This document shows positions 1 through 64,000 of a DNA stretch of 64,000 nt, in pieces (positions within the stretch are counted from its first letter, which is position 1; each line of letters opens with the position of its first letter). The position numbers and the translations under genes were made by a program. The DNA comes from Candidatus Enterousia intestinigallinarum (GTDB lineage Bacteria; Pseudomonadota; Alphaproteobacteria; Rs-D84): positions 806,001 to 870,000 of the forward strand of contig OX097180.1 in the NCBI GenBank assembly GCA_944407095.1. Reading direction: 5' to 3'. The notes below the pieces were generated by a model, which was not told where the DNA came from, did no database searches, and worked only from the letters and a program-made list of their open reading frames with translations.

Positions 1-421
1 TGAATGGCGGATTTACAAAGTTTTGCGTTTTGGCATTTGATAAGCTGAAATCTTCCATAACCATTGCACCGCCGCCACCAACCATATCCGCATTATTTTG
101 CGTAATTAAATTATACATCATTAGTAATGCATCTGGACAAAAGCAATCATCTGAATCCAGAAAAGCAATGTATTCTCCGCGTGCCATATCCAGTCCACGA
201 TTACGCGCCGCAGATGTGCCGACATTTTTTTGAAATACTGGAATAAATCGTTTATCGTTACGTGAAAATTTGCGAATTATTCGTGCTGAATTATCTGTTG
301 AGCCATCGTCCACAACAATGCATTCAAAATCAGTAAAAGATTGTGTTGCAACACTGCGCAGACAGTCCGATAAGTATTTTGCATTATTATAATTTGCAAT
401 AATTACGCTTACTTTTGGCAT
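1..421 (-). CDS. Family 2 glycosyltransferase, N-terminal part
   Basis: The protein runs off the left edge of the window, leaving 140 N-terminal residues. It starts MPKVSVIIANYN, the usual first strand of GT-A family 2 glycosyltransferases. A nucleotide-sugar-binding VVDDGSTD lies at residues 36-43 and the metal-binding DSD motif at about 89-91 (AFLDSDD). The family transfers a sugar from a nucleotide donor to a glycan or lipid acceptor at the cytoplasmic face of the membrane, mostly for surface polysaccharide. Acceptor and sugar cannot be told from this part. The ATG follows no strong ribosome binding site, but the family N-terminus aligns from the first residue. Confidence 0.88.
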   Translation of the reverse strand, partial: MPKVSVIIANYNNAKYLSDCLRSVATQSFTDFECIVVDDGSTDNSARIIRKFSRNDKRFIPVFQKNVGTSAARNRGLDMARGEYIAFLDSDDCFCPDALLMMYNLITQNNADMVGGGGAMVMEDFSLSNAKTQNFVNPPF

Positions 422-428
422 CGCTATT

Positions 429-1091
429 TTATGAAACAAAGAAACAATTTTGCGTGAATAAATAATCACCAGTGGAATCGCTGATTTCACGGTTGGCCGG
501 GTAATAACAGTCGGTTATTTTGGTCGAAGCAGCATTGCTGGTTGCTGGCGGATTTTGTGGACATTTTGTGCATCTGGATGCGCGTTTGCCACTGTATGTC
601 CCACTGGTGCACATATACTGTTTCCCACCAGTGCAGTAATATCCGCCGGGGCATCCCCTGCAGGTCAACCCCTGGCCAAATGATTGAAAGAAATTGTAAT
701 AACCAGAATTGCATTTACAGTTTGTAACAACGTCTTCATTTCCCATACTGCACCACATACTGGAATTTGTTGAATTGATATATGCGCGTACTGTACCGGT
801 CATATTTATCCCACAGGCCTTGTTAGCGCAGTTTCTGATAATATTTATTTCACTTGTTGTAAAGCAATGACAACTGCCGAATGTGCCATAATCGTAATAG
901 TACATTGCATTGCCCACTAATCCAGCAGCAGCGGCACTTTGTTCTCCGTATTGGGCACAAAATCGGTTGTTGTTGCAATCTACGCCATATGTTTTACTAT
1001 AATGAAACGCATTTGCCCCGTATTGCCACGAAAATAACACAGTCAAAAATGATGCTAATAATTTATTTATAATTTTGATACTTTTTAGCAT
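429..1091 (-). CDS. Secreted cysteine-rich protein
   Basis: This 220-residue protein begins with a signal peptide (hydrophobic residues 10-22, likely cut after ANA at 26-28). The mature part holds about twenty cysteines, many in short CxxC, CPGGYYC and CTKCP units that resemble the disulfide-rich GCC2/GCC3 or TNFR-like modules of extracellular proteins. No enzymatic motif is visible. It is probably exported and disulfide-bonded, and its function is unknown. AAGGAA just upstream of the ATG is the ribosome binding site and lies inside one arm of a 21-bp inverted repeat. The last 40-50 residues resemble a gene remnant at 19883-20110, so this is a small paralogous family in the genome. Confidence 0.75.
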   Translation of the reverse strand: MLKSIKIINKLLASFLTVLFSWQYGANAFHYSKTYGVDCNNNRFCAQYGEQSAAAAGLVGNAMYYYDYGTFGSCHCFTTSEINIIRNCANKACGINMTGTVRAYINSTNSSMWCSMGNEDVVTNCKCNSGYYNFFQSFGQGLTCRGCPGGYYCTGGKQYMCTSGTYSGKRASRCTKCPQNPPATSNAASTKITDCYYPANREISDSTGDYLFTQNCFFVS

Positions 1092-1092
1092 A

Positions 1093-1190
1093 AAACGTTC
1101 CTTTTATTTCGGCATATTTTTCTTTTGACAATACCCAGCAAATGTGTAAAATTACAATCATCGTACAAAGCCGAAATAAAAGGAACGTTT
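1093..1190. repeat. 21-bp perfect inverted repeat with third half-arm
   Basis: Positions 1093-1113 and 1170-1190 are exact reverse complements, with 56 nt between them. The left arm contains the ribosome binding site of the cysteine-rich gene starting at 1091. A further partial arm ending in TTTCGGC (1193-1199) can also pair with GCCGAAA at 1170-1176, so two alternative hairpins are possible. On the minus strand this sequence would sit in the 5' leader, where the pairing could hide the ribosome binding site. That role is inference. Confidence 0.7.
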
Positions 1191-1211
1191 ATTTTCGGCA
1201 CGATTTTAATA

Positions 1212-1241
1212 AAAAAACACCGGCATTTGCCGGTGTTTTTT
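1212..1241 (-). terminator. Hairpin terminator after ihfA
   Basis: CACCGGC and GCCGGTG pair around a 4-nt loop, flanked by A and T tracts on both sides. It lies directly after the ihfA stop and works in the minus direction. The same stem recurs at 3113-3140. Confidence 0.8.
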
Positions 1242-1528
1242 TACTTTTTTGCAACACGTTTTCTAAATTCACTGCTGGGGCGAAATGATGCCACACGTCG
1301 TGCAGATATTATTGCCGGAGCACCAGTTTTGGGGTTGCGTCCCATACGCTGTGGCTTGGTCAGAATTTTGAAACTGCCAAATCCGGCAAATTTCACTTCT
1401 TCGCCGTGAATCAAGGATTCGCGGATTTCATCAAATATGATATCCACCAACTTAAACGCATCCGACGTGGTCACGCCAAAGCGTTCACGCAATCGATTTG
1501 CAAAATCACTTCTGGTTATTGTTGCCAT
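1241..1528 (-). CDS. ihfA: Integration host factor subunit alpha
   Basis: This 95-residue protein has the full HU/IHF fold: N-terminal helices, then GFGSF at about 49-53 and the beta-arm sequence RMGRNPKTGAP, whose Pro intercalates into bent DNA. HU and IHF are nucleoid proteins that bend DNA and shape transcription and recombination. HU and IHF cannot be separated by sequence alone here. The alpha-subunit call rests on the position directly downstream of fabH, the standard alphaproteobacterial fabH-ihfA order. The gene starts just after the fabH stop, so the two are probably co-transcribed. A hairpin terminator follows. Confidence 0.88.
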   Translation of the reverse strand: MATITRSDFANRLRERFGVTTSDAFKLVDIIFDEIRESLIHGEEVKFAGFGSFKILTKPQRMGRNPKTGAPAIISARRVASFRPSSEFRKRVAKK

Positions 1529-1531
1529 TTT

Positions 1532-2470
1532 TTACACCCTGATTAGTGCCGCACCCCAGGTCAGGCCACTGCCAAACGCGGGATACAGGACAAGTTGACC
1601 CTTTTTGATAATATTATTATCAAAAGCATACGACATTGCAAGTACGCCGGACGCACCGCTGGTATTTGCGTGTTTGTCCACCGTCACCAAGATTTTTTCC
1701 AACGGAAATCCCAAACGTTGTGCGCCACTTTGAATAATGCGCAGGTTGGCCTGGTGCGGAACAATCCAATCGACGTTATCCGCCGTGATGCCCGCGTGTT
1801 CCATAATGTAGCTGGCGGCTTCTGGCATCAGGGTTACGGCCTTTTTATATGTTTCTGGGCCATTCATCATAATATGATGATCGGGTGTCCCGTATAACAT
1901 ACCCATTTCGGTTCCGTCAGACATAACAACTGTGTCGATAATACCCGAATAACTGGACGATGAATGTTCGAATATCAACGCGCCCGCGCCGTCACCAAAC
2001 AGTACCGCCGTGCTGCGGTCTGACCAATCTATAAAGCGTGACATTTTTTCCGCACCAATAATCATAATGCGCTTGTGTATGCCGGCGGTAAAGAACGCCC
2101 GCGCCGTGTGCAGTGCGTAAATATATCCCGTGCACGCACCGCGTACGTCAAATGCCGGTGCGTTGTTTGTTGCGCCCAGACGTCCCAACACCTGAACACC
2201 GACAGACGGAAAGTCCAATTCAGGTGACGTTGTCGCCACGATAACCATATCTATATCATTTATTGAAATACCGGCGTTTTCCAATGCGCGCTGTGCCGCG
2301 GTTGTGGCCATATCGACGACAGTTTCATCATCGCGGGCAAAATGGCGTTCACGCATACCGGTACGCTGGACAATCCATTCGTCGGACGTATCAACCATTT
2401 TTTCCAGGTCAAAATTGGTCACGACTTTTTCGGGCAAGTAAGACCCGTATCCAATCAATCTGCTACCCAT
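1532..2470 (-). CDS. fabH: 3-oxoacyl-ACP synthase III (KAS III)
   Basis: This protein condenses acetyl-CoA with malonyl-ACP to start type II fatty acid synthesis in the cytoplasm. At 312 residues it has normal family length and carries the whole triad: Cys113 in GACTGY, His239 in VPHQANLR and Asn269 in HANTSG. The DTSDEWI and RTGMRER motifs near residues 28-41 are typical of FabH. A good AAAGG ribosome binding site precedes the ATG. The plsX gene that often sits upstream is absent, a tRNA region lying there instead. The gene leads a short operon with ihfA. Confidence 0.97.
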   Translation of the reverse strand: MGSRLIGYGSYLPEKVVTNFDLEKMVDTSDEWIVQRTGMRERHFARDDETVVDMATTAAQRALENAGISINDIDMVIVATTSPELDFPSVGVQVLGRLGATNNAPAFDVRGACTGYIYALHTARAFFTAGIHKRIMIIGAEKMSRFIDWSDRSTAVLFGDGAGALIFEHSSSSYSGIIDTVVMSDGTEMGMLYGTPDHHIMMNGPETYKKAVTLMPEAASYIMEHAGITADNVDWIVPHQANLRIIQSGAQRLGFPLEKILVTVDKHANTSGASGVLAMSYAFDNNIIKKGQLVLYPAFGSGLTWGAALIRV

Positions 2471-2562
2471 TTATACCTTTCCTTTATTTTTGTTCGGGGT
2501 ATTATACAAGCCGTGATTACAACTTGCAATATTAAAAAAGCGTGAATAAAATATAGTGCATT

Positions 2563-2638
2563 GTCCCCATAGTTCAACTGGATAGAACGGGGGTTTCCTA
2601 AACCCTTGATACAGGTTCGATTCCTGTTGGGGACGCCA
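2563..2638 (+). tRNA. tRNA-Arg (anticodon CCU)
   Basis: The sequence folds as a full cloverleaf: 7-bp acceptor GTCCCCA/TGGGGAC, D arm GTTC/GAAC and a T arm with TTCGATT loop. The anticodon stem GGGGT/ACCCT encloses loop TTCCTAA, giving anticodon CCT (reads AGG). CCA is encoded at 2636-2638. Confidence 0.93.
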
Positions 2639-2655
2639 ACAGGAATTGAACCTGT
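2611..2655. repeat. Inverted copy of the tRNA-Arg T arm
   Basis: The T arm and part of the acceptor stem (2611-2630) are followed by their reverse complement at 2636-2655. Nineteen of 20 positions are complementary and the other allows a G-T pair; only 5 nt lie between the arms. In RNA this would compete with the tRNA fold, or form a hairpin just past the tRNA 3' end. Confidence 0.75.
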
Positions 2656-2754
2656 GGCAAAGGTTCGAACCGTCGCAAAAAGGCGGACGGGCGTACGCCG
2701 GTTGCGCGCAGCGCAATTTTGCCAGGTGACGAAGTATTCCTGTTGGGGACGCCA
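2620..2754 (+). repeat. 19-bp direct repeats of the tRNA-Arg 3' end
   Basis: The last 19 bases of tRNA-Arg including CCA (2620-2638) recur exactly at 2736-2754. The roughly 97 bp between them hold no gene. The layout matches a very small leftover between two attachment-site copies. Confidence 0.7.
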
Positions 2755-2769
2755 GTTGGAGTTTTATGT

Positions 2770-3105
2770 ATGAAAAATAAAGCCGTAAAGATTGGAATAA
2801 TTGCCAGCATTTTGCCGCATCTGTTTTGCTGCGTGTTACCGATAGTATTATCGATTGTCGGGTTGTTTGCACCAGAATTTGCCCACGCGGAATTTATCCC
2901 GCATTGGGTTGAACCGTGGCTGTTTGTGTTTTCGGCGCTGATGTTGGCGTTGTCGTGGTTTTTGGTTATTCGCGATTGTCATTGCCATTGTGAACATTGT
3001 GATGATGCACACGGACACAGCCATCGAACCCAGAAAATAATCCTGGGGGTTATAACCGTCATTTTTATTATAAGTATAATTTTACATTTAATTGCGCATC
3101 ATTAA
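2770..3105 (+). CDS. Small His/Cys-rich membrane protein, MerC/MerT-like
   Basis: A 111-residue inner-membrane protein is predicted from the ATG at 2770, which has a TTGGAG ribosome binding site about 8 nt upstream. The longer reading frame from 2719 would start inside the tRNA-derived repeat. Three membrane segments are visible (about 5-30, 47-66 and 92-109). The first carries a vicinal Cys pair (LFCCVLP), as in mercury-transport MerC/MerT proteins. The loop between segments two and three is a run of Cys and His (CHCHCEHC then HGHSH), a likely metal-binding site. A role in handling a soft or transition metal is inference; no mer regulator or reductase is nearby. Confidence 0.65.
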   Translation: MKNKAVKIGIIASILPHLFCCVLPIVLSIVGLFAPEFAHAEFIPHWVEPWLFVFSALMLALSWFLVIRDCHCHCEHCDDAHGHSHRTQKIILGVITVIFIISIILHLIAHH

Positions 3106-3112
3106 AATTTAT

Positions 3113-3140
3113 AAAAAACACCGGCAAATGCCGGTGTTTT
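3113..3140. terminator. Bidirectional terminator
   Basis: An A-tract, CACCGGC/GCCGGTG stem and T-tract lie between the convergent genes ending at 3105 and 3143. The structure can stop transcription from both sides. Confidence 0.8.
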
Positions 3141-3142
3141 CT

Positions 3143-5137
3143 TTACCATAACTTTACACGCTTTTCTGGTGAAACATACATCTTGTCTGCGTCTGTTACA
3201 TTAAATGCATCGTACCAGGCGTCTATGTGCGGCAATATTCCGTTCACACGCCACCGGGCCAGTGAATGTTCGTCCATTTTGGTCAGACGTAATGCTTCGG
3301 CGTCACGAATATTTTGTGCCCACGCGCCGGCATATGCGATAAAGAATCGCATATCAGGGGTCAAATTTTCAATCGTGTCACTTGCATTGCCAAAGTTTTT
3401 ATATGCCGTGTATGATACCGTCAGTCCGCCGTAATCCGCCAGATTTTCCCCCAGTGTAAATTCGCCGTTTGCGTGAACGCCGGGTGCGACCTGAATATTG
3501 TCAAAGAAATCCCGCATAACGCGTGCGCGTGCATTAAACGCATCTGCATCGGCCGCCGTCCACCAATCGCGCAGGTTGCCGTCCGCGTCAAACTGGCGTC
3601 CGGAATCGTCGAATCCGTGTGTCATTTCGTGACCGATTATGCTGCCGATTGCGCCATAGTTGAACGCATCATCCGCGTCCATATCAAAGAACGGATATTG
3701 CAAAATTCCGGCCGGAAAACAAATTTCGTTTGTGCTGGGATCATAGTACGCATTTATTTCGTGTGCGTTCATATACCAGATGGTCGGGTCTTTTTTCTGA
3801 CCGATTTTTGCCAACCAGAAACCGTCTTCGAATGCGGCGACGCGCACAACGTTTTCCCACAGTGACGCGTCCGCACTGATGCTCAAATCCGAATAGTCGC
3901 GCCATTTGTCTGGGTATCCGATTTTTGCGTGAAAGGTGTTCAGTTTTTCCAGTGCGCGTTTTTTTGTTTCATCGGACATCCAGTCCAGATTTTCAATTCG
4001 CATACCCAACGCGCGCTGCAGATTTTTGACCAGTTGTTGCATACGTTCCTTGGCCGCGGGTGAAAAATATTTATCGACATACAGGTGTCCAATTTCTTCG
4101 CCCAGTGCCCCGTCCAGCAACGACACCGCACGTTTCCAACGTGGCTTTTGTTCCATTTGCCCCGCCATAGTACGGTTGTAAAAATCAAATGATATTTCAT
4201 ATGTTGCATCGTCCAACAATGTGTCCGCCGCACTGATAATACGATATTTCAGATAGTCACGGATTAAACCGATATCTGTATCGTTCATAATTGCGATGGA
4301 TTCACTGATTGCCTCTGGCTGGTTGATGTTTATATCTGTTGCGGCGTTCGCCCCGCGTTCGCGCAGATATGTGTCCCAATCAAAGTTTGCAAAGCGCGCG
4401 CGTACGTCTGCAACCGTCATTTTGTGATAGTTCGCATTTGGATCACGCAATTTTTCTTTGGGGTAAAATGAACGTGCCATACGTTCTTCCAGTTTGTATA
4501 TTTTTTCTGCGTCGGCATTTATTCCGAAGTTTTTCAGTTGCTTTGCGATGAAATCGCGATACTTTGTTCTGATTTCAACGGATTTTTCATCTTCGTCAAA
4601 ATAATAGTCACGTGACAGGCCGATTCCGCCCTGGCCAATATTATACAGATAGTATTCACTGTTTTTTTCATCCAGTGCAACGCCATCGCCCCAAAATGCT
4701 GATGCGAATTTATGCATATGTCCCAGGTATGCCGGCAAATCATCCGCGGATTTTATTTTGTCTATTTCGGCCAGATATGGTGCCACCGGTGCAGTTTTTT
4801 CGGTGTTCAGTTTGTCTGCGTTCATTGCGACCGCGTACAGTGTGCCAATTTTTCCAGTATCTGTTTCGGCAATTTCGCGTACGCGTGCCAAATTTTTATC
4901 GTGCAGTATTTCAAACGCGCCGTATCGCGTATAGTCGTCTGGAATCGGATTTTCACGTCGCCAACCCAACGTTGCATAATCAAAAAAGTCATCGCCCGGA
5001 TTTACGGTTGTGTCCATATTTTCTGTCTTTATACCAATATTCATATTTTTCCCCCTTGAATTAGTAACGTACCACGCCAATAAAATTGCGATTATTACGG
5101 CGATTATTCCGATTATGTTTAACAGTTTATGTTGCAT
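3143..5137 (-). CDS. pepO: M13 family zinc metallopeptidase (PepO/neprilysin-like)
   Basis: This 664-residue protein is a membrane-anchored oligopeptidase of the M13 family, which cuts short peptides with a single zinc ion. The N-terminus has one membrane segment (about 7-26), so the enzyme probably faces the periplasm. Substrate-binding NAYY is at 462-465, the zinc and catalytic motif HEMTH at 503-507, and the third ligand Glu564 in ENLADYGG. Length and motif order are those of a complete PepO. The start overlaps the end of hemW by 11 bp, so the two genes are read as one operon. A shared hairpin terminator lies beyond the stop. Confidence 0.95.
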   Translation of the reverse strand: MQHKLLNIIGIIAVIIAILLAWYVTNSRGKNMNIGIKTENMDTTVNPGDDFFDYATLGWRRENPIPDDYTRYGAFEILHDKNLARVREIAETDTGKIGTLYAVAMNADKLNTEKTAPVAPYLAEIDKIKSADDLPAYLGHMHKFASAFWGDGVALDEKNSEYYLYNIGQGGIGLSRDYYFDEDEKSVEIRTKYRDFIAKQLKNFGINADAEKIYKLEERMARSFYPKEKLRDPNANYHKMTVADVRARFANFDWDTYLRERGANAATDININQPEAISESIAIMNDTDIGLIRDYLKYRIISAADTLLDDATYEISFDFYNRTMAGQMEQKPRWKRAVSLLDGALGEEIGHLYVDKYFSPAAKERMQQLVKNLQRALGMRIENLDWMSDETKKRALEKLNTFHAKIGYPDKWRDYSDLSISADASLWENVVRVAAFEDGFWLAKIGQKKDPTIWYMNAHEINAYYDPSTNEICFPAGILQYPFFDMDADDAFNYGAIGSIIGHEMTHGFDDSGRQFDADGNLRDWWTAADADAFNARARVMRDFFDNIQVAPGVHANGEFTLGENLADYGGLTVSYTAYKNFGNASDTIENLTPDMRFFIAYAGAWAQNIRDAEALRLTKMDEHSLARWRVNGILPHIDAWYDAFNVTDADKMYVSPEKRVKLW

Positions 5138-6209
5138 TTATTTCCCCCAACAAGTTGAATATTACATCGTCCAGAATTCGCATACCATCACGCGTCGCGA
5201 CAATTCGCGACGCCGAATTGATTTGTACCAATTCGGGATTTTTCCGCAGGTATGACATATTTAGTATTTTTCTGACCGTATTGTCAAGGGCAACACCACG
5301 CATCGTACGCAGCCCCGTTATCACACGTTCCGCCGCCCGCGCCGTATCAGATAGTTTTTCAAATTGTTCGCCCGCACCACGCTGTTCATACCATTGGTTG
5401 TCCATTAAAATACGGCCCGCTGCGCCACAACCGATGCCGATATATGCATCACCGTCCCATACATTTTGATTATGGCGACACTCGTTCCCGGGTGCAGCAT
5501 AGTTTGATACTTCATATCGTGGAATATTCAGTGTATTTTCTATGGCGTCATACATATCCGCCATTTCGTCGTTTGACGGCATATTCAGATTCATTGTGGC
5601 GAACGGGGTTCCTGCCTCTATTGTCAGTTCATACATTGAACAGTGTTGCAATCCCAGTTTGTTTATATTGCGACATAACCTGACAACGTCGTCCACACTA
5701 TCCCCCGGCAGGCCATATATAAAATCGGCACTGACCCGTATGCCACGCGCGTTGGCCGCGTTTAATAAATTTATTGCGTCGTGGGTGCTGTGGCGTCGTC
5801 CCAGGAATTTTAATTTATTGTCGTCCAGTGATTGTACCCCGACCGATAATCTGTTGACGCCAGCATTGATAAACGCGTCCAGTTTGTTATTGTCAATGGT
5901 GCCCGGATTGGATTCCAGTGTTATTTCGCATTTCTCATCAATATCAAACACGGAATTTATTTTTGAGATAATTTGTTCAAATACAGTAACCGGCATCAAC
6001 GACGGTGTTCCGCCCCCAAAAAATATTGTCGGCACACGTACGCGCCCCAGTGTGCGTGCCCAGTAATCCAGCTCATCCATAACGCCACGTGCATATGTAT
6101 CCCAGTCCGGCGCCCGCACAGCCCGAGAAAAAAACGCACAGTAATTGCACTTTGATATGCAAAAGGGTACGTGAATATAAATGTTATGCGGATGTGTCAT
6201 AGTCGACAT
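5127..6209 (-). CDS. hemW: Radical SAM heme chaperone HemW
   Basis: HemW binds heme and an iron-sulfur cluster and is thought to insert heme into respiratory proteins. It is related to, but not, coproporphyrinogen III dehydrogenase HemN. The 360-residue protein has the radical SAM cluster motif CISKCNYC at 17-24, followed by GGGTPS. A C-terminal HNQNVWDGDAYIGIGCGA segment typical of HemW comes later. An upstream in-frame TTG at 6218 is possible, but ATG 6209 or ATG 6200 is more likely; none has a strong ribosome binding site. The end overlaps the start of the M13 peptidase gene by 11 bp. Confidence 0.92.
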   Translation of the reverse strand: MSTMTHPHNIYIHVPFCISKCNYCAFFSRAVRAPDWDTYARGVMDELDYWARTLGRVRVPTIFFGGGTPSLMPVTVFEQIISKINSVFDIDEKCEITLESNPGTIDNNKLDAFINAGVNRLSVGVQSLDDNKLKFLGRRHSTHDAINLLNAANARGIRVSADFIYGLPGDSVDDVVRLCRNINKLGLQHCSMYELTIEAGTPFATMNLNMPSNDEMADMYDAIENTLNIPRYEVSNYAAPGNECRHNQNVWDGDAYIGIGCGAAGRILMDNQWYEQRGAGEQFEKLSDTARAAERVITGLRTMRGVALDNTVRKILNMSYLRKNPELVQINSASRIVATRDGMRILDDVIFNLLGEINAT

Positions 6210-6312
6210 TTTATACAAAAAATGCCCGAAATCCAGTATTTGATTGGCGTTGTAAAAAAAGTACTTTTCATATAAATAAATTTTATGTTAAAATAGGCAT
6301 AACAATGTAGGT

Positions 6313-7788
6313 ATGAATACAGGAAGGATAGCGTTTTTATGCGGAATCTTGGTTCCCTTTGCGGCGATTGCGTCGAACGAAGGGGTGCCGTCATACTATC
6401 AGACCAATAACACCACCACCGTGAACCAGGCCGCATACGGTAAATATGCCAGCCAGGGTTATACCCAATACGTCGGCCAGTCCGGTAACAAGCAAATTGT
6501 TGGCAGTCAAACTACTTCATACCAGGTGCCACGTCAAACTGTTCCGACTATTGCTGGAACGATGACGGCAAACGGCATCGCAATGCCGGTTGAAAATAAT
6601 ACAACACTGTGGGCGGGATATACCCGTCGTTTTGCGGACTTTGAATTCAAGACGGGTGTAAATTCCGTTTTGGAATGGGATGATATGGTGTTCGACGAAA
6701 TTGGCGTCGGACTGCAACACAATTTTAGTATTCGCAGTTTTGATATGTTTGCAACTGCTGAATACAGTATGGGATTTATGTCGCACGGCGGTATGTCGAT
6801 GGACTATGATTTGGAACCATACGACGCGTCCAAGCCGTATGATGGGATATTTACAATTTCCGTCGGTGACCAGACGGGACGTACAAATCATCTAAAGGTT
6901 GCCATTGGTGCCCATCACGTTTGGGATATTGGCGGATGGAAACTGTCGCCGTCATTTGGATATGAAATATTCAACCATAATCTGGAAATGTCCGATCATT
7001 ATTATCCGAATCCGGGCATATTCCTGCCGCTGATGACCAGCAACGGTGATTATGTGTATGGCGATTTGAACGGAACGTATTATTCCGTGCCAATCAATGT
7101 CACACCACCCGAAGATTGGTACCAGGTCTGTATGTCCCCCGAAGATATTAAACTGGTTCAAACAACGGCGTCCGGTGGAATTTGGGAAATCGGAACATCA
7201 CTGGTAACGGGTGATTATGATCCGAATATGGGCTATATACCGTGGGGTGTTGACGCGGGTGAATGCGTTGTTATTGGTGGCGACGGTCCCGTTATTGTAG
7301 AAGGAACAACCCATATTTATAACACCACCTGGTCTGGATTTTATATTGGATTGGAAATTGAAAAGCAAATGACCCTGGCGGATAAGTTGCGCTTTTATTT
7401 CCAGGTTGGATTGCCCCAGTATTCATCCGAAGGTACCTGGCCAAACCGTACGGATTGGCAGCAAAATCCCAGCTTTATTGACGAGGGTAGCAATGGTTCC
7501 TATTCATATGCGGCGGAAATGGAATATAATTACAGAATATCCGACCGTATGCAGTTGGCGATAAAGGTTGACACCAACCTGTTCCACGTTGGCAAAATTG
7601 GCGGGGAATTGTACCTGGCGGAATATACCCAGTGGTTGGTTGATGAAAACGGATATTATATACTGGACGACAATGGGCTGCCTATATTGGAAACGGTTCC
7701 GCCCGAAACGGTTTATATCAGTGACCAGTTAGAACACGCAACGTGGCAGTCATTTGGTCTGCACATTGGTCTGAAATACTCATTTTAA
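6313..7788 (+). CDS. Predicted outer-membrane beta-barrel protein
   Basis: This 491-residue protein has a signal peptide (hydrophobic 5-20, cut near AIA-SN). A Thr/Gln/Tyr-rich linker follows, then a long series of alternating strands rich in aromatic and glycine residues, ending GLHIGLKYSF. A terminal Phe after alternating hydrophobics is the usual signal for outer-membrane assembly by the BAM complex. No family name can be given from sequence alone. It resembles in layout the other surface proteins here (17008-18084). The lytic transglycosylase gene follows after 11 bp, suggesting co-transcription. Confidence 0.75.
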   Translation: MNTGRIAFLCGILVPFAAIASNEGVPSYYQTNNTTTVNQAAYGKYASQGYTQYVGQSGNKQIVGSQTTSYQVPRQTVPTIAGTMTANGIAMPVENNTTLWAGYTRRFADFEFKTGVNSVLEWDDMVFDEIGVGLQHNFSIRSFDMFATAEYSMGFMSHGGMSMDYDLEPYDASKPYDGIFTISVGDQTGRTNHLKVAIGAHHVWDIGGWKLSPSFGYEIFNHNLEMSDHYYPNPGIFLPLMTSNGDYVYGDLNGTYYSVPINVTPPEDWYQVCMSPEDIKLVQTTASGGIWEIGTSLVTGDYDPNMGYIPWGVDAGECVVIGGDGPVIVEGTTHIYNTTWSGFYIGLEIEKQMTLADKLRFYFQVGLPQYSSEGTWPNRTDWQQNPSFIDEGSNGSYSYAAEMEYNYRISDRMQLAIKVDTNLFHVGKIGGELYLAEYTQWLVDENGYYILDDNGLPILETVPPETVYISDQLEHATWQSFGLHIGLKYSF

Positions 7789-7799
7789 GGGGTGCAATT

Positions 7800-8888
7800 A
7801 TGATAACGCGCACGTTTATCGCACGCCTGGTGGGCGTTGTGATGGTATCAGTGTTACCGATAACGGCATATGCTGAACGCGGTGCATTTGATATAGATCG
7901 TTGGTATGAAATTTTGGATAATGTTCGCACGCGTGCGACTTCGGCTGGTATTTCGCGCGATACGATTGACGCGACACTGAAATATCCAGCGTTTATTCCG
8001 TCGATTGTCAAAAGTGACAAGAATCAGGCGGAATTCAAATTGACATTGGATGATTATCTGGCGCGCACGGTAAATTCACGTCGTATCAACATTGGCCGGG
8101 AAATGCGCACGACGTATCCGACAATGCTGTCACGGGTGGAACAGAAATATAATATTCAGCCGCACGTTATTTTGGCGTTTTGGGGACTGGAATCAAACTA
8201 TGGTCAATATCGCGCAGCGCATAAATTGACTGACGCGTTTTTAACATTGATGTATGAAGGGCGCCGTGAAACGTTTTTTGGTAATCAGTTACTGGCACTG
8301 ATGAAAATAGCGGATGATAACAATCTGGATATAAATGATATACGCGGCAGTTGGGCCGGTGCAATGGGGCATTTTCAATTTATACCAACGACATTGCAGC
8401 AATATGGTGCCGACGGAAACGGCGACGGTAAAATTGATATAATTCATAGCGTCGGTGATGCGATGTTCAGCGCCGGCAACTATTTGAACAAACTGGGGTG
8501 GAATCCGAACGAGCGTATTGTTCGGCGTGTTGCATTGCCGGGAAATTTTGATATATCGTTACTGGACGGCAAAACCAAGCAGCCGTTGACATATTGGGCG
8601 GCGATGGGTGTGACGAATCCGGACGGTACGCCGATACCGTTGGCAGATATGACGGCTGGATTGGTTGCAGATGTAAATTTAATCCAGGAACAGCGTGCGG
8701 CGGCAATCGCGGCAGCGTCAAATCCGAACGCGATACCAGATCCGAACGCCATTGATACCGATGTCGCGCCCCAACCAGTTATATACGCATATCTGACATA
8801 TCCTAATTTTTACCGCATAAAAAAGTGGAACAGTTCTAATTGGTATGCGATTGCGATTGCAACACTGGCCGATGAATTAAAGCAATAA
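7800..8888 (+). CDS. mltB: Membrane-bound lytic murein transglycosylase B family
   Basis: The enzyme cleaves the MurNAc-GlcNAc bond of peptidoglycan, forming 1,6-anhydro ends, in the periplasm. The catalytic Glu131 lies in FWGLESNYGQY and is followed by the GSWAGAMGHFQFIPTT substrate-binding block, both diagnostic of the SLT-2/MltB fold. The protein has a signal peptide (ITAYA-ER) without a lipobox cysteine, so it is probably soluble or loosely bound. The ATG at 7800 is preceded by AAGGGG. A longer frame from 7743 would lack the ribosome binding site and bury the signal peptide. It follows the beta-barrel gene by 11 bp. Confidence 0.93.
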   Translation: MITRTFIARLVGVVMVSVLPITAYAERGAFDIDRWYEILDNVRTRATSAGISRDTIDATLKYPAFIPSIVKSDKNQAEFKLTLDDYLARTVNSRRINIGREMRTTYPTMLSRVEQKYNIQPHVILAFWGLESNYGQYRAAHKLTDAFLTLMYEGRRETFFGNQLLALMKIADDNNLDINDIRGSWAGAMGHFQFIPTTLQQYGADGNGDGKIDIIHSVGDAMFSAGNYLNKLGWNPNERIVRRVALPGNFDISLLDGKTKQPLTYWAAMGVTNPDGTPIPLADMTAGLVADVNLIQEQRAAAIAAASNPNAIPDPNAIDTDVAPQPVIYAYLTYPNFYRIKKWNSSNWYAIAIATLADELKQ

Positions 8889-8953
8889 AATAATTGAAAA
8901 CGGCGGATTTCTTTGATAATCTTGATAGCATATAAATATAAAAGGAAACATTT

Positions 8954-9913
8954 ATGGCTATCAAGGTTCGTGATTACGAAGTCCGTCTGACCCGAAACAA
9001 GGACGAACGTCGTCAGGTTCGTCAACTGCGCTATGACGTTTTTGTCGAAGAAGAGGGCGCATCCGCAACCGAAGAACAAAGAAATCTGCGCGAAGAATAT
9101 GATTCTTTTGACCGGTATGCAGAATACCTGGCGGTATTTCATAATGGTAAGATTGTTGGTACATATCGTATAATCGACCGTAATGCGGCCGAAAAAATGG
9201 ACGGTTTTTATACTGAATCTGAATTTAATATTTCCAAAATTAAAAAAGTTGATGGCAATATCGCCGAAATGTCGCGTGCGTGTGTGAACCGCGAATATCG
9301 GGACAATGCATTGGTTATGCGATTATTGTGGGCGGGGTTGGGTGAATATATTGTCCGCCGCAAGATTGCAATTTTGTTTGGGGTGGCGTCCTGGGTCGGG
9401 ACAAAGCCGGTTGAATCAGCCCAGGCGATATCATACCTGTACTACAATCACTTGTCTCCGTTGGGACTGCGCGCCACGGTGTTGAGTGAAAATTTCGCGC
9501 CGGATGTGAATCCAAAATTGTCACGTATGAATATATTGCCGCGCGAATTTGTGGACGAAGCTGACGCCCGTCGTCAAATGACCCCGTTGATAAAGGGCTA
9601 TTTGCGACTGGGTGCGACATTTGGTCGTGGTGTGTTTATTGACAAGCCGTTTAACACATACGATGTATTTGTTATGGTTCAGACCAAAAAAATTGACGCG
9701 GCGTATCAGAAACATTTCCTGGGGCGTGAAAACGCGCTGGAACATTTGGATGTGCGTGACGGTACGTTAAAGACCGTGGGCAAGATAATGCTGTTGCCGG
9801 TAACTGGTTCGTACAAGGTTTTTCGTGCGTTTTTTGAATTTCTGTTGCGTGAAGACGCGGCCGATGTTGAATATATTGATGATTCTAGGGATGAAAACGG
9901 GGACAAAGAGTAA
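8954..9913 (+). CDS. olsB: OlsB-like ornithine/acyl-ACP N-acyltransferase
   Basis: This 319-residue protein has the GNAT-type fold of the OlsB/hemolysin-like acyltransferases: an N-terminal RQLRYDVFVEEEG block, GTYRIID, and EMSRACVNREYRD around residues 96-108. OlsB attaches a 3-hydroxy fatty acid from ACP to ornithine, the first step of phosphorus-free ornithine lipid synthesis. Its partner, an OlsA-like O-acyltransferase, follows with a one-base overlap (TAATG), which supports the assignment. It is longer at the C-terminus than many OlsB proteins. A good AAAGGA site precedes the ATG. Acyl and amino-acid specificity are not shown by the sequence. Confidence 0.82.
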   Translation: MAIKVRDYEVRLTRNKDERRQVRQLRYDVFVEEEGASATEEQRNLREEYDSFDRYAEYLAVFHNGKIVGTYRIIDRNAAEKMDGFYTESEFNISKIKKVDGNIAEMSRACVNREYRDNALVMRLLWAGLGEYIVRRKIAILFGVASWVGTKPVESAQAISYLYYNHLSPLGLRATVLSENFAPDVNPKLSRMNILPREFVDEADARRQMTPLIKGYLRLGATFGRGVFIDKPFNTYDVFVMVQTKKIDAAYQKHFLGRENALEHLDVRDGTLKTVGKIMLLPVTGSYKVFRAFFEFLLREDAADVEYIDDSRDENGDKE

Positions 9914-10740
9914 TGGGACGCGTCAGACGCCAGAATTTTTTCAACACGTTCGGTGCGGTTCTGAAATTCGCACTGTTTTGGATATTGGTTGCGATACAGT
10001 TGCCGATAATACTGTTTTTACCGCGTGGTCGCGCATCGGTGCGTTATATGCGCTTTTTTATGCGCATATTGCTGTATGTTGTTGGCGTGCGTGTACGTGT
10101 GCACGGCAAACTGGTGGCGCACCGGCCATTGCTGGTGATATCAAATCACATATCCATTTTTGAAATCGCGACGTTCCCGGTTGCATTTGGCGGCAGTTTT
10201 ATTGCTAAAAAGGAAATGGAATCGTGGCCATTGGTCGGTTGGGTTGCGCGTAAATTCGGTGTTGTATTTATCGACCGCCGTCCGTCGCACGCAATGGACG
10301 CGCTGACCCAGGTTCAGCAAACTTTGCGTGATGTTTCATACCCTATATTTTTATTTCCCGAAGGAACAACAACAAACGGCGCATATGTAAAACCGTTCAA
10401 AAGCACATTGTTCAATTTCGTTGAAAATTCTGACGTCTTGGTGCAGCCGATGGTTATGAACTATCGCTTTCGTGACGGTGGCGTAATCAGCGATGCGGAT
10501 TTGGCGGAACATTTTGCGTACTTTAATAATTCCAACCAGGACACCGGCCCGCGGTGTTCGCGTGAACGCAGTGCATTTGGCCAGGTTTTTCACATAATGG
10601 TTCTGGGGGGATTCTTGGTTGAGTTGACTGTTTTGCCGCCACCGCCGTTGGCGGGTATGGATAGAAAGCAGATTGCGGAAACACTGCAAAAAATAGTTTC
10701 CGAAAAATATATGGAATTGAAAAATAAAACTGCAAAGTAA
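9913..10740 (+). CDS. olsA: PlsC/OlsA-family lysolipid acyltransferase
   Basis: A 275-residue 1-acylglycerol-3-phosphate acyltransferase-type protein with two N-terminal hydrophobic segments. Motif I reads NHISIFE at about residues 78-84, so it is H-X4-E rather than the usual H-X4-D. Motif II FIDRR and motif III FPEGTTTNG are intact. In partnership with OlsB the protein would acylate lyso-ornithine lipid, and a PlsC role in phosphatidic acid synthesis is the alternative. Start and stop of the two genes overlap (TAATG), implying translational coupling. It acts at the inner membrane. Confidence 0.82.
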   Translation: MGRVRRQNFFNTFGAVLKFALFWILVAIQLPIILFLPRGRASVRYMRFFMRILLYVVGVRVRVHGKLVAHRPLLVISNHISIFEIATFPVAFGGSFIAKKEMESWPLVGWVARKFGVVFIDRRPSHAMDALTQVQQTLRDVSYPIFLFPEGTTTNGAYVKPFKSTLFNFVENSDVLVQPMVMNYRFRDGGVISDADLAEHFAYFNNSNQDTGPRCSRERSAFGQVFHIMVLGGFLVELTVLPPPPLAGMDRKQIAETLQKIVSEKYMELKNKTAK

Positions 10741-10756
10741 AAAAGAGAGATTTATT

Positions 10757-12193
10757 ATGAAAACTGCAATTACACCAACGCGTGCTGAAAATTTCAGCGA
10801 ATGGTATCAAAACTTGATAACAGCGGCGGATTTGGCGGAAAACGCACCCGTGCGCGGATGTATGACGATAAAGCCGTACGGCTGGGCGATATGGGAACTG
10901 ATGCGCGATGAAATGGATCGGCGTATAAAGGCCTGTGGCGTGCAAAATGCTCAATTCCCATTGCTTATTCCAATCAACTTTTTTAATCGCGAAGCCGAAC
11001 ACGTTGCCGGTTTTGCCAAGGAAGCTGCCGTCGTAACTCATTACCGTCTGAAAATGATTGATGGCACGTTACAGCCCGACCCAGATTCCAAATTGACCGA
11101 ACCGTATATAATTCGTCCGACGTCTGAAACGATTATCGGGGACGCGATGTCACGCTGGGTTCAATCGTATCGTGATTTGCCACTGAAACTGAACCAGTGG
11201 GTAAATGTTATGCGCTGGGAAATGCGGCCACGTCTGTTTTTGCGTACGTCCGAATTTTACTGGCAGGAAGGTCATAACGCATTTGCCACACACGATGATG
11301 CGAACGCCGATGCGCGTAAAATGCATCGTGTCTATGGCGACTATATGCGCGAAGTGTTGGCCATACCGTCGATAATGGGTGAAAAAACACCAGAAGAACG
11401 CTTTGCCGGTGCCGATCATACGTACACCCTGGAACATATTATGCAGGACGGTAAAGCGTTACAGGCCGGAACGTCCCACGATTTAGGCCAGCATTTTTCC
11501 AAATCGTTTGGTATTCAGTATCTGGATACGGATGGTCAGTTAAAGTATGCCTGGACGACGTCCTGGGGGGTATCCACCCGTATGATGGGCAGTTTGTTTA
11601 TGTCTCATTCCGATGATGACGGTTTGGTTTTGCCGCCCGCGGTTGCGCCGTACCAGGTTGTGATTATACCTATCACGCGTGATGATACGGCGGACGCATT
11701 GAACGCGTATGCGGAAAAACTGGGGGCGCAACTGCGTGATGCTGGTATTCGCGTATTGGTTGATACGTCTGATATGCGTGCACCAGATAAAATGTGGAAA
11801 TGGATAAAGCGCGGTGTGCCGCTGCGCGTGGAAATTGGCGCGCGTGAAATGGATGAAAACAACGTGACCGTCACGCGTCGTGATTTGGGCAAATCGTCAA
11901 AACAAACAATGGCAGTGGACGCATTTGTTGCCGATGTACGCAATATGCTGGATACAATTCAACACGATATGTATGATGCGGTCGTGCGTCGTAACAAAAC
12001 AATGATTCACGATGTGGATGATTTGTCTGCGTTGGAAACTGCGCTGGCCGGTGGCACAATCGGATTTTTCCGTATCAAATACGATTTGACGCAAAATGAA
12101 AAGTTCGATGAATTGATGGAAACGTACAAGATATCACGTCGCTGCCTGGATGACAATGACCCGACGTATGTCTATGTTGCAAAGTCATATTAA
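10757..12193 (+). CDS. proS: Prolyl-tRNA synthetase, eukaryote/archaeal-like (type 3)
   Basis: The enzyme charges tRNA-Pro with proline. At 478 residues it lacks the editing insertion of the long bacterial form. It carries class II motif 2 as MRWEMRPRLFLRTSEFYWQE and a RPTSETII block before it. The GTSHDLGQHFSKSFGIQY segment and C-terminal extension ending in a Tyr (YVAKSY) match the archaeal/eukaryal ProS type 3. Alphaproteobacteria usually carry a different short type, so transfer or lineage-specific replacement is likely. An AGAGAG site lies 7 nt before the ATG and a bidirectional terminator follows. Confidence 0.95.
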   Translation: MKTAITPTRAENFSEWYQNLITAADLAENAPVRGCMTIKPYGWAIWELMRDEMDRRIKACGVQNAQFPLLIPINFFNREAEHVAGFAKEAAVVTHYRLKMIDGTLQPDPDSKLTEPYIIRPTSETIIGDAMSRWVQSYRDLPLKLNQWVNVMRWEMRPRLFLRTSEFYWQEGHNAFATHDDANADARKMHRVYGDYMREVLAIPSIMGEKTPEERFAGADHTYTLEHIMQDGKALQAGTSHDLGQHFSKSFGIQYLDTDGQLKYAWTTSWGVSTRMMGSLFMSHSDDDGLVLPPAVAPYQVVIIPITRDDTADALNAYAEKLGAQLRDAGIRVLVDTSDMRAPDKMWKWIKRGVPLRVEIGAREMDENNVTVTRRDLGKSSKQTMAVDAFVADVRNMLDTIQHDMYDAVVRRNKTMIHDVDDLSALETALAGGTIGFFRIKYDLTQNEKFDELMETYKISRRCLDDNDPTYVYVAKSY

Positions 12194-12218
12194 AAAATCG
12201 CCCATTTGGGCGATTTTT
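12194..12218. terminator. Bidirectional terminator
   Basis: AAAAATCGCCCA and TGGGCGATTTTT pair between convergent proS and ldh. The same stem is reused at 19844-19869 and, with another loop, at 59305-59332. Confidence 0.85.
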
Positions 12219-12220
12219 CT

Positions 12221-13153
12221 TTATGCGATTTCATCATAATTCTTGCGTATAATTTTACCGCTGCGTCGCAGTGCGGCGGCCTCGGGCGCAGACAGTTTGG
12301 GACGCAGTGTTGCAACAACGCCGTTTGCACCAACTATGCGGGGCAGCGACATTGCCACCATATCCGCGCCGGTACCGGCAACTGCACTGACGGTCAAAAT
12401 TCTGTGTTCGTCGTTTATTATGCAACGTAATAAATCTGCTGCGGCTGCACCAATTCCATCCCACGTTGCACCGCGGCCGCGTATGATTTCATATGCCGCA
12501 TTTCGTACACGGTGTGCAATAGTATTGCGTGTTGTCGCGGGCAAAGAAATCTTCATTTGCCGACAAAAATCATCCAACCCCAGTGCGCCGACTGTTGCCG
12601 ATGTCCAATCTACAACGCTGCTGTCGCCGTGTTCACCGACAACGTATGCGTTTATGGATTGTGTTGATACCCCCAGTTGTCGTGACAATATTGTGCGCAG
12701 GCGTGCGGTGTCCAGCATCGTTCCCGTACCTATTACCCGTCCGGCTGGCAAGCGTGACAGTTTGTGTGCCAGCATTACCATAACGTCCAGCGGATTGGTC
12801 AGAATCATAATCTTTACAGTTTTTGCATCGACGTTGGCCATAACGCGCGGGATTATGTCTGCGATAACGGCGGCGTTTTTGGTCAATAAATCAGTGCGTG
12901 TTTCGCCGGGGCGTTGGTTTGCGCCGGCGGCGATAATGACAATATCACTGCCGCGAATTGCGCGGTAATTACTGACCGCGGTTATTTTTACGTCAAATCC
13001 GAAACTGGCCGCGTGTCCTAAATCGTCGGCCGCGGCGCGTGCGCGCACGCCGTCGCGGTCAAACAGTACGATTTCGTGTACGAAACCAGTGTTTTTTACC
13101 GCGGTTGCGACGGCGGATCCAACCGTGCCGACACCAATTATTGCGATTTTCAT
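12221..13153 (-). CDS. ldh: L-lactate dehydrogenase
   Basis: This 310-residue LDH/MDH-fold enzyme interconverts pyruvate and L-lactate with NADH, a typical fermentative redox outlet. The Rossmann loop GVGTVG is at 7-12. The specificity loop reads GANQRPGETR, with Gln80 where malate dehydrogenases have Arg, so lactate is favoured. Catalytic Arg86, Asp148, Arg151 and His175 (GEHGDS) are present. Malate activity is the main alternative. The gene is divergent from the small acetyltransferase-like gene at 13293. Confidence 0.9.
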   Translation of the reverse strand: MKIAIIGVGTVGSAVATAVKNTGFVHEIVLFDRDGVRARAAADDLGHAASFGFDVKITAVSNYRAIRGSDIVIIAAGANQRPGETRTDLLTKNAAVIADIIPRVMANVDAKTVKIMILTNPLDVMVMLAHKLSRLPAGRVIGTGTMLDTARLRTILSRQLGVSTQSINAYVVGEHGDSSVVDWTSATVGALGLDDFCRQMKISLPATTRNTIAHRVRNAAYEIIRGRGATWDGIGAAAADLLRCIINDEHRILTVSAVAGTGADMVAMSLPRIVGANGVVATLRPKLSAPEAAALRRSGKIIRKNYDEIA

Positions 13154-13292
13154 ATTTTAATTCCTTTGTTATCTTTAACAATAAATTATACCACAAACAT
13201 CGTGCCCAGGCACGCGTTTTATGTTGCGGATAACAATCCGATTTATAATTGTGCATCGCGCGTGATATAATCCGGACACGGGGGCGTACAAT

Positions 13293-13595
13293 ATGGCGGA
13301 TGATAATATAACATATGATATTTTTCCCGACGGATTGGGCTTTTACGCAAACTGTGACGGACATCACGTTGGTGAAATAACATTTGTTCGTGTCGGCGCG
13401 GACAAGATGATAATCGATTATACCGCTGTTACTGAAAAATACAGAAATGCCCAGGTTGGATTAAATCTGGTGCGGTGTGCAGCCGACCTGGCACGCAGCC
13501 AGCATCGCAAAGTCATAACACTGTGCCCGTTTGCCAAAGCGATGTTCAGCCGATACCCAGAATTTGATGATGTTCGTTTTTTGAACGCGCGCTGA
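13293..13595 (+). CDS. Small GNAT-like N-acetyltransferase (YjdJ/NATD1 type)
   Basis: This 100-residue protein matches the minimal GCN5-related fold: a VGEITFVRVG strand pair, a YRNAQVGLNLVRCAADLAR helix region that would bind the CoA pyrophosphate, and a closing LCPFAKAMFSRYPEF motif. That last motif is the signature of the YjdJ/NATD1 group. The family is presumed to bind acetyl-CoA, but the substrates are largely unknown. It sits alone between divergent ldh and the next membrane gene. Confidence 0.8.
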   Translation: MADDNITYDIFPDGLGFYANCDGHHVGEITFVRVGADKMIIDYTAVTEKYRNAQVGLNLVRCAADLARSQHRKVITLCPFAKAMFSRYPEFDDVRFLNAR

Positions 13596-13661
13596 ACATT
13601 TCATACTTGAACGATAATTTGTTTTTTACTAGTATTGCCCACAGGCAAAGGGGGATTTTTT

Positions 13662-15053
13662 ATGTCACGTAAATTGCGTATTTGGCTGATATTTTTGATT
13701 TTCCTGAACGGATATGTCAGTTTGTCATTGGAATTGGTTGTCCTGCGTCAGTTGGCTTTCTGGGTCGGATCCAGCGCGGTTATCACCAGTATTATTATGG
13801 GCACGTTCTTGGGATTTATGTCACTGGGATATTTTATGGGATCGTCCCCGCGCATTGCCAATAAACGAATCAGAACTGTTTTGTCGGTCAGTTTTATTGT
13901 GATAGCATTGTTTGCTTTTTTGGCGGCCAGTTTCCCATTGGTTACGGAATATTTTGTGCATCTGTACCGCTGGGGCATAACGTCCAGTGTTATCCAGACG
14001 TTTATATTTTCTTTTTTGCTGTTGTCTGTTGGGCCGTTTTTGTTTGGGTTCAACACAACGCTGTTGTCACGGTGTCTGCATCGGTACAATACCAACTATA
14101 CCGGCAATATTATGGCGTGGGATACGATTGGTTCGGTATTGGGGTCTTTATTGACTACATTGATTTTGATGCCGTTTATTGGTGTAAATTACACGGTTAT
14201 GTTGATAGTTGCACTGTCTGCGTTTGCAGCGATTATAACGCGACCAAAATGGTGGGTTGTACTGCTGTGCGTGGTGGTGTTGGTGCCGACAGTATTTGTG
14301 AACAGCGATTATGTTCAACGAAATCGGTTTGGTATTTTGGTGAATAATGCAAATTCCACCATTTCAGTATCACAGTTCCAGGACGGTATGCGTATTTTGT
14401 ATATGAACGGTCTGCCGATGTCGATACATAATACAAACACCGGTCAAAATGCGGAATACATAGATTATTTGAACAATAATTTTATTTATACTATGCCGGG
14501 TGACAGACGTCGTAAAATTTTGGTTTTGGGGGCGGGCGGATTTACCGCCGGATTAAAGGACACATATAACGAATACACGTTTGTGGATATTGAACATACG
14601 TTACAGGAAATATCGGAAAAATATTTTCTGGGTGAAAAATTACCGGATAATAAACAGTTCATTGTCCAGGACGCCAGCCAGTATTTGAAAAACACGGACA
14701 CCCAATATGACTTGATATTGGTGGACGTATATTCAAATTCGTTCCAGGTACCCGAAGGTTTTATAACCGCCGAATTTATGCAGCGTGTAAAATCTCGTGT
14801 TGCGCCGAACGGCATATTGATAATGAATGTCATTGCCAGCCAGTCGTACCAGGATAAATATTCCCAGGTATTTGACAACACGTTCCACACGGTATTCCCA
14901 CAAAACACCCAACGCCAGGTAATCGGATACGCCAATCCCTGGTCAAGTAATGATGTGGCGAATATTTTATACGTATGGTACAACCGCGATGCGGACGAAC
15001 GTATTTATACAATAAATAAAACACCGGTAATCTATGACCGGTATGTGAAATAG
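13662..15053 (+). CDS. Membrane protein with spermidine synthase-like domain
   Basis: The ATG at 13662, with AAAGGGGGA upstream, gives 463 residues; an earlier ATG at 13635 lacks a site. The first 210 residues hold about seven membrane segments. The C-terminal half is a SpeE-like Rossmann domain with ILVLGAGGFTAGL, the acidic FVDIE, VQDASQYL, and DLILVDVYSN as the substrate-gate strand. Fused membrane-SpeE proteins are widespread but poorly defined; aminopropyl transfer or another methylthioadenosine-type chemistry is possible. No speD gene is in view. The stop lies in an inverted-repeat element before the convergent gene. Confidence 0.82.
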   Translation: MSRKLRIWLIFLIFLNGYVSLSLELVVLRQLAFWVGSSAVITSIIMGTFLGFMSLGYFMGSSPRIANKRIRTVLSVSFIVIALFAFLAASFPLVTEYFVHLYRWGITSSVIQTFIFSFLLLSVGPFLFGFNTTLLSRCLHRYNTNYTGNIMAWDTIGSVLGSLLTTLILMPFIGVNYTVMLIVALSAFAAIITRPKWWVVLLCVVVLVPTVFVNSDYVQRNRFGILVNNANSTISVSQFQDGMRILYMNGLPMSIHNTNTGQNAEYIDYLNNNFIYTMPGDRRRKILVLGAGGFTAGLKDTYNEYTFVDIEHTLQEISEKYFLGEKLPDNKQFIVQDASQYLKNTDTQYDLILVDVYSNSFQVPEGFITAEFMQRVKSRVAPNGILIMNVIASQSYQDKYSQVFDNTFHTVFPQNTQRQVIGYANPWSSNDVANILYVWYNRDADERIYTINKTPVIYDRYVK

Positions 15054-15086
15054 TAACTAGTAGCTCGTTATTCGTTACTAGTTACT
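15052..15086. repeat. Inverted repeat of the TTACTAGTTAC type
   Basis: An 11-bp perfect inverted repeat (15052-15062 and 15076-15086) with a 13-nt loop lies between convergent genes and may act as a weak terminator. A related sequence occurs at 61372-61430, so it belongs to a dispersed intergenic repeat. Confidence 0.6.
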
Positions 15087-15632
15087 GTTCACGTGGCGTT
15101 GGCGCATTTGCGTCATTATCAGCATTTGCATTTTTTGCGCAGCCGACCGCAATGCGTCAACCTGTGCCGGTTGTGCATTAGTTGCATTGGCTTTGGCTTG
15201 CGCGCGCGGTGTATATGCCGCAACTGTGTCGTTCAGTGCCTTTAGCGCAGCAGTGGTGTTTTTCGCGGCACGTTCACGCCAGGATTGTTTTTGTGCCGCC
15301 GGCGCGTCAATTACATCGTTACGGTGACGGTTAGTCATCATAACCTGAGCCCAGCGGGCGTTATGTGCAGCAAATATCTGGCGCATATACATTGATGCGG
15401 GATTATTTGCATTTTTTGCTGTGACGAACTGCTTCATTTGTTCAATCGCACTGTACCACGCCGCCCCAAGATTTCCGCCACGCAGCCAGTTTGAATATGT
15501 CAGGTTGAAAAACAGTTTGAAATATTCGTCTGATATTTTCTTTTTGTCTGTGGCGTTCAGTTGCTTTTCTTGCGTTGATTTTGGATTTTCGCCCGCGATT
15601 ATCATCATATTTTTATCAAAAGCATCTATCAT
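15078..15632 (-). CDS. Hypothetical helical protein
   Basis: I do not recognise this 184-residue protein. It has no signal peptide or membrane segment and is predicted to be almost all helical, with Met/Gln/Ala-rich stretches. The C-terminus is Ala/Gln-rich and ends in a Met-rich basic helix. The general look, with amphipathic helices and a low-complexity tail, recalls phasin-type granule-associated proteins, but that is only a resemblance. The start is well supported by CAGGAG 7 nt before the ATG. It stands alone, convergent with the spermidine-synthase-like gene. Confidence 0.6.
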   Translation of the reverse strand: MIDAFDKNMMIIAGENPKSTQEKQLNATDKKKISDEYFKLFFNLTYSNWLRGGNLGAAWYSAIEQMKQFVTAKNANNPASMYMRQIFAAHNARWAQVMMTNRHRNDVIDAPAAQKQSWRERAAKNTTAALKALNDTVAAYTPRAQAKANATNAQPAQVDALRSAAQKMQMLIMTQMRQRHVNSN

Positions 15633-15872
15633 ATCGCGACTCCTGTGGCTGTCAGTTTATATCTTTCTGTTTAATTATAGTGCCAGATACGCATTTTACA
15701 AGTTTTTGACCCCTCGGCATTTTTGTTTTGACTTTATTCACATAATATAGCACCCTAAACAACGGTTATATCACAAAAACGCACTGTTGCCAATAATGGG
15801 CGGGGCGGATGTAGCCCGCGGTCTTGCCAATAATGGGGGCCGTGAAATTTCATCGCAAACAAGGAGTAAATG

Positions 15873-16871
15873 ATGAAAAAAAGTTTGAAATTAGCAGTCG
15901 CGGCGTCTGTTTTGGCAACGCCGGCAATGGCGGCTAATTTGGAAAATCCGTTGTATATGCCGACGTCCGGCGAATTTTATTCGAAAACGGGCGCGGGCCT
16001 GATGCTGAAGGTTGCCGACAGTTCGGACGCCCATAAGTTAAAGGGGCACGACGGTGATATTGAATTTCCGATTTGGCGTATCCAGGAAGATTTGGGTATC
16101 GGTATCACAGACCGTATCGCAATCCGTGGTGCATTTGCATATACTCACGACGCCGATATTGACCGCAAGGGTATGAATCACGGCCGTTTGGGTCTGATTT
16201 GGCGCGCGATTGAAACATCCGACAATGTTGTTTTGGACATCTATGCGGATGCGCACCTGGGCGGAATAAACAAAATGCGTGGCTCATATACCGCGACCGG
16301 CTTCCAGTATGACAACTATTCCAACGGTCGTTGGGGTGCGGATGTTGGGGTTCGCTTCGGTAAAACGTGGAGCAAACTGACCACCAGCGCGTTTGTTGAA
16401 GTCCTGAAAACATTCGGCAGTGATAACAATGTTATCGACGTAACCGGATTGTCATTGGGCGGTATTCCTGTAACAATGGTCGGTGTTCCGGATGAAATTT
16501 CTGTTGATTTGAAATCCACAACAGAAATCAACTTTGGTTTGAACGCGTTCTATCAGATAAATGACCGTTGGTCCTGGGGTGCGGGGTTCAAATATAACCA
16601 CCACGCTGATAATGGTGTAAAGAGTTTGTCAACGGAACTGAATGTTCCGCCACAGGTTTCGGCCGGTATCAACCAGTTGATGGCATCATTGTCCGATATG
16701 AACGATGGGTTTGATGAATACATCGTGTCATTGTCGGTTGCGAACCAGTTAAACGACTATGTCCAGGTTGCGTTGTACGGTGAATACACATTTGACACCG
16801 CGCACGCAAAATCTCAGAACGGAACCGATGTCAAGGCAGAGGTTGGCGTTCGCCTGAACCTGGCGTTCTAA
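15873..16871 (+). CDS. Predicted outer-membrane beta-barrel protein
   Basis: A 332-residue exported protein starts MKKSLKLAVAASVLATPAMA, a clear signal peptide cut after AMA. The rest is alternating amphipathic strands and ends GVRLNLAF, the terminal-Phe barrel signature. Two adjacent ATG codons exist. The AAGGAG site is 6 nt from the second (15873) and only 3 nt from the first (15870), so the second is preferred. The strand repeats resemble transporter- or porin-like barrels, with no specific family evident. Two short repeats TTGCCAATAATGG lie in the leader (near 15787 and 15824). Confidence 0.8.
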   Translation: MKKSLKLAVAASVLATPAMAANLENPLYMPTSGEFYSKTGAGLMLKVADSSDAHKLKGHDGDIEFPIWRIQEDLGIGITDRIAIRGAFAYTHDADIDRKGMNHGRLGLIWRAIETSDNVVLDIYADAHLGGINKMRGSYTATGFQYDNYSNGRWGADVGVRFGKTWSKLTTSAFVEVLKTFGSDNNVIDVTGLSLGGIPVTMVGVPDEISVDLKSTTEINFGLNAFYQINDRWSWGAGFKYNHHADNGVKSLSTELNVPPQVSAGINQLMASLSDMNDGFDEYIVSLSVANQLNDYVQVALYGEYTFDTAHAKSQNGTDVKAEVGVRLNLAF

Positions 16872-17007
16872 TGCGTTTGATACGCAAATTTAACATATAT
16901 TGGACAAACACCCCGTATAATTACGGGGTGCTTTTTTGAATTATACTAAATACTTTTATCGTGGCGATTTTTGTGATATAATAACCAAAAAGGAAAATGG
17001 AAAGGCA

Positions 17008-18084
17008 ATGAAAAAAGTCGGCTTTCTTGCGGCAATGACGGGAATTTTGTTCGGCGCGGACGTTGCTGGTGCTGCCACGTACCCGGTTTATACTGGATAC
17101 CAGGGTACCAATGCCGCGGGCCGGGTCGTAATGCTGCCAACAACCAGCGGAACCGTTGTCACAACAACGAATACAACCGCGACAACACCAACACGCGTTA
17201 CTGGGACTTTGCCGCGCGTCGGGTCAAATACAACGACAACGGCCGGGCGACAGTATTATCAGCCGTCTGACTTTGATCGCTTGGCGGACAGTGGGCTGTA
17301 CGTCGGGTTGTCTGTCGGATATTCTGCAAGTGTTAGTGGCTCTATTTTATCCGACTATATGAACGAAGAATATGGCCAGTTCGTTCCCGGTGCGTTCCAG
17401 GAAACTGACTTTGACACGGATACTGTGATACCGTTACAGTTGTCTGTCGGTGCGTCAATCAACAATGATTTTCGTGTGGATTTTGGATATTTGCGCTATT
17501 CCGGTATGGCATACCCCAGTATGGTTAAATCGGCCGACGGTGTTGGTGGATATGTTGACGCGACGGTTGACGGCGGTGCCATTACGGCAAACGCCACAAT
17601 GTTAAACCTGTATTACAATATTGATTCTTATACTGGATATTTGGCGGGCGGTATGTTGCGGCCATATGTCGGTGTTGGTGTTGGTATTTCATTAAATACT
17701 ATTGCGGACTATGTCGTATATGACAATACGTTTTATTCGGAAATGGAACCCAGCGTTGCCGGCCCGGGTGATTTAACCGGTATATCCGACGTTTATGCGT
17801 ATCATAATGGCGGCACGTCCGAAGAATTGGCATTTATGTTCGAAGGTGGTTTAACCACAGAATTGGACGGCGGAATAAAAATTGATTTCTTTGTCAGATA
17901 CACCAACCTGGGCAAGGTTAGAACATCGGGCAGTATTATCGTATCACAGACGGAATGGCTGGGCGACGGTGCGGGTGGTGAATACCCGGCGGCCTATGAC
18001 AGTGTGTATCATTATACAAACTGGTATGAAAGTGGTCGTTTAAGCACAATTGACCTGGGGCTGCGTTTAAGATTGCAGTTCTGA
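17008..18084 (+). CDS. Outer-membrane protein, opacity-like barrel
   Basis: The ATG at 17008 gives 358 residues with a signal peptide (MKKVGFLAAMTGILFGADVAGA). A Thr/Asn-rich linker follows at about 25-85, then a barrel domain starting SGLYVGLSVGYSASVSG. The strands and the end (GLRLRLQF) fit the OMP_b-brl group of small porin/opacity-like proteins. The longer in-frame start at 16936 would mask the signal peptide. Its function is unknown. It is the second of three consecutive exported proteins on the same strand, each with its own ribosome binding site. Confidence 0.8.
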   Translation: MKKVGFLAAMTGILFGADVAGAATYPVYTGYQGTNAAGRVVMLPTTSGTVVTTTNTTATTPTRVTGTLPRVGSNTTTTAGRQYYQPSDFDRLADSGLYVGLSVGYSASVSGSILSDYMNEEYGQFVPGAFQETDFDTDTVIPLQLSVGASINNDFRVDFGYLRYSGMAYPSMVKSADGVGGYVDATVDGGAITANATMLNLYYNIDSYTGYLAGGMLRPYVGVGVGISLNTIADYVVYDNTFYSEMEPSVAGPGDLTGISDVYAYHNGGTSEELAFMFEGGLTTELDGGIKIDFFVRYTNLGKVRTSGSIIVSQTEWLGDGAGGEYPAAYDSVYHYTNWYESGRLSTIDLGLRLRLQF

Positions 18085-18144
18085 TGACGCATTTGCGTAT
18101 GGGGGGGGCGCGCAATAAAAGGCGCTAACGCGGGACGAGAGAAA

Positions 18145-19845
18145 ATGAAGGCAAATCGTGCGATAATCCATTATTCTTTGTTTGCGGCATTGGTTGGGCT
18201 GATGCCGGCGGGTGCGGATGCCGCATTACGCGTTGGAAATCATTCGCGCAGTTATGCCGAAGCGTATCAACAGGTCAATGCCTTACGTAATTCTGCCGCC
18301 ACGGTTGAAACGCCTGTTGTTACAACGCCGTCAACGGATACTGAAAATAATTTACCCGTCCGCGTTGCGGATGAAAACCTGGCGCAGCAAATTGCGTCCG
18401 GTGCGACAAACACGCCCGTTGCGTTTAACCAGTTGGAACAGTGTTCTATGATTTATCCCAATGGTGAATTTGCGTGGGATAATCCGACATTGGGCAATGG
18501 TGCGGGTGGTGCTGATACGTGTGTTGCGGTTGTTGAATTGCGCGGGTACCAGGCGGCGCCCGACGGTTCTGATTTGGTATTGGCGCGTGCGACATTGGCC
18601 GCGGGCGATACAATGACGTGTAACATTTCCGAATTTCCAGAAGCAACGATGAACGTTTCCGCCGTCGAAAGTTTTGTATTTCCGGCTGACGCCGCTCCGA
18701 CAATGGACGATGTTGTTAAACAGATGAACCAGGAACAAAAACAAAACGCCGGATTAAAAATTGCGGCTGGTGTTCTGATTGGTGGTCTGGGTGGAAATAT
18801 GACCGGTGCGAATGATCGCGGAAATGACAGTTTGCTGGGCACGGACAAGGGCAAAATGCAAAATACAGTTGTTGGTGCATTGGTCGGTGGTGGAATTGCC
18901 GCGGGCAGCACCTATGCCGGCAAGGTTGCCGGTGATACAATTATGTCGGCTGGTGTCAATGCCGCCGCGGGCAGTGTTGTTGGCAATATGTCGGGAACGG
19001 GTGATTCTGTTCTGCGGATAGAAGATTGTAATATAGAGGGGCGTAAAACATCGTGCCTGTGGGGTGCATTGATTACCAGCACAACATTATCCGGGGACGA
19101 GGTTGCATTCTATAACATCGATACGGACGAAACGTATGTCTGTAATGCACAGATGCAGAACTGCAAGTCCGAACGCTTGGTTTCCGTTTATCTGGACGCG
19201 TTTGCAGATACAAATATTGATGACGTTGACAAGGCCGAAATGCAAAACAAGGTACGCAGTGATTCATCGCTGCAATACTATATGGCGACAAATAGCAGTA
19301 ACATCAGTATGGTTTCGGCAAAAGATTCCGCGTCAACCAGCGGTGTTGACACCAGCCGGGGTATTTGGACAAAAATTAAATCGGCTGGCCGTATCGACCG
19401 CCAAATTTCTGCGATGATTGAAATGCGTGACAAGGCATTTGGTATGAGTCAATCCGATTGGCGCGATTGGCGACGCAGCAACAGCGCCGGCATACCAATT
19501 TATGGGCGCAGTACAAATGGTGATGCATATGTATTGCCAGAAGGCACTGATGCCAGAATACAAAATTTCTATCCGTTAAAGGTTGATGCATCGGACGGCA
19601 GTTTAATTGACTTTGGGAACAAGGCGCGTTTGAAAAGTACCCTGATTGGCGCGGGTGTCGGTGGTGCATTGGGCGGATTGTCCGGATACCAGGGGGCGCA
19701 GTTGGATGTACAAAATCGTTGGGTTACGGCGGTGCGTGAATACGAAGATTCCCTGTCCAAGGTATATTGTGCCACCGGAAACAGATATTTAAGTGCATAT
19801 AATGACACGGTGTTTATTCCGACGATGACGGTAACAAGTGAATAA
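18145..19845 (+). CDS. Exported glycine-zipper protein
   Basis: This 566-residue protein has a signal peptide (cut near ADA-AL) and two types of region. Hydrophilic Cys-containing segments alternate with glycine-zipper stretches: GVLIGGLGGNMTG, VGALVGGGIAAGS and, near the C-terminus, LIGAGVGGALGGLSG. Glycine zippers pack helices in membranes and occur in outer-membrane lipoproteins and toxins. No enzymatic motif is seen. It may be a surface or periplasmic structural protein, possibly linked to the preceding beta-barrels. A hairpin terminator directly follows the stop. Confidence 0.65.
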   Translation: MKANRAIIHYSLFAALVGLMPAGADAALRVGNHSRSYAEAYQQVNALRNSAATVETPVVTTPSTDTENNLPVRVADENLAQQIASGATNTPVAFNQLEQCSMIYPNGEFAWDNPTLGNGAGGADTCVAVVELRGYQAAPDGSDLVLARATLAAGDTMTCNISEFPEATMNVSAVESFVFPADAAPTMDDVVKQMNQEQKQNAGLKIAAGVLIGGLGGNMTGANDRGNDSLLGTDKGKMQNTVVGALVGGGIAAGSTYAGKVAGDTIMSAGVNAAAGSVVGNMSGTGDSVLRIEDCNIEGRKTSCLWGALITSTTLSGDEVAFYNIDTDETYVCNAQMQNCKSERLVSVYLDAFADTNIDDVDKAEMQNKVRSDSSLQYYMATNSSNISMVSAKDSASTSGVDTSRGIWTKIKSAGRIDRQISAMIEMRDKAFGMSQSDWRDWRRSNSAGIPIYGRSTNGDAYVLPEGTDARIQNFYPLKVDASDGSLIDFGNKARLKSTLIGAGVGGALGGLSGYQGAQLDVQNRWVTAVREYEDSLSKVYCATGNRYLSAYNDTVFIPTMTVTSE

Positions 19846-19869
19846 AATCGCCCATTTGGGCGATTTTTT
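19844..19869 (+). terminator. Hairpin terminator
   Basis: AAAATCGCCCA/TGGGCGATTTT stem followed by a T run, starting at the stop codon of the glycine-zipper gene. Confidence 0.85.
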
Positions 19870-19882
19870 ATCAAATTATTAA

Positions 19883-20110
19883 AATCCCCTTGCACGTAAT
19901 GCGTCAGATAGATGTACGGCTTGCCCGTCTATCAGATTGACATCGGGTTCTTCTATCAGTGGTGAATCTAATACTGGTTCGACCAGTATTACACAGTGTT
20001 TTATGGGACCCAACACTAAATTGGATGATACAACTGGTGAATACAATTTTACGCAAAATTGCTATTATTCCAATGTTGGCAGCAGTGGCAGTGTATCTGT
20101 GGGAATCTGA
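19883..20110 (+). pseudogene. 3' remnant of a cysteine-rich secreted protein gene
   Basis: An open stretch of 75 codons, with no usable start near its 5' end, encodes a segment matching the C-terminus of the protein at 429-1091. RNASDRCTACP corresponds to GKRASRCTKCP. ITQC then TTGEYNFTQNC corresponds to ITDC then STGDYLFTQNC. The 5' part of the gene, including the signal peptide, is missing, and the open stretch begins just after the neighbouring terminator. It is best read as a deletion remnant of a paralog. This explains the otherwise empty space between 19846 and 20142. Confidence 0.7.
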
Positions 20111-20118
20111 TACAAATT

Positions 20119-20139
20119 CGGCGGGATTAAATCCCGCCG
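20119..20139 (-). terminator. Hairpin terminator of the U32 gene
   Basis: GGCGGGATT and AATCCCGCC form a strong 9-bp stem between the remnant and the end of the U32 gene at 20143. The T-tract is short, so strength is uncertain. Confidence 0.6.
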
Positions 20140-20142
20140 TTA

Positions 20143-21387
20143 TTATTTATGCTTGTACGCCAAAATACAGGGGCTAAGCGCATCCGTATCATTTGTCCCG
20201 AACCAGTCGCGTGGAATTACCAAACTGTTATTCTGGCCCGCGGACATTTTGGGTTGTGTTTCGCCCGTTTTTGCATTTATAACACGGGGCAGGGTGATTG
20301 TTAGGCCGTCCGTACGTCCGGGCAGAATAAATGTTATCGCGTCGCCGGATTTAATTTCGTTCCGCAGTTCCAGGATTATTTTATCCCCCGTCGCCGAAAC
20401 AATTACTCCCGCCGCGTGCCAGTCAGATGTTGAACGCGTCGTTTCATAATTGTGTGCATCCGCCCCCGCCGGCCCATCAAAGAACGCCGTTGTATAGCCG
20501 CGTGTTTCCAATCTGTTTAATTCCGCCATAAATGGTGCCGGATTAAAATTGTCGGGATTTTGCGCATATGCATCCATTGCACAGCGGTATGCGTGAACAA
20601 CGCTGCCAACGTAATATTCGCTGCGGTTGCGGCCCTCTATTTTTAATGAATCCGGTCGTGATTCCAATACTTCGCCCAGGCGCGGCATCAAACACAAATC
20701 CTTTGCGTTCATAATATATGCGCCACGTGCGTCTTCTTCGATTGGCATTTCTATGCCGGATTCGTGTTCGCGCAAAATGACGTCGTATTTCCACCGGCAC
20801 AGTTGCGCGCACGCCCCGCGATTGGCCGGCCGACCGGTAATAAAGTTTGATAACAGGCAGCGTCCCGAATAACTCATACACATTGCGCCGTGTACAAAGA
20901 TTTCCAGACCTATATCCGGACACTTTTCACGAATGATTTTGAATTCGTTGTGTGATACCTCGCGCGACAGGACACATAATTTTGCACCCGCATTTTGCCA
21001 GAATTTTACAGACGCGGCCGAACAAATATTTGCCTGGGTCGATATATGTATCGGCATATCTGGAAAATGTTCACGTACCCACATCATAACACCCGCATCT
21101 GCCACAATCAGCGCGTCCGGCCGCAGATATCTAATTGTTTCCGCAACGCGCGGCATATCAATAAAGTCGCGTTCGTGCGCGAACAGATTGAACGCCAGAT
21201 ATACTTTACGTCCGGCGGCGTGCGCTAAATCAATTCCGGCCCGCACTTGGTCGGTGGTGATTTTTGCGCGTGCGCGCATAGAAAACCCGGGCAGTCCGGC
21301 ATAAATGGCGTCCGCCCCGTATAAAATAGCGGTTTTGAACGCATCCAGCGTACCGGCTGGCGCTAATAATTCTGGTAATTTAATCAT
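20143..21387 (-). CDS. Peptidase U32 family protein, TrhP/YegQ-like
   Basis: This 414-residue U32 protein carries the family signature EIFVHGAMCMSYSGRC followed by RPANRGACAQLCRW, whose cysteines bind an iron-sulfur cluster in characterised relatives. The N-terminus starts ELLAPAG, also typical. Length and domain order, with a C-terminal beta-barrel-like domain, fit TrhP (YegQ), which is needed for prephenate-dependent 5-hydroxyuridine formation in tRNA. RlhA and UbiU/V are other family branches. Calling it a protease would be misleading. It is a single gene with its own terminator. Confidence 0.88.
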   Translation of the reverse strand: MIKLPELLAPAGTLDAFKTAILYGADAIYAGLPGFSMRARAKITTDQVRAGIDLAHAAGRKVYLAFNLFAHERDFIDMPRVAETIRYLRPDALIVADAGVMMWVREHFPDMPIHISTQANICSAASVKFWQNAGAKLCVLSREVSHNEFKIIREKCPDIGLEIFVHGAMCMSYSGRCLLSNFITGRPANRGACAQLCRWKYDVILREHESGIEMPIEEDARGAYIMNAKDLCLMPRLGEVLESRPDSLKIEGRNRSEYYVGSVVHAYRCAMDAYAQNPDNFNPAPFMAELNRLETRGYTTAFFDGPAGADAHNYETTRSTSDWHAAGVIVSATGDKIILELRNEIKSGDAITFILPGRTDGLTITLPRVINAKTGETQPKMSAGQNNSLVIPRDWFGTNDTDALSPCILAYKHK

Positions 21388-21484
21388 AGTGATTATATTT
21401 TTTACTGTTATTTGAATAATGCAAGTTTTTTATGAATTTTTGGACTTGAAATTTTATATACGACAATGTATAGTAGAGAACATT

Positions 21485-21560
21485 GCCGGATTAGCTCAGC
21501 TGGTAGAGCATCTGATTTGTAATCAGAGGGTCGTTGGTTCAAGTCCGACATCCGGCACCA
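21485..21560 (+). tRNA. tRNA-Thr (anticodon UGU)
   Basis: GCCGGAT/ATCCGGC acceptor, GCTC/GAGC D arm and TCTGA/TCAGA anticodon stem enclosing TTTGTAA, giving TGT. The T arm carries TTCAAGT and CCA is encoded at 21558-21560. Confidence 0.95.
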
Positions 21561-21572
21561 GAATAAACACAC

Positions 21573-21593
21573 CGCCCGTTCGGGCGTTTTTTT
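21573..21593 (+). terminator. Terminator after tRNA-Thr
   Basis: CGCCCG/CGGGCG stem followed by seven T, 12 nt after the tRNA and directly before the ribosome binding site of the lipoprotein gene. Confidence 0.75.
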
Positions 21594-21607
21594 CTAAGGA
21601 GGACGGT

Positions 21608-22021
21608 ATGAAAAAATATATTATTTATTCTTGTATTACTTTCTTATTATGTGGGTGCGCCAAAAATTATGTGGTCTTAAACAATTACTCCTTGGAACAA
21701 TTTAATGATTCAGAAGTTCCTGTGTGTGTTAATACTCCTAAAAGGGTAATTCAAAAAGCCGCTCCATTTATTGCAATAGACCAATGTGGTAATGAATTTG
21801 AAGTTCCTGGTGAATATGAAGAAAGCGAGCGTTTGTGTGATGTTTTAGAAAAACAAGTTGTATCTTATTCTTATTGTTTAGCTCAGATGCCCAAACCCGT
21901 TCATTTAGTTGAAATGAAAGATGGCGATATGACTATATGTTATGACAGAAATAATAAGGTCAAGTTACCTATAATGTATTGCCAAAAAGATATGAATGTT
22001 ATTCAAACTGTATCGCTGTAA
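21608..22021 (+). CDS. Small predicted lipoprotein
   Basis: The ATG at 21608, with a perfect AAGGAGG 5 nt upstream, gives 137 residues. The N-terminus MKKYIIYSCITFLLCGCAKN carries a lipobox, with lipidation probably at the second Cys of LLCGC. The mature part holds six more cysteines and no recognised domain. It would be anchored in the inner or outer membrane facing the periplasm. Codon use is more A+T-rich than in the neighbours, and its place directly after a tRNA hints at acquisition. A strong terminator follows the stop without a gap. Confidence 0.7.
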   Translation: MKKYIIYSCITFLLCGCAKNYVVLNNYSLEQFNDSEVPVCVNTPKRVIQKAAPFIAIDQCGNEFEVPGEYEESERLCDVLEKQVVSYSYCLAQMPKPVHLVEMKDGDMTICYDRNNKVKLPIMYCQKDMNVIQTVSL

Positions 22022-22050
22022 CACACCGCCCGTTTGGGCGGTGTGTTTTT
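22021..22050 (+). terminator. Strong hairpin terminator
   Basis: ACACACCGCCC and GGGCGGTGTGT pair around GTTT, then TTTTT. It starts at the last base of the lipoprotein stop codon. Confidence 0.85.
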
Positions 22051-22073
22051 GGGTGTCGAAAACCGTATATTCT

Positions 22074-22625
22074 TTATTTTTTCTTTTTATTTTTCTTTGT
22101 TTGTTTCGTTTGATGCGAACGCTTGGCGCGCGGGGTGATATCTTCGTCATCTGTGTCGTATTCGTCATCGTCCTCATCACCATATTCGTCGTATTCAACA
22201 TCTATGTTGCCATAGCGGCCGTCCATTATTTCGTCCAGGAATCTTTTCGCACGCGGATTGCGGTCAGAATATTTTTTCAATCCAACCACCAGTGCCGCGC
22301 TTATCAGTTTTTCCATATCGCCGTTTGATACGCTTTCGGATACACGGTCGTGTATGTTTGACGCCATATTTTTCATTGCGCGCTTTGCCCGGTAAAACAA
22401 AGAATGCCGATGTCGCACGCCGTCCACGATTTCCATAATCCACATCACTATCAGAAATACCAACGCCGGCACCGCAAAGCATATGATAAAATACTTGAAT
22501 ACGTGATCGTCACAGAACATAGTGCCGAACATCGCATCGCACGTGCGGGCACAGTGCATCAATATTACTGCGATGATTTCATATATCGTCAGAACGGTTA
22601 AACATATTTTTGCTTTCAGAAACAT
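22074..22625 (-). CDS. Two-segment membrane protein with charged tail
   Basis: Starting at the ATG 22625, which follows AAAGGAGAGAG, the protein has 183 residues. Two membrane segments (about 6-25 and 43-66) are joined by a Cys-containing loop. A cytoplasmic helical region follows, then a strongly acidic stretch (DEYGDEDDDEYDTDDED) and a Lys-rich end. I do not recognise the family. The longer frame to 22679 lacks a ribosome binding site. Acidic-then-basic tails often mediate protein or nucleic-acid contacts, but nothing here fixes a role. Confidence 0.65.
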   Translation of the reverse strand: MFLKAKICLTVLTIYEIIAVILMHCARTCDAMFGTMFCDDHVFKYFIICFAVPALVFLIVMWIMEIVDGVRHRHSLFYRAKRAMKNMASNIHDRVSESVSNGDMEKLISAALVVGLKKYSDRNPRAKRFLDEIMDGRYGNIDVEYDEYGDEDDDEYDTDDEDITPRAKRSHQTKQTKKNKKKK

Positions 22626-22701
22626 TTCTCTCTCCTTTGGTGTAATATTATTTTTGCCGATTTGCCACCCGCGTGTCATCAGGAACGAATCCCGCGCATT
22701 A

Positions 22702-23445
22702 TCAGAACCGTATAAATCGTATTCCCATCATAACCGTCCAATCACCGCGCCGCCAATTTCCGCCCAGTCGGTGTCCGCCACGAATCCATACACCGGTTGT
22801 TTGATTTAGCATAGTTCCGATTTCTATTTCGCCCAGAAATTCTTGGCGTCCAGTTTCATAGTTTATCCAAACCTGTGGATCGGCAACGGCCCACCATCCG
22901 TTGTTTGATGCGTATCCCACCAGGATTCTGTACTGTCCCTGATTGATGTCTGGGATATTATCTGGATTTGTGTTGTGCAGAGATATGAATTGTTTTGCAA
23001 CAACCGCACCGAACAGATTTTTTCCAAACGCATATACATATCCAACGACCGGGTCAAAAGTGAACTGATCCGTCCCCAGTGTCAGTTCTGTTGCGGTTGG
23101 CAATACAAATTCCACTGCGCCTATTATTGTATTTTGTTCCCAGGTGTGCTGTGCCCGTGCGCGCAGATTCAAATCGCCAATTCCAGTGTCCGAACCACGC
23201 GGCCCAGATGCACGCGCCAACGGCAATTCCATATTTACCCCGAACACGCGACGAATTGCGCGATCGACTTTCAGTGTTAAACTGGTAATAGACGCATCGC
23301 CCGCCGCCGCGCGTAATTGCGGCAACAGTTCAATTTTTGTTAAATTATCCGCTGGGTTCACACCGCGTGCGGCATTGTCGGCCGCGTATGCATTTGGCGC
23401 GGCAGACAAAATCATTGCCAGAATTGGAAGTATTATTTTCTTCAT
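22702..23445 (-). CDS. Outer-membrane barrel of the MetA-pathway/phenol-degradation type
   Basis: The start at 23445 gives 247 residues with a signal peptide (MKKIILPILAMILSAAPNAYA). Strands include GSDTGIGDLNLRA, FVLPTATELTLGTDQ and FDPVVGYVYAFGKN, the pattern of the transporter-like barrel group named after MetA-pathway phenol degradation proteins. It ends GIRFIRF. Members are thought to let small hydrophobic or organic compounds cross the outer membrane, but most have no proven substrate. The alternative start at 23490 would place charged residues before the signal peptide. Confidence 0.75.
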   Translation of the reverse strand: MKKIILPILAMILSAAPNAYAADNAARGVNPADNLTKIELLPQLRAAAGDASITSLTLKVDRAIRRVFGVNMELPLARASGPRGSDTGIGDLNLRARAQHTWEQNTIIGAVEFVLPTATELTLGTDQFTFDPVVGYVYAFGKNLFGAVVAKQFISLHNTNPDNIPDINQGQYRILVGYASNNGWWAVADPQVWINYETGRQEFLGEIEIGTMLNQTTGVWIRGGHRLGGNWRRGDWTVMMGIRFIRF

Positions 23446-23533
23446 ACCCGTAATTGTTATACGATTGCGTATAAAAATCACCAGGAACAAAAACCGCCGC
23501 GTTTGCGGCGGGGTGTACTTTGGAATATTTTAT

Positions 23534-24391
23534 TTAGTCCGACGTTACCGGGGCATCTTCACTGCCGTATTGCGGGGCGTCGTCCGTTGTGCCGAAATCA
23601 TCGGCCGCGTTTTCCATTGCCGCTGTTGCAGCAGCGTCTGCATCTGTTGCAGATTCAACCGCGGCGGCATCTGCTTCTGCTTGGGCGGCGGCACGTTCTT
23701 CTTCGGCGCGTGCGGCGTTTTCAATTTGCAACAGTTGCTTTTCCAACGCCGAACGTTCGGAAGATTTATACCCAGTTTCCGCCGTGTCATCGGTATCCAC
23801 GGATTTGGCATCAGATATTGCCGGATTTATCAGATTTTCGAATATTTCACGACTGGCCTGAGTCCCAGTCATATCGCGTGCCAGTAATTTGCTGCCCGGA
23901 CCGGGAAAGAACCATTCGTCCAGCTTTACCGCCGTCAGTTGCATAATGGGCCGTGTGCGTGCATTTTCAACCCACGGCGCGGGACGCGGCGCATCGGAAT
24001 AGTACCACAGTGCACACCAATAAACGATGCCCATAATTACAATACCGCGGATAATACCAAATATTATCCCCAGGGTTCGGTCTGTAACCTTCATAATACT
24101 GTTTTGGATTTTTTCGCGCAGTCGCTGGTTAAAGAACCCAACCAACATCAATATCACAAAGAATACGATGAAATACGATGCGACCAGCGTTCCGACCGTT
24201 GATGCGGACAAATCAAACCAACCCTGTAACAGTTTGTCCAACCACGGCGATATAAAACGTGCTGCAAATGCCGCAATTACCCACGACAGGGTTGCGACAG
24301 TTTCGAATATACCACCACGAATACTGGCCCATATTGTGGACGCCACAACAACGGCCACATATATATAATCCAAAGTCGTTAAATCAAGCAT
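23534..24391 (-). CDS. cvpA: CvpA family membrane protein
   Basis: CvpA proteins are four-segment inner-membrane proteins first known from colicin V production and linked to envelope stress tolerance. The first 160 residues carry the family pattern: LDYIYVAVVVASTIWASIRG, an aromatic second segment, LVGFFNQRLRE and DRTLGIIFGIIRG. The remaining 120 residues form an Ala/Glu/Asp-rich, probably disordered tail unusual in length for the family. ATG 24391 with GGAA 7 nt upstream is preferred over an in-frame TTG at 24397. Confidence 0.87.
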   Translation of the reverse strand: MLDLTTLDYIYVAVVVASTIWASIRGGIFETVATLSWVIAAFAARFISPWLDKLLQGWFDLSASTVGTLVASYFIVFFVILMLVGFFNQRLREKIQNSIMKVTDRTLGIIFGIIRGIVIMGIVYWCALWYYSDAPRPAPWVENARTRPIMQLTAVKLDEWFFPGPGSKLLARDMTGTQASREIFENLINPAISDAKSVDTDDTAETGYKSSERSALEKQLLQIENAARAEEERAAAQAEADAAAVESATDADAAATAAMENAADDFGTTDDAPQYGSEDAPVTSD

Positions 24392-24430
24392 CGGCAAATT
24401 CCAATATTATGTTGCACTGATAAAAAGTTA

Positions 24431-25021
24431 TTATTTTTTCTTTTTATCTTTTCTGACCAACACAAATCCCAATGCAGCGACCAATACAATCAGCAGTGCA
24501 TAAAACCAGACAGACGACGCGCTGTTACTTTTTTTTTCAGCAGCCATTTTTTCTGCTGCAGCAGCGGCGGCCGCATTATATTCGGTTATTGCATTTTGAC
24601 GATCGGCGTGCTTTGCGCGAAATGCTTCTTCGTCCGCTTCAAATTCTTTTCTGCTTTCGGCAGCGTCACGTTTGTCTGCGTCGGACAGGTCGGCTTCCAC
24701 CGCGTCACGCAGTTCCTGTTGCATAAAGTCCGCATATCCCTGGAAACATTTATCGCCAACGACGATAACTGGAACGCCGCCATTGTCGTATTCACATTTT
24801 TTCAATGCTTCTTGGAACGCAGGCAGGTTGCCCTGATCCATAACATTGATTTGTACAATGCGCAGTTTCGGATATTCGTACACCATTTTATTCACAAAGA
24901 ATTCACGCGCGTGATGACAGTGCGGACACGTCGGTGAATAATACAGTGTAATATCAGCGGCATTTGCGGCACCAAACGCCATAAAGCCAAACAAAGCCGA
25001 CAGAATTGACAGTTTTTTCAT
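24431..25021 (-). CDS. Periplasmic thioredoxin-fold protein with C-terminal anchor
   Basis: The ATG 25021 with AAAGGAG upstream gives 196 residues. After a signal peptide (cut near ANA-AD) comes a glutaredoxin/thioredoxin-like domain with redox motif CPHC at 32-35 and a cis-Pro region (GGVPVIVV). It is followed by a long helical Ala/Lys/Glu-rich stalk and a membrane segment at about 168-190, then a Lys-rich stop-transfer tail. The layout suggests a membrane-tethered disulfide oxidoreductase in the periplasm. A role in maturing the Cys-rich secreted proteins of this genome is inference. Confidence 0.8.
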   Translation of the reverse strand: MKKLSILSALFGFMAFGAANAADITLYYSPTCPHCHHAREFFVNKMVYEYPKLRIVQINVMDQGNLPAFQEALKKCEYDNGGVPVIVVGDKCFQGYADFMQQELRDAVEADLSDADKRDAAESRKEFEADEEAFRAKHADRQNAITEYNAAAAAAAEKMAAEKKSNSASSVWFYALLIVLVAALGFVLVRKDKKKK

Positions 25022-25174
25022 AAATTTCTCCTTTGTCTTGATTTGGATTATAAAAATACGCGTGTCGTGGTGCAAGGTATTTTTAACACGTCACCCGGAA
25101 AATTTTTCTGTTGTGTTTTTGTATTGCGATATGCAGAATCATATATTGATAAAATAAAACCAAGGGGGAAAATT

Positions 25175-25762
25175 ATGTTTGCTTTGAATCAATTTCCGTT
25201 GCAGTTCGCCGAAGACGCCTTGGCGCCTTATATGTCGGCTCAGACATTAAATTGCCACCACGGCAAACATTTGGCGACATATATCAAGAACTTGAACGAC
25301 CTGTCCGCTGGCACGCGGTATGCGGATATGCCACTGATGGAAATAATAACCGAATCCGCTCGTGATGACGCCGCCAAAAAGATATTTAATAACGCGGCCC
25401 AGGTGTTCAATCACGATTTCTTTTTCAAATGCCTGACACCAAATGGCGGGGGTGAAATCCCGCGTGAAATTACCGATGTGTTCGGTGGTGCCGACCATTT
25501 TGTTACAGAATTTAAGACCGCGGCCGCCGGCGTGTTTGGCAGTGGCTGGGCCTGGGTTGTGCGTGACGGCGATGCGATACGGATTATGACAACCGCAAAC
25601 GCGGACACACCGGTGGCGCACGGCATTACACCACTGCTGGCATTGGACGTGTGGGAACACGCGTATTATCTGGATTACCAGAACCGTCGCGCGGATTTCA
25701 TAGACGCGTTTTTGGCGCATATGGTAAATTGGGATTTTGTGCGTTCTAATATGAACGCATAA
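25175..25762 (+). CDS. sodB: Superoxide dismutase, Fe/Mn family
   Basis: The enzyme converts superoxide to oxygen and hydrogen peroxide in the cytoplasm. The 195-residue protein has all four metal ligands in place: His28 in CHHGKH, a second His in FNHDFFF, and Asp and His in DVWEHAYYLDYQN. Gln in the outer sphere and overall similarity suggest the iron form, but metal use cannot be settled by eye. ATG 25175 follows AAGGGGGA and the family N-terminus starts here; the longer frame from 25043 has no support. A strong bidirectional terminator follows. Confidence 0.95.
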   Translation: MFALNQFPLQFAEDALAPYMSAQTLNCHHGKHLATYIKNLNDLSAGTRYADMPLMEIITESARDDAAKKIFNNAAQVFNHDFFFKCLTPNGGGEIPREITDVFGGADHFVTEFKTAAAGVFGSGWAWVVRDGDAIRIMTTANADTPVAHGITPLLALDVWEHAYYLDYQNRRADFIDAFLAHMVNWDFVRSNMNA

Positions 25763-25773
25763 AATGAACGCGT

Positions 25774-25808
25774 AAAAAAAAGCGGGGCGTTTGCCCCGTT
25801 TTTTTTTA
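25774..25808. terminator. Bidirectional terminator
   Basis: Eight A, CGGGGC/GCCCCG stem with a 4-nt loop, then nine T, between convergent sodB and the glycyl-tRNA synthetase gene. Confidence 0.88.
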
Positions 25809-27176
25809 CTTTTCGTTTTTGGTAATTATTTCCATAACACGTTGTGGCACATCAGATATTGCAACGCGTTCCTGAGCCATTGAATCACGATAGCGCAGGG
25901 TTACTGTATTGTCTTCCATTGTTTGGTGGTCAACAGTTATGCAAACCGGTGTGCCGATTTCATCGTGACGGCGATAGTTTTTACCAATGTTGCCCGAATT
26001 TTCCAATTCTATGCGGCCAATATTCAATTTACGCAAATCGTTTTCAATATTGTTCGCGATTGTCAATAATTCCGGAACGTTACGCGCCAACGGGATAACC
26101 GCGGCCTTTACCGGTGCCAGGGCTGGTTTCAGTTTTAACACCACGCGCGATTTGCCGTCGGGCAGATCTTCTTCCGTATATGCGTCCAGCATTACGGCCA
26201 GCATAGCGCGATTTACCCCCATTGCGGTTTCAATTACAAACGGGATAAAACTGTCGCCTGTTTGTGCATCGCTGTACGCCAGTTTGGTGGTGCTGTCCTT
26301 GTTTTCCAGAACGTGTGCCTGAATTTTGAATTCGTCCTGTGATTTTGTGTGGGAACCCAAATCAAAATCCTGGCGGTTATGAATACCTTCGACTTCGTCA
26401 AATCCGTCGGGAAATTCATATTCGATGTCGCCCGCGGCCTTGGCATAGTGGGCCAGTTTTTCGTGCGGGGTAAAGCGCAGTTTTCCCGCCGGTATTCCCA
26501 GTGTGTTTATCCACCAATCCATACGGATTTTCTTCCACATTTCGAAATACTTTTCATCGTCGGCCGGATTGACAAAGTATTGCATTTCCGCCTGTTCAAA
26601 TTCACGCATACGGAAAACGAATCCACGCGGGGAAATTTCATTGCGGAACGCTTTTCCAATCTGGGCAATTCCGAACGGCAGTTTATGCGGACGTGCATCC
26701 AGCACGTTTTTGAAATTCACATACGTTGTTGTTGCAGTTTCTGGACGCAGATATGCATTTATTGCACCGTCCGCCGTCGCACCGATGGACAGTCCCATCA
26801 TCAACTGGTATGCGCGTGGCGGGGTTAAATCTGTACTGCCACAATTATCACACTTTGTCTGGTCACGCATTTTATCCTGGCGCATACGGGCACCGCACTT
26901 TTTACATTCGACCAACGGGTCGGAAAAACTGGCTTCGTGACCGGAATATTTCCACATCAACCGATTGCTTATCAGGGCGGCATCTAGTCCTTCGATATCA
27001 TTGCGGGAATAAACCATTGCATTCCACCAGGCATTGCGAATATTTCGCATCAGTTCGACACCATACGGACCATAATCGTATGCACCGCCCAATCCACCAT
27101 AGATTTCAGAACCCGTGAAAATAAAACCACGTCGCTTGCATAATGCGACAATATCATTTACTGTTTTTGCTGGCAT
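25806..27176 (-). CDS. glyQS: Glycyl-tRNA synthetase, single-chain (alpha2) type
   Basis: This 456-residue class II enzyme charges tRNA-Gly. It has motif 2 as FRNEISPRGFVFRMREFEQAE and motif 3 GVNRAMLAVMLDAY. A four-Cys zinc element (CKKCGAR then CDNCGS) is inserted near residues 90-115, and the anticodon-binding domain is at the C-terminus. This is the homodimeric form found in eukaryotes, archaea and some bacteria, not the alpha2-beta2 GlyQ/GlyS pair usual in alphaproteobacteria. AGGGG precedes the ATG. With the type 3 ProS at 10757, this points to a distinct synthetase set. Confidence 0.95.
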   Translation of the reverse strand: MPAKTVNDIVALCKRRGFIFTGSEIYGGLGGAYDYGPYGVELMRNIRNAWWNAMVYSRNDIEGLDAALISNRLMWKYSGHEASFSDPLVECKKCGARMRQDKMRDQTKCDNCGSTDLTPPRAYQLMMGLSIGATADGAINAYLRPETATTTYVNFKNVLDARPHKLPFGIAQIGKAFRNEISPRGFVFRMREFEQAEMQYFVNPADDEKYFEMWKKIRMDWWINTLGIPAGKLRFTPHEKLAHYAKAAGDIEYEFPDGFDEVEGIHNRQDFDLGSHTKSQDEFKIQAHVLENKDSTTKLAYSDAQTGDSFIPFVIETAMGVNRAMLAVMLDAYTEEDLPDGKSRVVLKLKPALAPVKAAVIPLARNVPELLTIANNIENDLRKLNIGRIELENSGNIGKNYRRHDEIGTPVCITVDHQTMEDNTVTLRYRDSMAQERVAISDVPQRVMEIITKNEK

Positions 27177-27250
27177 TTTTATCCCCTAAATTTTACCGGT
27201 TTATTGTTATACAGAATTTGTGTATTTGCAACTGTTTATTAAAAAAGAAA

Positions 27251-27267
27251 CGGGGGCGATGCCCCCG
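27251..27267 (-). terminator. Terminator after ferredoxin
   Basis: CGGGGGC/GCCCCCG stem with a 3-nt loop; on the minus strand a T-rich run follows. Confidence 0.8.
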
Positions 27268-27284
27268 TAATGCACAGACGTATA

Positions 27285-27467
27285 TTATTTTACGTCTGGG
27301 GCAATCGCCGCAACCGGGCATACCGCCGCGCACGTACCGCACGAAATGCATTTTGTCGGATCGATTACACACTTGCCGTCTGGGGCGGTTGAAATTGCCA
27401 TAACCGGGCACGCACCCATACAGGTGTGACATCCGATACATTTTGCGGGGTCTATTTTATAAGCCAT
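27285..27467 (-). CDS. 2x[4Fe-4S] ferredoxin
   Basis: A 60-residue bacterial-type ferredoxin with two complete cluster motifs, CIGCHTCMGACP at 10-21 and CISCGTCAAVCP at 40-51, each giving three Cys to one cluster and the last Cys to the other. It is a low-potential one-electron carrier, common in anaerobes for pyruvate oxidoreductases, hydrogenases and radical SAM enzymes. No obvious partner gene sits beside it. The gene is monocistronic with its own terminator. Confidence 0.95.
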   Translation of the reverse strand: MAYKIDPAKCIGCHTCMGACPVMAISTAPDGKCVIDPTKCISCGTCAAVCPVAAIAPDVK

Positions 27468-27495
27468 TTTTACTACTCCGTTTTTTGTTTTTATT

Positions 27496-28239
27496 TTAAT
27501 TTCTGTTCAGCAAACTCAACAGATATTGGAACATCGCGATAAAGGATATGTACAGATGCAACGCACCCAGCACAGCCAGTTGATTTTTCTGCGTCCCGTC
27601 GCCCAGAACCGCATACGCACGTTTCAGGTTCTGCATATCATACGCCGTGAACAGTGCAAACACCAGAACACCGATAAAGCATACTATTGTTCCAAATGTT
27701 CCGCCCACGATTGCCGGCCATATGAACGACGCCAGTCCGACCAGTATCAGGCCAATCATACCCATAAACAGGAATATACCCAAAAATGATAAATCTTTGA
27801 CCGTTTTGTAACCAAACAAAGCCATACACGCAAACATTACCGCCGCGATTACAAACGCTGACAGAATAGTGTACGGATTGCTAGTTATTGCCACCAACAG
27901 CAGTGGCGTCATTACAATTCCCGTCAATATTGCATACAGAAACAGCATCAGCCCGCCAGTTGACGGTTTGAAACTAAATGCGCGTACCTGTGCCCATATT
28001 GCCAGCGCCAGTCCGCCGAACAGCAAAATGTAATACAGCGCGGATAACCCCGTCTGGGTGAACAACATTGTCCACAGCGGTGTAGCCATTGTTATATACG
28101 ACGCCAGTGCCGTTACTGCAACCGCACCGAACATCAGGGCAAAAATCCGCTTCAGATACAGTTCTATGCCACCGCCGGCACCACCGCGTGACGGCGCGTC
28201 GGGCGATTTTGTTTTCAATGCAACATTTCTTATTGCCAT
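27496..28239 (-). CDS. Bax inhibitor-1 family membrane protein
   Basis: ATG 28239 with AAGGAG upstream gives 247 residues with seven membrane segments, the BI-1/YccA/YbhL pattern. Family marks include the YLKRIFALMFGAV first segment and, near the end, LFTAYDMQNLKR, which contains the conserved Asp of the pH-sensing calcium-leak pair. Bacterial members are linked to calcium or proton leak and to FtsH control. The long frame to 28356 adds an unlikely extension. A divergent small gene starts at 28319. Confidence 0.88.
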   Translation of the reverse strand: MAIRNVALKTKSPDAPSRGGAGGGIELYLKRIFALMFGAVAVTALASYITMATPLWTMLFTQTGLSALYYILLFGGLALAIWAQVRAFSFKPSTGGLMLFLYAILTGIVMTPLLLVAITSNPYTILSAFVIAAVMFACMALFGYKTVKDLSFLGIFLFMGMIGLILVGLASFIWPAIVGGTFGTIVCFIGVLVFALFTAYDMQNLKRAYAVLGDGTQKNQLAVLGALHLYISFIAMFQYLLSLLNRN

Positions 28240-28318
28240 TTTTTTTCTCCTTGTTAGATAACATATTATATAATACAATAAACGTGCTAATTCAAGTGAA
28301 ACCAAAAGGGGGATTTTT

Positions 28319-28534
28319 ATGCCATCAAAAAATGAAACACTTCGCCGTGATCGCACCAGACAAATCGGACAAAAGCCGTCATTTGGCCGGCAAAATCGGT
28401 CAGAGGTTATAGCCCAACTGCGGGACGAATTGTTGCGGGCGCAACAACAACTGGCGGTCGAAACCGATGAAAAAACGCGGGCACGTTTGCAGCAAATAAT
28501 TTCAAATCTGCAACATACGGTTGCCAGTAAATAA
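28319..28534 (+). CDS. Small coiled-coil hypothetical protein
   Basis: A 71-residue basic N-terminus is followed by a helical heptad-like stretch (VIAQLRDELLRAQQQL through NLQHTV). No family is recognised. AAGGGGG lies 7 nt before the ATG, supporting translation. It ends 21 bp before the lgt start, so the two are probably co-transcribed. Confidence 0.6.
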   Translation: MPSKNETLRRDRTRQIGQKPSFGRQNRSEVIAQLRDELLRAQQQLAVETDEKTRARLQQIISNLQHTVASK

Positions 28535-28555
28535 CGGGGTGGGGTGCATTGTAAA

Positions 28556-29389
28556 ATGGCAATAACGATAAATCCGATTTCACCAGTTGCGTTTTCAGTA
28601 TTTGGTTTGGATGTGCGCTGGTACGCGTTGGCATATGTTGCGGCGTTTATTATCGGGTACTTTATGTTTCGTTACCTGATGCGGCGCCCTGACGCCCAGA
28701 TTACTTTGTCGCGGCGTCAACTGGACGATTTGCTGACGGCGGTGATATTCGGGGTTATAATCGGCGGTCGGTTGGGATACGTTTTGTTGTATAACCTGCC
28801 GTTCTTTTTAGCGCACCCATTGGAAATCTTTGCCGTTTGGCACGGCGGGATGAGCTTTCACGGCGGCCTGATTGGTGTGATTGCGGCAGTACTGTTGTTC
28901 GCGCGGCATCAGACCCGGCGTGGTGATTTACCCGGCACAACGTACGACGCGGGATTTAGAATATTGGATATTCTGGCGGTTGTTACACCGATTGGATTGT
29001 TCTTTGGTCGCATTGCCAATTTTATAAATATGGAGGTTATGGGTCGTCCCACAGATGTACCTTGGGCAGTGGTGTTTGCAGGGCAAACAAATATTCCACG
29101 TCACCCCAGTCCTTTGTACGAAGCCGCAACCGAAGGCATATTGTTGTTCATTATAATGTATTGCCTGTATCGGTTCACGAACCTGCGCCGTTATCCTGGT
29201 GCGCTGGGCGGAATGTTGGGGATGTTGTATGCTGTATTTCGCATATTATGTGAACAGTTTCGTGCCCCTGATATCCAGATTGGATTTTTAACGTCGTGGG
29301 GATTGACAATGGGACAGTTGCTGTCCGCACTAATGTTTATTGCGGGTGCGATAATATTTGCCGCTGCGTTCAGAAAAAAAACAAAATAA
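28556..29389 (+). CDS. lgt: Prolipoprotein diacylglyceryl transferase
   Basis: Lgt moves a diacylglyceryl group from phosphatidylglycerol to the lipobox cysteine of prolipoproteins at the inner membrane. The 277-residue protein has the family's seven membrane segments with GGRLGYVLLYN, HGGMSFHGG, the signature GRIANFINMEVMGRPT and RHPSPLYEA. ATG 28556 aligns with the family start; an upstream GTG at 28544 is the alternative. A lipoprotein substrate is encoded at 21608. A hairpin terminator follows. Confidence 0.96.
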   Translation: MAITINPISPVAFSVFGLDVRWYALAYVAAFIIGYFMFRYLMRRPDAQITLSRRQLDDLLTAVIFGVIIGGRLGYVLLYNLPFFLAHPLEIFAVWHGGMSFHGGLIGVIAAVLLFARHQTRRGDLPGTTYDAGFRILDILAVVTPIGLFFGRIANFINMEVMGRPTDVPWAVVFAGQTNIPRHPSPLYEAATEGILLFIIMYCLYRFTNLRRYPGALGGMLGMLYAVFRILCEQFRAPDIQIGFLTSWGLTMGQLLSALMFIAGAIIFAAAFRKKTK

Positions 29390-29417
29390 AAATGCCGGTT
29401 TTTTCCGGCATTTTTAT
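29388..29417. terminator. Bidirectional terminator
   Basis: AAATGCCGG/CCGGCATTT stem with six-T loop between convergent lgt and rfbB, ending in a T-rich run. Confidence 0.82.
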
Positions 29418-30431
29418 TTAGCGCATTTTTTGCAAATACCAATCGACGGTTTTTATAATTCCGCGGTCAAACGTTTCCGCCGCGCGCCACCCCAGTTCGC
29501 GTTCAATCTTGCCCGCGTCAATGGCATAGCGCAAATCGTGACCCGGTCGGTCGGCCACAAACGTTATCAGGTCGGAATACTGACCCGATTTACGTGGCAT
29601 ACGCTGATCCATTATTTTACATATAGTATTCACAATCTGCATATTTGTGCGTTCGTTGTGCCCGCCGATGTTATAGGTTTGCCCCGCACGTCCGTTGTGG
29701 AAAATTAAATCTATCGCGTGCACGTGATCCATAACGTACAGCCAGTCGCGCACGTTTTCCCCGCGTCCGTAAATCGGAATCGGTTGCCAGTTCACACAGT
29801 TCTGAATAATTTTTGGAATCAGTTTTTCCGGATGCTGTTTCGGGCCATAGTTGTTGGAACAGTTGGAAATAGTTGTGTTTAACCCAAAAGTACGATGCCA
29901 GGCACTGACCAGATGATCTGATGATGCTTTGGATGCGGAATATGGACTGCTGGGGTCGTATGGTGTTGTTTCGCTGAACAATCCTGTCGCCCCCAAAGCA
30001 CCGTAAACTTCATCAGTGGAAATGTGATGAAAACGGTCTGTTTCGTGACCCGTCTTTACACGGCCCGGCGCATCCATCCAGTTGTTGCGCGCGGCTTCTA
30101 ATAAATTAGCAGTGCCGACAATATTTGTGTTTATAAATGCGCGCGGTCCGGTTATAGAATTGTCAACGTGACTTTCGGCGGCAAAGTGAATAACGCCACG
30201 AATATCACAATCGCGAAAGATAGCATCAACCAAATTTGCGTCGCATATGTCGCCCTGAAAGAAGCGATAGTTACGCATTTTATTGCATTCTGCTAAATTT
30301 TCCGGATTCGCTGCATATGTCAACTTGTCCAATACGATTACGTTGTATGTTGGGTATTTTTTTGCGAAATATGGGACGAAATTAGAACCGATAAATCCAG
30401 CGCCCCCAGTGACAAGAATTGATTTTGCCAT
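29418..30431 (-). CDS. rfbB: dTDP-glucose 4,6-dehydratase
   Basis: RfbB converts dTDP-glucose to dTDP-4-keto-6-deoxyglucose, the second step towards dTDP-rhamnose and other deoxysugars for surface glycans. This 337-residue SDR enzyme has the NAD-binding GGAGFIGSN at 9-17, the dehydratase-specific Thr139-Asp140-Glu141 and the Tyr164/Lys168 pair (YSASK). It is full length. The other rfb genes are not adjacent in this window. It is transcribed away from the tRNA-Ser region, and AAGG lies about 10 nt before the ATG. Confidence 0.95.
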   Translation of the reverse strand: MAKSILVTGGAGFIGSNFVPYFAKKYPTYNVIVLDKLTYAANPENLAECNKMRNYRFFQGDICDANLVDAIFRDCDIRGVIHFAAESHVDNSITGPRAFINTNIVGTANLLEAARNNWMDAPGRVKTGHETDRFHHISTDEVYGALGATGLFSETTPYDPSSPYSASKASSDHLVSAWHRTFGLNTTISNCSNNYGPKQHPEKLIPKIIQNCVNWQPIPIYGRGENVRDWLYVMDHVHAIDLIFHNGRAGQTYNIGGHNERTNMQIVNTICKIMDQRMPRKSGQYSDLITFVADRPGHDLRYAIDAGKIERELGWRAAETFDRGIIKTVDWYLQKMR

Positions 30432-30571
30432 AATATGATGCCTTTTTATGTTGCCTCTCCGGTGATAATGATAACACGTGCGTCCGGGTTAGCAAGTATA
30501 ATAATCAGCATAACAGATAAATTGACAATCCGTTCCAGACACTGTATAATAGCCAAAGTTTTCAACCCACG

Positions 30572-30645
30572 CCGCAGGTTTGAAAGACCGGCGGTACGAT
30601 GAAGTTCAGGATGGGTGGTAGCCGCGGTCGATTGCGACGGTCTTG
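30572..30645 (+). pseudogene. Duplicated 5' half of tRNA-Ser with upstream flank
   Basis: These 74 bases are a near-copy of 30731-30803, which contains the upstream flank and 5' half of the intact tRNA-Ser. Only a handful of positions differ. The copy stops inside the anticodon loop (after GGTCTTG) and unrelated sequence follows, so no cloverleaf can form. It is a broken tRNA duplicate about 158 bp upstream of the real gene. Confidence 0.8.
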
Positions 30646-30767
30646 CATACGAGTCAGCGAGACAAGCGTCAGCGCAGTCGAGTGCGAACGAGTGGTGAGC
30701 AGCACCGCCAGGTGCGGCCAGCGAACAAAACCGCAGGTTTGAAAGACCGGCGGTATGATGAAGTTTA

Positions 30768-30857
30768 GGATGGGTGGCAGAGCGGTCGATTGCGACGGTC
30801 TTGAAAACCGTTGTGGGGGCAACTCCACCGGGGGTTCGAATCCCTCCCCATCCGCCA
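30768..30857 (+). tRNA. tRNA-Ser (anticodon UGA)
   Basis: A 90-nt class II tRNA with long variable arm. Acceptor GGATGGG/CCCATCC, anticodon stem ACGGT/ACCGT with loop CTTGAAA (anticodon TGA), T loop TTCGAAT, G discriminator and encoded CCA. Its last 20 bases are the left attachment site of the island. Confidence 0.95.
30838..30857 (+). repeat. Left attachment site, tRNA-Ser 3' end
   Basis: Twenty bases GAATCCCTCCCCATCCGCCA, identical to 57513-57532. Flanking bases differ on both sides, so the repeat is exactly 20 bp. Confidence 0.85.
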
Positions 30858-30896
30858 GTGATAAGTATAAGTTCAAAATTATACGAAAGTTATACC

Positions 30897-30924
30897 AAAA
30901 ATCCCCGTGTTCTGCGGGGATTTT
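30897..30924. terminator. Bidirectional terminator
   Basis: AATCCCCG/CGGGGATT stem flanked by A and T runs, between tRNA-Ser and the convergent HNH-like gene. Confidence 0.8.
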
Positions 30925-30925
30925 G

Positions 30926-31801
30926 TTATTGTAGTGACTCCGATAAGCCACCTGTTGTAGCCATATATGGTGCTTTTATCGGATAACTATATCCCGCCCA
31001 ATTTTGCAAAGTCACTGGACGTGGAAACATTGGTGGCTTTTGAGGTACATAACCATCAGGGCGTTTTAAGCCGGGGGTATTATCGCGACATTTAAATAGA
31101 TTTGAAACCAGTTGATAATCTAATGGGGTATTGTAATCTATATCAATAATAAGGATTTCGTCTTTTGTAAATTGTTTTTGGTTTACGGCCATAGATTCAG
31201 GGTCGGTACTATGTTCAGTATTCACAACAATCATAACTTCATAGCCAGGAAATCTAAAAATATACGCATGTTTCCCAAGATATTTTGTGCGAAAAATGCC
31301 CGTCATATTATCAACATGGCCGCCGGTAATTCTTCTATAAATCAAGGGTACAAATAAACTGTAATCGTCAGGTGTTTCATTCTTCAATATTTTTAATGCG
31401 ACATCTTTGTATTTACCTAGTGGAATGGGTTTTGAACACACTGCCAAACGCCATAGTAACGAAATAAAAAATTTATGAAGGCGATCAATATCGTATTTAT
31501 CAGCGGTTAATGAACGACATGGTGTGCCTAGTAAACACTTTGTGGGTTTTAATTTTGGAATTTCTATATTCAATATTTTATTTACATAGCCATCATAATA
31601 CCCCATTGCGGTATCGCATTCTTTGCACATCAGCGGCTCTTTATGGCCGTTTTGTTCTTGGGGGTTATTATTAATTTTGGTATGTTTTACATCCACTTCA
31701 ACGACCCCACCGTTTTCAGCAAACTTATATAATACCTTGGGAATAATATGAGATTTTATTAATTCCTTTTCTTGTCCACAAAATTTACAAATTCCTTTCA
31801 T
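30926..31801 (-). CDS. Treble-clef HNH-type protein
   Basis: A 291-residue protein begins with a zinc-binding nuclease-like module: CKFCGQ, then KSHIIPKVLY, and CKECDTAMG at about 58-66. This C-x2-C, SHIIP, C-x2-C layout resembles HNH_5-type endonucleases. The rest, about 220 residues of mixed alpha/beta, has no recognised motif and may be a specificity or partner domain. It is the first island gene next to the attachment site, oriented towards the tRNA. The gene at 57561 has the same architecture on the other side of the island. Nuclease activity is inferred. Confidence 0.65.
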   Translation of the reverse strand: MKGICKFCGQEKELIKSHIIPKVLYKFAENGGVVEVDVKHTKINNNPQEQNGHKEPLMCKECDTAMGYYDGYVNKILNIEIPKLKPTKCLLGTPCRSLTADKYDIDRLHKFFISLLWRLAVCSKPIPLGKYKDVALKILKNETPDDYSLFVPLIYRRITGGHVDNMTGIFRTKYLGKHAYIFRFPGYEVMIVVNTEHSTDPESMAVNQKQFTKDEILIIDIDYNTPLDYQLVSNLFKCRDNTPGLKRPDGYVPQKPPMFPRPVTLQNWAGYSYPIKAPYMATTGGLSESLQ

Positions 31802-31832
31802 GCAATAAAAATAGGTTTATTAATTTTGCTTT

Positions 31833-33473
31833 TCAAGCCTGTTTGTAAAAATCTTTCTCCTGTTCTTTAAAATCCATATGCTTTGCGGCGATGGCGAATA
31901 ATGTTTGCAGGTCAACCACGGGTGCGGTGCCATCCATAATATCGGATACTATTTTGGGTGACAGATATGCCAAGGCCAAGTATTTATAAATAGTTCGCTC
32001 TGCCTTATGTTCTGTCTTGGCGATTTGCTGTGCATTTTGGCCACGTTCAAACATGGATTTATATCGCCAACCGTATGCCAGCGCGCGCATCAGTTGCAGA
32101 TTATTTTCTTGTATTGTCATAACCGTACGACCACAGGCCTCATACCGGTTTGTGGAAACGCGGTTGTTTATTATGACTGGACGTTCAATGATAATGTGTT
32201 GCCCGTCATTGCTTAGGCATGTATTGGCTGACAAGGTCGCATTACACGTGTTTGTATATCCCGGCGTTTGGAATTCGCCTGCAATGGGCGCAATGTTGAT
32301 ATAGAAAATCATGTGGCTGTTATTATACACAGCCCGATTTAATAAAGTTTCTAATAACTTTGTGCGCGTGTCATAGGTCATATTTTCAAAGTCTGTGGCC
32401 TTCCAGGTCTGGGCAATGTCTGCCGGTACAAGTTGTGACAGGTCGCCGTTTAACAGTTCCTTAATTGTGTCGCATGTTATACGTTCTATATCGCCGGCGG
32501 CCAAATATATGCCCGGGCGACAATAGTGACGTACATCAGATTTTTTGGTGGATTTGTTTGTAAACACATTTCCGGCCATATCAAAGATTTTATGGTGCAG
32601 CATATACCGCCGATGAAGGCATTGCGATGTTCGGCGATTGTTGTTTTGACTTAACAGTTCTTGCGCCGTGTTAAATATGACCTCTGGGACAATACCTTCA
32701 TGCAGGCCGGGGTATATTTCATTTGTTTTCTTATTCCTAACCTTGCCGATATATACCGGATTACGCAGCAAGTTGTTCAATGCATGTTTGCAAAATACAG
32801 TGCCACCCATAGTGGCCCCTTTCTGCGTTGTCCATCGTTTGTTTTTTATGTTGTTCGTAATACACCAGTGGTGCAAATCGGTCAAAGATTGTAATTCGTT
32901 ATATTTTTCAAAAATGCGGCATACTGTGACAGTTTCGGCGGGATTTGGCACCAGTTTCTTGTTTATAACATCGTATCCCAGGGGCGGCACACCGCCCGTC
33001 CAGAATCCCTTGGCCTTACTCGCACGGATTTTATCTCGCACGCGTTCGGCGGATACTTCGCGTTCAAACTGTGCAAATGACAACAGCATATTCAGCGTCA
33101 GTTTCCCCATTGATGTTGATGTATCAAAAGCCTGGGTAATTGATACAAAATTGCAATTGTGCCGTTCAAATTCCCGCATCATATTATGAAAGTCCATGAT
33201 AGAGCGCGACAGTCGGTCAACCTTGTACACCACAACAACCTGAATCAGCCCATCCGCAATATCCGCCAGCATTTGTTTCAGCGCCGGGCGTTCCATTGTC
33301 CCGCCGGAAATCCCGCCATCGGTATAGGTTTTATAATGTTCCCAACCCTGGAAAGACTGGGACAGAATATAATTCCGGCATGCTTCTTCCTGGTTGTGCA
33401 GCGAGTTAAATTCCAGTTCTAGTCCCTTTTCGGTTGATTTTCGTACATAAATCGCGCATTTAATCTTGACCAT
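31833..33473 (-). CDS. Large serine recombinase
   Basis: This 546-residue site-specific recombinase has the resolvase catalytic domain (Ser13 in YVRKSTEKG, then VYKVDRLSRS and the FEREVSAERVRDKI arm helix). The recombinase domain follows (GFWTGGVPPLGYDV), with a long C-terminal DNA-binding part. Such enzymes integrate and excise phages and islands by serine-mediated double-strand exchange. The start overlaps the upstream DUF2924 gene by 14 bp, a pairing often seen in alphaproteobacterial prophages. Normal length and an intact catalytic domain suggest it is active. Confidence 0.93.
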   Translation of the reverse strand: MVKIKCAIYVRKSTEKGLELEFNSLHNQEEACRNYILSQSFQGWEHYKTYTDGGISGGTMERPALKQMLADIADGLIQVVVVYKVDRLSRSIMDFHNMMREFERHNCNFVSITQAFDTSTSMGKLTLNMLLSFAQFEREVSAERVRDKIRASKAKGFWTGGVPPLGYDVINKKLVPNPAETVTVCRIFEKYNELQSLTDLHHWCITNNIKNKRWTTQKGATMGGTVFCKHALNNLLRNPVYIGKVRNKKTNEIYPGLHEGIVPEVIFNTAQELLSQNNNRRTSQCLHRRYMLHHKIFDMAGNVFTNKSTKKSDVRHYCRPGIYLAAGDIERITCDTIKELLNGDLSQLVPADIAQTWKATDFENMTYDTRTKLLETLLNRAVYNNSHMIFYINIAPIAGEFQTPGYTNTCNATLSANTCLSNDGQHIIIERPVIINNRVSTNRYEACGRTVMTIQENNLQLMRALAYGWRYKSMFERGQNAQQIAKTEHKAERTIYKYLALAYLSPKIVSDIMDGTAPVVDLQTLFAIAAKHMDFKEQEKDFYKQA

Positions 33474-33906
33474 TTTTTAGTCCCTTGTTATTTAACCCAA
33501 AGAAGTCTGTGCCGGATACTTTCATACCAATCATGGCGTATGCAGCAGCCGATAAACTGGGATATGTTTTGCCGTTGTATTCAAAGCGGTTGGCAGCAAT
33601 CACACGCAGGGTAAACAGTTGCCCCTTGTATGTTTTGCGAATAAGCGTTCCCGGCTTTAGTTCATATTTTATTTTACGGGCGCTTTTTAGGTATTCTTCC
33701 GGCGCCCTGGCATATTTGTTTAGGCGTGTAATGTACTTTTGATCCAGATGACGTTTATATCGTGTGCATTGAATCCGATACCATAACGGCCGAACAAGAT
33801 TCTTGGGCGACAAGGTTGTCGGATTATGGGTAATTTGCAGCCATAACAGCGGCATTTGCTCTTTTGGCATATCGCGCAATTCCGCGTAAGTTTCTGGTAT
33901 TTTCAT
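33460..33906 (-). CDS. DUF2924 family protein
   Basis: A 148-residue basic protein of the DUF2924 type. Its C-terminal half has the family pattern LKPGTLIRKTYKGQLFTLRV, FEYNGKTYPSLSAAAYAMIG and SGTDFFGL. The family is of unknown role and typically sits directly upstream of a serine recombinase, where it may help DNA binding or directionality; that is inference. The ATG follows GGGGGA and the gene overlaps the recombinase start by 14 bp. A second, more divergent member is encoded at 49801-50235. Confidence 0.85.
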   Translation of the reverse strand: MKIPETYAELRDMPKEQMPLLWLQITHNPTTLSPKNLVRPLWYRIQCTRYKRHLDQKYITRLNKYARAPEEYLKSARKIKYELKPGTLIRKTYKGQLFTLRVIAANRFEYNGKTYPSLSAAAYAMIGMKVSGTDFFGLNNKGLKNGQD

Positions 33907-33953
33907 CGTGTCCCCCGTGTACGGTTACACAATGAATGATTATGTACGGCAGT

Positions 33954-33976
33954 AAGTCAAATCAATTAGTTGACTT
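33954..33976. promoter_or_regulatory. Possible operator between divergent operons
   Basis: AAGTCAA (33954-33960) and TTGACTT (33970-33976) form an inverted repeat with a 9-nt centre. The left arm, read on the minus strand, is also a TTGACT -35-like box upstream of the DUF2924-recombinase operon. A regulator bound here could control both directions. Confidence 0.45.
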
Positions 33977-33978
33977 AT

Positions 33979-34007
33979 TTGTTTTACGCAAAAAAATGTG
34001 GTATAAT
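33979..34007 (+). promoter_or_regulatory. Sigma70-type promoter for the BcgI-like operon
   Basis: TTGTTT, a 17-nt spacer and a perfect TATAAT (34002-34007). Transcription would begin near 34014 and read into the restriction-modification genes. Confidence 0.6.
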
Positions 34008-34259
34008 TCTAATGAATCCAATGGGGGACTTGCGGATTCGGGCTGTCGTAGGCTCAACATATGCGGTGCAAAAGCATCGTTAAATCTGATGTTTTCGGTG
34101 CTGTTTGCATCGTTATCATCCCTGACATACAGGTCGGGGAGCTGCTGTGTATAAAATACGGGCAACCGAAAACTCAGCAGAATCTTCATATGTTGATTTA
34201 CGAACTCACCCGACCGCCTGATTCCTTTTGGCGGTTATTTTTGTACCGGGGGGGAGCCT

Positions 34260-36290
34260 ATGGCCAGCATCGAGGAAAAAGTTGAAGATATTGCCAAAAA
34301 TCAACTAAATGGTATAAAACTAAAATACTTCGGCAAAACGGATAGTATAAATTCTGAAATTGATGATGCTTTGAAAAAGGCTCCGTCTAAAAGTGGAGGA
34401 ACCGGTTATAATCGCCCAGACATCAGGTTATTTTTACAAACTAAAAAGGGTCGCAAAATCCCTGTTATGATAGAAGTAAAGGGAACCAAAGGCACATTAG
34501 TTAAATATAGTTCAGAAAATGAAATTGAAAATTTAAAGAAGGATGGTACGCCCCATTATTCTAATATTCAAAAATATGCCGTTAACGGTGCGGTTCATTA
34601 TGCCAACGCTATTATAAACAATACAGATAGTTATCCTGAATGTATCGCCATTGGCATAAATGGATATATAGACGATAAAGCAGAAACTGTCATTGAATTA
34701 AAGGTATATTATATTTCCAAAGATAATTTAATGCTGCCAAAAGAAATTGCTGAATACAGCGACTTAACGTTCTTGGCAAAAAATAAATTAGATGAATTGA
34801 TTGAAAAAATAGATAATTTGAACCTAAGCGAGGAAGAACGTGAAAAAAAGACCAAGGATTTTGAAAACCAAATAGAGGTGAAATTAAAATCTCTTAATCA
34901 AAAGATGCATGACGATTTAAAAATCTCTGTTGGTGATCGCGTTCAATTGGTTGCAGGGCTTATTATGGCAGCATTAGGGGAACCTGATAAAGTGTCGCCA
35001 TTGCAGATTACAGATTTAAAAGGAGAAAATACTGAAAACCGAAATGATGGTAAAATCGTAATAGATAAGATAGCAGATTTTTTGAACGAAAAGAAAATCC
35101 CATCAGAAAAACGCAGATTAATAATAAATGAACTGTCTAGAGTATTTATTTACTCTGAACTATACAAACCCAATAATGGTGAAAGTCGTATAAAGACTGT
35201 TTACAGGACAATCAAAGAAGATATTGTTCCGATTTTTACATCTGCTAAACATCTGGATTTTACAGGGCGTTTGTTTAATGTTTTAAACGAATGGGTTGAC
35301 ATACCAGACGGTGAAAGAAACGATGTCGTCTTGACCCCACGCTATGTGTGCGAATTGATGGTTAACCTGTGTAAGGTGAATAAGGATAGTTATGTATGGG
35401 ACTATGCCACTGGTTCTGCAGGATTTTTGATCTCTGCAATGAAAAAGATGATACAAGATGCAGAAACCACCATTGCCAGTGAAAAAGAAAAACAGAATAA
35501 AATTGCACATATAAAATACCACCAATTATTGGGTATAGAAAAACGTGCTGATATTTATATGTTGGCCGTATTAAATATGATTTTGATGGGCGACGGTTCA
35601 ACAAATATTTTACATAAGGATTCTTTGACAGAATTTGAAGGTAAATATGAACAGGGTGATGATGCAGGTCAACCATTCCCGGCAAACGTTTTTCTTTTAA
35701 ATCCGCCATATTCTGCTGATGGTAAGGGTTTCATTTTTGTTGAAAAGGCATTGTCAAAAATGTCAAATGGTCGTGCGGCAATTTTAATTCAAGAAAATGC
35801 CGGCAGCGGCAATGGTCTGCCGTATACCAAAAATATTTTGCAGAATAACACACTTGTCGCCAGTATTCATATGAGTGATATTTTCTGTGGCAAGGCGGGG
35901 GTACAAACCGCAATTTATGTATTTGATATTGGTGTTGCACATGATCCGAATAATATCGTTAAATTTATTGATTTTTCGAATGACGGCTATACGCGTCAAA
36001 ATCGTAAAAAATCTGGTGCAGATGTAAATTTGAAAAACACGGAGCATGCCCACGAACGTTATGCGGAATTGGTTGATATTGTTTTAAATAGGAAAAAGGC
36101 AACACATTATTTTGATGACTGTGTAATAGAAGACACAATCGGATTGGATGGTAATGACTGGACGTATAAACAGCATCAAAAAATTGATGCCACACCGACA
36201 GAGGAAGATTTTAGGAAAACAGTTGCAGACTATCTGAGTTGGAAAGTATCAACGTTAATGAAAGAAGAGAGTCCTGTAAATTTTATTTAA
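34260..36290 (+). CDS. BcgI-like type IIB restriction-modification subunit (nuclease + N6-adenine methyltransferase)
   Basis: This 676-residue protein combines an N-terminal PD-(D/E)xK-like nuclease (Asp54 in RPDIRLFL, then Glu72-Val-Lys74) with a gamma-class adenine methyltransferase. SAM motif I is DYATGSAGFL (381-390) and catalytic motif IV is NPPY (481-484). LTPRYV before motif I is typical of HsdM-like enzymes. This order and size match the A subunit of BcgI, which cuts on both sides of its site and methylates with the same chain. The next gene encodes a two-TRD specificity subunit, as in BcgI. GGGGAG precedes the ATG. Confidence 0.85.
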   Translation: MASIEEKVEDIAKNQLNGIKLKYFGKTDSINSEIDDALKKAPSKSGGTGYNRPDIRLFLQTKKGRKIPVMIEVKGTKGTLVKYSSENEIENLKKDGTPHYSNIQKYAVNGAVHYANAIINNTDSYPECIAIGINGYIDDKAETVIELKVYYISKDNLMLPKEIAEYSDLTFLAKNKLDELIEKIDNLNLSEEEREKKTKDFENQIEVKLKSLNQKMHDDLKISVGDRVQLVAGLIMAALGEPDKVSPLQITDLKGENTENRNDGKIVIDKIADFLNEKKIPSEKRRLIINELSRVFIYSELYKPNNGESRIKTVYRTIKEDIVPIFTSAKHLDFTGRLFNVLNEWVDIPDGERNDVVLTPRYVCELMVNLCKVNKDSYVWDYATGSAGFLISAMKKMIQDAETTIASEKEKQNKIAHIKYHQLLGIEKRADIYMLAVLNMILMGDGSTNILHKDSLTEFEGKYEQGDDAGQPFPANVFLLNPPYSADGKGFIFVEKALSKMSNGRAAILIQENAGSGNGLPYTKNILQNNTLVASIHMSDIFCGKAGVQTAIYVFDIGVAHDPNNIVKFIDFSNDGYTRQNRKKSGADVNLKNTEHAHERYAELVDIVLNRKKATHYFDDCVIEDTIGLDGNDWTYKQHQKIDATPTEEDFRKTVADYLSWKVSTLMKEESPVNFI

Positions 36291-37471
36291 GCCACCGCCT
36301 GCAAGAACTTACAGAACAGTTCGTTGCATCCGGTGGCGAATTTACAGAACATAAAATTGATGATGTTTTTAATAAAATAGAAACGACAAAATTAAAATAT
36401 CCAGTAAGTCAACTTAGCAAAAAAAGAAACTCTATATTTAATTTGCCCGCAGTAACCGCAGGGATATTAAATCAGGGGCTGTCTTGTTATGTGCCAAGAG
36501 CCGAAGCAACAATACTAAAAAATGTAATAAGTGTTTCTGCAAATGGCGCAAATACTGGTGTTATGTTCTATCAACCATATGAATTTACAATTTTACAAGA
36601 TAGTTATGCCATAAAATGTAAAGTTCCTAATATTTCAGAAAGGCAATATTTGTACTTATTGTCTGCATTGCAAAAAACAATTTATGGTTATTTTGATTGG
36701 ACCGATAAAGCAGGTTGGACCAAAATCAAAAATTACAACATTATCCTTCCTACAAAAAATAATCAAATAGATTATACTTTTATGGAATCTTACATCCGCG
36801 AGCTGGAACAGGAGCGCATCAGCGAACTGGAACAATATCTGCGAGTGACGGGATTAGACACATATACACTGACCCCAAGGGAACAGGAGATATTAACATC
36901 GCATGCGGGAGGGGCAACACACCTATTTAGAATTGGCGATTTGTTTGAAAAACAACAGTTAAAATTTAAGAAAGCAAAATTTAATAAATCATCAGATGTT
37001 TCTAAAACGGCTTCAGATGAATTTGATTTGCCACTTGTAAATGCAAAAGATGGTGATAACGGTATTATGTATTATGGACGTTCTTGTGATTTTGAATATG
37101 CGGAAAACTCAATAGATATTGTTAATGATGGCGCTGTTTCTACTGGTAATGTTTATGCGCAACCGCAAAAAACAGGTGTGCTATATAATGCTTATCTAAT
37201 CAAATTAAAAAATTATACTCCGTCACCAGAAATTTTATTGTTTTTAGCTCAAACCATACAAAAAATAATTAAACCCGCATTTGGTTATGATAATAAGGCC
37301 GGCTGGGAAAAAGTAAAAAAGAAACTCATTTCGTTACCGATCAAAAATGGTGAAATCGATTTTGAATATATGGAAACATATATTCGTGCAATTGAAAAAG
37401 TTGTAATTCGTGGTGTCGTTGAATGGAAAAATAAAACCATTGAAGCAACAAAATCAGTTGTTAACGCATAG
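36239..37471 (+). CDS. Specificity subunit with two target-recognition domains
   Basis: About 410 residues contain two tandem HsdS-like target-recognition domains. Each ends with a similar block: KNYNIILPTKN then IDYTFMESYIRELE, and KKLISLPIKNGEIDFEYMETYIRAIE. These are the conserved helix spacers of type I/BcgI S subunits, which read the two halves of a split DNA site. The frame overlaps the upstream gene by 52 bp. No ATG exists near the beginning; TTG 36239 is the first possible start, and a downstream non-ATG start within the overlap is equally possible. Coupled translation is likely. Confidence 0.8.
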   Translation: MESINVNERRESCKFYLSHRLQELTEQFVASGGEFTEHKIDDVFNKIETTKLKYPVSQLSKKRNSIFNLPAVTAGILNQGLSCYVPRAEATILKNVISVSANGANTGVMFYQPYEFTILQDSYAIKCKVPNISERQYLYLLSALQKTIYGYFDWTDKAGWTKIKNYNIILPTKNNQIDYTFMESYIRELEQERISELEQYLRVTGLDTYTLTPREQEILTSHAGGATHLFRIGDLFEKQQLKFKKAKFNKSSDVSKTASDEFDLPLVNAKDGDNGIMYYGRSCDFEYAENSIDIVNDGAVSTGNVYAQPQKTGVLYNAYLIKLKNYTPSPEILLFLAQTIQKIIKPAFGYDNKAGWEKVKKKLISLPIKNGEIDFEYMETYIRAIEKVVIRGVVEWKNKTIEATKSVVNA

Positions 37472-37560
37472 AAATGCAATAACTTCTGATAGCTGATTGT
37501 GCGCGAACTGGCCGCAGAAATAGAGCCAAAGATATACGAATATGGATTTTTAAGAAAATA
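37472..37560 (+). other. Short coding remnant
   Basis: Between the S subunit and the terminator, an open tail of about 20 codons from 37499 reads RELAAEIEPKIYEYGFLRK and stops. It lacks its own start and ribosome binding site and looks like the broken 3' end of another gene. Confidence 0.3.
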
Positions 37561-37587
37561 AGAACGCGCGATTGCGCGTTCTTTTTA
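37561..37587. terminator. Bidirectional terminator
   Basis: AGAACGCGC/GCGCGTTCT stem with a 4-nt loop and T-rich tail between the restriction operon and the convergent ATPase gene. Confidence 0.8.
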
Positions 37588-38892
37588 TTCTTGAGGCAAT
37601 AGCCAGTCAAAGGCATTTATGATTTTTATACCTTTATATTCTTCTACAAATGGTCTATCCATTGTTATCAAGAATTTAGGGTTATGGTCATCAATGCTGT
37701 CCAGCGATCGTAGCTCGCGTTCGCGTGTTTCAGCGTTTTCTATCTGTTGCGACACCTGATAGTATTCTTTTGTGTCATTTTTTTTGGCAACAAAATCTAC
37801 CTCGTTTGCGCCAATCTTGCCAACATAGACTTGATAACCGCGTCTTATCAGTTCCAAATATACTATGTTTTCCAGTATGTGTCCTGCGTCGCCTTCGTGC
37901 CCTAGCAGCATATAACGCAACCCGATGTCGGCAACATAGTATTTAGAGTTTGTTTTTAATAACTGTTTGCCTTTGATATCATACCTATCGGCACGGTACA
38001 TAACAAATGTATCCAACAATGAATCTACATAACTATCGATTGTTACAGAATCTATTTTTATGCCATAATCTGATTCCAACGACTTCTTTATGCCCAACAA
38101 AGATGTTTCACGACCAATATTATCAAACATAAAACTGATAACTTTTTTCAGCCTGGATACGTCTTTTATGTTTTTTCTTTCCACTATATCCTTCAACACG
38201 ATGGTGTCCAATAAACTGGATAAAAACTGACGTACTTGTTCGCTAGCGATGGGGGCATCTGCCGGTGTGCCACTGGCGGCGAATTTAAGCAGTTGAACTG
38301 TGTACGGGAAGCCACTGTTGTGCAGATAGTCCTGGAACATTGATGCCAAGTTATATCTGCGTGGGTTCAGAAGTTCTTCACGAGTCCGTGCCGTCCACAT
38401 TCCAACCTGATGCACATTGTATGCGCTTACATATTCTTCAAAAGACAGTGGTTGCATATGTATCGTTATATATCGTCCGGAAAGCATGGTTGCCAATTCC
38501 CCGGATAACATCTTAGAGTTAGAACCCGTTATATAAATGTCTATGTTATCACGCAGACGCAGGCTGTTTATTGCTTTTTCAAAATGTTCTACATTTTGGA
38601 TTTCGTCCAAAAATATGTAGTTCATTTTTTCTGGTACAGCCTTTGCCAATATATGGTCGTGCAGTTTTTTCCAATCCAACAGGTCGCTAAAATTAGCGTC
38701 TTCAAAGTTTATTTGCTGTATTTGGTTGTCCTGCACACCATATTTCATCTGTAATTCCATTTGATACAGATAAAATATCGTGGATTTGCCACACCGGCGG
38801 ATGCCAGTTATAACCTTTATGACGTCAGATTTGTCGCGCCAAGCCATCAGTTGGCGCATATATGTGGGGCGTTCTATAAACGTTTGAGGCAT
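37585..38892 (-). CDS. AAA_14/DUF4143 ATPase, copy 1
   Basis: A 435-residue P-loop ATPase with Walker A GIRRCGKST near residues 30-38, Walker B YIFLDEIQNVEHF, sensor-like ITGSNSKML and a C-terminal DUF4143 domain (NEVDFVAKK region, nuclease-like fold). The family is common in gut bacteria and often varies in copy number; a cellular role is not established, though links to toxin-like or mobile functions are suspected. AAAGGA precedes the ATG. A close paralog lies at 55291-56601. Confidence 0.88.
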   Translation of the reverse strand: MPQTFIERPTYMRQLMAWRDKSDVIKVITGIRRCGKSTIFYLYQMELQMKYGVQDNQIQQINFEDANFSDLLDWKKLHDHILAKAVPEKMNYIFLDEIQNVEHFEKAINSLRLRDNIDIYITGSNSKMLSGELATMLSGRYITIHMQPLSFEEYVSAYNVHQVGMWTARTREELLNPRRYNLASMFQDYLHNSGFPYTVQLLKFAASGTPADAPIASEQVRQFLSSLLDTIVLKDIVERKNIKDVSRLKKVISFMFDNIGRETSLLGIKKSLESDYGIKIDSVTIDSYVDSLLDTFVMYRADRYDIKGKQLLKTNSKYYVADIGLRYMLLGHEGDAGHILENIVYLELIRRGYQVYVGKIGANEVDFVAKKNDTKEYYQVSQQIENAETRERELRSLDSIDDHNPKFLITMDRPFVEEYKGIKIINAFDWLLPQE

Positions 38893-39008
38893 CTTTTTTA
38901 TCCTTTTTATCTATATTTTATACAGATAATACATAAAAAAATAAGATTTTCAACAAGTTTTTGTATTTGTATTCAAAAAACTTTGCAAAAACGCGTATTT
39001 TTTTTGAA

Positions 39009-39200
39009 TTAAATCAAATTAAACCATTTTTCGACGGTCTGGCGCAGGTGCGCCGAACCGCCTTTTTCAATATCACGTGCGAATTGTTCTAACTCATTTA
39101 CAATGTTGTGCGCTTTCATCGCTTGCAAACATTCTATCACTATATCGGCATTATCTGCATTCTTGGGTAATATGACGGTTATGTTTGGATATTTGGGCAT
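39009..39200 (-). CDS. Small hypothetical phage-type protein (PKYP family), copy 1
   Basis: ATG 39200, preceded by TGGAG with 6-nt spacing, encodes 63 residues starting MPKYPNITVILP and ending VEKWFNLI. No function is recognised. A paralog of similar length at 50404-50598 starts IPKYPDIKVYL and ends VMKWFEVE. Both have the same promoter and gene context. An upstream ATG at 39212 overlaps the ribosome binding site and is not preferred. Confidence 0.6.
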   Translation of the reverse strand: MPKYPNITVILPKNADNADIVIECLQAMKAHNIVNELEQFARDIEKGGSAHLRQTVEKWFNLI

Positions 39201-39224
39201 TTTGTACTCCATTTTTGTTGTCCA

Positions 39225-39253
39225 ATTACTGCTTACATTGTGTCAAAAGTCAA
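39225..39253 (-). promoter_or_regulatory. Conserved promoter upstream of small gene, copy 1
   Basis: Read on the minus strand: TTGACT, 17-nt spacer, AGTAAT, followed by TGGACAA. The same boxes with a different spacer sequence occur at 50639-50667. Confidence 0.55.
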
Positions 39254-39254
39254 A

Positions 39255-40706
39255 TCAAAATACGTGGCATCTGATGGTGCCGTATTTTGCGCGTCCCCAT
39301 GCGTATTGGACGCCGTGTGCAAATGCGTCGCATTGGTCTTTGAACGTGACGCTTGGGAAATTTAGCAGTTCGTGTTTAAAATCTGGCCACCAAGGTCCAG
39401 CAACGGATGGGAATAAAACGGTTCCATTTTCAATATAAAGACTGGCGCCAGCAAATCTGGTGATTTTATCAGAGTCGGCCGCAACGGCTTTAACACGACC
39501 ACGATATTTTGATACTGTGCTTAGGTACTGAATTAACTGTGTTCCGGACGAGGCATCTTCTATCACGAAATATATGCCCGCGCCTTTGGGAAACTTGGCG
39601 TGATATTCATCATATAATTCATCCAATTTTTTGACAAGGTATGGAAATTCTAACCGCTCGCGATGTACGCTAAGCAGATATATCTTTCGGTTTGTCCTAT
39701 CAACCCCCAGAATTACAAATGCAGAATACGCATTGCTGCCACCTGTCTTGGCGGCGGTATCGCACGCAATATTGATTTCAGAAAAGGATGGCAGTTCACC
39801 ATTATAAAAATGCAGCCACTCTTCTTTTACCAGGTTGCCTTGGGCGGGCGCTGGCAGTTGCTGATATTGGCCTGCGAATACATATTCGCCCTGGGTGCGC
39901 CGAATGTCGCAAATTACATCCATGTTTTCGCGGGCTGGGTGCAACAGTTCGCCCGTCACGCGCTTCACGGTGTGTGTTCTATTATGAATGCGGTCTGTGT
40001 ATTGCCATGTCTCATCTGCATCGGCAATAACAGGCAAACGAATGTGTCTAAAATCAGAATTTGATTCCAACAGGAATCCTGTTAAATCGTGTTGATGCAG
40101 GCGCTGCATAATCAATATGATTTTACCACTTGGCTTATCGTTTAGGCGTGAACATAGGGTTGTGCCATACCATTCATTGACTTTTTCACGCTGAACATCA
40201 CTCATGGCATCAGATGGCTTTAACGGGTCATCAATAATAATCCAATCTGCGCCACGCCCGGTAAGTGTACCACCAATAGATGTTGATATTCGCCCACCGC
40301 CCCGCGTGGTTTCAAAATCAGAAATAGAGCGGCGTGAGGTGGCAATGCGCGTGTTTGGAAACATTTCTTGATACCATTGTTCAATCATAACGCGTCGGCA
40401 ATCACTGGCGAATTTTTCAGCCAGATTGTCATTATAGCTGACGCACATAACAGACGTTGCCGGATTATGACCCAACAAGAAGGCGGGCAGGGCGACCGAA
40501 CAAATGATAGATTTCATATTCCGTGGTGGAATATTGATAATCAGCCGCTTGTTCTTGCCCTCTATAATGTCCATGATTTCGCTACAAATCAGGTCTATGT
40601 GCCAGTTGTCAGAATATCCATCGCCTGACACGACATCAAAGACCTTGCGAACAAATGGCTTAAAATCTGTGCGCAAAATTGCATACAGTAATTCATTTTC
40701 AGACAT
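39255..40706 (-). CDS. Phage terminase large subunit
   Basis: TerL proteins are ATP-driven DNA-packaging motors with a nuclease domain. From ATG 40706 the protein has 483 residues. It carries a Walker A-like INIPPRNMKS, Walker B DWIIIDDPL with coupling residues after it, and a C-terminal RNase H-like nuclease domain beginning INIACDTAAKTGGSNAYS. AAGGG lies 6 nt before this ATG, and the start overlaps the upstream DUF5681 gene by 8 bp. The earlier in-frame start at 40805 is less likely. No portal or capsid genes accompany it. Confidence 0.9.
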   Translation of the reverse strand: MSENELLYAILRTDFKPFVRKVFDVVSGDGYSDNWHIDLICSEIMDIIEGKNKRLIINIPPRNMKSIICSVALPAFLLGHNPATSVMCVSYNDNLAEKFASDCRRVMIEQWYQEMFPNTRIATSRRSISDFETTRGGGRISTSIGGTLTGRGADWIIIDDPLKPSDAMSDVQREKVNEWYGTTLCSRLNDKPSGKIILIMQRLHQHDLTGFLLESNSDFRHIRLPVIADADETWQYTDRIHNRTHTVKRVTGELLHPARENMDVICDIRRTQGEYVFAGQYQQLPAPAQGNLVKEEWLHFYNGELPSFSEINIACDTAAKTGGSNAYSAFVILGVDRTNRKIYLLSVHRERLEFPYLVKKLDELYDEYHAKFPKGAGIYFVIEDASSGTQLIQYLSTVSKYRGRVKAVAADSDKITRFAGASLYIENGTVLFPSVAGPWWPDFKHELLNFPSVTFKDQCDAFAHGVQYAWGRAKYGTIRCHVF

Positions 40707-41082
40707 TGTCGCCCTTTTTGTGTAAATACTCGTCCAGTATCTCGCGATCTGTGCGGGATATAGTACCGGCTGCGGCGGCTGCATGGGCGGCTTTGCGTGC
40801 ATCAATTTGCATCAACAGCGGCAGTATTGTCTTAAACGTATTCAGATTACCTTGCGTCGCCTCGTTCGCCATACGTAACAGCATGGCTTGCCGTTTGGAT
40901 ATCTTTAATGGCCGGCCATCAATGGTTGCTGTGACCTTTTTACTTAAAATTTTATCAATCAGACGCAGTGTATCCATGCTGCCTTTTGGGCGACCTTTGG
41001 GATTCCCGGATTGTCCCGGCTTAAAGCGTGTGTGAACCGGCGGTTTGCAAAATCCAACTTTGTAATCAGTGTCATTATTCAT
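40699..41082 (-). CDS. DUF5681 family protein, possible small-terminase-like
   Basis: A 127-residue protein with the short signature TRFKPGQSGNPKGRPKG at about 18-34, the defining DUF5681 motif. A basic helical region follows. In phages and islands such proteins lie immediately before the terminase large subunit, where a small-terminase or DNA-recognition role is plausible. It overlaps the methyltransferase end by 8 bp and the terminase start by 8 bp, so all three are one operon. Confidence 0.8.
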   Translation of the reverse strand: MNNDTDYKVGFCKPPVHTRFKPGQSGNPKGRPKGSMDTLRLIDKILSKKVTATIDGRPLKISKRQAMLLRMANEATQGNLNTFKTILPLLMQIDARKAAHAAAAAGTISRTDREILDEYLHKKGDNV

Positions 41083-42379
41083 GTTCTTCCTTTTTCTTTG
41101 TTAATAATTCTGAATATGTTTGACCAGTTGCCAGATGCACGGCATCTGTGCCAAACAATTCATAAAAACGTCTGATGGTTGTGTCTATGTACATTGGCTC
41201 ATACTCTATGCCGCGGCATATACGATGGGCTTTATGGGCGGCAATAAGTGTACTGCCGGACCCCAGGAATGTATCCAACACAATGTCGCCGCGTTTTGAC
41301 ACGTCCAATATTGCGTCATACAGCATTTCAACTGGCTTTACCGTCGGGTGCAATTTTATATCGCCTTTGTGGCGACCGAATGCATTGACACCTGCATAGT
41401 TCCATACATTTGTCCGGTATCGGCCATGCCGCCCCAGTTCAACGTTATTTACATGGCTCTCTTTGCCGTTGCGAAATATCAAACATAGTTCATGTTGACT
41501 GCGATAAAGACTGCCCATACCACCAGATGTCTTTACCCAAACGCACAGGTTTATAAAATCACCAAATACGGAATCTAAAGCGGTTTTTATTTCTGTTATA
41601 TGACGCCAATCCATAAAGTTATATTGTATTGCGCCGTCATTAGAATACTTTTTGCACAGGGTAAAGTTATCTGTTAAAAACTTGGTAAATTCTTCGGACG
41701 ACATTTCTCCAGACGCCATGGGAAATTCATCGTGGCGTATATTTCCACATCCGCAAACGTGTCCCGAAATCTTAACGTTGTAAGGCGGGTCTTGGATGAC
41801 CATATCGGCGCGTTTGTCGGACAGTAGACGGGCGAAACTCTCTTCGTCCAGACTGTTGGCGCATATGATTTTATGACGCCCCAGCTGCCATATGTCGCCA
41901 GGTTGCGTTACGATTTCGTCTTCGGGAACAAATTCTATTTTATTCAGTTTTTTGTCTGGTGCAGGGGCTGTGTCTGTTATCAGGTTGTTGATTTCAACTT
42001 GCTCAAACCCTGTGATTGTTATGTCGTCCACATAAATCTGTTCCAGATCCGATATTTCCAACGCTAACAGTTCTTTGTTCCAGCCACCGTTTTCTGAAAT
42101 TTTATTGTCGGCCAGGCGATAAACACGCTTTTGCGTTTCGTCCAGGTGTGTTAAACGAATAACTGGCACGGTCTCCATTTGCAATTGTTGTGCTGCCATA
42201 TATCTGCCGTGGCCAGCAATTATTTCATCGTTTTCATCTATCAGAATAGGGTTGTTAAAACCGAATTTTTTAATAGAATCTGCAATTTGATGCACCTGCT
42301 TTTGCGGGTGGTCTTTTGGGTTGTTTTGATATGCTTTTAGTGAATTTAACTCAACATATGTAATTTTAATGTCCGCCAT
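41075..42379 (-). CDS. ParB-like nuclease domain fused to DNA methyltransferase
   Basis: This 434-residue phage-type fusion starts with a ParB/Srx-fold domain (VELNSLKAYQNNPKDHP, then GHGRYMAAQQL). A beta-class amino-methyltransferase follows, with catalytic DPPYN (near residue 200) and SAM-binding VLDTFLGSGSTLIAA towards the C-terminus. It would methylate adenine or cytosine amino groups in DNA, protecting the element or altering host marks. GGAGG lies 6 nt before the ATG. It leads the operon to DUF5681 and terminase. Confidence 0.9.
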   Translation of the reverse strand: MADIKITYVELNSLKAYQNNPKDHPQKQVHQIADSIKKFGFNNPILIDENDEIIAGHGRYMAAQQLQMETVPVIRLTHLDETQKRVYRLADNKISENGGWNKELLALEISDLEQIYVDDITITGFEQVEINNLITDTAPAPDKKLNKIEFVPEDEIVTQPGDIWQLGRHKIICANSLDEESFARLLSDKRADMVIQDPPYNVKISGHVCGCGNIRHDEFPMASGEMSSEEFTKFLTDNFTLCKKYSNDGAIQYNFMDWRHITEIKTALDSVFGDFINLCVWVKTSGGMGSLYRSQHELCLIFRNGKESHVNNVELGRHGRYRTNVWNYAGVNAFGRHKGDIKLHPTVKPVEMLYDAILDVSKRGDIVLDTFLGSGSTLIAAHKAHRICRGIEYEPMYIDTTIRRFYELFGTDAVHLATGQTYSELLTKKKEEHE

Positions 42380-42439
42380 TTGAACCTCCGTTTTTCGGAC
42401 AATATGGCAGACAATATAAAAAAGCGATTTTTTAATTTT

Positions 42440-43222
42440 TTAGCTAGCTATTTTCGGAAATTTCGCACTTTGAATCCAACGTTCCAAGGTTGAATCTGTT
42501 GGTGTTAGATGCCCCTTTGATGTCAGAGTTTGCAAGTCTTTGCCGTATTCTGATTTATATAAAGTTTTCAGATTTCTGATAAATTCAGGGGTTTGTTTAT
42601 TGGTTGGACGGCGCAGGTTGGCTTTTAGTATCAATTTTTGCACATTATGCTTTTTGTTCCCGCCCTTGTTTTTACCCCCAATGCCACCTTTGATTTTGTT
42701 ATTTAACTTAAATTCCAATCGGCTTTGTGCGTCGGCCATGATAGCACTGCGGTTAGATAGTTCGGCAATTTGTTCGCGTGTTAAAGTGTTTCTGTCCAGT
42801 ATTTCGTACAGGTTTTGCATTTTGCTGACGTTTAGCAAAATTTGCGCGACAAGGAACAGATTTTCAGTCAGGTTTAAATCTGATAAAAATTTAGTAAAGC
42901 TGTAATCTGGGCTTGCGTTGCGCACATCGGTTTTTTCATAACGTGTAAATGGTGTGTCGTGCTTTTGAATCAAAAGATTAACACCAGGCATAACCATATT
43001 TAATCCACGTGGGGCAAAAGTTTTTTCATAATCTGCAATTGGTGCAATTAGGCTAGATATGGCGCTGTTCAGGTGGGCAAAATCGTTGTTTTGCAGAGCT
43101 TTTTTAATGTCTGGGTCTTCGTATTCCCACGCCAAAAAAGCAATCATTAGCGCCTGGTTAAAGCGCTGTCTGAATTTTGTGTTTTTCCAAGTAAAATCAA
43201 AAAACTTATCAAGGTTATTCAT
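42440..43222 (-). CDS. Hypothetical protein, divergent from Zorya-like operon
   Basis: A 260-residue cytoplasmic, mostly helical protein that I do not recognise. The C-terminal third is basic, with KIKGGIGGKNKGGNKKHN and a helical end (LTPTDSTLERWIQSAKF) that could bind DNA. AAAGGA precedes the ATG. It reads leftward from the same 119-bp gap that serves the rightward defence operon, so it might be its regulator or belong to the phage-type operon ahead of the methyltransferase. Both ideas are inference. Confidence 0.55.
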   Translation of the reverse strand: MNNLDKFFDFTWKNTKFRQRFNQALMIAFLAWEYEDPDIKKALQNNDFAHLNSAISSLIAPIADYEKTFAPRGLNMVMPGVNLLIQKHDTPFTRYEKTDVRNASPDYSFTKFLSDLNLTENLFLVAQILLNVSKMQNLYEILDRNTLTREQIAELSNRSAIMADAQSRLEFKLNNKIKGGIGGKNKGGNKKHNVQKLILKANLRRPTNKQTPEFIRNLKTLYKSEYGKDLQTLTSKGHLTPTDSTLERWIQSAKFPKIAS

Positions 43223-43341
43223 GGTAAAAATCCTTTTGCCTCAGCATAGCAAAATAATGATCAAAATCCAAAAAAATATTGTTTTTTGTGCGATTTTAAG
43301 TCAAACTTTGCTAAAAGTGGTAAGTTAATAGGAAAACAAAG
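43223..43341. promoter_or_regulatory. A+T-rich divergent promoter region
   Basis: This gap must hold start signals for both the leftward hypothetical gene and the rightward Zorya-like operon. On the minus strand a possible pair is TTGGAT, 17 nt, TATGCT, ending shortly before the ribosome binding site at about 43232. A second TTGACT box on the minus strand lies further out. No rightward consensus stands out. Confidence 0.4.
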
Positions 43342-46095
43342 ATGATTTCAAAACAACAGGCTAAGTACTTTGCATATGAATTAACAAAATTGAATAGAGA
43401 TGATTTTACAAGAGTTTTGATGGATGCAACAGTTGATTTACAACCGCATCAGATAGATGCTGCTGCATTTGCTTTGCGTTCTCCGCTGTCTTCAGGGGTT
43501 TTGCTGGCTGACGAAGTTGGACTTGGAAAAACAATAGAGGCTGGAATAGTACTTGCACAATTATGGGCAGAAAACAAAAGGCACATATTGATTATTTGTC
43601 CTGCTTCTTTGAGAGAGCAATGGCATAATGAATTGAAAGATAAATTTGATATACCAAGTATAATTATTGATAGAAAAAATTATAAAAAACGTATTTTAGA
43701 TTTAACAGACAAGATTATTATCATGTCATATAATTTTGCTGCTAAAATAGAAAGAGATTTACAGCCCATTCCATGGAATTTAGTGGTTATGGATGAAGCC
43801 CATAAATTAAGAAATTCTTATAAAGAAAGCAATAAAATGGGGAATGCTTTGAAGGCGGCTTTGTCAGGAAGAAAAAAACTGTTATTAACAGCAACCCCAT
43901 TGCAAAATTCTTTGGCGGAGTTATTCGGTTTATCTCAGTTGATAGATGAGTATATATTTGGAAGTTATAAATCTTTTAAAAATCAATATACATCTGGTGT
44001 AAAGGGAGCTGAAGAAGAATTAAAAGAGCGTTTAAAAGTATTCTGTAAGCGCACATTAAGGAAACAGGTTTTGGAATATATAAAATATACAGAAAGAAAA
44101 GCGGCTACATTTTTATTTACACCATCGAATGCAGAAATATGTTTGGAAGAAAAGGTAAAAGCTTTTTTATTGGAGGATAGCAAGTATGCTTTGCCGATAA
44201 GACAGAGGCAGTTAATAGAGATGATACTTTTCAAGCTGTCTGCTTCGTCTACTGCTGCAATTAGGGGGACTTTTGAGACAATTTTAGCGCGTTTGGAAAA
44301 GATAAAAAGTGGTGTGGATACATCTGGTGAAGATTCAGAGCTAATAAATGTCATTGAAGATGAGTATGAAGATTTAGAAAATGAAGATGCTGAAGGAGTA
44401 GAGGAAAAAGTAGATGAAGTAGAACTTGAAAAGGAAATACAACAAGTAAAGGATATAATCACTTTATGTGCGGCTGTTAAAGAAGATGAAAAAGCAAAAA
44501 CTTTGGTAAATGCTTTATCTACTACTTTCGATAAAATTATGCACTCTGACGTGGATAATCCACCATTGAAAAAAGCTTTAATATTTACAGAAAGCAGAAG
44601 AACCCAGGATTTTTTGTTTGATTATTTAAGTGCTCATGGATATAAAGACAAAATAGTTTTATTTAATGGATCAAATAAAGAAAATAGAGAGGTTTTGTTA
44701 GATAAATTTAAAAACGATGCGGAAATAATGATTGCTACAGAGGCTGGGGCCGAGGGGTTAAATATGCAATTTTGTTCTATTGTGGTAAATTATGATTTGC
44801 CATGGAATCCGCAAAGAGTCGAGCAAAGAATAGGGCGTTGCCATAGATACGGTCAACAACATGATGTTGTTGTTATCAATTTTGTCAATAAAAGTAATAA
44901 AGCAGATCAAAGAATTTTTTCTTTGTTAAATGAAAAGTTTCACTTGTTTGAAGGAGTTTTTGGTGCTTCTGATCAGGTGCTGGGAGCAATAGAAGATGGG
45001 CTTGATATAGAAAAGAAAATATTAAAGATTTGTAAAACTTGTCGTACTACTGAAGAGATAGACGCTGCCTTTAATGATTTGCAGAAACAAATGGAAGACT
45101 CTATAAATCAAAAATTAGCAGAAACAAAGGCTAAAATATTGGATTTATTGGATACTGATGTTATTAGACGAATGAAAGGAAATTTGGCTCAGACGGAACA
45201 AAAACTTACAGAGTATGAGCAAATGTTTTGGGAGATTTGTCAATTTATTTTAAAATATGATGGGTATTTTGATAATACCGATTACTCTTTTACTTTGACT
45301 AACCCTCAATTAGGAATTCCACAAAAATATTATTTTATAGTTAGTGGTAACAAGCAGTCAGATAAAGATTCTGCCTTGTTATTGCGTTCTACTCATCCTA
45401 TTGCACAATACGTTTTAAACAAAGCTAAGCAATTGAAAATACCAACTGAAGAATTGTGTTTTGATGTTACTAATAATGTTACAAAAGAATTTCTGCTAAC
45501 AGATATGTGTAAAAAGGGGATTAGTGGTTTTTGTAATTGCCAGTTGCTTTCATTAGATTCTTTGGACAAAGAAGAATATCTAGTTTTGTCCGGAATAGAT
45601 AACGATTTTAATGAGGTTCCTTCGGAAATTTTGGAAAAGTTATTTAGATTGAAAGTTATTTCTGATGTTGCTTGTCCTGATATAGAAGGACGTGCAAAAG
45701 ATTGTTTGAATGCAATCAAGGGCAATAATATAGAAGTAAAGCGAGTAGAATCAAATCGAAAGAACGCAGAGTTTGTAAAAGAAGAGGTAGATAAAATAGA
45801 TCGGTATATAAAAGATAAAGTATTCCCATTAGAGAAAGAAATTAAAGATATAGAAGCACAAATTAAAGTATATACCAAGGATTCTTTGCTAGAACCGGAT
45901 CCTGCAAGAATTTTATTTTTGCAAGAAGAAACACAAAAGCTTGAAAGACAAAAAAAGACAAAAAGTAGAGAACTTTATGATCTTCAAGACGAATTAGACG
46001 AACAGCGTAGCAAGTTGATTAATGATTTAAGAAAAAAATTATCAATGGTTGTTGGAGTGCAGGATCTTTTTGAATTTAAATGGAGACTGGTATGA
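43342..46095 (+). CDS. SNF2/RapA-type helicase-translocase (ZorD-like role)
   Basis: This 917-residue superfamily 2 ATPase has motif I DEVGLGKT at 57-64, DEAH at 151-154, LTATPLQN, and motif VI QRIGRCHRYGQ at 495-505. An acidic insert follows residue 330. The C-terminal 400 residues are rich in coiled coil and end with KLERQKKTKSREL-type heptads. SNF2 enzymes translocate on double-stranded DNA. In Zorya type I an SNF2 helicase, ZorD, works with the ZorA/B channel, but it has a different domain order. Its stop overlaps the next start (ATGA). A+T-rich, AGA-rich codon use marks the whole operon as foreign. Confidence 0.88.
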   Translation: MISKQQAKYFAYELTKLNRDDFTRVLMDATVDLQPHQIDAAAFALRSPLSSGVLLADEVGLGKTIEAGIVLAQLWAENKRHILIICPASLREQWHNELKDKFDIPSIIIDRKNYKKRILDLTDKIIIMSYNFAAKIERDLQPIPWNLVVMDEAHKLRNSYKESNKMGNALKAALSGRKKLLLTATPLQNSLAELFGLSQLIDEYIFGSYKSFKNQYTSGVKGAEEELKERLKVFCKRTLRKQVLEYIKYTERKAATFLFTPSNAEICLEEKVKAFLLEDSKYALPIRQRQLIEMILFKLSASSTAAIRGTFETILARLEKIKSGVDTSGEDSELINVIEDEYEDLENEDAEGVEEKVDEVELEKEIQQVKDIITLCAAVKEDEKAKTLVNALSTTFDKIMHSDVDNPPLKKALIFTESRRTQDFLFDYLSAHGYKDKIVLFNGSNKENREVLLDKFKNDAEIMIATEAGAEGLNMQFCSIVVNYDLPWNPQRVEQRIGRCHRYGQQHDVVVINFVNKSNKADQRIFSLLNEKFHLFEGVFGASDQVLGAIEDGLDIEKKILKICKTCRTTEEIDAAFNDLQKQMEDSINQKLAETKAKILDLLDTDVIRRMKGNLAQTEQKLTEYEQMFWEICQFILKYDGYFDNTDYSFTLTNPQLGIPQKYYFIVSGNKQSDKDSALLLRSTHPIAQYVLNKAKQLKIPTEELCFDVTNNVTKEFLLTDMCKKGISGFCNCQLLSLDSLDKEEYLVLSGIDNDFNEVPSEILEKLFRLKVISDVACPDIEGRAKDCLNAIKGNNIEVKRVESNRKNAEFVKEEVDKIDRYIKDKVFPLEKEIKDIEAQIKVYTKDSLLEPDPARILFLQEETQKLERQKKTKSRELYDLQDELDEQRSKLINDLRKKLSMVVGVQDLFEFKWRLV

Positions 46096-46664
46096 TAGAG
46101 AAAAGTTTTGTATCGATGTTCTCTAAAGATGCGATGCCTTCTTATTCTATTGTAGAGAATATGTTAAAAAGCGGAGTGAACGTTGACGAAGAAACTCAGA
46201 ATGGACAAACTCCGCTTTTACGGGCAGCAGTGTATTCAGATGATAGTAAAATATTGAAGCTTTTGCTTGAATATGGCGCAAATGTTAATGTTCGTGATAA
46301 TATTGGGCGTACCCCATTGATGGCGGCTGTAATCGGAAACAAAATAGATAATGTTAGACTTTTGTTAGAGTACGGTGCAAAAGTCAATAGTTTTATTCTT
46401 GAAACTAAAGAGACTCCGATAATATTGGGGTGTATGTGGGCTGATAAAAAGGTTATTGAGTTACTTGTAGCACATAATGCAAATATTAATGCACAAAATA
46501 AGAATGGTTATAATGCGTTAATGGTAGCTATAGAATGCGGTAAGTATGATATTGTTGAATTTTTAGTGGAACATGGTGCTGTTTTAACAAAAGAAATAAA
46601 ACAGTTCGCTAAAACTTTTCCAAAATTTGTATCAAGTGACATAGGGAAAAAAATATTGTCTTGA
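46092..46664 (+). CDS. Ankyrin-repeat protein
   Basis: From ATG 46092 (GGAG 7 nt upstream) the protein has 190 residues with about four ankyrin repeats: GQTPLLRAAVYSDD, GRTPLMAAVIGNKID, TPIILGCMWADKK and GYNALMVAIECGKYD. Ankyrin stacks bind partner proteins. It begins inside the helicase stop (ATGA overlap), so translation is coupled. An ankyrin adaptor is not part of the classical Zorya types I-III. A sensor, inhibitor or assembly role is possible but unproven. Confidence 0.85.
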   Translation: MIEKSFVSMFSKDAMPSYSIVENMLKSGVNVDEETQNGQTPLLRAAVYSDDSKILKLLLEYGANVNVRDNIGRTPLMAAVIGNKIDNVRLLLEYGAKVNSFILETKETPIILGCMWADKKVIELLVAHNANINAQNKNGYNALMVAIECGKYDIVEFLVEHGAVLTKEIKQFAKTFPKFVSSDIGKKILS

Positions 46665-46709
46665 AATCAAACCATTTTTTCTGTACTTTTTTGGCAAAAA
46701 GGATTGTGA

Positions 46710-47780
46710 ATGCTTACATTTTTTACTAAACTTGAAGAAGAAATAAATAAGAAACCAAAAACTGTGTTCTTTTTCATTACGTTTATGGTTTTGTCCTTCT
46801 TAGGTACATTTTTTTGGACAGGTAGTTTTGTAAATGCGATTTTTGTTCTGGTCCTATTTATATTGCTTGCATATGATTTACTGCTCCATACATACAGTAA
46901 AGCGTGGTATCCGACTATAGGTATGTTTGGTACATTCTTAGGCATATTTTTAGGGCTTATGGATTTCGACACTGTAAACATAGAAAATAGTTTACCTGTA
47001 TTGTTGGATGGTTTAAAAATAGCTTTTCTTACAAGTATTGCAGGATTAGTGTTCTCAATTATTAGAATATTATTGGCTAAATTTGGTTTGTGCCCTATTG
47101 ATGAAAAGACGGAATTAGCTGAATTAGAAAATATGAATAGTAATTTCGATAAATTTATAAAAAAAATAGGCAAAAATTTTGGGGAGCAAATTCAAGAAGG
47201 TTTATCAGATGCTTTAAATAATTTAACAGAAAATATTTCTAATAGTTTTACGAAAAGTATAGACAATTTTACAGAATCTGTAAATGTGTTATCTGAAAGT
47301 GTAGATCAATTGCAAGAGTTGCATGAAAAGTATGATAACAGGTTGGAATCATTGAATGAAACAGCCAAAAATTTATCGTCTTTGTTAGATAAAAGCGCAA
47401 TTTCTGTTTCTGAAATGGGAAAGTCTATGGACGATTTAATTGCATTTTCTCACGAAACACAGAAAATTTTGAAACCTATGGATGAATTACCAGTGACACT
47501 TCAAAAAACGCAAGATTTAACTGTGGCTACACTTCAAAACATTAACTTAATGAAAGAAGAATATGCAACCGCAACACAAGAATTTTTTAATAAGTTAAAC
47601 ACTCAATATGAGAATGAATTGACACAAGCGGGCGGTTGGATTGCAGGAATAGTTGAAAAGTTGGCTGATGACTTTGAGAAAGTTAATAAGGAATTGGAAA
47701 GTGTGGCCAAAGAATTGCCGAATTCTATGGAAGAATTAAAAAAGTATGTGGATAAATCTATCGCTAAAAACAATAAATAG
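46710..47780 (+). CDS. ZorA-like MotA/ExbB-family proton channel with long coiled-coil tail
   Basis: This 356-residue protein has four membrane segments (about 18-36, 39-60, 68-84 and 98-124). The conserved channel core is GTFLGIFLGL followed by GLKIAFLTSIAGL, the MotA/TolQ/ExbB signature. Residues 130-356 are a cytoplasmic coiled-coil tail without MotA's torque-generating loop. ZorA of the Zorya anti-phage systems has exactly this plan: an ion-driven rotary stator with an intracellular tail. AAAAGGA precedes the ATG. The ZorB-like partner follows after 12 bp. Confidence 0.85.
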   Translation: MLTFFTKLEEEINKKPKTVFFFITFMVLSFLGTFFWTGSFVNAIFVLVLFILLAYDLLLHTYSKAWYPTIGMFGTFLGIFLGLMDFDTVNIENSLPVLLDGLKIAFLTSIAGLVFSIIRILLAKFGLCPIDEKTELAELENMNSNFDKFIKKIGKNFGEQIQEGLSDALNNLTENISNSFTKSIDNFTESVNVLSESVDQLQELHEKYDNRLESLNETAKNLSSLLDKSAISVSEMGKSMDDLIAFSHETQKILKPMDELPVTLQKTQDLTVATLQNINLMKEEYATATQEFFNKLNTQYENELTQAGGWIAGIVEKLADDFEKVNKELESVAKELPNSMEELKKYVDKSIAKNNK

Positions 47781-47792
47781 GGTTATTAAAAT

Positions 47793-48533
47793 ATGTCTAG
47801 AAGAGAAGATAATTCACATTATGTATCACTGGCAGACATTATGACTGCCCTGATGCTTATATTTTTATTTGTTTCTGTATCTGTGATTAGGTATGCGCAA
47901 AAAAAGTACGAAAATTATAGTAGATGTGAACAGATTACAGAAACATATTTTGATAAAAAAGAAAGTTTATACGAAGATTTGAAAGAAGAGTTTAAAAGGA
48001 ATTTGTCTTCATGGAATGCAGAGATAACTCCAGATTTATCATTTAAATTTACAGAGAAATCTGCACAGTTTAATAGGAATGAAGCTGTTTTAAGACCAGA
48101 ATTTCAAGAAAAATTAAAAGAGTTTTTCCCGCGCTATATAAAGACATTGGCCCCATACAGAGATCAGATACAAGAAATTCGTATAGAGGGACATACGGAT
48201 ACCACAGGCCCTTGTGATGTTTCTTCTTCAGAAATTTGTGTTATGAAAGATGGACCATATAGCGTTGCTGGCGATTATACTAATGAACAAAAAAACTATT
48301 TGTATAATATGGGTTTGTCGCAAGCACGTGCAAAGAATGTTTTGGCGTATTGTTTAAGTTTGACGCCTGATTTAGATTATGTTAAGCAATATATAACGGC
48401 AAATGGTTTAAGCTATTCAAAACTTATAAAAGATTCAAAAGGTCTAGAAGATCCAGATGCTTCTCGTCGTGTAGAGTTTAAGGTTTTATTAAAGGCAGAA
48501 GATAATATGAAAAATATAAAAGGCGGTTTTTGA
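47793..48533 (+). CDS. ZorB-like MotB/OmpA-domain stator protein
   Basis: A 246-residue protein with a single N-terminal membrane segment (about 13-32) carrying the proton-binding Asp15 in SLADIMTALMLIFLF. A periplasmic OmpA/MotB peptidoglycan-binding domain follows: GHTDT at 133-137, LSQARA near 165-170 and DASRRVEF at 222-229. This is the standard ZorB layout, partner of the preceding ZorA-like channel. Absence of other flagellar genes argues against a motility stator. Its stop overlaps the next start (TGATG). Confidence 0.87.
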   Translation: MSRREDNSHYVSLADIMTALMLIFLFVSVSVIRYAQKKYENYSRCEQITETYFDKKESLYEDLKEEFKRNLSSWNAEITPDLSFKFTEKSAQFNRNEAVLRPEFQEKLKEFFPRYIKTLAPYRDQIQEIRIEGHTDTTGPCDVSSSEICVMKDGPYSVAGDYTNEQKNYLYNMGLSQARAKNVLAYCLSLTPDLDYVKQYITANGLSYSKLIKDSKGLEDPDASRRVEFKVLLKAEDNMKNIKGGF

Positions 48534-49051
48534 TGGGGGGATTGGCAGGTGCTATTGTTGAATTAGAGAAAATTGCTCAAAAAATAGGTGCAAATAGGTT
48601 AGGTAGCTTTTCTGGTACCATCGAGCAGATGGTAAAACGTGGCTTCATTGAAAAGCCTAAGCCCGGCAATGTTATTAGAACAACTGATGGAAAAGTTGTT
48701 TTTATGTATATTGATGATAATGCAAATTTTGATAGGGATTTACTTAGCAGAAATAAAGTTCATGTTTTCTACTGCTCTGCTATAAGTAGAATGGATAACA
48801 AAGGAATCGCTAATCAGCGATATAAGGCAGAAACGGTGGTTTCAAATGATGGCATGTTTCGCATGGCAAATGGTCGGATGTTAAAATTAAATTTATGTGA
48901 ACATTGCTTCAGAAAAGTAAAAAGTAGAAAGTATGGGAATCCGACAAACTTTGCTTTTGCTGATTTTGCCAAGGAGAGATATGTTGCGCCAAAGAATAAG
49001 CTAAAACCGCGTAGCGGTCCAATAAATAATAATATTGGAATATTTGATTAA
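48533..49051 (+). CDS. Unknown protein of the Zorya-like operon
   Basis: From ATG 48533 the protein has 172 residues. It begins with a Gly-rich helix (MGGLAGAIVELEKIAQKIG), continues with a beta-rich middle, and has one paired-cysteine motif, NLCEHCFRKV near residue 125. The end is basic and Pro/Lys/Asn-rich. No known family is recognised. Start and ZorB-like stop overlap (TGATG), showing tight coupling to the channel genes. It takes the position where ZorC, ZorE or ZorF/G would be in described systems, but resembles none of them by eye. Confidence 0.6.
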   Translation: MGGLAGAIVELEKIAQKIGANRLGSFSGTIEQMVKRGFIEKPKPGNVIRTTDGKVVFMYIDDNANFDRDLLSRNKVHVFYCSAISRMDNKGIANQRYKAETVVSNDGMFRMANGRMLKLNLCEHCFRKVKSRKYGNPTNFAFADFAKERYVAPKNKLKPRSGPINNNIGIFD

Positions 49052-49101
49052 TAAATTAGCTTTTTAGTTTGTATATTTATCAAGTTTTATAAGAGAAAGT
49101 G

Positions 49102-49686
49102 ATGAAACAGATCAAAGAAAAGTGGGGCTTTTTGCGTGAAACAACAGAAGCGGCTATAAAAGCAGGGATAGATCGTGGAACTGGCTTACATAGAACAGGG
49201 TTAAATGAGTATTTAAAAGTAATTTTCCCCAATGTAGATGATTGGGTGCATGATAAGGTATTGGGCCTTACTGTGAATAATAAAGTCTGCAGGAAACGAC
49301 CAGATTATCGAAGTGAAAAATTAAAAATGATAGTTGAATTTGACGGCATACAACATTACACAATGCCGGACAGAATAAAAAACGATGTTTTAAGCACGAA
49401 GTTTTATGAAAGTTTGGGCTATAAAGTGGTTCGTATTCCGTATTTTATTCAATTGACTAATAAAGCAGTTAAATATTTTTTTAATGTCGATGTAAAAGAA
49501 CCTTTATTTAACGAAAATATCCATTCTATGGATAAGAATGACAGAAATACGCCGGCTTTTTTGTGCGGGGCAGGTGTTCTTAGAATGATAGAAGAATTTA
49601 AACATCATCCAGAACAATATAGGGTAAACAAAGAATTCTTAATAAGTCAGAACGATCAGTTCTTAACTGGAGTAGATTTGATCTGA
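49102..49686 (+). CDS. PD-(D/E)xK-like endonuclease, DUF559/Vsr type
   Basis: ATG 49102, preceded by AAGAGA, encodes 194 residues. The centre reads RKRPDYRSEKLKMIVEFDGIQHY, an active-site pattern (Asp, then Glu-x-Asp-Gly with Gln-His) of the Vsr/DUF559 endonuclease-like superfamily. YKVVRIPYFI follows as the next strand. It is the last gene of the Zorya-like operon, 50 bp after the unknown gene, and is the likely DNA-cutting effector. The N-terminal 60 residues may form a partner-binding region. Activity is inferred. Confidence 0.75.
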   Translation: MKQIKEKWGFLRETTEAAIKAGIDRGTGLHRTGLNEYLKVIFPNVDDWVHDKVLGLTVNNKVCRKRPDYRSEKLKMIVEFDGIQHYTMPDRIKNDVLSTKFYESLGYKVVRIPYFIQLTNKAVKYFFNVDVKEPLFNENIHSMDKNDRNTPAFLCGAGVLRMIEEFKHHPEQYRVNKEFLISQNDQFLTGVDLI

Positions 49687-49800
49687 CACAGAATAATACT
49701 ATTTCATTATAGAATAATTATGCTTGTTCAGCTATATTTACTATATATACATTGCTTTTTGATACAAGTTTATCTTTGTACATTTTTATTGTGAACTTGT

Positions 49801-50235
49801 TTATATTTTTTTATCCAGCTCAAAAAAATGTGGCCCCGATGTCTTGGCACCACAAATATCAGACGCAATGGCGGATAATGAACGATACTGTTTCCCGTTA
49901 TATAAAAACGTGTTGTCATAATTGACCAGGACCTTGTGTTCTATACTCCGAAAGTGCCTAATGATAGTTGTGCCTGGTGCAATGTTGTATCTATGCTTTA
50001 ATACGCGGTTTACGCATTCAGCAGGGTTGTCTTTATACTTTTTGATTTTCTTGATGAACTTTGGCTCAATACGCAGGTTTAAGCGTTCGCATTGAATATA
50101 GTACCACAGTGGTCGCATTTGTCGCTTAAAAGGGTGAGACGAATACCGTGCCCATAAACGTGTGCGTTCATCTTGCGATAACGCTTTTAATTCTTCAAAT
50201 GTCTTTGGTAAAATTTCTTTAACTTTCCGTTGCAT
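49801..50235 (-). CDS. Second DUF2924-type protein
   Basis: ATG 50235 with AAAGGA 7 nt upstream gives 144 residues. The pattern TFEELKALSQDERTRLW, MRPLWYYIQCERL, IAPGTTIIRHF, FLYNGKQYRSLSAIASDICG and SGPHFFEL follows the DUF2924 protein at 33460-33906, but no recombinase gene lies downstream. It is the last gene of a three-gene set with a DUF5681-like and a PKYP-like gene. The set may be the remnant of a second phage-type element. Confidence 0.75.
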   Translation of the reverse strand: MQRKVKEILPKTFEELKALSQDERTRLWARYSSHPFKRQMRPLWYYIQCERLNLRIEPKFIKKIKKYKDNPAECVNRVLKHRYNIAPGTTIIRHFRSIEHKVLVNYDNTFLYNGKQYRSLSAIASDICGAKTSGPHFFELDKKI

Positions 50236-50404
50236 TATTGTTTCCTTTTTGACGTAATTGCTGCATAGCAATGTCAATCAACATACGTAGAATACGCAAG
50301 TTGTGATACAGGTCTTTATTGGTAATTACGGGCATACGCCCGAACGGATTGCCGGACTTACCGATTTGGAATCTAGTCGTTTTAGGCGGATTTTTATATG
50401 GCAT
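50219..50404 (-). CDS. Short DUF5681-like protein
   Basis: Sixty-one residues with TRFQIGKSGNPFGRMP, the DUF5681 motif, and a short helical remainder. At half the length of the copy at 40699-41082 it is either a truncated or a naturally short form. Its ATG overlaps the stop of the preceding small gene (TAATG), and its end overlaps the DUF2924 start by 17 bp. Confidence 0.65.
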   Translation of the reverse strand: MPYKNPPKTTRFQIGKSGNPFGRMPVITNKDLYHNLRILRMLIDIAMQQLRQKGNNNATES

Positions 50405-50598
50405 TATTCAACCTCAAACCATTTCATAACAGTGACAAGCAGGTGTGGATAATCGGCACTGGTGGCTTCGGTCAAGAATTCAGGCCATTTATCTTCCAAA
50501 CCGGCCAATGTTAGCGCGTTTTTACATCGGGAAAGGATAGCAAAAGCATTACCATCACGGTTAGTTAAATAAACCTTTATATCGGGGTATTTAGGTAT
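50404..50598 (-). CDS. PKYP-type small protein, copy 2, apparent ATA start
   Basis: A 64-codon frame reads IPKYPDIKVYL to VMKWFEVE, paralogous to the gene at 39009-39200. The conserved first codon is ATA, not ATG. AAGGAG lies 6 nt upstream in the right place, and no in-frame ATG, GTG or TTG exists between it and the conserved sequence. Either ATA is used as a rare start or the gene lost its start recently. The frame is otherwise intact and overlaps the next gene as TAATG. Confidence 0.6.
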   Translation of the reverse strand: MPKYPDIKVYLTNRDGNAFAILSRCKNALTLAGLEDKWPEFLTEATSADYPHLLVTVMKWFEVE

Positions 50599-50638
50599 AT
50601 CGGACTCCTTGTTTTTACTATGTTTTTAGGTTTGTCCA

Positions 50639-50667
50639 ATTACTGCTTATAAAGCACAGAAAGTCAA
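50639..50667 (-). promoter_or_regulatory. Conserved promoter upstream of small gene, copy 2
   Basis: On the minus strand: TTGACT, 17-nt spacer ending TAAGC, AGTAAT, then TGGACAA. It matches 39225-39253 in both boxes, spacing and the bases after the -10. Confidence 0.55.
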
Positions 50668-50956
50668 GTTAAATAGGTTTATTTTTATATACTGTGGTCA
50701 TATGGGTAATTTTGCGGTGAAGGTGACGGACCAGGATTCTTGCGCGACAGGACAGGTAGTCGCCATTACGGCGTCTAATACGATACTTCATTTTGTTCAA
50801 AATGCGACAAGCGCAATAATAAAGCATACTGCAAGTGGAACCCTTGTTTGGTTTGATATCTTGTAAGATTTGTACTTCATGCGACACCCTTTTTTCAGTT
50901 GCCGCTAGTGTCTTAAAGGCAAGTTAGCAATATGAATATTGTCAAATGCTTAGGTG

Positions 50957-50984
50957 TTGCTTTTATCGTTTTTCTTGATATGAT
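50957..50984 (+). promoter_or_regulatory. Possible promoter of the DUF2130 gene
   Basis: TTGCTT, 16-nt spacer, TATGAT (50979-50984), about 14 bp upstream of the ribosome binding site. Confidence 0.4.
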
Positions 50985-51012
50985 TCTTTTCAATAAAGAA
51001 AGGAGTTTATTC

Positions 51013-52344
51013 ATGCAAGAAATAAAATGTCCAAAGTGCGGTACAGTTTTTACAGTCGATGAATCAGGTTATTCTGCGATTGTTGCCCAGGTTCGTGATG
51101 AGCAGTTTCATAAAGACTTGCATGAACGTCTGGCACAATTCGAAAAAGAAAAGCAGACGGAAATAAAACTTGCAGAATCAAAAGCAGAGCAAGAAAAAGA
51201 AAAAACAGTTGCGCAATTAAATCAGGAAATTGCTGAGTTAAAATCAAAAATAGATGCTGCAAACAAAAGCAAAGACACAGAAATCAAACTACAGGTTGCA
51301 ACGGTTCAGAATAACAAAGACAAAGAAATTGCAGAGTTAACCAAACAAATAGAAGCGTTTAAGGCTCGTGTTGAAGCCAGTGAAAAGGACAAAGAAATTG
51401 CTGTGAAAGACGCTGTTAATAGGTCCAAGGAAGCACTGTTTGAAAAAGAAAAACTTATTGCGCAGTTACAAAACGATGTAAAGGACAAAGAAAAAGACAA
51501 CGAATTAGCGCAACAAAAGTTAAAAAGCGACTATGATGCGCAGTTAAAAACCAAAGATGCAGAAATAGCCCTGTATAAAGATTTAAAAGCCAGACAGTCA
51601 ACAAAGATGATTGGTGAAACATTGGAGCAGCATTGCGATACAGAATTTAATAGATTGCGTGCTACTGCATTCCCAAGGGCGTATTTTGAAAAAGATAATG
51701 ATGCAAGAACTGGCAGCAAGGGGGATTTTATCTTTCGTGATTATGCCGAAGACGGTACGGAGTTTATATCCATAATGTTTGAAATGAAAAACGAAATGGA
51801 TACAACGGCAAGCAAGCATAAAAACGAAGACTTTTTCAAAGAGTTGGACAAAGACCGTAATGAAAAGAATTGCGAATATGCGGTATTGGTTTCTTTACTG
51901 GAATCAGACAGTGAACTGTACAATGCGGGTATCGTGGATGTGTCACATAGATATCAAAAAATGTACGTTATTCGTCCGCAATTTTTTATTCCGATAATAA
52001 CCTTGTTGCGTAATGCGGCATTGAATTCTGTAAAATATAAGCAACAGATTGCGGAATACAAACAGACGAATATAGACATATCAAACTTTGAAGCAGAAAT
52101 GAACGAGTTTAAAGAAAAGTTCGGTCAAAATTATTTGCGCGCCAGTGAACGTTTTAAAAAGGCCATAGATGAAATAGATAAAACCATAGATCATCTGCAA
52201 AAGACCAAAGAAGCGTTGCTGAGTTCTGAAAATAATTTGCGTTTGGCGAATAACAAGGCGCAAGATTTGACGATAAAAAAACTGACCAAGAATAACCCGA
52301 CAATGACCAAAGCATTTGAAGATTTGAAAAATAAGGACAAGTAA
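51013..52344 (+). CDS. DUF2130 coiled-coil protein
   Basis: ATG 51013, 7 nt after AAAGGAG, encodes 443 residues. The N-terminus has a zinc-knuckle-like [12 protein letters not shown]. Residues 30-215 are a long charged coiled coil. The C-terminal half carries the DUF2130 core: [29 protein letters not shown] and [10 protein letters not shown], an arrangement that fits a PD-(D/E)xK-like nuclease fold. The family is found in many bacteria and often near mobile elements; its role is unknown. The longer frame from 50932 adds a hydrophobic stretch overlapping the promoter and is not preferred. Confidence 0.85.
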
Positions 52345-52501
52345 AATGTAATGGAAGTTGTTAGACTAGGTGAAGGCAGTTAGCTTAATTGTTACAAGAT
52401 GCTTGTAAAGCCAAAAATTATTAATGAAATAAGAATGATGTAAAAAGGTTGTTATTTTAAACATATAGGCCGTCATAATTAAAAACTATAAGGAAAAATA
52501 G

Positions 52502-54910
52502 GTGCAGATTCTAAAAATTGAAAAAATAAAAAATGTCGGGCAAATCAAGGAATATACAGCTCGTGGCGATGTCGCTTTTAAGAAGTTTAATGCTATTTAT
52601 GGTGAAAATGCCGTTGGTAAGAGCACCTTAGCAATGATTTTTCGAGCATTAAAAACGGGAGATGCGACAGCAGTTGGTTTGAAAAAGACTTTAGGCGTTG
52701 CGGAATCTGCAGAACAAGAGGTGCAAGTTAAGGTAAAGGATGGTGAACAAGAACGTGTTTTCCTATACAAAAAGCCCAATACTTGGCAAACGCATAAAAT
52801 TCCAGAGATAGAAATATTTGATGCCTACTTTGTGGAGAAGAATATTCTTTCAGGATGGCAATGCAGTACAGAACACCAAAAAAATTTGCCAACTCTCATT
52901 CTCGGAGAAGAGGGAATAAAACAGGCAATTGAACTAGAAAAATATAAAAAAGAATTGAACGAAACGATACCTGTTGAGGAAAATCGTATAAAAGGCGAGA
53001 TTATTAGGAAAAATTCAGATTTTTTAAAAGTGCCTTTTAGCGGAGCTAGAGCAGATGAATTTTTAAAGAAATTTTATAATATGCCGAAACCAGTCGATGG
53101 ATATGATTATGATAAGCACATTGAAGAAACAACAAGTCGTATAAAAATATTAGAGGCATTAGTAAATAATCCTGAACGTCAGCCTTTTAAGAAACTTGCT
53201 ATTCCGGAGTTTGATAAAGACTACTTTGTAAATAAAATTCTGCATAAGACCTTGGAAGCTTTATCAAAAGACGCAGAAACAAAAGTTAAAGAACATGCAC
53301 GTGCTTTTGGAATGCCAAATGCTTTGTGGTTAGTGCAGGGGCACCAATTTTTAGGAGAAAAAGATAAATGCCCCTTTTGTGGTCAATCAATATTAAATAT
53401 AGATTTAGTTAGCTGTTATAAATCTTATTTTTCTGAGGAATATAGAAATTTTGCTAATTCGTTGAGAAGTTATAATGGTCTTGATGTTTTTGAAGAAAAT
53501 AGGGTTACTGAATTAGTAAATAGCATTTTAATGAATGCAGAAATACGTCGCGCGTTTAATGGGGGAATAACAGATAAGTGGCCAGAGATAAGTATTGATG
53601 AGTTGAAGGTAGTATATGCAGATCTTAATAGAATCTTAAAAAACGCGTATGATAAGAAAAAAACAGCTGTTTTAGATTTGGTGGATTTACCTGATGATTT
53701 TGATGCGGTTTTTTCAAGATTTACTGCGTTTGTGAATCAATTTAATGTTTATAATAAAGCAATAGACGATACAAATGCTAAATTGTCGGGATTAAATCCA
53801 GATGATTTGGAGTCTGAACGTAAAAGACTTTTGGTACTTAATTTACAAAAAACACGTCATTGCATTCTAAATGAATTGGCAGAAACAGAGGTTAAAACAT
53901 TAATAGATAGGCGTCACTCAACTGATATGAATTATAGAACGTTGCAGGAAAGTTTTCGGACGAATGCTATTAAATTTAAGGATGATTATGAGTTTTTAAT
54001 CAATGGGTTCCTTGAAAAGTTTGGTGTAAATTTTAGAATTCATATTACACCGCCTAATTTACGTACATCGAAGCCGAGCTACGATTTCGGAATAATTATT
54101 GATAACTGTAATGAACATATCGTTGCAGCTAGACCGAAAACTTCTATTGATGAGGAACTATGTATTGGTAATGCATTAAGTGAAGGTGATAAATCCACAT
54201 TGGTATTAGCTTTCTTTTTGGCTAAACTAAAAAGGGCTGATAGTTTATCAAATAAAATTGTGGTTGTGGATGACCCTATCTCTTCTTTGGGTATCTCTAG
54301 AAAGAGAAGAACGATTGTTGAAATTCAAGATTTGTCAAAACAAGTATCGCAACTGTTTGTCTTATCTCATGATGCCCTATTTTTGGATACGCTATTTCGA
54401 AAAATACCTAATGCAGAGAAAAAAAGCCTAAAGTTAGCAAAAATTGAAGGTGTGAGTAGCGTAATTGAAGAATGTAATTTAAGTGAGATTGTTAAAGACA
54501 GGCATCTAAAAGCATATGATTCAATAAAACAGTATTCTCAAAAGGCTAGTCATACAGATGCTGATAAACGCCAAGTTGTGGCAGATATTAGAATATACTT
54601 AGAAGGTTTGTTGCAAAGTTTGTATCCAGCAGAGTTTAAGCATGAAAAATATTTAGGTGACTATTGCTCAATTATAAATAGTAATCCAAACCATAAATTG
54701 AGAGATATAAAGGATAAATTGGAATATTTAAAGGACTTATCTTCGCCAGAACACCACAGCAGTTCAGAAGGAGCTCCAACTGATGCAGAAACGGCACACG
54801 CCGTTAGCGAAACGCTAGGTTTAGTTGACTTTTTATTGGAGCCACCTAAGGTGAATAATTCTGATCCAATTACAGCAAAAACAGTGTTGGATACACCTTT
54901 GAAAATGTAA
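52502..54910 (+). CDS. AAA_13 ATPase, RloC/PrrC-like
   Basis: This 802-residue SMC-like ATPase has Walker A GENAVGKST at 34-42, coiled coils, and a zinc-hook-like CPFC at 290-293. An ABC-type LSEGDKSTLVLAFFLAKL signature, Walker B VVVDDPISSL and H-loop LSHD follow. This is the RloC/PrrC architecture; RloC is a DNA-damage-responsive tRNA anticodon nuclease that aborts phage infection. In the C-terminal region an RxxxE (IRIYLE) followed about 30 residues later by His resembles the nuclease residues, but the match is not decisive. The start is GTG with AAGGA 7 nt upstream. Confidence 0.75.
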   Translation: MQILKIEKIKNVGQIKEYTARGDVAFKKFNAIYGENAVGKSTLAMIFRALKTGDATAVGLKKTLGVAESAEQEVQVKVKDGEQERVFLYKKPNTWQTHKIPEIEIFDAYFVEKNILSGWQCSTEHQKNLPTLILGEEGIKQAIELEKYKKELNETIPVEENRIKGEIIRKNSDFLKVPFSGARADEFLKKFYNMPKPVDGYDYDKHIEETTSRIKILEALVNNPERQPFKKLAIPEFDKDYFVNKILHKTLEALSKDAETKVKEHARAFGMPNALWLVQGHQFLGEKDKCPFCGQSILNIDLVSCYKSYFSEEYRNFANSLRSYNGLDVFEENRVTELVNSILMNAEIRRAFNGGITDKWPEISIDELKVVYADLNRILKNAYDKKKTAVLDLVDLPDDFDAVFSRFTAFVNQFNVYNKAIDDTNAKLSGLNPDDLESERKRLLVLNLQKTRHCILNELAETEVKTLIDRRHSTDMNYRTLQESFRTNAIKFKDDYEFLINGFLEKFGVNFRIHITPPNLRTSKPSYDFGIIIDNCNEHIVAARPKTSIDEELCIGNALSEGDKSTLVLAFFLAKLKRADSLSNKIVVVDDPISSLGISRKRRTIVEIQDLSKQVSQLFVLSHDALFLDTLFRKIPNAEKKSLKLAKIEGVSSVIEECNLSEIVKDRHLKAYDSIKQYSQKASHTDADKRQVVADIRIYLEGLLQSLYPAEFKHEKYLGDYCSIINSNPNHKLRDIKDKLEYLKDLSSPEHHSSSEGAPTDAETAHAVSETLGLVDFLLEPPKVNNSDPITAKTVLDTPLKM

Positions 54911-55290
54911 GCACAATTTTTTCTGTTTCAGGTACTATGTACTGATGCTATGTCTGGTACATAAGAATCAGAAGACAGAATAGATTGCAAATTGCATTAT
55001 GTCTGGTTGTCTGGGACTATGTTTTATGCATAGAAATCCAAAGGTGCAAATACGTCAGAGATATTAGAATACTGCAAGCTTACCAACGCAAACATGGAGG
55101 GCAAGTTGTTATAAGCATTATAGGAACCTTTCAATCATCACCGTCATGTGCAGTGATGATTGGAAAAATTATAAATATCAATATTTTTTGAGCATTTTTT
55201 ACCTTTTTATTATTTAGTGCAAAATATGTTTGCGTATTAGATGTACATAAGTTATCCGCTTGTTTTGTCTTAGAACTCAACTAAGGTTTT
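54911..55290. other. Intergenic region, 380 bp
   Basis: No convincing gene. A plus-strand frame 54985-55191 lacks a ribosome binding site and family resemblance. A hairpin (10-bp stem, 55131-55140 with 55154-55163) followed by an A+T-rich run may end transcription from the AAA gene. Confidence 0.45.
55131..55163 (+). terminator. Possible weak terminator hairpin
   Basis: TCAATCATCAC/GTGATGATTGG pair over 10 bp around an 11-nt loop, then an A+T-rich stretch. The T run comes some 20 nt later, so efficiency is doubtful. Confidence 0.35.
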
Positions 55291-56601
55291 TTATGAATTC
55301 AATAGCCAATCAAACGCATTCACGACTTTTATGCCATTATACTCATTTCTGAAAGGTGTATCCATTGTTATCAAGAATTTTGGATTATGGTCGTCTATTT
55401 TATCCAAAGAACGCAATTCTCGTTCAAATGTATCAGAATTCAAAACTGTTTGTGATACTTGATAATATTCTGTTGTTCCATTTTTTATTGCAACAAAGTC
55501 TATTTCATAAGAATCCAGTTTGCCAACATATACCTGATAACCGCGGCGCACTAATTCCAAATAAACTATATTTTCTAATATATGACCAGCATCACCTTCG
55601 CGACCTAATAACATATATCGCAAGCCCATATCTGCAACATAGTATTTAGAGTTTGTTTTTAACAGTTGTTTGCCTTTTATATCGTATCTGTCCGCTTTAT
55701 ACATGACAAAAGTATCCAGCAAAGATTCTACATAGCTATCTATTGTTGCAGAATCTATTTTTATTCCAGCATCAGTTTCCAAAGACGTTTTTATTTTAAG
55801 TAAAGACGTTTCGCGTCCTATATTGTCAAACATAAACTTTATTACTCTTTTTAGTCTGGCTACATCTTTGATCTTTTTGCGTTCAACTATGTCTTTCAAC
55901 ACGATTGTATCTAATATTCCAGATAGAAACTGACGTATTTGTTCGCTTGCTATCGGTTCGTTATATGGTATGTTTGTGCGTGCAAACTTTAATAATTGTA
56001 CCGTGTACGGAAAACTGCTGTTGTGCAAGTAATCTTGAAACATAGAATTTATATTATGACGTCTTGGGTTTAAAAATTCTTCACGTGTTCTGGCTGTCCA
56101 CATCCCGACTTGGTGTACGTTATATGCCATTACATATTCAGAAAAAGATAAAGGTTGCATATGTATGGTGATATAACGTCCAGAAAGAAGCGTTGCCAGT
56201 TCGCCAGAAAGCATTTTTGAATTAGATCCTGTTATATATATGTCTATGTTTTCGCGTAATCTAAGACTGTTTATGGCCTTTTCAAAATGTTCAACATTTT
56301 GTATTTCGTCCAGGAACACATAATTCATCTTACCAGGAACAACATTCTTCAATATGTGATCATGCAGTTTTTTCCAATCTAATAAGTCTGAAAAATTTGC
56401 GTCTTCAAAATTTATCTGTTGTACCTGAGCGTCAGATACCCCATGATTCAAGAATAAGTCTGTTTGAAAAAGTTGAAACAGCGTGGATTTACCACAGCGC
56501 CTTATTCCAGTTATTACTTTTATAACATCTGACTTATCGCGCCAAGCTTCAAGTTGTTTGATATATTGTGGGCGCGGTATCAATGTTTGTATAGCAGACA
56601 T
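55291..56601 (-). CDS. AAA_14/DUF4143 ATPase, copy 2
   Basis: A 436-residue paralog of the protein at 37585-38892. Most residues are identical, including Walker A GIRRCGKST, Walker B YVFLDEIQNVEHF, ITGSNSKML and the whole middle region with MQPLSF. Differences cluster near the N- and C-termini and around residues 205-215. The two genes lie in the same orientation about 17.7 kb apart and bracket the phage and defence cargo, so homologous recombination between them could delete it. AGGATT upstream of the ATG serves as a weak ribosome binding site. Confidence 0.88.
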   Translation of the reverse strand: MSAIQTLIPRPQYIKQLEAWRDKSDVIKVITGIRRCGKSTLFQLFQTDLFLNHGVSDAQVQQINFEDANFSDLLDWKKLHDHILKNVVPGKMNYVFLDEIQNVEHFEKAINSLRLRENIDIYITGSNSKMLSGELATLLSGRYITIHMQPLSFSEYVMAYNVHQVGMWTARTREEFLNPRRHNINSMFQDYLHNSSFPYTVQLLKFARTNIPYNEPIASEQIRQFLSGILDTIVLKDIVERKKIKDVARLKRVIKFMFDNIGRETSLLKIKTSLETDAGIKIDSATIDSYVESLLDTFVMYKADRYDIKGKQLLKTNSKYYVADMGLRYMLLGREGDAGHILENIVYLELVRRGYQVYVGKLDSYEIDFVAIKNGTTEYYQVSQTVLNSDTFERELRSLDKIDDHNPKFLITMDTPFRNEYNGIKVVNAFDWLLNS

Positions 56602-56719
56602 TTATAATCCTTTTTTTGGATTATAGTCAAAAAAAATCATTTTTCAAGAAATTTTTATGGTTGTATTCCAAAAACTTTATAAAATTGCATATTTTTTAGA
56701 ATACAGATTGAAAAAAGTT

Positions 56720-56990
56720 TTATCTGCCGCTTCTGCCGTATACTATTTTGAAATTCCAACGTTTTTTGTCGCGAATTGAAAAGTGTGGCTTGTCAGAATC
56801 TATTATCAGGACTTTTTTACCAATCCAAATACGAAAATAACGCGCTTGGATATGATTTATTTTAACTTTTTTGTTAGTCCTGCTTTCAGTGCTGTCGGTA
56901 TATTCTATTTCGCTGCTTTGCCCAAGTCCGTATTTGTTGTTATCAAAGTCCAGACCATATTCGTTAAATATTTTTTTTAATTTCAGCCAT
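56720..56990 (-). pseudogene. Small gene with a single-base frameshift
   Basis: ATG 56988-56990 follows AAAGGA with 6-nt spacing, but the frame MAEIKKNI stops after eight codons. Removing one A from an eight-A run (near 56971-56978) gives a continuous frame of about 89 residues: KIFNEYGLDFDNNKYG, later ARYFRIWIGKKVLIID, ending YGRSGR. It is therefore either a recent frameshift, a sequencing error or programmed slippage on the A run. No family is recognised. Confidence 0.6.
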
Positions 56991-57100
56991 AGCTAGTCCT
57001 TTGGTTATACATAAACTATCATAGACATACTACAATGTCAAAGTTGGGTAATGTTGGCGAATTTTGGTTTGTTTTGGGTGGGGTGGGGGCTGAAATAAAC

Positions 57101-57280
57101 TTCCCTGTTATTCGCTGATAATTCCCTGTTAGGTTCCGAAAAATTCCCTGTTATTTTTGTAGGGAATTTTTGTGCGGGGCAGGGTACAAATACCGAAAAT
57201 CTGCGGGCCTGTTCTAGTCTGAGTTGTGTAAAATTGCCAAAAATACCGTTTTTTGCAGAAATTCCCTGTTTTTCCCTGTT
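57101..57280. repeat. Cluster of TTCCCTGTT repeats
   Basis: TTCCCTGTT occurs five times on the plus strand (near 57101, 57122, 57144, 57262 and 57272), often as AATTCCCTGTT. One inverted AGGGAATTTT lies at 57161. Spacing is irregular, so it is not a CRISPR. Similar arrays (reading NREF on the other strand) are known at ends of mobile elements in other bacteria. Confidence 0.6.
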
Positions 57281-57356
57281 TTTTTATGATTTTGGCTGTT
57301 TTGATTGTGTGTTGGGCGCAGGTCTTTCATAAGCCAAAGGTAAAAGGTTTCTTGCA

Positions 57357-57378
57357 CCGCCATAAAATAAACACGCCC
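57357..57378 (+). repeat. Additional tRNA-Ser end/flank copy
   Basis: CCGCCATAAAATAAACACGCCC is identical to 57527-57548, where it spans the end of the right attachment site and the original downstream flank. The copy is 170 bp inside the island and is followed by a terminator hairpin (57373-57391). Confidence 0.7.
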
Positions 57379-57391
57379 CAGCGGGGCGTTT
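57373..57391 (+). terminator. Terminator-like hairpin of the inner copy
   Basis: CGCCCC/GGGGCG stem with a short loop then TTTTTATTTT, following the inner CCGCCA copy as if it were a tRNA 3' flank. Confidence 0.6.
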
Positions 57392-57512
57392 TTATTTTAT
57401 GGATCGGTGGGGCGGATGAGAACCCCTGTTCGACAACAAGTAGATTTGACCAGTGCAACGCAGTCAAATCGTCACGGTTGCCCCGCAGCCGATGCGTAAG
57501 CATCGTGCGAGG

Positions 57513-57532
57513 GAATCCCTCCCCATCCGCCA
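57513..57532 (+). repeat. Right attachment site, tRNA-Ser 3' end copy
   Basis: Twenty bases identical to 30838-30857, ending in CCA. The next bases form a hairpin with T run (57541-57566), probably the original terminator of tRNA-Ser, which supports this as the island-chromosome junction. Confidence 0.85.
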
Positions 57533-57540
57533 TAAAATAA

Positions 57541-57566
57541 ACACGCCCATTGTGGCGTTTTTATTT
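57541..57566 (+). terminator. Probable original tRNA-Ser terminator
   Basis: ACGCC/GGCGT stem then TTTTTATTT, directly after the right attachment site. Convergent with the end of the HNH gene at 57561. Confidence 0.55.
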
Positions 57567-58745
57567 CTGCTTTTGACACAGAAAATAATTTAATATTTCA
57601 AACTTTGCGCGTGTATAATTCTTCAAGTATTTTGTATCTTTGCCAAAAAGGTAATTTACATATTCCGGATATGATACAACATTGCGTGCGTCAATATCAT
57701 ATGTCATTGTTCTGAACGCGTTTGTGTTTAATTGATCATATTCATTAAAATACAATTTCATTGATTGCCCAAACAACAGCAGTTCGCGCATATCTTTCGG
57801 TTCCGTTAAAAACCGATTCAATGATATAGATTGTATTTTCGGTGAAATAATATTATTGATGCTTGTTTTTTGTGATTTTTGGTCAATAGCATTATAAACG
57901 CGTCGTGAAAATTCGGCTACATCTGCACACGGTTCAACACCGTATTGTATGGCGTATATTGATATATCCTTTGGTCGATGTATATCCAGTTTCGGTTTGG
58001 TTCTGTCCGGTTTTTGTAATGTCTGTGCGTATGATGAATAAACTTTGTGGACTTCATTGATTTGATCCGACAATAACACATAATATTGAAACGTATTAAA
58101 CAAATCCACATAGCACCATAATTTATTATTTTGTCCGAACAATATCATACTGTGATATAGTGTGAACGGTGTGTGCAATTCCAACTGCAAATCCAGCGGA
58201 TTTAATGCACAAAACGGTAAAATTTTATAATTGAATTGAATGCTTGTAATATTATCGCCAGATTTTTTTACATTTAATCCGGGTTTAAGTACATTAAAAT
58301 CAATGCCCTGGTCAATAGCATAGTTAAATGCAATTTTTGCCATACCATTTTGAAATTCTGAATTGTTCAGATTGAAATCATAAGACATAATTTGTAATGG
58401 TAATTTTGTGGCGTCACAGCGTAACAGGCGACTTAGTTCAGGACAGCCAACAACACGTCCGCCCTTTATATTTGCATTATACAAGTTACCCTGATATAAA
58501 ACTTTGCCAGTACAGGGCGGCAATGATTTTGTATTATTGGTTTTTGAAAAATTGTCAATTTTTGAAATAATTGGGTTAAATATTTTTGTAAAAGGTGCAT
58601 CAATATATTTGCTGATGTAATTATTGCATTGTGGACAGCAAATATCAGTTGATTCATACAGGCCGCCCAACGCATTTTGAATAACGTGTTCACGACTGCG
58701 TTGGGTAATTTCTTTGCCACAATAAACACAATTTTGTCTGATCAT
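57561..58745 (-). CDS. HNH_5-like endonuclease family protein
   Basis: This 394-residue protein starts with a zinc-binding HNH-type module: CVYCGKEI, REHVIQNALGG and CCPQCNNYIS near residues 35-45. The long remainder has no recognised motif and is probably a specificity or partner domain. The layout parallels the protein at 30926-31801. It lies just outside the right attachment site in A+T-rich sequence, so it may mark a second accessory segment. The ATG is followed by the family start (MIRQNCVYCG); the ribosome binding site is weak. Confidence 0.75.
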   Translation of the reverse strand: MIRQNCVYCGKEITQRSREHVIQNALGGLYESTDICCPQCNNYISKYIDAPFTKIFNPIISKIDNFSKTNNTKSLPPCTGKVLYQGNLYNANIKGGRVVGCPELSRLLRCDATKLPLQIMSYDFNLNNSEFQNGMAKIAFNYAIDQGIDFNVLKPGLNVKKSGDNITSIQFNYKILPFCALNPLDLQLELHTPFTLYHSMILFGQNNKLWCYVDLFNTFQYYVLLSDQINEVHKVYSSYAQTLQKPDRTKPKLDIHRPKDISIYAIQYGVEPCADVAEFSRRVYNAIDQKSQKTSINNIISPKIQSISLNRFLTEPKDMRELLLFGQSMKLYFNEYDQLNTNAFRTMTYDIDARNVVSYPEYVNYLFGKDTKYLKNYTRAKFEILNYFLCQKQK

Positions 58746-58799
58746 AATATGTATTATTGTAATACATAAAGTTGTTTTGTCAACCGGTGCCAGCTTATT

Positions 58800-59105
58800 T
58801 CATTTTCTGCAGGGCTTTTCAACAATCAATTTATCCTTGCGCTTCAGATGCCATTTTTCCAGTGCGGTTTGGTATAATTCTTCCTTTTTTGCTTCAAACT
58901 CGTCGGGCATAAAATCGTTCTTTATAGAATTGCATATTTTATGTGCCGGAAATAAATTTGCGGCCACATCCCGGCCGCCGTGACATCTTGGAATATAATG
59001 ATCCAGTGACATTTGCTGGTTTGCCAATATTGGCTGGCCACAAATGCTGCAATATAATGGAACTGATAATTCTATTTTTAGTTTGATTATGATTTCGTGT
59101 TTCAT
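58800..59105 (-). CDS. Small HNH endonuclease
   Basis: From ATG 59105 the protein has 101 residues with a complete HNH motif. CSICGQPI provides two zinc Cys, then LDHYIPRCHGGRD and NLFPAHKICNSIKND carry the catalytic His, the Asn and the metal-binding His, followed by a basic C-terminus. Small stand-alone HNH proteins act in phage packaging, homing or restriction. No partner terminase is adjacent. An upstream TTG at 59159 is less likely. Confidence 0.8.
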   Translation of the reverse strand: MKHEIIIKLKIELSVPLYCSICGQPILANQQMSLDHYIPRCHGGRDVAANLFPAHKICNSIKNDFMPDEFEAKKEELYQTALEKWHLKRKDKLIVEKPCRK

Positions 59106-59304
59106 TTGGTTGCTTTTTTTTATACACTGCACGATATAGGAAGCAAAAGTTTTAATCAATTACCAATTATGTAAAATTACTCATAATTGCTAAAAAAGTA
59201 CCTTGCAAAAATATTGTGTTTTTGGTTCAATACAAGATTGCAAATTCGGATATACTGATATAGGCGGTTTTTCCACAGCCAATTTGATAAAATATCATAA
59301 TATA

Positions 59305-59332
59305 AAAAATCGCCCAATCGGGCGATTTTTTA
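59305..59332. terminator. Hairpin terminator
   Basis: AAAAAATCGCCC/GGGCGATTTTTT stem overlapping the end of the hydrolase gene. The 59106-59304 stretch upstream of it is A+T-rich and shows no gene. Confidence 0.8.
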
Positions 59333-60361
59333 CATATTCGTCTTAAAGAACGATTCCAGTTTGTCGAACGGTATTCTGTCCGTGCGGTCATATAAATCTA
59401 TGTGTTCTGCATCTGGGACAACATACAGTTCTTTTGGCTGGTTGGCGGCGGAATAAGCATCTTCGCTAAAGAAACGCGAATGAGCGCGGTCACCAACGAT
59501 AAACAATATTGGACGTGGTGAAATTTCATCAATATGCGCCAACAGGTCAAAGTTCATCATTGCCAAATTACTGGTTGTGGTAAATCCGCCACGCGCGTTT
59601 GGATGAAATCCGCGTGGCACGGCATAAAACCGGAACCATTCGCGCGATGTTTCGTCCATTTCTGGAATTTCATCAATGCTGATTGGCTTTTCTGGGAACG
59701 TTGGAATATATTCTGGATAGCCATTTTCTGCATCAACCCAGCGTTGTGCGGAATATTTTTCTTTGGCTGCCTGAATTTGCGCCGCATCCATCCCCAGACG
59801 CGCTGCGACACTCATATCATACATACTGGCAGTGGCGACGGCACGGATACGGGTATCAACCTGAGCCGCGGACAGTGCAAACCCGCCGGAGCCGCAAACA
59901 CCAATCACACCGATTTTTTCACGGTTCACATATGGCAACAGTCCAAGATAGTCCACCGCCGCACTGAAGTTTTCAACGAAGATATCAGGTGATGAAACAT
60001 TGCGTGGCGTACCACCGGAATCACCCATAAACGACTGGTCAAATGTCAGAACGACAAATCCGCGCTGGGCCAGTTCATTGGCATATACACAGGGTGCCTG
60101 TTCTTTGACACCGCCGTATGGTGCGCCAACAATCAGCGCCGGATATGTTTTTGTTTTGTCTATATCGCGCGCAGTGTACAGATTGCCGGCAATTTTCATC
60201 CCATATCTGTTTTTATAATGCACACGTTGTACCGTAACATTTTCACTGATTGGCGCGATACATCCGCGCGCGGGCGATTTGCGTGTTACAGACCAGGCAA
60301 CCAGCCCCGCTGCAATCGCCGCGATACATAAAACTATTACCGCGATGGTGATTTTATTCAT
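59330..60361 (-). CDS. Alpha/beta hydrolase with cysteine nucleophile
   Basis: A 343-residue protein with an N-terminal membrane anchor (about 5-24) and an alpha/beta-hydrolase domain. The nucleophile elbow reads IGVCGSGG, so a Cys stands where most have Ser, as in dienelactone hydrolase and the YcjY-like group. The catalytic His lies in DAEHIDLYD near the C-terminus, with an Asp in FIVGDRAH. It probably faces the periplasm. The substrate is unknown. AAAAGGAG precedes the ATG, and the gene is monocistronic and divergent from the next. Confidence 0.8.
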   Translation of the reverse strand: MNKITIAVIVLCIAAIAAGLVAWSVTRKSPARGCIAPISENVTVQRVHYKNRYGMKIAGNLYTARDIDKTKTYPALIVGAPYGGVKEQAPCVYANELAQRGFVVLTFDQSFMGDSGGTPRNVSSPDIFVENFSAAVDYLGLLPYVNREKIGVIGVCGSGGFALSAAQVDTRIRAVATASMYDMSVAARLGMDAAQIQAAKEKYSAQRWVDAENGYPEYIPTFPEKPISIDEIPEMDETSREWFRFYAVPRGFHPNARGGFTTTSNLAMMNFDLLAHIDEISPRPILFIVGDRAHSRFFSEDAYSAANQPKELYVVPDAEHIDLYDRTDRIPFDKLESFFKTNM

Positions 60362-60457
60362 TGGTTTTCTCCTTTTTATTGTTATTATACGTGTGTATTA
60401 TACAACTTAAAGTCAACTCCAGGTCAAGGATGTTTTTTTGATAATTTACGTTTTTAT

Positions 60458-60486
60458 TTGACATAATAAATAATATCGGATAGCTT
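60458..60486 (+). promoter_or_regulatory. Promoter of the outer-membrane protein gene
   Basis: Perfect TTGACA (60458-60463), 17-nt spacer and TAGCTT (60481-60486). Confidence 0.65.
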
Positions 60487-60489
60487 TTA

Positions 60490-60507
60490 TTAGGTATCTA
60501 TACCTAA
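60490..60507. promoter_or_regulatory. Perfect palindrome at the transcription start
   Basis: TTAGGTAT-CT-ATACCTAA, 8+2+8, just downstream of the -10 box and 26 bp before the ATG. The position suits a repressor operator or a 5' mRNA stem-loop. Confidence 0.6.
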
Positions 60508-60532
60508 CAAAATATTATGATAAGGAGAAACA

Positions 60533-61324
60533 ATGAAAAAAACATTGGCATTATTTATTGCCACAGCAATGTTTGCCCCGTCTGCGTTTGCGGCGGAAAT
60601 CACACCGTATGTTGGTGTTGGCCTGGTTATTGACAAGGCCGGAACATCAGCCAAACGCGTAAAGTTTGACGCATCAAAGGTTCCAACTGATATTCCACAC
60701 GCGTTTGTTGCAAATGCTGGTGACAATATGGATTTTGATATGGCGTTTGCAGGTGAAATCACGGCCGGTGTAAAAATCGGCAGTGTTCGCGCTGAATTAG
60801 AGGCGGCAATCCGCAGTGCATCCGAAGATGATTATGAAATATACAATGGTGATATTATTTCCACAGTAATGGGTGGCGTATCTATTCCTGGTGTAACACC
60901 ATTACCAACTGAAATCGAAACATCAACGTCAGTACGTCATAATTCGTATATGGCAAATGTGTACTATGATTTTGATTTGGGCAATTCCAGTTGGACACCA
61001 TATATTGGCGCTGGTGTAGGTTTGGGTGTGTACAGACAAAAGGCGTCTGTTGAAATCGATGTGGACGATGCCGCAATGGCAGCATTATTAAACGGTCCTA
61101 TGGGCAGTATGATAGGGCCGATGCTGGCGGGTGTTCCATTAGGTGAAATGGAGGTTGCCAACGATACACTGTACGAATTTGAATGGCAGGTTGGTATTGG
61201 TACCGCATACAATTTCAGCGAAGATTGGGCGATGGACATTGGATATCGTTTCAATTCGTCCAACGTTGCTGATGAATTTGTGTATGCACACGAAATCAAG
61301 GTTGGCGTACGTTATACGTTTTAA
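60533..61324 (+). CDS. Outer-membrane beta-barrel protein, P44/Msp-like layout
   Basis: This 263-residue protein has a signal peptide (MKKTLALFIATAMFAPSAFA) and a barrel of about eight strands: ITPYVGVGLVID at the start, TPYIGAGVGLGVY in the middle, WAMDIGYRFNSSN and HEIKVGVRYTF at the end. The pattern fits the small OMP_b-brl/surface antigen group of alphaproteobacteria. AAGGAG lies 6 nt before the ATG. Strong promoter boxes and a palindrome upstream suggest high and regulated expression. Confidence 0.82.
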   Translation: MKKTLALFIATAMFAPSAFAAEITPYVGVGLVIDKAGTSAKRVKFDASKVPTDIPHAFVANAGDNMDFDMAFAGEITAGVKIGSVRAELEAAIRSASEDDYEIYNGDIISTVMGGVSIPGVTPLPTEIETSTSVRHNSYMANVYYDFDLGNSSWTPYIGAGVGLGVYRQKASVEIDVDDAAMAALLNGPMGSMIGPMLAGVPLGEMEVANDTLYEFEWQVGIGTAYNFSEDWAMDIGYRFNSSNVADEFVYAHEIKVGVRYTF

Positions 61325-61340
61325 GTATAATCGGTTAAAT

Positions 61341-61368
61341 AAAAATCCCGCGTCTGCGGGATTTTTTA
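61341..61368 (+). terminator. Hairpin terminator
   Basis: AAAAATCCCGC/GCGGGATTTTT stem with GTCT loop. Confidence 0.82.
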
Positions 61369-61371
61369 ATT

Positions 61372-61465
61372 GCTCGTTGGTTAGTTACTAGTTGCTAGTT
61401 ACTTGTAACTCGATACTTGTTATTCGTATCCCCTTTGTCATTGCGAGCGTAGCGCGGCAATCCAG
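61372..61465. repeat. Dispersed intergenic repeat with REP-like palindrome
   Basis: Alternating TTACTAGTTGC/TAGTTACTTG units (61372-61430), related to 15052-15086, are followed by the imperfect palindrome CATTGCGAGCGTAGCGCGGC (61439-61458) continuing to AATCCAG. This latter type of ATTGC...GCAAT sequence is a common intergenic repeat in many bacterial genomes. Confidence 0.65.
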
Positions 61466-61501
61466 TTTTATCTTGGAAAAGATATTATTTAATTGTAATA
61501 T

Positions 61502-62056
61502 ATGCGTATGGAAAATAAAAAACGTTGCTTTTGGGTAAATATGAAAAATCCCAGATATGTTAAATATCACGATACTGAATGGGGCGTTCCATCACGTGAC
61601 GATAACAGGTTATTTGAAATGTTATTGTTGGAAACGTTCCAGGCGGGACTGTCGTGGGAATGCGTATTAAACAAGCGTGATGCGTTTCGTGTCGCATTTG
61701 ATGATTTTAATGTGTCCAAAATTGCAAATTATGATGACAATAAAATATCAGAATTATGCAATAATCCGGCTATAATTCGTAATCGTCAAAAAATTGTATC
61801 TGCCGTCACAAATGCGCGTGTGTTTATCCGTATTGCGGCGGAATATGGAACATTTGCAAAATATATTTGGTCGTGGACAGATAACAAAACTATTCGTGAA
61901 ACAGGAATTCCAAAATCAGAATTATCGGATAAAATATCGGCGGATTTGCGCCGGCGCGGTATGAAATTCGTGGGCAGTACGACAATATATGCATATCTGC
62001 AGGCGGTTGGCATAATCAATTCCCACGATGCGGATTGTTTTTGCTGTAATATATAA
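61502..62056 (+). CDS. tag: DNA-3-methyladenine glycosylase I
   Basis: Tag removes 3-methyladenine from alkylated DNA as the first step of base-excision repair. The 184-residue protein matches the family throughout: CFWVN near the start, YHDTEWGVP, LFEMLLLETFQAGLSWECVL with the base-pocket residues, RNRQKIVSAVTNA, and RRGMKFVGSTTIYAYLQAVG. The zinc Cys and His near the ends (RCFW, HDADCFCC) are present. Start 61502 or 61508 is possible; no clear ribosome binding site is seen. Confidence 0.95.
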   Translation: MRMENKKRCFWVNMKNPRYVKYHDTEWGVPSRDDNRLFEMLLLETFQAGLSWECVLNKRDAFRVAFDDFNVSKIANYDDNKISELCNNPAIIRNRQKIVSAVTNARVFIRIAAEYGTFAKYIWSWTDNKTIRETGIPKSELSDKISADLRRRGMKFVGSTTIYAYLQAVGIINSHDADCFCCNI

Positions 62057-62080
62057 TTTGTTATCGGTAACTTGTAAAAA

Positions 62081-62782
62081 CTATTCCCGCCAGGTGACGG
62101 AATCGAACAATGCGTTTATTGTATTACGCAGGTTTTCATCGTTAAAAAATTGTTCGCGTTGTGCGGATGTTGTATTATGTGTTGCGTCTTCGAAATGTGG
62201 AATATATTTTTGTACTGCAAACTTTTTTACGCCACGATTATGTAAATCGTTTGCTATTTCCATTAAATCCATTTTTGTGACAAATCGCGGGTCACAGGTG
62301 ATACGAACTTCGAAATCCTTGCCGGTGGCCAGCCACGTATCCAAGCTGCGAATCATATGGTCGTGGGCAATATTCTGGCCGACCAATTCACCATATTTAT
62401 CACGTCGTGCCTTGTAATCCAGACCAATCCAGTCAACCACATCAGCGGCACGTGCCAATGTTTCTGGATAAAATCCGTTTGTATGTAATCCGATTGCGAA
62501 CCCCAGTTCACGTACGCGCCGCATATATTCAATCAGTGCGTCGCCCTGCATCAATGCTTCGCCCCCGGAAAAAACGACGGCTTCCAACTTGCCGACACGA
62601 CCACGCAGCCAATCAAAAACCTTGTCCGGGTCGTATTCGCCATCGTGCACAGGTATCAGATGCGGATTGGAACAATACGCACAACGCAACGGACATCCCA
62701 CCAGAAACAGCACCGCGGCCAATTTCCCGGGGTAATCAATTGTCGTGAACGACACCAATCCGCCAATCTGAATCTCTCTCAT
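62081..62782 (-). CDS. nrdG: Anaerobic ribonucleotide reductase activating protein
   Basis: This 233-residue radical SAM activase generates the glycyl radical on NrdD using SAM and a [4Fe-4S] cluster. The cluster motif CPLRCAYC is at about 30-37, followed by the conserved VVFSGGEALMQ and the strand series of the NrdG2 type. It starts 3 bp after the stop of the small glycyl-radical gene, so the order nrdD, glycyl-radical segment, nrdG is one operon. Activity needs strict anaerobiosis, in keeping with other genes in the window. Confidence 0.93.
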   Translation of the reverse strand: MREIQIGGLVSFTTIDYPGKLAAVLFLVGCPLRCAYCSNPHLIPVHDGEYDPDKVFDWLRGRVGKLEAVVFSGGEALMQGDALIEYMRRVRELGFAIGLHTNGFYPETLARAADVVDWIGLDYKARRDKYGELVGQNIAHDHMIRSLDTWLATGKDFEVRITCDPRFVTKMDLMEIANDLHNRGVKKFAVQKYIPHFEDATHNTTSAQREQFFNDENLRNTINALFDSVTWRE

Positions 62783-62785
62783 AAC

Positions 62786-62974
62786 TTATGCAGCTTTTTT
62801 CATCAGTTCACTGTGACGCTGACCAGTTGTTAAACTGTTCGCCTCAGTAAATGTTTTTCTTTCGCAAAATTCAGAATATTTACCAATATTAAAGTTGGAA
62901 ACAGGTCTGATGAACCCCATAGAACGTGAAAATACTTCGCACGGTGTTCTTTGCGTGTTTTCTGTTGCTGTCAT
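62786..62974 (-). CDS. Separate glycyl-radical segment of anaerobic ribonucleotide reductase
   Basis: Sixty-two residues contain TPCEVFSRSMGFIRPVSNFN, then IGKYSEFCERKTF, the pattern found at the extreme C-terminus of NrdD enzymes, where the Gly of R-x-x-G-(F/Y) carries the radical (here Gly20). The NrdD body upstream lacks this segment and ends with a TAA stop. This frame is in the same phase but has its own ATG and a strong AGGGAGG 7 nt upstream. It would have to bind the NrdD body in trans. Confidence 0.85.
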   Translation of the reverse strand: MTATENTQRTPCEVFSRSMGFIRPVSNFNIGKYSEFCERKTFTEANSLTTGQRHSELMKKAA

Positions 62975-63010
62975 AATGTTTTCCTCCCTTTCTGTTTTGT
63001 GGTTTGTTTT

Positions 63011-64000
63011 TTATTGTGAAACTGTTTCTGATTCCGCGTTTTGATTCGCCGCGATTTCTGCATCGCATTTCGGACAGAATTCAAACCGCCCCGGCAGATA
63101 TCCGTGTTTCGGACAGATTGAAAATGTCGGCGTCAGTGTCATATACGGAATCTTGTAATTTTCAAAAATCGTACGTACGATTTTTTGTGCGGCGTCCCCA
63201 CTGGAAACCGGTTCGCCCATATACAGGTGCAACATTGTCCCACCGGTATATTTACGCTGTAATTCTTCCTGGTGTTCCAGGGCGACAAACGGGTCGTCGG
63301 TATAGTTCACCGGCAACTGGGTCGAATTGGTATAGTACGGTGCATCGTGCGTGCCGGCGGTGATGATATCCGGGAAATTCTTTACGTCCGTTTTGGCAAA
63401 GCGGTATGAACAACCCTCGGCCGGGGTGGCTTCCAGATTATACAGATTGCCGGTTTGTTCCTGGAACGTGGCCAGGTTTTCACGGATAAAGTCCATTAAA
63501 TCCAATACCAGTTTTTTACCAAATGGTGTCGCAATGTTTTCCTTGTCATTTGTAAAATTGCGCACCATTTCGTTTGCACCGTTCACACCGATTGTTGAAA
63601 AATGGTGATCCCAGTTGCCCAGATAGCGACGTGTGAACGGATACAGTCCGCGTTCCATATTCTTGGTGATAATGCGACGCTTGATTTCCAGCGAATCACG
63701 CGCCAAATCCAACAAGCGTTTTAATTCACGGAACAGACCTTCGCGGTCACCCTTGTGCGTATATCCCAAACGCGCCAGGTTTATTGTGACAACACCAATA
63801 GAACCCGTCTTTTCCGCGGAACCGAACAAGCCGCCACCGCGCTTTAACAATTCGCGTACGTCCAAACGCAACCGACAACACATAGAACGCACATCGGTCG
63901 GATTCAAATCAGAATTCAGGAAGTTCTGGAAATTCGGAATACCGTATTTCGCCGCCAGGTCAAACAGCGGTTTAACGTTCGGGTGATTCCACGGGAAATC
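63011..64000 (-). CDS. nrdD: Anaerobic ribonucleoside-triphosphate reductase, catalytic body (partial)
   Basis: The gene runs off the right edge; 329 C-terminal residues are visible. NrdD reduces ribonucleotides to deoxyribonucleotides without oxygen. Seen here are SDLNPTDVRSMCCRLRLD with the catalytic-site cysteine pair region, GSIGVVTINLARLGY, AEGCSYRFA, and near the end the zinc site CPKHGYLPGRFEFCPKC. The protein then stops at a TAA after NAESETVSQ instead of continuing into the glycyl-radical loop, which is encoded by the next gene. The expected N-terminal ATP-cone and barrel lie outside the window. Confidence 0.92.
   Translation of the reverse strand, partial: DFPWNHPNVKPLFDLAAKYGIPNFQNFLNSDLNPTDVRSMCCRLRLDVRELLKRGGGLFGSAEKTGSIGVVTINLARLGYTHKGDREGLFRELKRLLDLARDSLEIKRRIITKNMERGLYPFTRRYLGNWDHHFSTIGVNGANEMVRNFTNDKENIATPFGKKLVLDLMDFIRENLATFQEQTGNLYNLEATPAEGCSYRFAKTDVKNFPDIITAGTHDAPYYTNSTQLPVNYTDDPFVALEHQEELQRKYTGGTMLHLYMGEPVSSGDAAQKIVRTIFENYKIPYMTLTPTFSICPKHGYLPGRFEFCPKCDAEIAANQNAESETVSQ

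What the first reader, a model, noticed from the sequence alone, without database searches (positions are those of the whole stretch)
48533..49051. Unknown protein fixed between ZorB-like and nuclease genes
The 172-residue protein starts inside the ZorB-like stop codon, so its translation is coupled. It has a single CxxC motif (NLCEHC) and a basic disordered tail, and it matches no family I know. Its position suggests an adaptor linking the membrane channel to the nuclease.
Basis: inference. Interest (0 to 1): 0.6.

Follow-up and report, generated by a model that had tools for sequence, protein, structure and literature searches.

The report
Nuclease-less ZorE in a hybrid Zorya
The "unknown" protein is the zinc-binding front half of ZorE, the DNA-nicking enzyme of the Zorya II anti-phage system, without its nuclease half; in this gut-bacterial lineage it sits in a conserved cassette with a helicase and an ankyrin protein, which suggests that the system swapped its cutting enzyme for a helicase.

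Summary
The gene is real: 172 aa, its ATG overlapping the zorB stop (TGATG). It is not an orphan. It is a distant relative of the N-terminal domain (DUF8245) of ZorE, the type II Zorya nickase: PADLOC ZorE E=1.7e-10; hhalign of short versus canonical ZorE 97.6%, E=4e-12. The HNH nuclease is absent. H77 aligns with E. coli ZorE H90, which a 2026 preprint found essential for defence.

Across all 201 genomes held for the order, this domain occurs in exactly the six that carry a type II ZorB, always directly after zorB. Four share a five-gene cassette: DrmD-like SNF2 helicase, ankyrin, ZorA, ZorB, short ZorE. One encodes a full HNH-ZorE as well; another fuses ZorE-N, a decayed HNH ribbon and ankyrin repeats next to a GajB-like helicase.

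The "fixed" link to the DUF559 nuclease is wrong: four relatives carry that gene without ZorAB, the other cassettes lack it, and the G164 comparison puts it outside the cassette.

Best reading: a Zorya II variant in which an HNH-less ZorE couples the ZorAB motor to a borrowed helicase. Identity about 0.95; mechanism about 0.5.

The parts
48533..49051 (+). Short ZorE (ZorE-N): DUF8245-type domain, 172 aa, no HNH nuclease
   Evidence: PADLOC ZorE E=1.7e-10; NCBIfam NF041791 E=9.7e-6, below cut-off; hhalign 97.6%, E=4.4e-12; model pLDDT 84, pTM 0.75
48761..48775 (+). First half of the predicted Zn site, H77-x3-C81 (HVFYC); H77 aligns with E. coli ZorE H90
   Evidence: invariant in 29 of 29 aligned relatives; PMC13192584 (H90A abolishes defence)
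48896..48907 (+).
   Evidence: invariant in 29 of 29 aligned relatives
47793..48533 (+). ZorB (MotB/OmpA-like, type II), 246 aa; conserved channel Asp15 and peptidoglycan-binding motifs
   Evidence: PADLOC ZorB2 E=3e-69; alignment A11
46710..47780 (+). ZorA (MotA-like, type II), 356 aa, with coiled-coil-like cytoplasmic tail
   Evidence: PADLOC ZorA2 E=1.4e-26; alignment A10
46080..46664 (+). Ankyrin-repeat protein, 194 aa
   Evidence: Pfam Ank E=9e-31; conserved position in four cassettes, ankyrin repeats fused to ZorE-N in G120
43342..46095 (+). SNF2 helicase, DrmD-like, 917 aa; no nuclease domain detected; first gene of the cassette
   Evidence: Pfam SNF2; PADLOC DrmD E=2e-177; in exactly four of 201 order genomes, all with ZorAB/ZorE-N
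49102..49686 (+). DUF559 (PD-(D/E)xK-like) nuclease: neighbour in the conserved flank, not a cassette member
   Evidence: Pfam DUF559 E=2.3e-6; relatives without ZorAB; G164 comparison
42400..49089 (.). Variable slot: the cassette plus the 42440-43222 gene are replaced by about 900 bp in G164 while both flanks stay over 90% identical

Best explanation
SHOWN (about 0.95): the protein is a stand-alone ZorE N-terminal (DUF8245) domain whose HNH nuclease has been lost, encoded directly after ZorA and ZorB as ZorE is in type II Zorya. In this lineage it belongs to a five-gene cassette: SNF2 (DrmD-like) helicase, ankyrin protein, ZorA, ZorB, short ZorE. INFERRED (about 0.5): ZorAB senses phage-induced envelope damage and signals through the ZorA tail, as in characterised Zorya systems. 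Short ZorE, held together by a zinc site, is the soluble component recruited to activated ZorAB and to the incoming DNA. Instead of nicking the DNA itself, it brings in or licenses the SNF2 helicase, with the ankyrin protein as a bridge, and the translocating helicase blocks or disrupts the phage genome. Any cutting would have to come from another enzyme.
For: Homology to ZorE. Zn-site residues invariant, and the E. coli equivalent H90 is required for defence (PMC13192584). ZorAB recruits ZorE to the membrane on infection (PMC11890865). Gene order ZorA-ZorB-ZorE with gaps of -4 to +29 nt in the HNH-less loci. In all 201 order genomes the domain occurs in exactly the six with type II ZorB, and the helicase in exactly four, all with the cassette. 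G120: ZorE-N fused to a decayed HNH ribbon and ankyrin repeats, followed 3 nt later by a GajB-like UvrD helicase. G119: an HNH-ZorE and a short ZorE in one gene array, so the short form is not simply a decayed copy left alone. No HNH-ZorE elsewhere in the window's genome. The short forms of the genus plus the G120 fusion form one clade, UFBoot 99.
Against: No interaction or activity was tested. The step 'ZorE-N contacts helicase or ankyrin' rests on gene neighbourhood and one gene fusion. G071 and G231 have short ZorE after ZorB with no helicase or ankyrin, so short ZorE can exist without them. A cell-wide nuclease, or the adjacent DUF559 enzyme, could still be used. No solved structure resembles the model, so DNA binding by the domain is not supported by fold.
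Confidence: 0.6

Rival explanations
1. One reading: the protein is an adaptor that couples ZorAB to the DUF559 nuclease next door, a split ZorE with its HNH replaced by a PD-(D/E)xK enzyme.
For: The nuclease gene starts 51 bp after the stop on the same strand. The conserved upstream sequence that precedes it in G164 and G172 is missing here, so it may now depend on the Zorya operon.
Against: Nuclease relatives at 60-96% identity in four genomes without ZorAB; absent beside the other HNH-less loci; co-occurrence within chance, P=0.14; lies in the conserved flank of the variable slot.
Confidence: 0.12
2. The short ZorE is a decaying remnant of a ZorE nuclease with no remaining function.
For: The HNH has been lost, and G120 shows a half-decayed HNH ribbon.
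Against: Intact ORF with the zinc residues invariant in species sharing only 29-52% identity; tight coupling to zorB kept in all; retained beside a full HNH-ZorE in G119.
Confidence: 0.1
3. The short ZorE acts alone as the ZorAB effector or regulator: a DNA-binding or inhibitory zinc domain. The helicase and ankyrin are a separate passenger module.
For: G071 and G231 have only a short ZorA-like gene, ZorB and short ZorE, with no helicase or ankyrin. Plasmid relatives of the helicase (about 43% identity) sit with type III restriction-modification genes in the three loci inspected.
Against: Within the order the helicase never occurs outside the cassette, and an ankyrin-ZorE fusion exists.
Confidence: 0.18

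Closest known systems
ZorE of type II Zorya (HNH nickase; DUF8245 + HNH)
   Same: N-terminal DUF8245-type domain with the same four putative zinc residues; gene directly after zorB; type II ZorA and ZorB
   Different: No HNH domain: 172 aa against 264-382 aa in the canonical ZorE proteins collected here; accompanied by ankyrin and an SNF2 helicase
Type I Zorya (ZorABCD)
   Same: ZorAB motor plus an SNF2-family helicase
   Different: Helicase is closer to DrmD than to ZorD and shows no Mrr nuclease match; no ZorC was noticed; ZorA and ZorB match type II models best
DISARM DrmD helicase
   Same: SNF2 helicase scores 590 bits to PADLOC DrmD and 587 to NF038318
   Different: Below the NF038318 equivalog cut-off of 950 bits; no DrmA, B or C was noticed beside it
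Zorya type III (ZorF/ZorG)
   Same: ZorAB with alternative soluble partners (PMC8565338)
   Different: No DUF3348 or DUF2894 match among the cassette proteins

Membership tests
ZorE (type II Zorya) | N-terminal DUF8245-type domain | tested here: met
   PADLOC ZorE E=1.7e-10; hhalign 97.6%, E=4.4e-12 over 123 columns; residues 77/81/97/122/125 invariant
ZorE (type II Zorya) | HNH nuclease domain (H, HH, N and CxxC motifs) | tested here: not met
   Protein ends at residue 172 before any HNH; no Pfam HNH match; no HNH-ZorE elsewhere in the genome
ZorE (type II Zorya) | NCBIfam equivalog score | tested here: not met
   NF041791 24.7 bits against cut-off 600
Type II Zorya (system) | ZorA2 and ZorB2 directly upstream of ZorE | tested here: met
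   cassette order
Type II Zorya (system) | DNA-nicking effector | tested here: not met
   No nuclease shared by the cassettes; helicase shows no nuclease domain
Type I Zorya | ZorC and ZorD (SNF2 + Mrr) | tested here: not met
   Helicase matches DrmD far better than ZorD and shows no Mrr; no ZorC match among the proteins scanned
DISARM | DrmA, DrmB, DrmC with DrmD | tested here: inconclusive
   DrmD-like helicase only; no DrmA/B/C among the neighbouring proteins scanned, but the whole genome was not searched for them
Zorya (anti-phage function) | Protects against phage | not testable with these tools
   needs plaque assays

The most novel reading that the evidence does not exclude
A Zorya type not found in the papers searched, in which ZorE has been stripped to its zinc-binding targeting domain and the motor's output is a helicase taken from another defence system (SNF2/DrmD-like in four genomes, GajB-like UvrD in a fifth) with an ankyrin bridge. 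This would make DUF8245 the general ZorAB-coupling adaptor onto which different effectors are plugged.
Probability: 0.45. Interest if true: 0.7.

Novelty: new variant of a known kind. Interest (0 to 1): 0.55.

Why it matters
How ZorAB passes its signal to the soluble effector is a central open point in Zorya. A natural system in which the ZorE N-terminal domain is kept and the nuclease discarded separates coupling from cutting. It offers a minimal adaptor to test against the ZorA tail and a predicted site (H77/C81/C122/C125) for point mutants. If the helicase is the output, it shows effector swapping on one motor. Caution on priority: the 2026 preprint kept only ZorE variants with a recognisable endonuclease, which implies that others were seen (PMC13192584), and PADLOC already holds a 162-position ZorE model that this protein matches along its domain (PDLC00646).

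Tried and rejected
Orphan or unknown family: rejected. Fixed nuclease partner: rejected as a cassette member. Close relatives of the domain on plasmids, phages or viral contigs: P0001 or short-ZorE queries found none; a profile with HNH pulled out 40 viral stretches matching the HNH part only; a ZorB search of viral contigs gave 15 loci, 12 with full-length ZorE after ZorB, 11 of them HNH by motif and one (L157) with a degenerate HNH. Solved structures: none by sequence for P0001, E. coli ZorE or a ZorE profile; Foldseek and VIA gave only weak ATP-grasp-like hits (best E 0.71; Z 2.6), which I do not interpret. Nature 2025 Zorya paper not held. A search of the order of G231 held one genome only. 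The held Pfam copy gives no DUF8245 match for E. coli ZorE either.

Full report
Observation. The ORF exists as described: ATG at 48533, stop ending at 49051, 172 aa, the A of the ATG being the last base of the zorB TGA. It codes: this frame scores +32 bits by codon use against 8 for the next best. The CxxC and the disordered tail are there. Two parts of the description fail: the protein has recognisable relatives, and the nuclease neighbour is not fixed.

What it is. Pfam gives nothing, but PADLOC's ZorE models hit residues 40-147 (best E=1.7e-10) and NCBIfam's ZorE model hits residues 42-137 (E=9.7e-6, far below its equivalog cut-off). BLASTP against E. coli ZorE gives E=2e-7 for this single comparison. 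A profile of four short forms against a profile of eight canonical ZorE proteins gives 97.6% probability, E=4.4e-12 over 123 columns. The part matched is the N-terminal region that PMC13192584 names DUF8245; the HNH domain that follows in ZorE is missing.

The motif. H77, C81, C122 and C125, plus Y97, are invariant in 29 of 29 aligned relatives. H77 aligns with H90 and Y97 with Y109 of E. coli ZorE. In PMC13192584 an AlphaFold3 model puts H90 in an N-terminal zinc site, and H90A abolished both Zorya defence and synergy. That these four residues bind zinc in this protein is inference. A model built on 15 sequences is confident for residues 25-150 (pLDDT 90-96 in most blocks, pTM 0.75) with a disordered tail; no solved fold resembles it.

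Distribution. In the 201 genomes held for the order, ZorE-N-containing proteins occur in six genomes and type II ZorB, by strong match, in the same six (chance of that overlap about 1e-11 if genomes were independent; shared ancestry makes the real figure less extreme). Two further genomes (G016, G025) hit only over the HNH part of the profile. The canonical ZorE loci checked for gene order (E. coli and Psychrobacter plasmids, other Alphaproteobacteria, other genomes of the phylum) and 12 viral contigs also have ZorE directly after ZorB. The HNH motif was found by pattern in most; L055 and L157 carry variants that the pattern missed. HNH-less forms were seen only in this order and in G231.

The cassette. 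The SNF2 helicase occurs in exactly four of the 201 genomes, always as helicase-ankyrin-ZorA-ZorB-short ZorE (window; G001; G048; G119; counts). Identity between copies is 57-62% for the helicase, 58-72% for ZorB and 29-52% for short ZorE. Two variants are informative. In G119 an additional HNH-bearing ZorE precedes the helicase in the same gene array, so the short form is kept alongside a complete one. In G120 the ZorE N-domain is fused to a zinc ribbon that looks like an HNH without its HHxNG and N residues, and then to ankyrin repeats, followed 3 nt later by a GajB-like UvrD helicase. The combination ZorAB + DUF8245 + ankyrin + helicase therefore recurs with two kinds of helicase. In a tree of the domain, the short forms of the genus and the G120 fusion form a clade with 99% bootstrap; G071 and G231 lie outside it.

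The nuclease. Full-length DUF559 relatives occur in G164 (96%), G172 (92%), G003 (67%) and G188 (60%), none with ZorAB. Window and G164 match at 91% up to 42399 and again at 94.6% from 49090, about ten bases before the nuclease start; between these points the window holds 6.7 kb and G164 about 0.9 kb with an unrelated ORF. The right-hand junction thus falls between the short ZorE stop and the nuclease gene.

Mechanism. Established for Zorya II: ZorAB is an ion-driven motor with a peptidoglycan-binding ZorB and a long ZorA tail, and it draws ZorE to the membrane on infection, where ZorE nicks DNA (PMC11890865). Here ZorB keeps the channel Asp and peptidoglycan-binding motifs and ZorA keeps its core and tail, but the nickase domain is gone and no nuclease is common to the cassettes. 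The simplest inference is that the retained domain does the coupling and that the helicase, perhaps through ankyrin, provides the output. This is inference from gene content, one fusion, and published mutants of E. coli ZorE.

Setting. The cassette lies in a low-GC stretch (36.7% against 46.3% for the left flank of the window) that begins at a tRNA-Ser and carries a serine recombinase, type I restriction genes, a terminase-like gene and a ParB-methylase (names from sequence and established families, not all searched). Plasmid relatives of the helicase (about 43%) sit beside type III restriction-modification genes in the three loci inspected, which points to recruitment of the helicase from a restriction setting.

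Verdict. New variant of a known kind. Identity about 0.95; helicase-adaptor mechanism about 0.5.

Noticed in passing
30768-57400: Low-GC mobile-element-like defence island starting at a tRNA-Ser, with serine recombinase (31833-33473), HsdM/HsdS-like genes (34260-37471), terminase-like gene (39255-40805) and ParB-methylase (41075-42379). Sequences just after the tRNA recur in relatives.
   Followed up: partly
49102-49686: DUF559 nuclease is a roaming gene: 92-96% identical copies in two relatives without Zorya; in G003 it follows an AAA/KAP-like NTPase gene (L094:7272-9209).
   Followed up: partly
L007:8063-9714; L053:5645-7541: Minimal loci: a 148-159 aa ZorA-like protein without the long tail (hhalign 62%, E=8e-5), ZorB, and a short ZorE, with no helicase or ankyrin.
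   Followed up: partly
L038:9727-12969: ZorE-N fused to a decayed HNH zinc ribbon and ankyrin repeats, followed by a GajB-like UvrD helicase, with no GajA looked for or noticed.
   Followed up: partly
L144, L145, L146: Relatives (about 43%) of the window helicase on enterobacterial and Blastomonas plasmids next to type III methylase and restriction genes, often with a small HTH gene before the helicase.
   Followed up: partly
37585-38892 and 55291-56601: Two closely similar AAA ATPases (both contain AWRDKSDVIKVITGIRRCGKST near the start) on either side of the defence cluster.
   Followed up: no
52502-54910: AAA_13 ATPase matching the PADLOC candidate system PDC-S06 (E=3e-57), downstream of a DUF2130 gene.
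   Followed up: no
L148 and L150: Viral contigs where ZorB is followed by a ZorA-like gene (reversed order) and no ZorE was detected.
   Followed up: no
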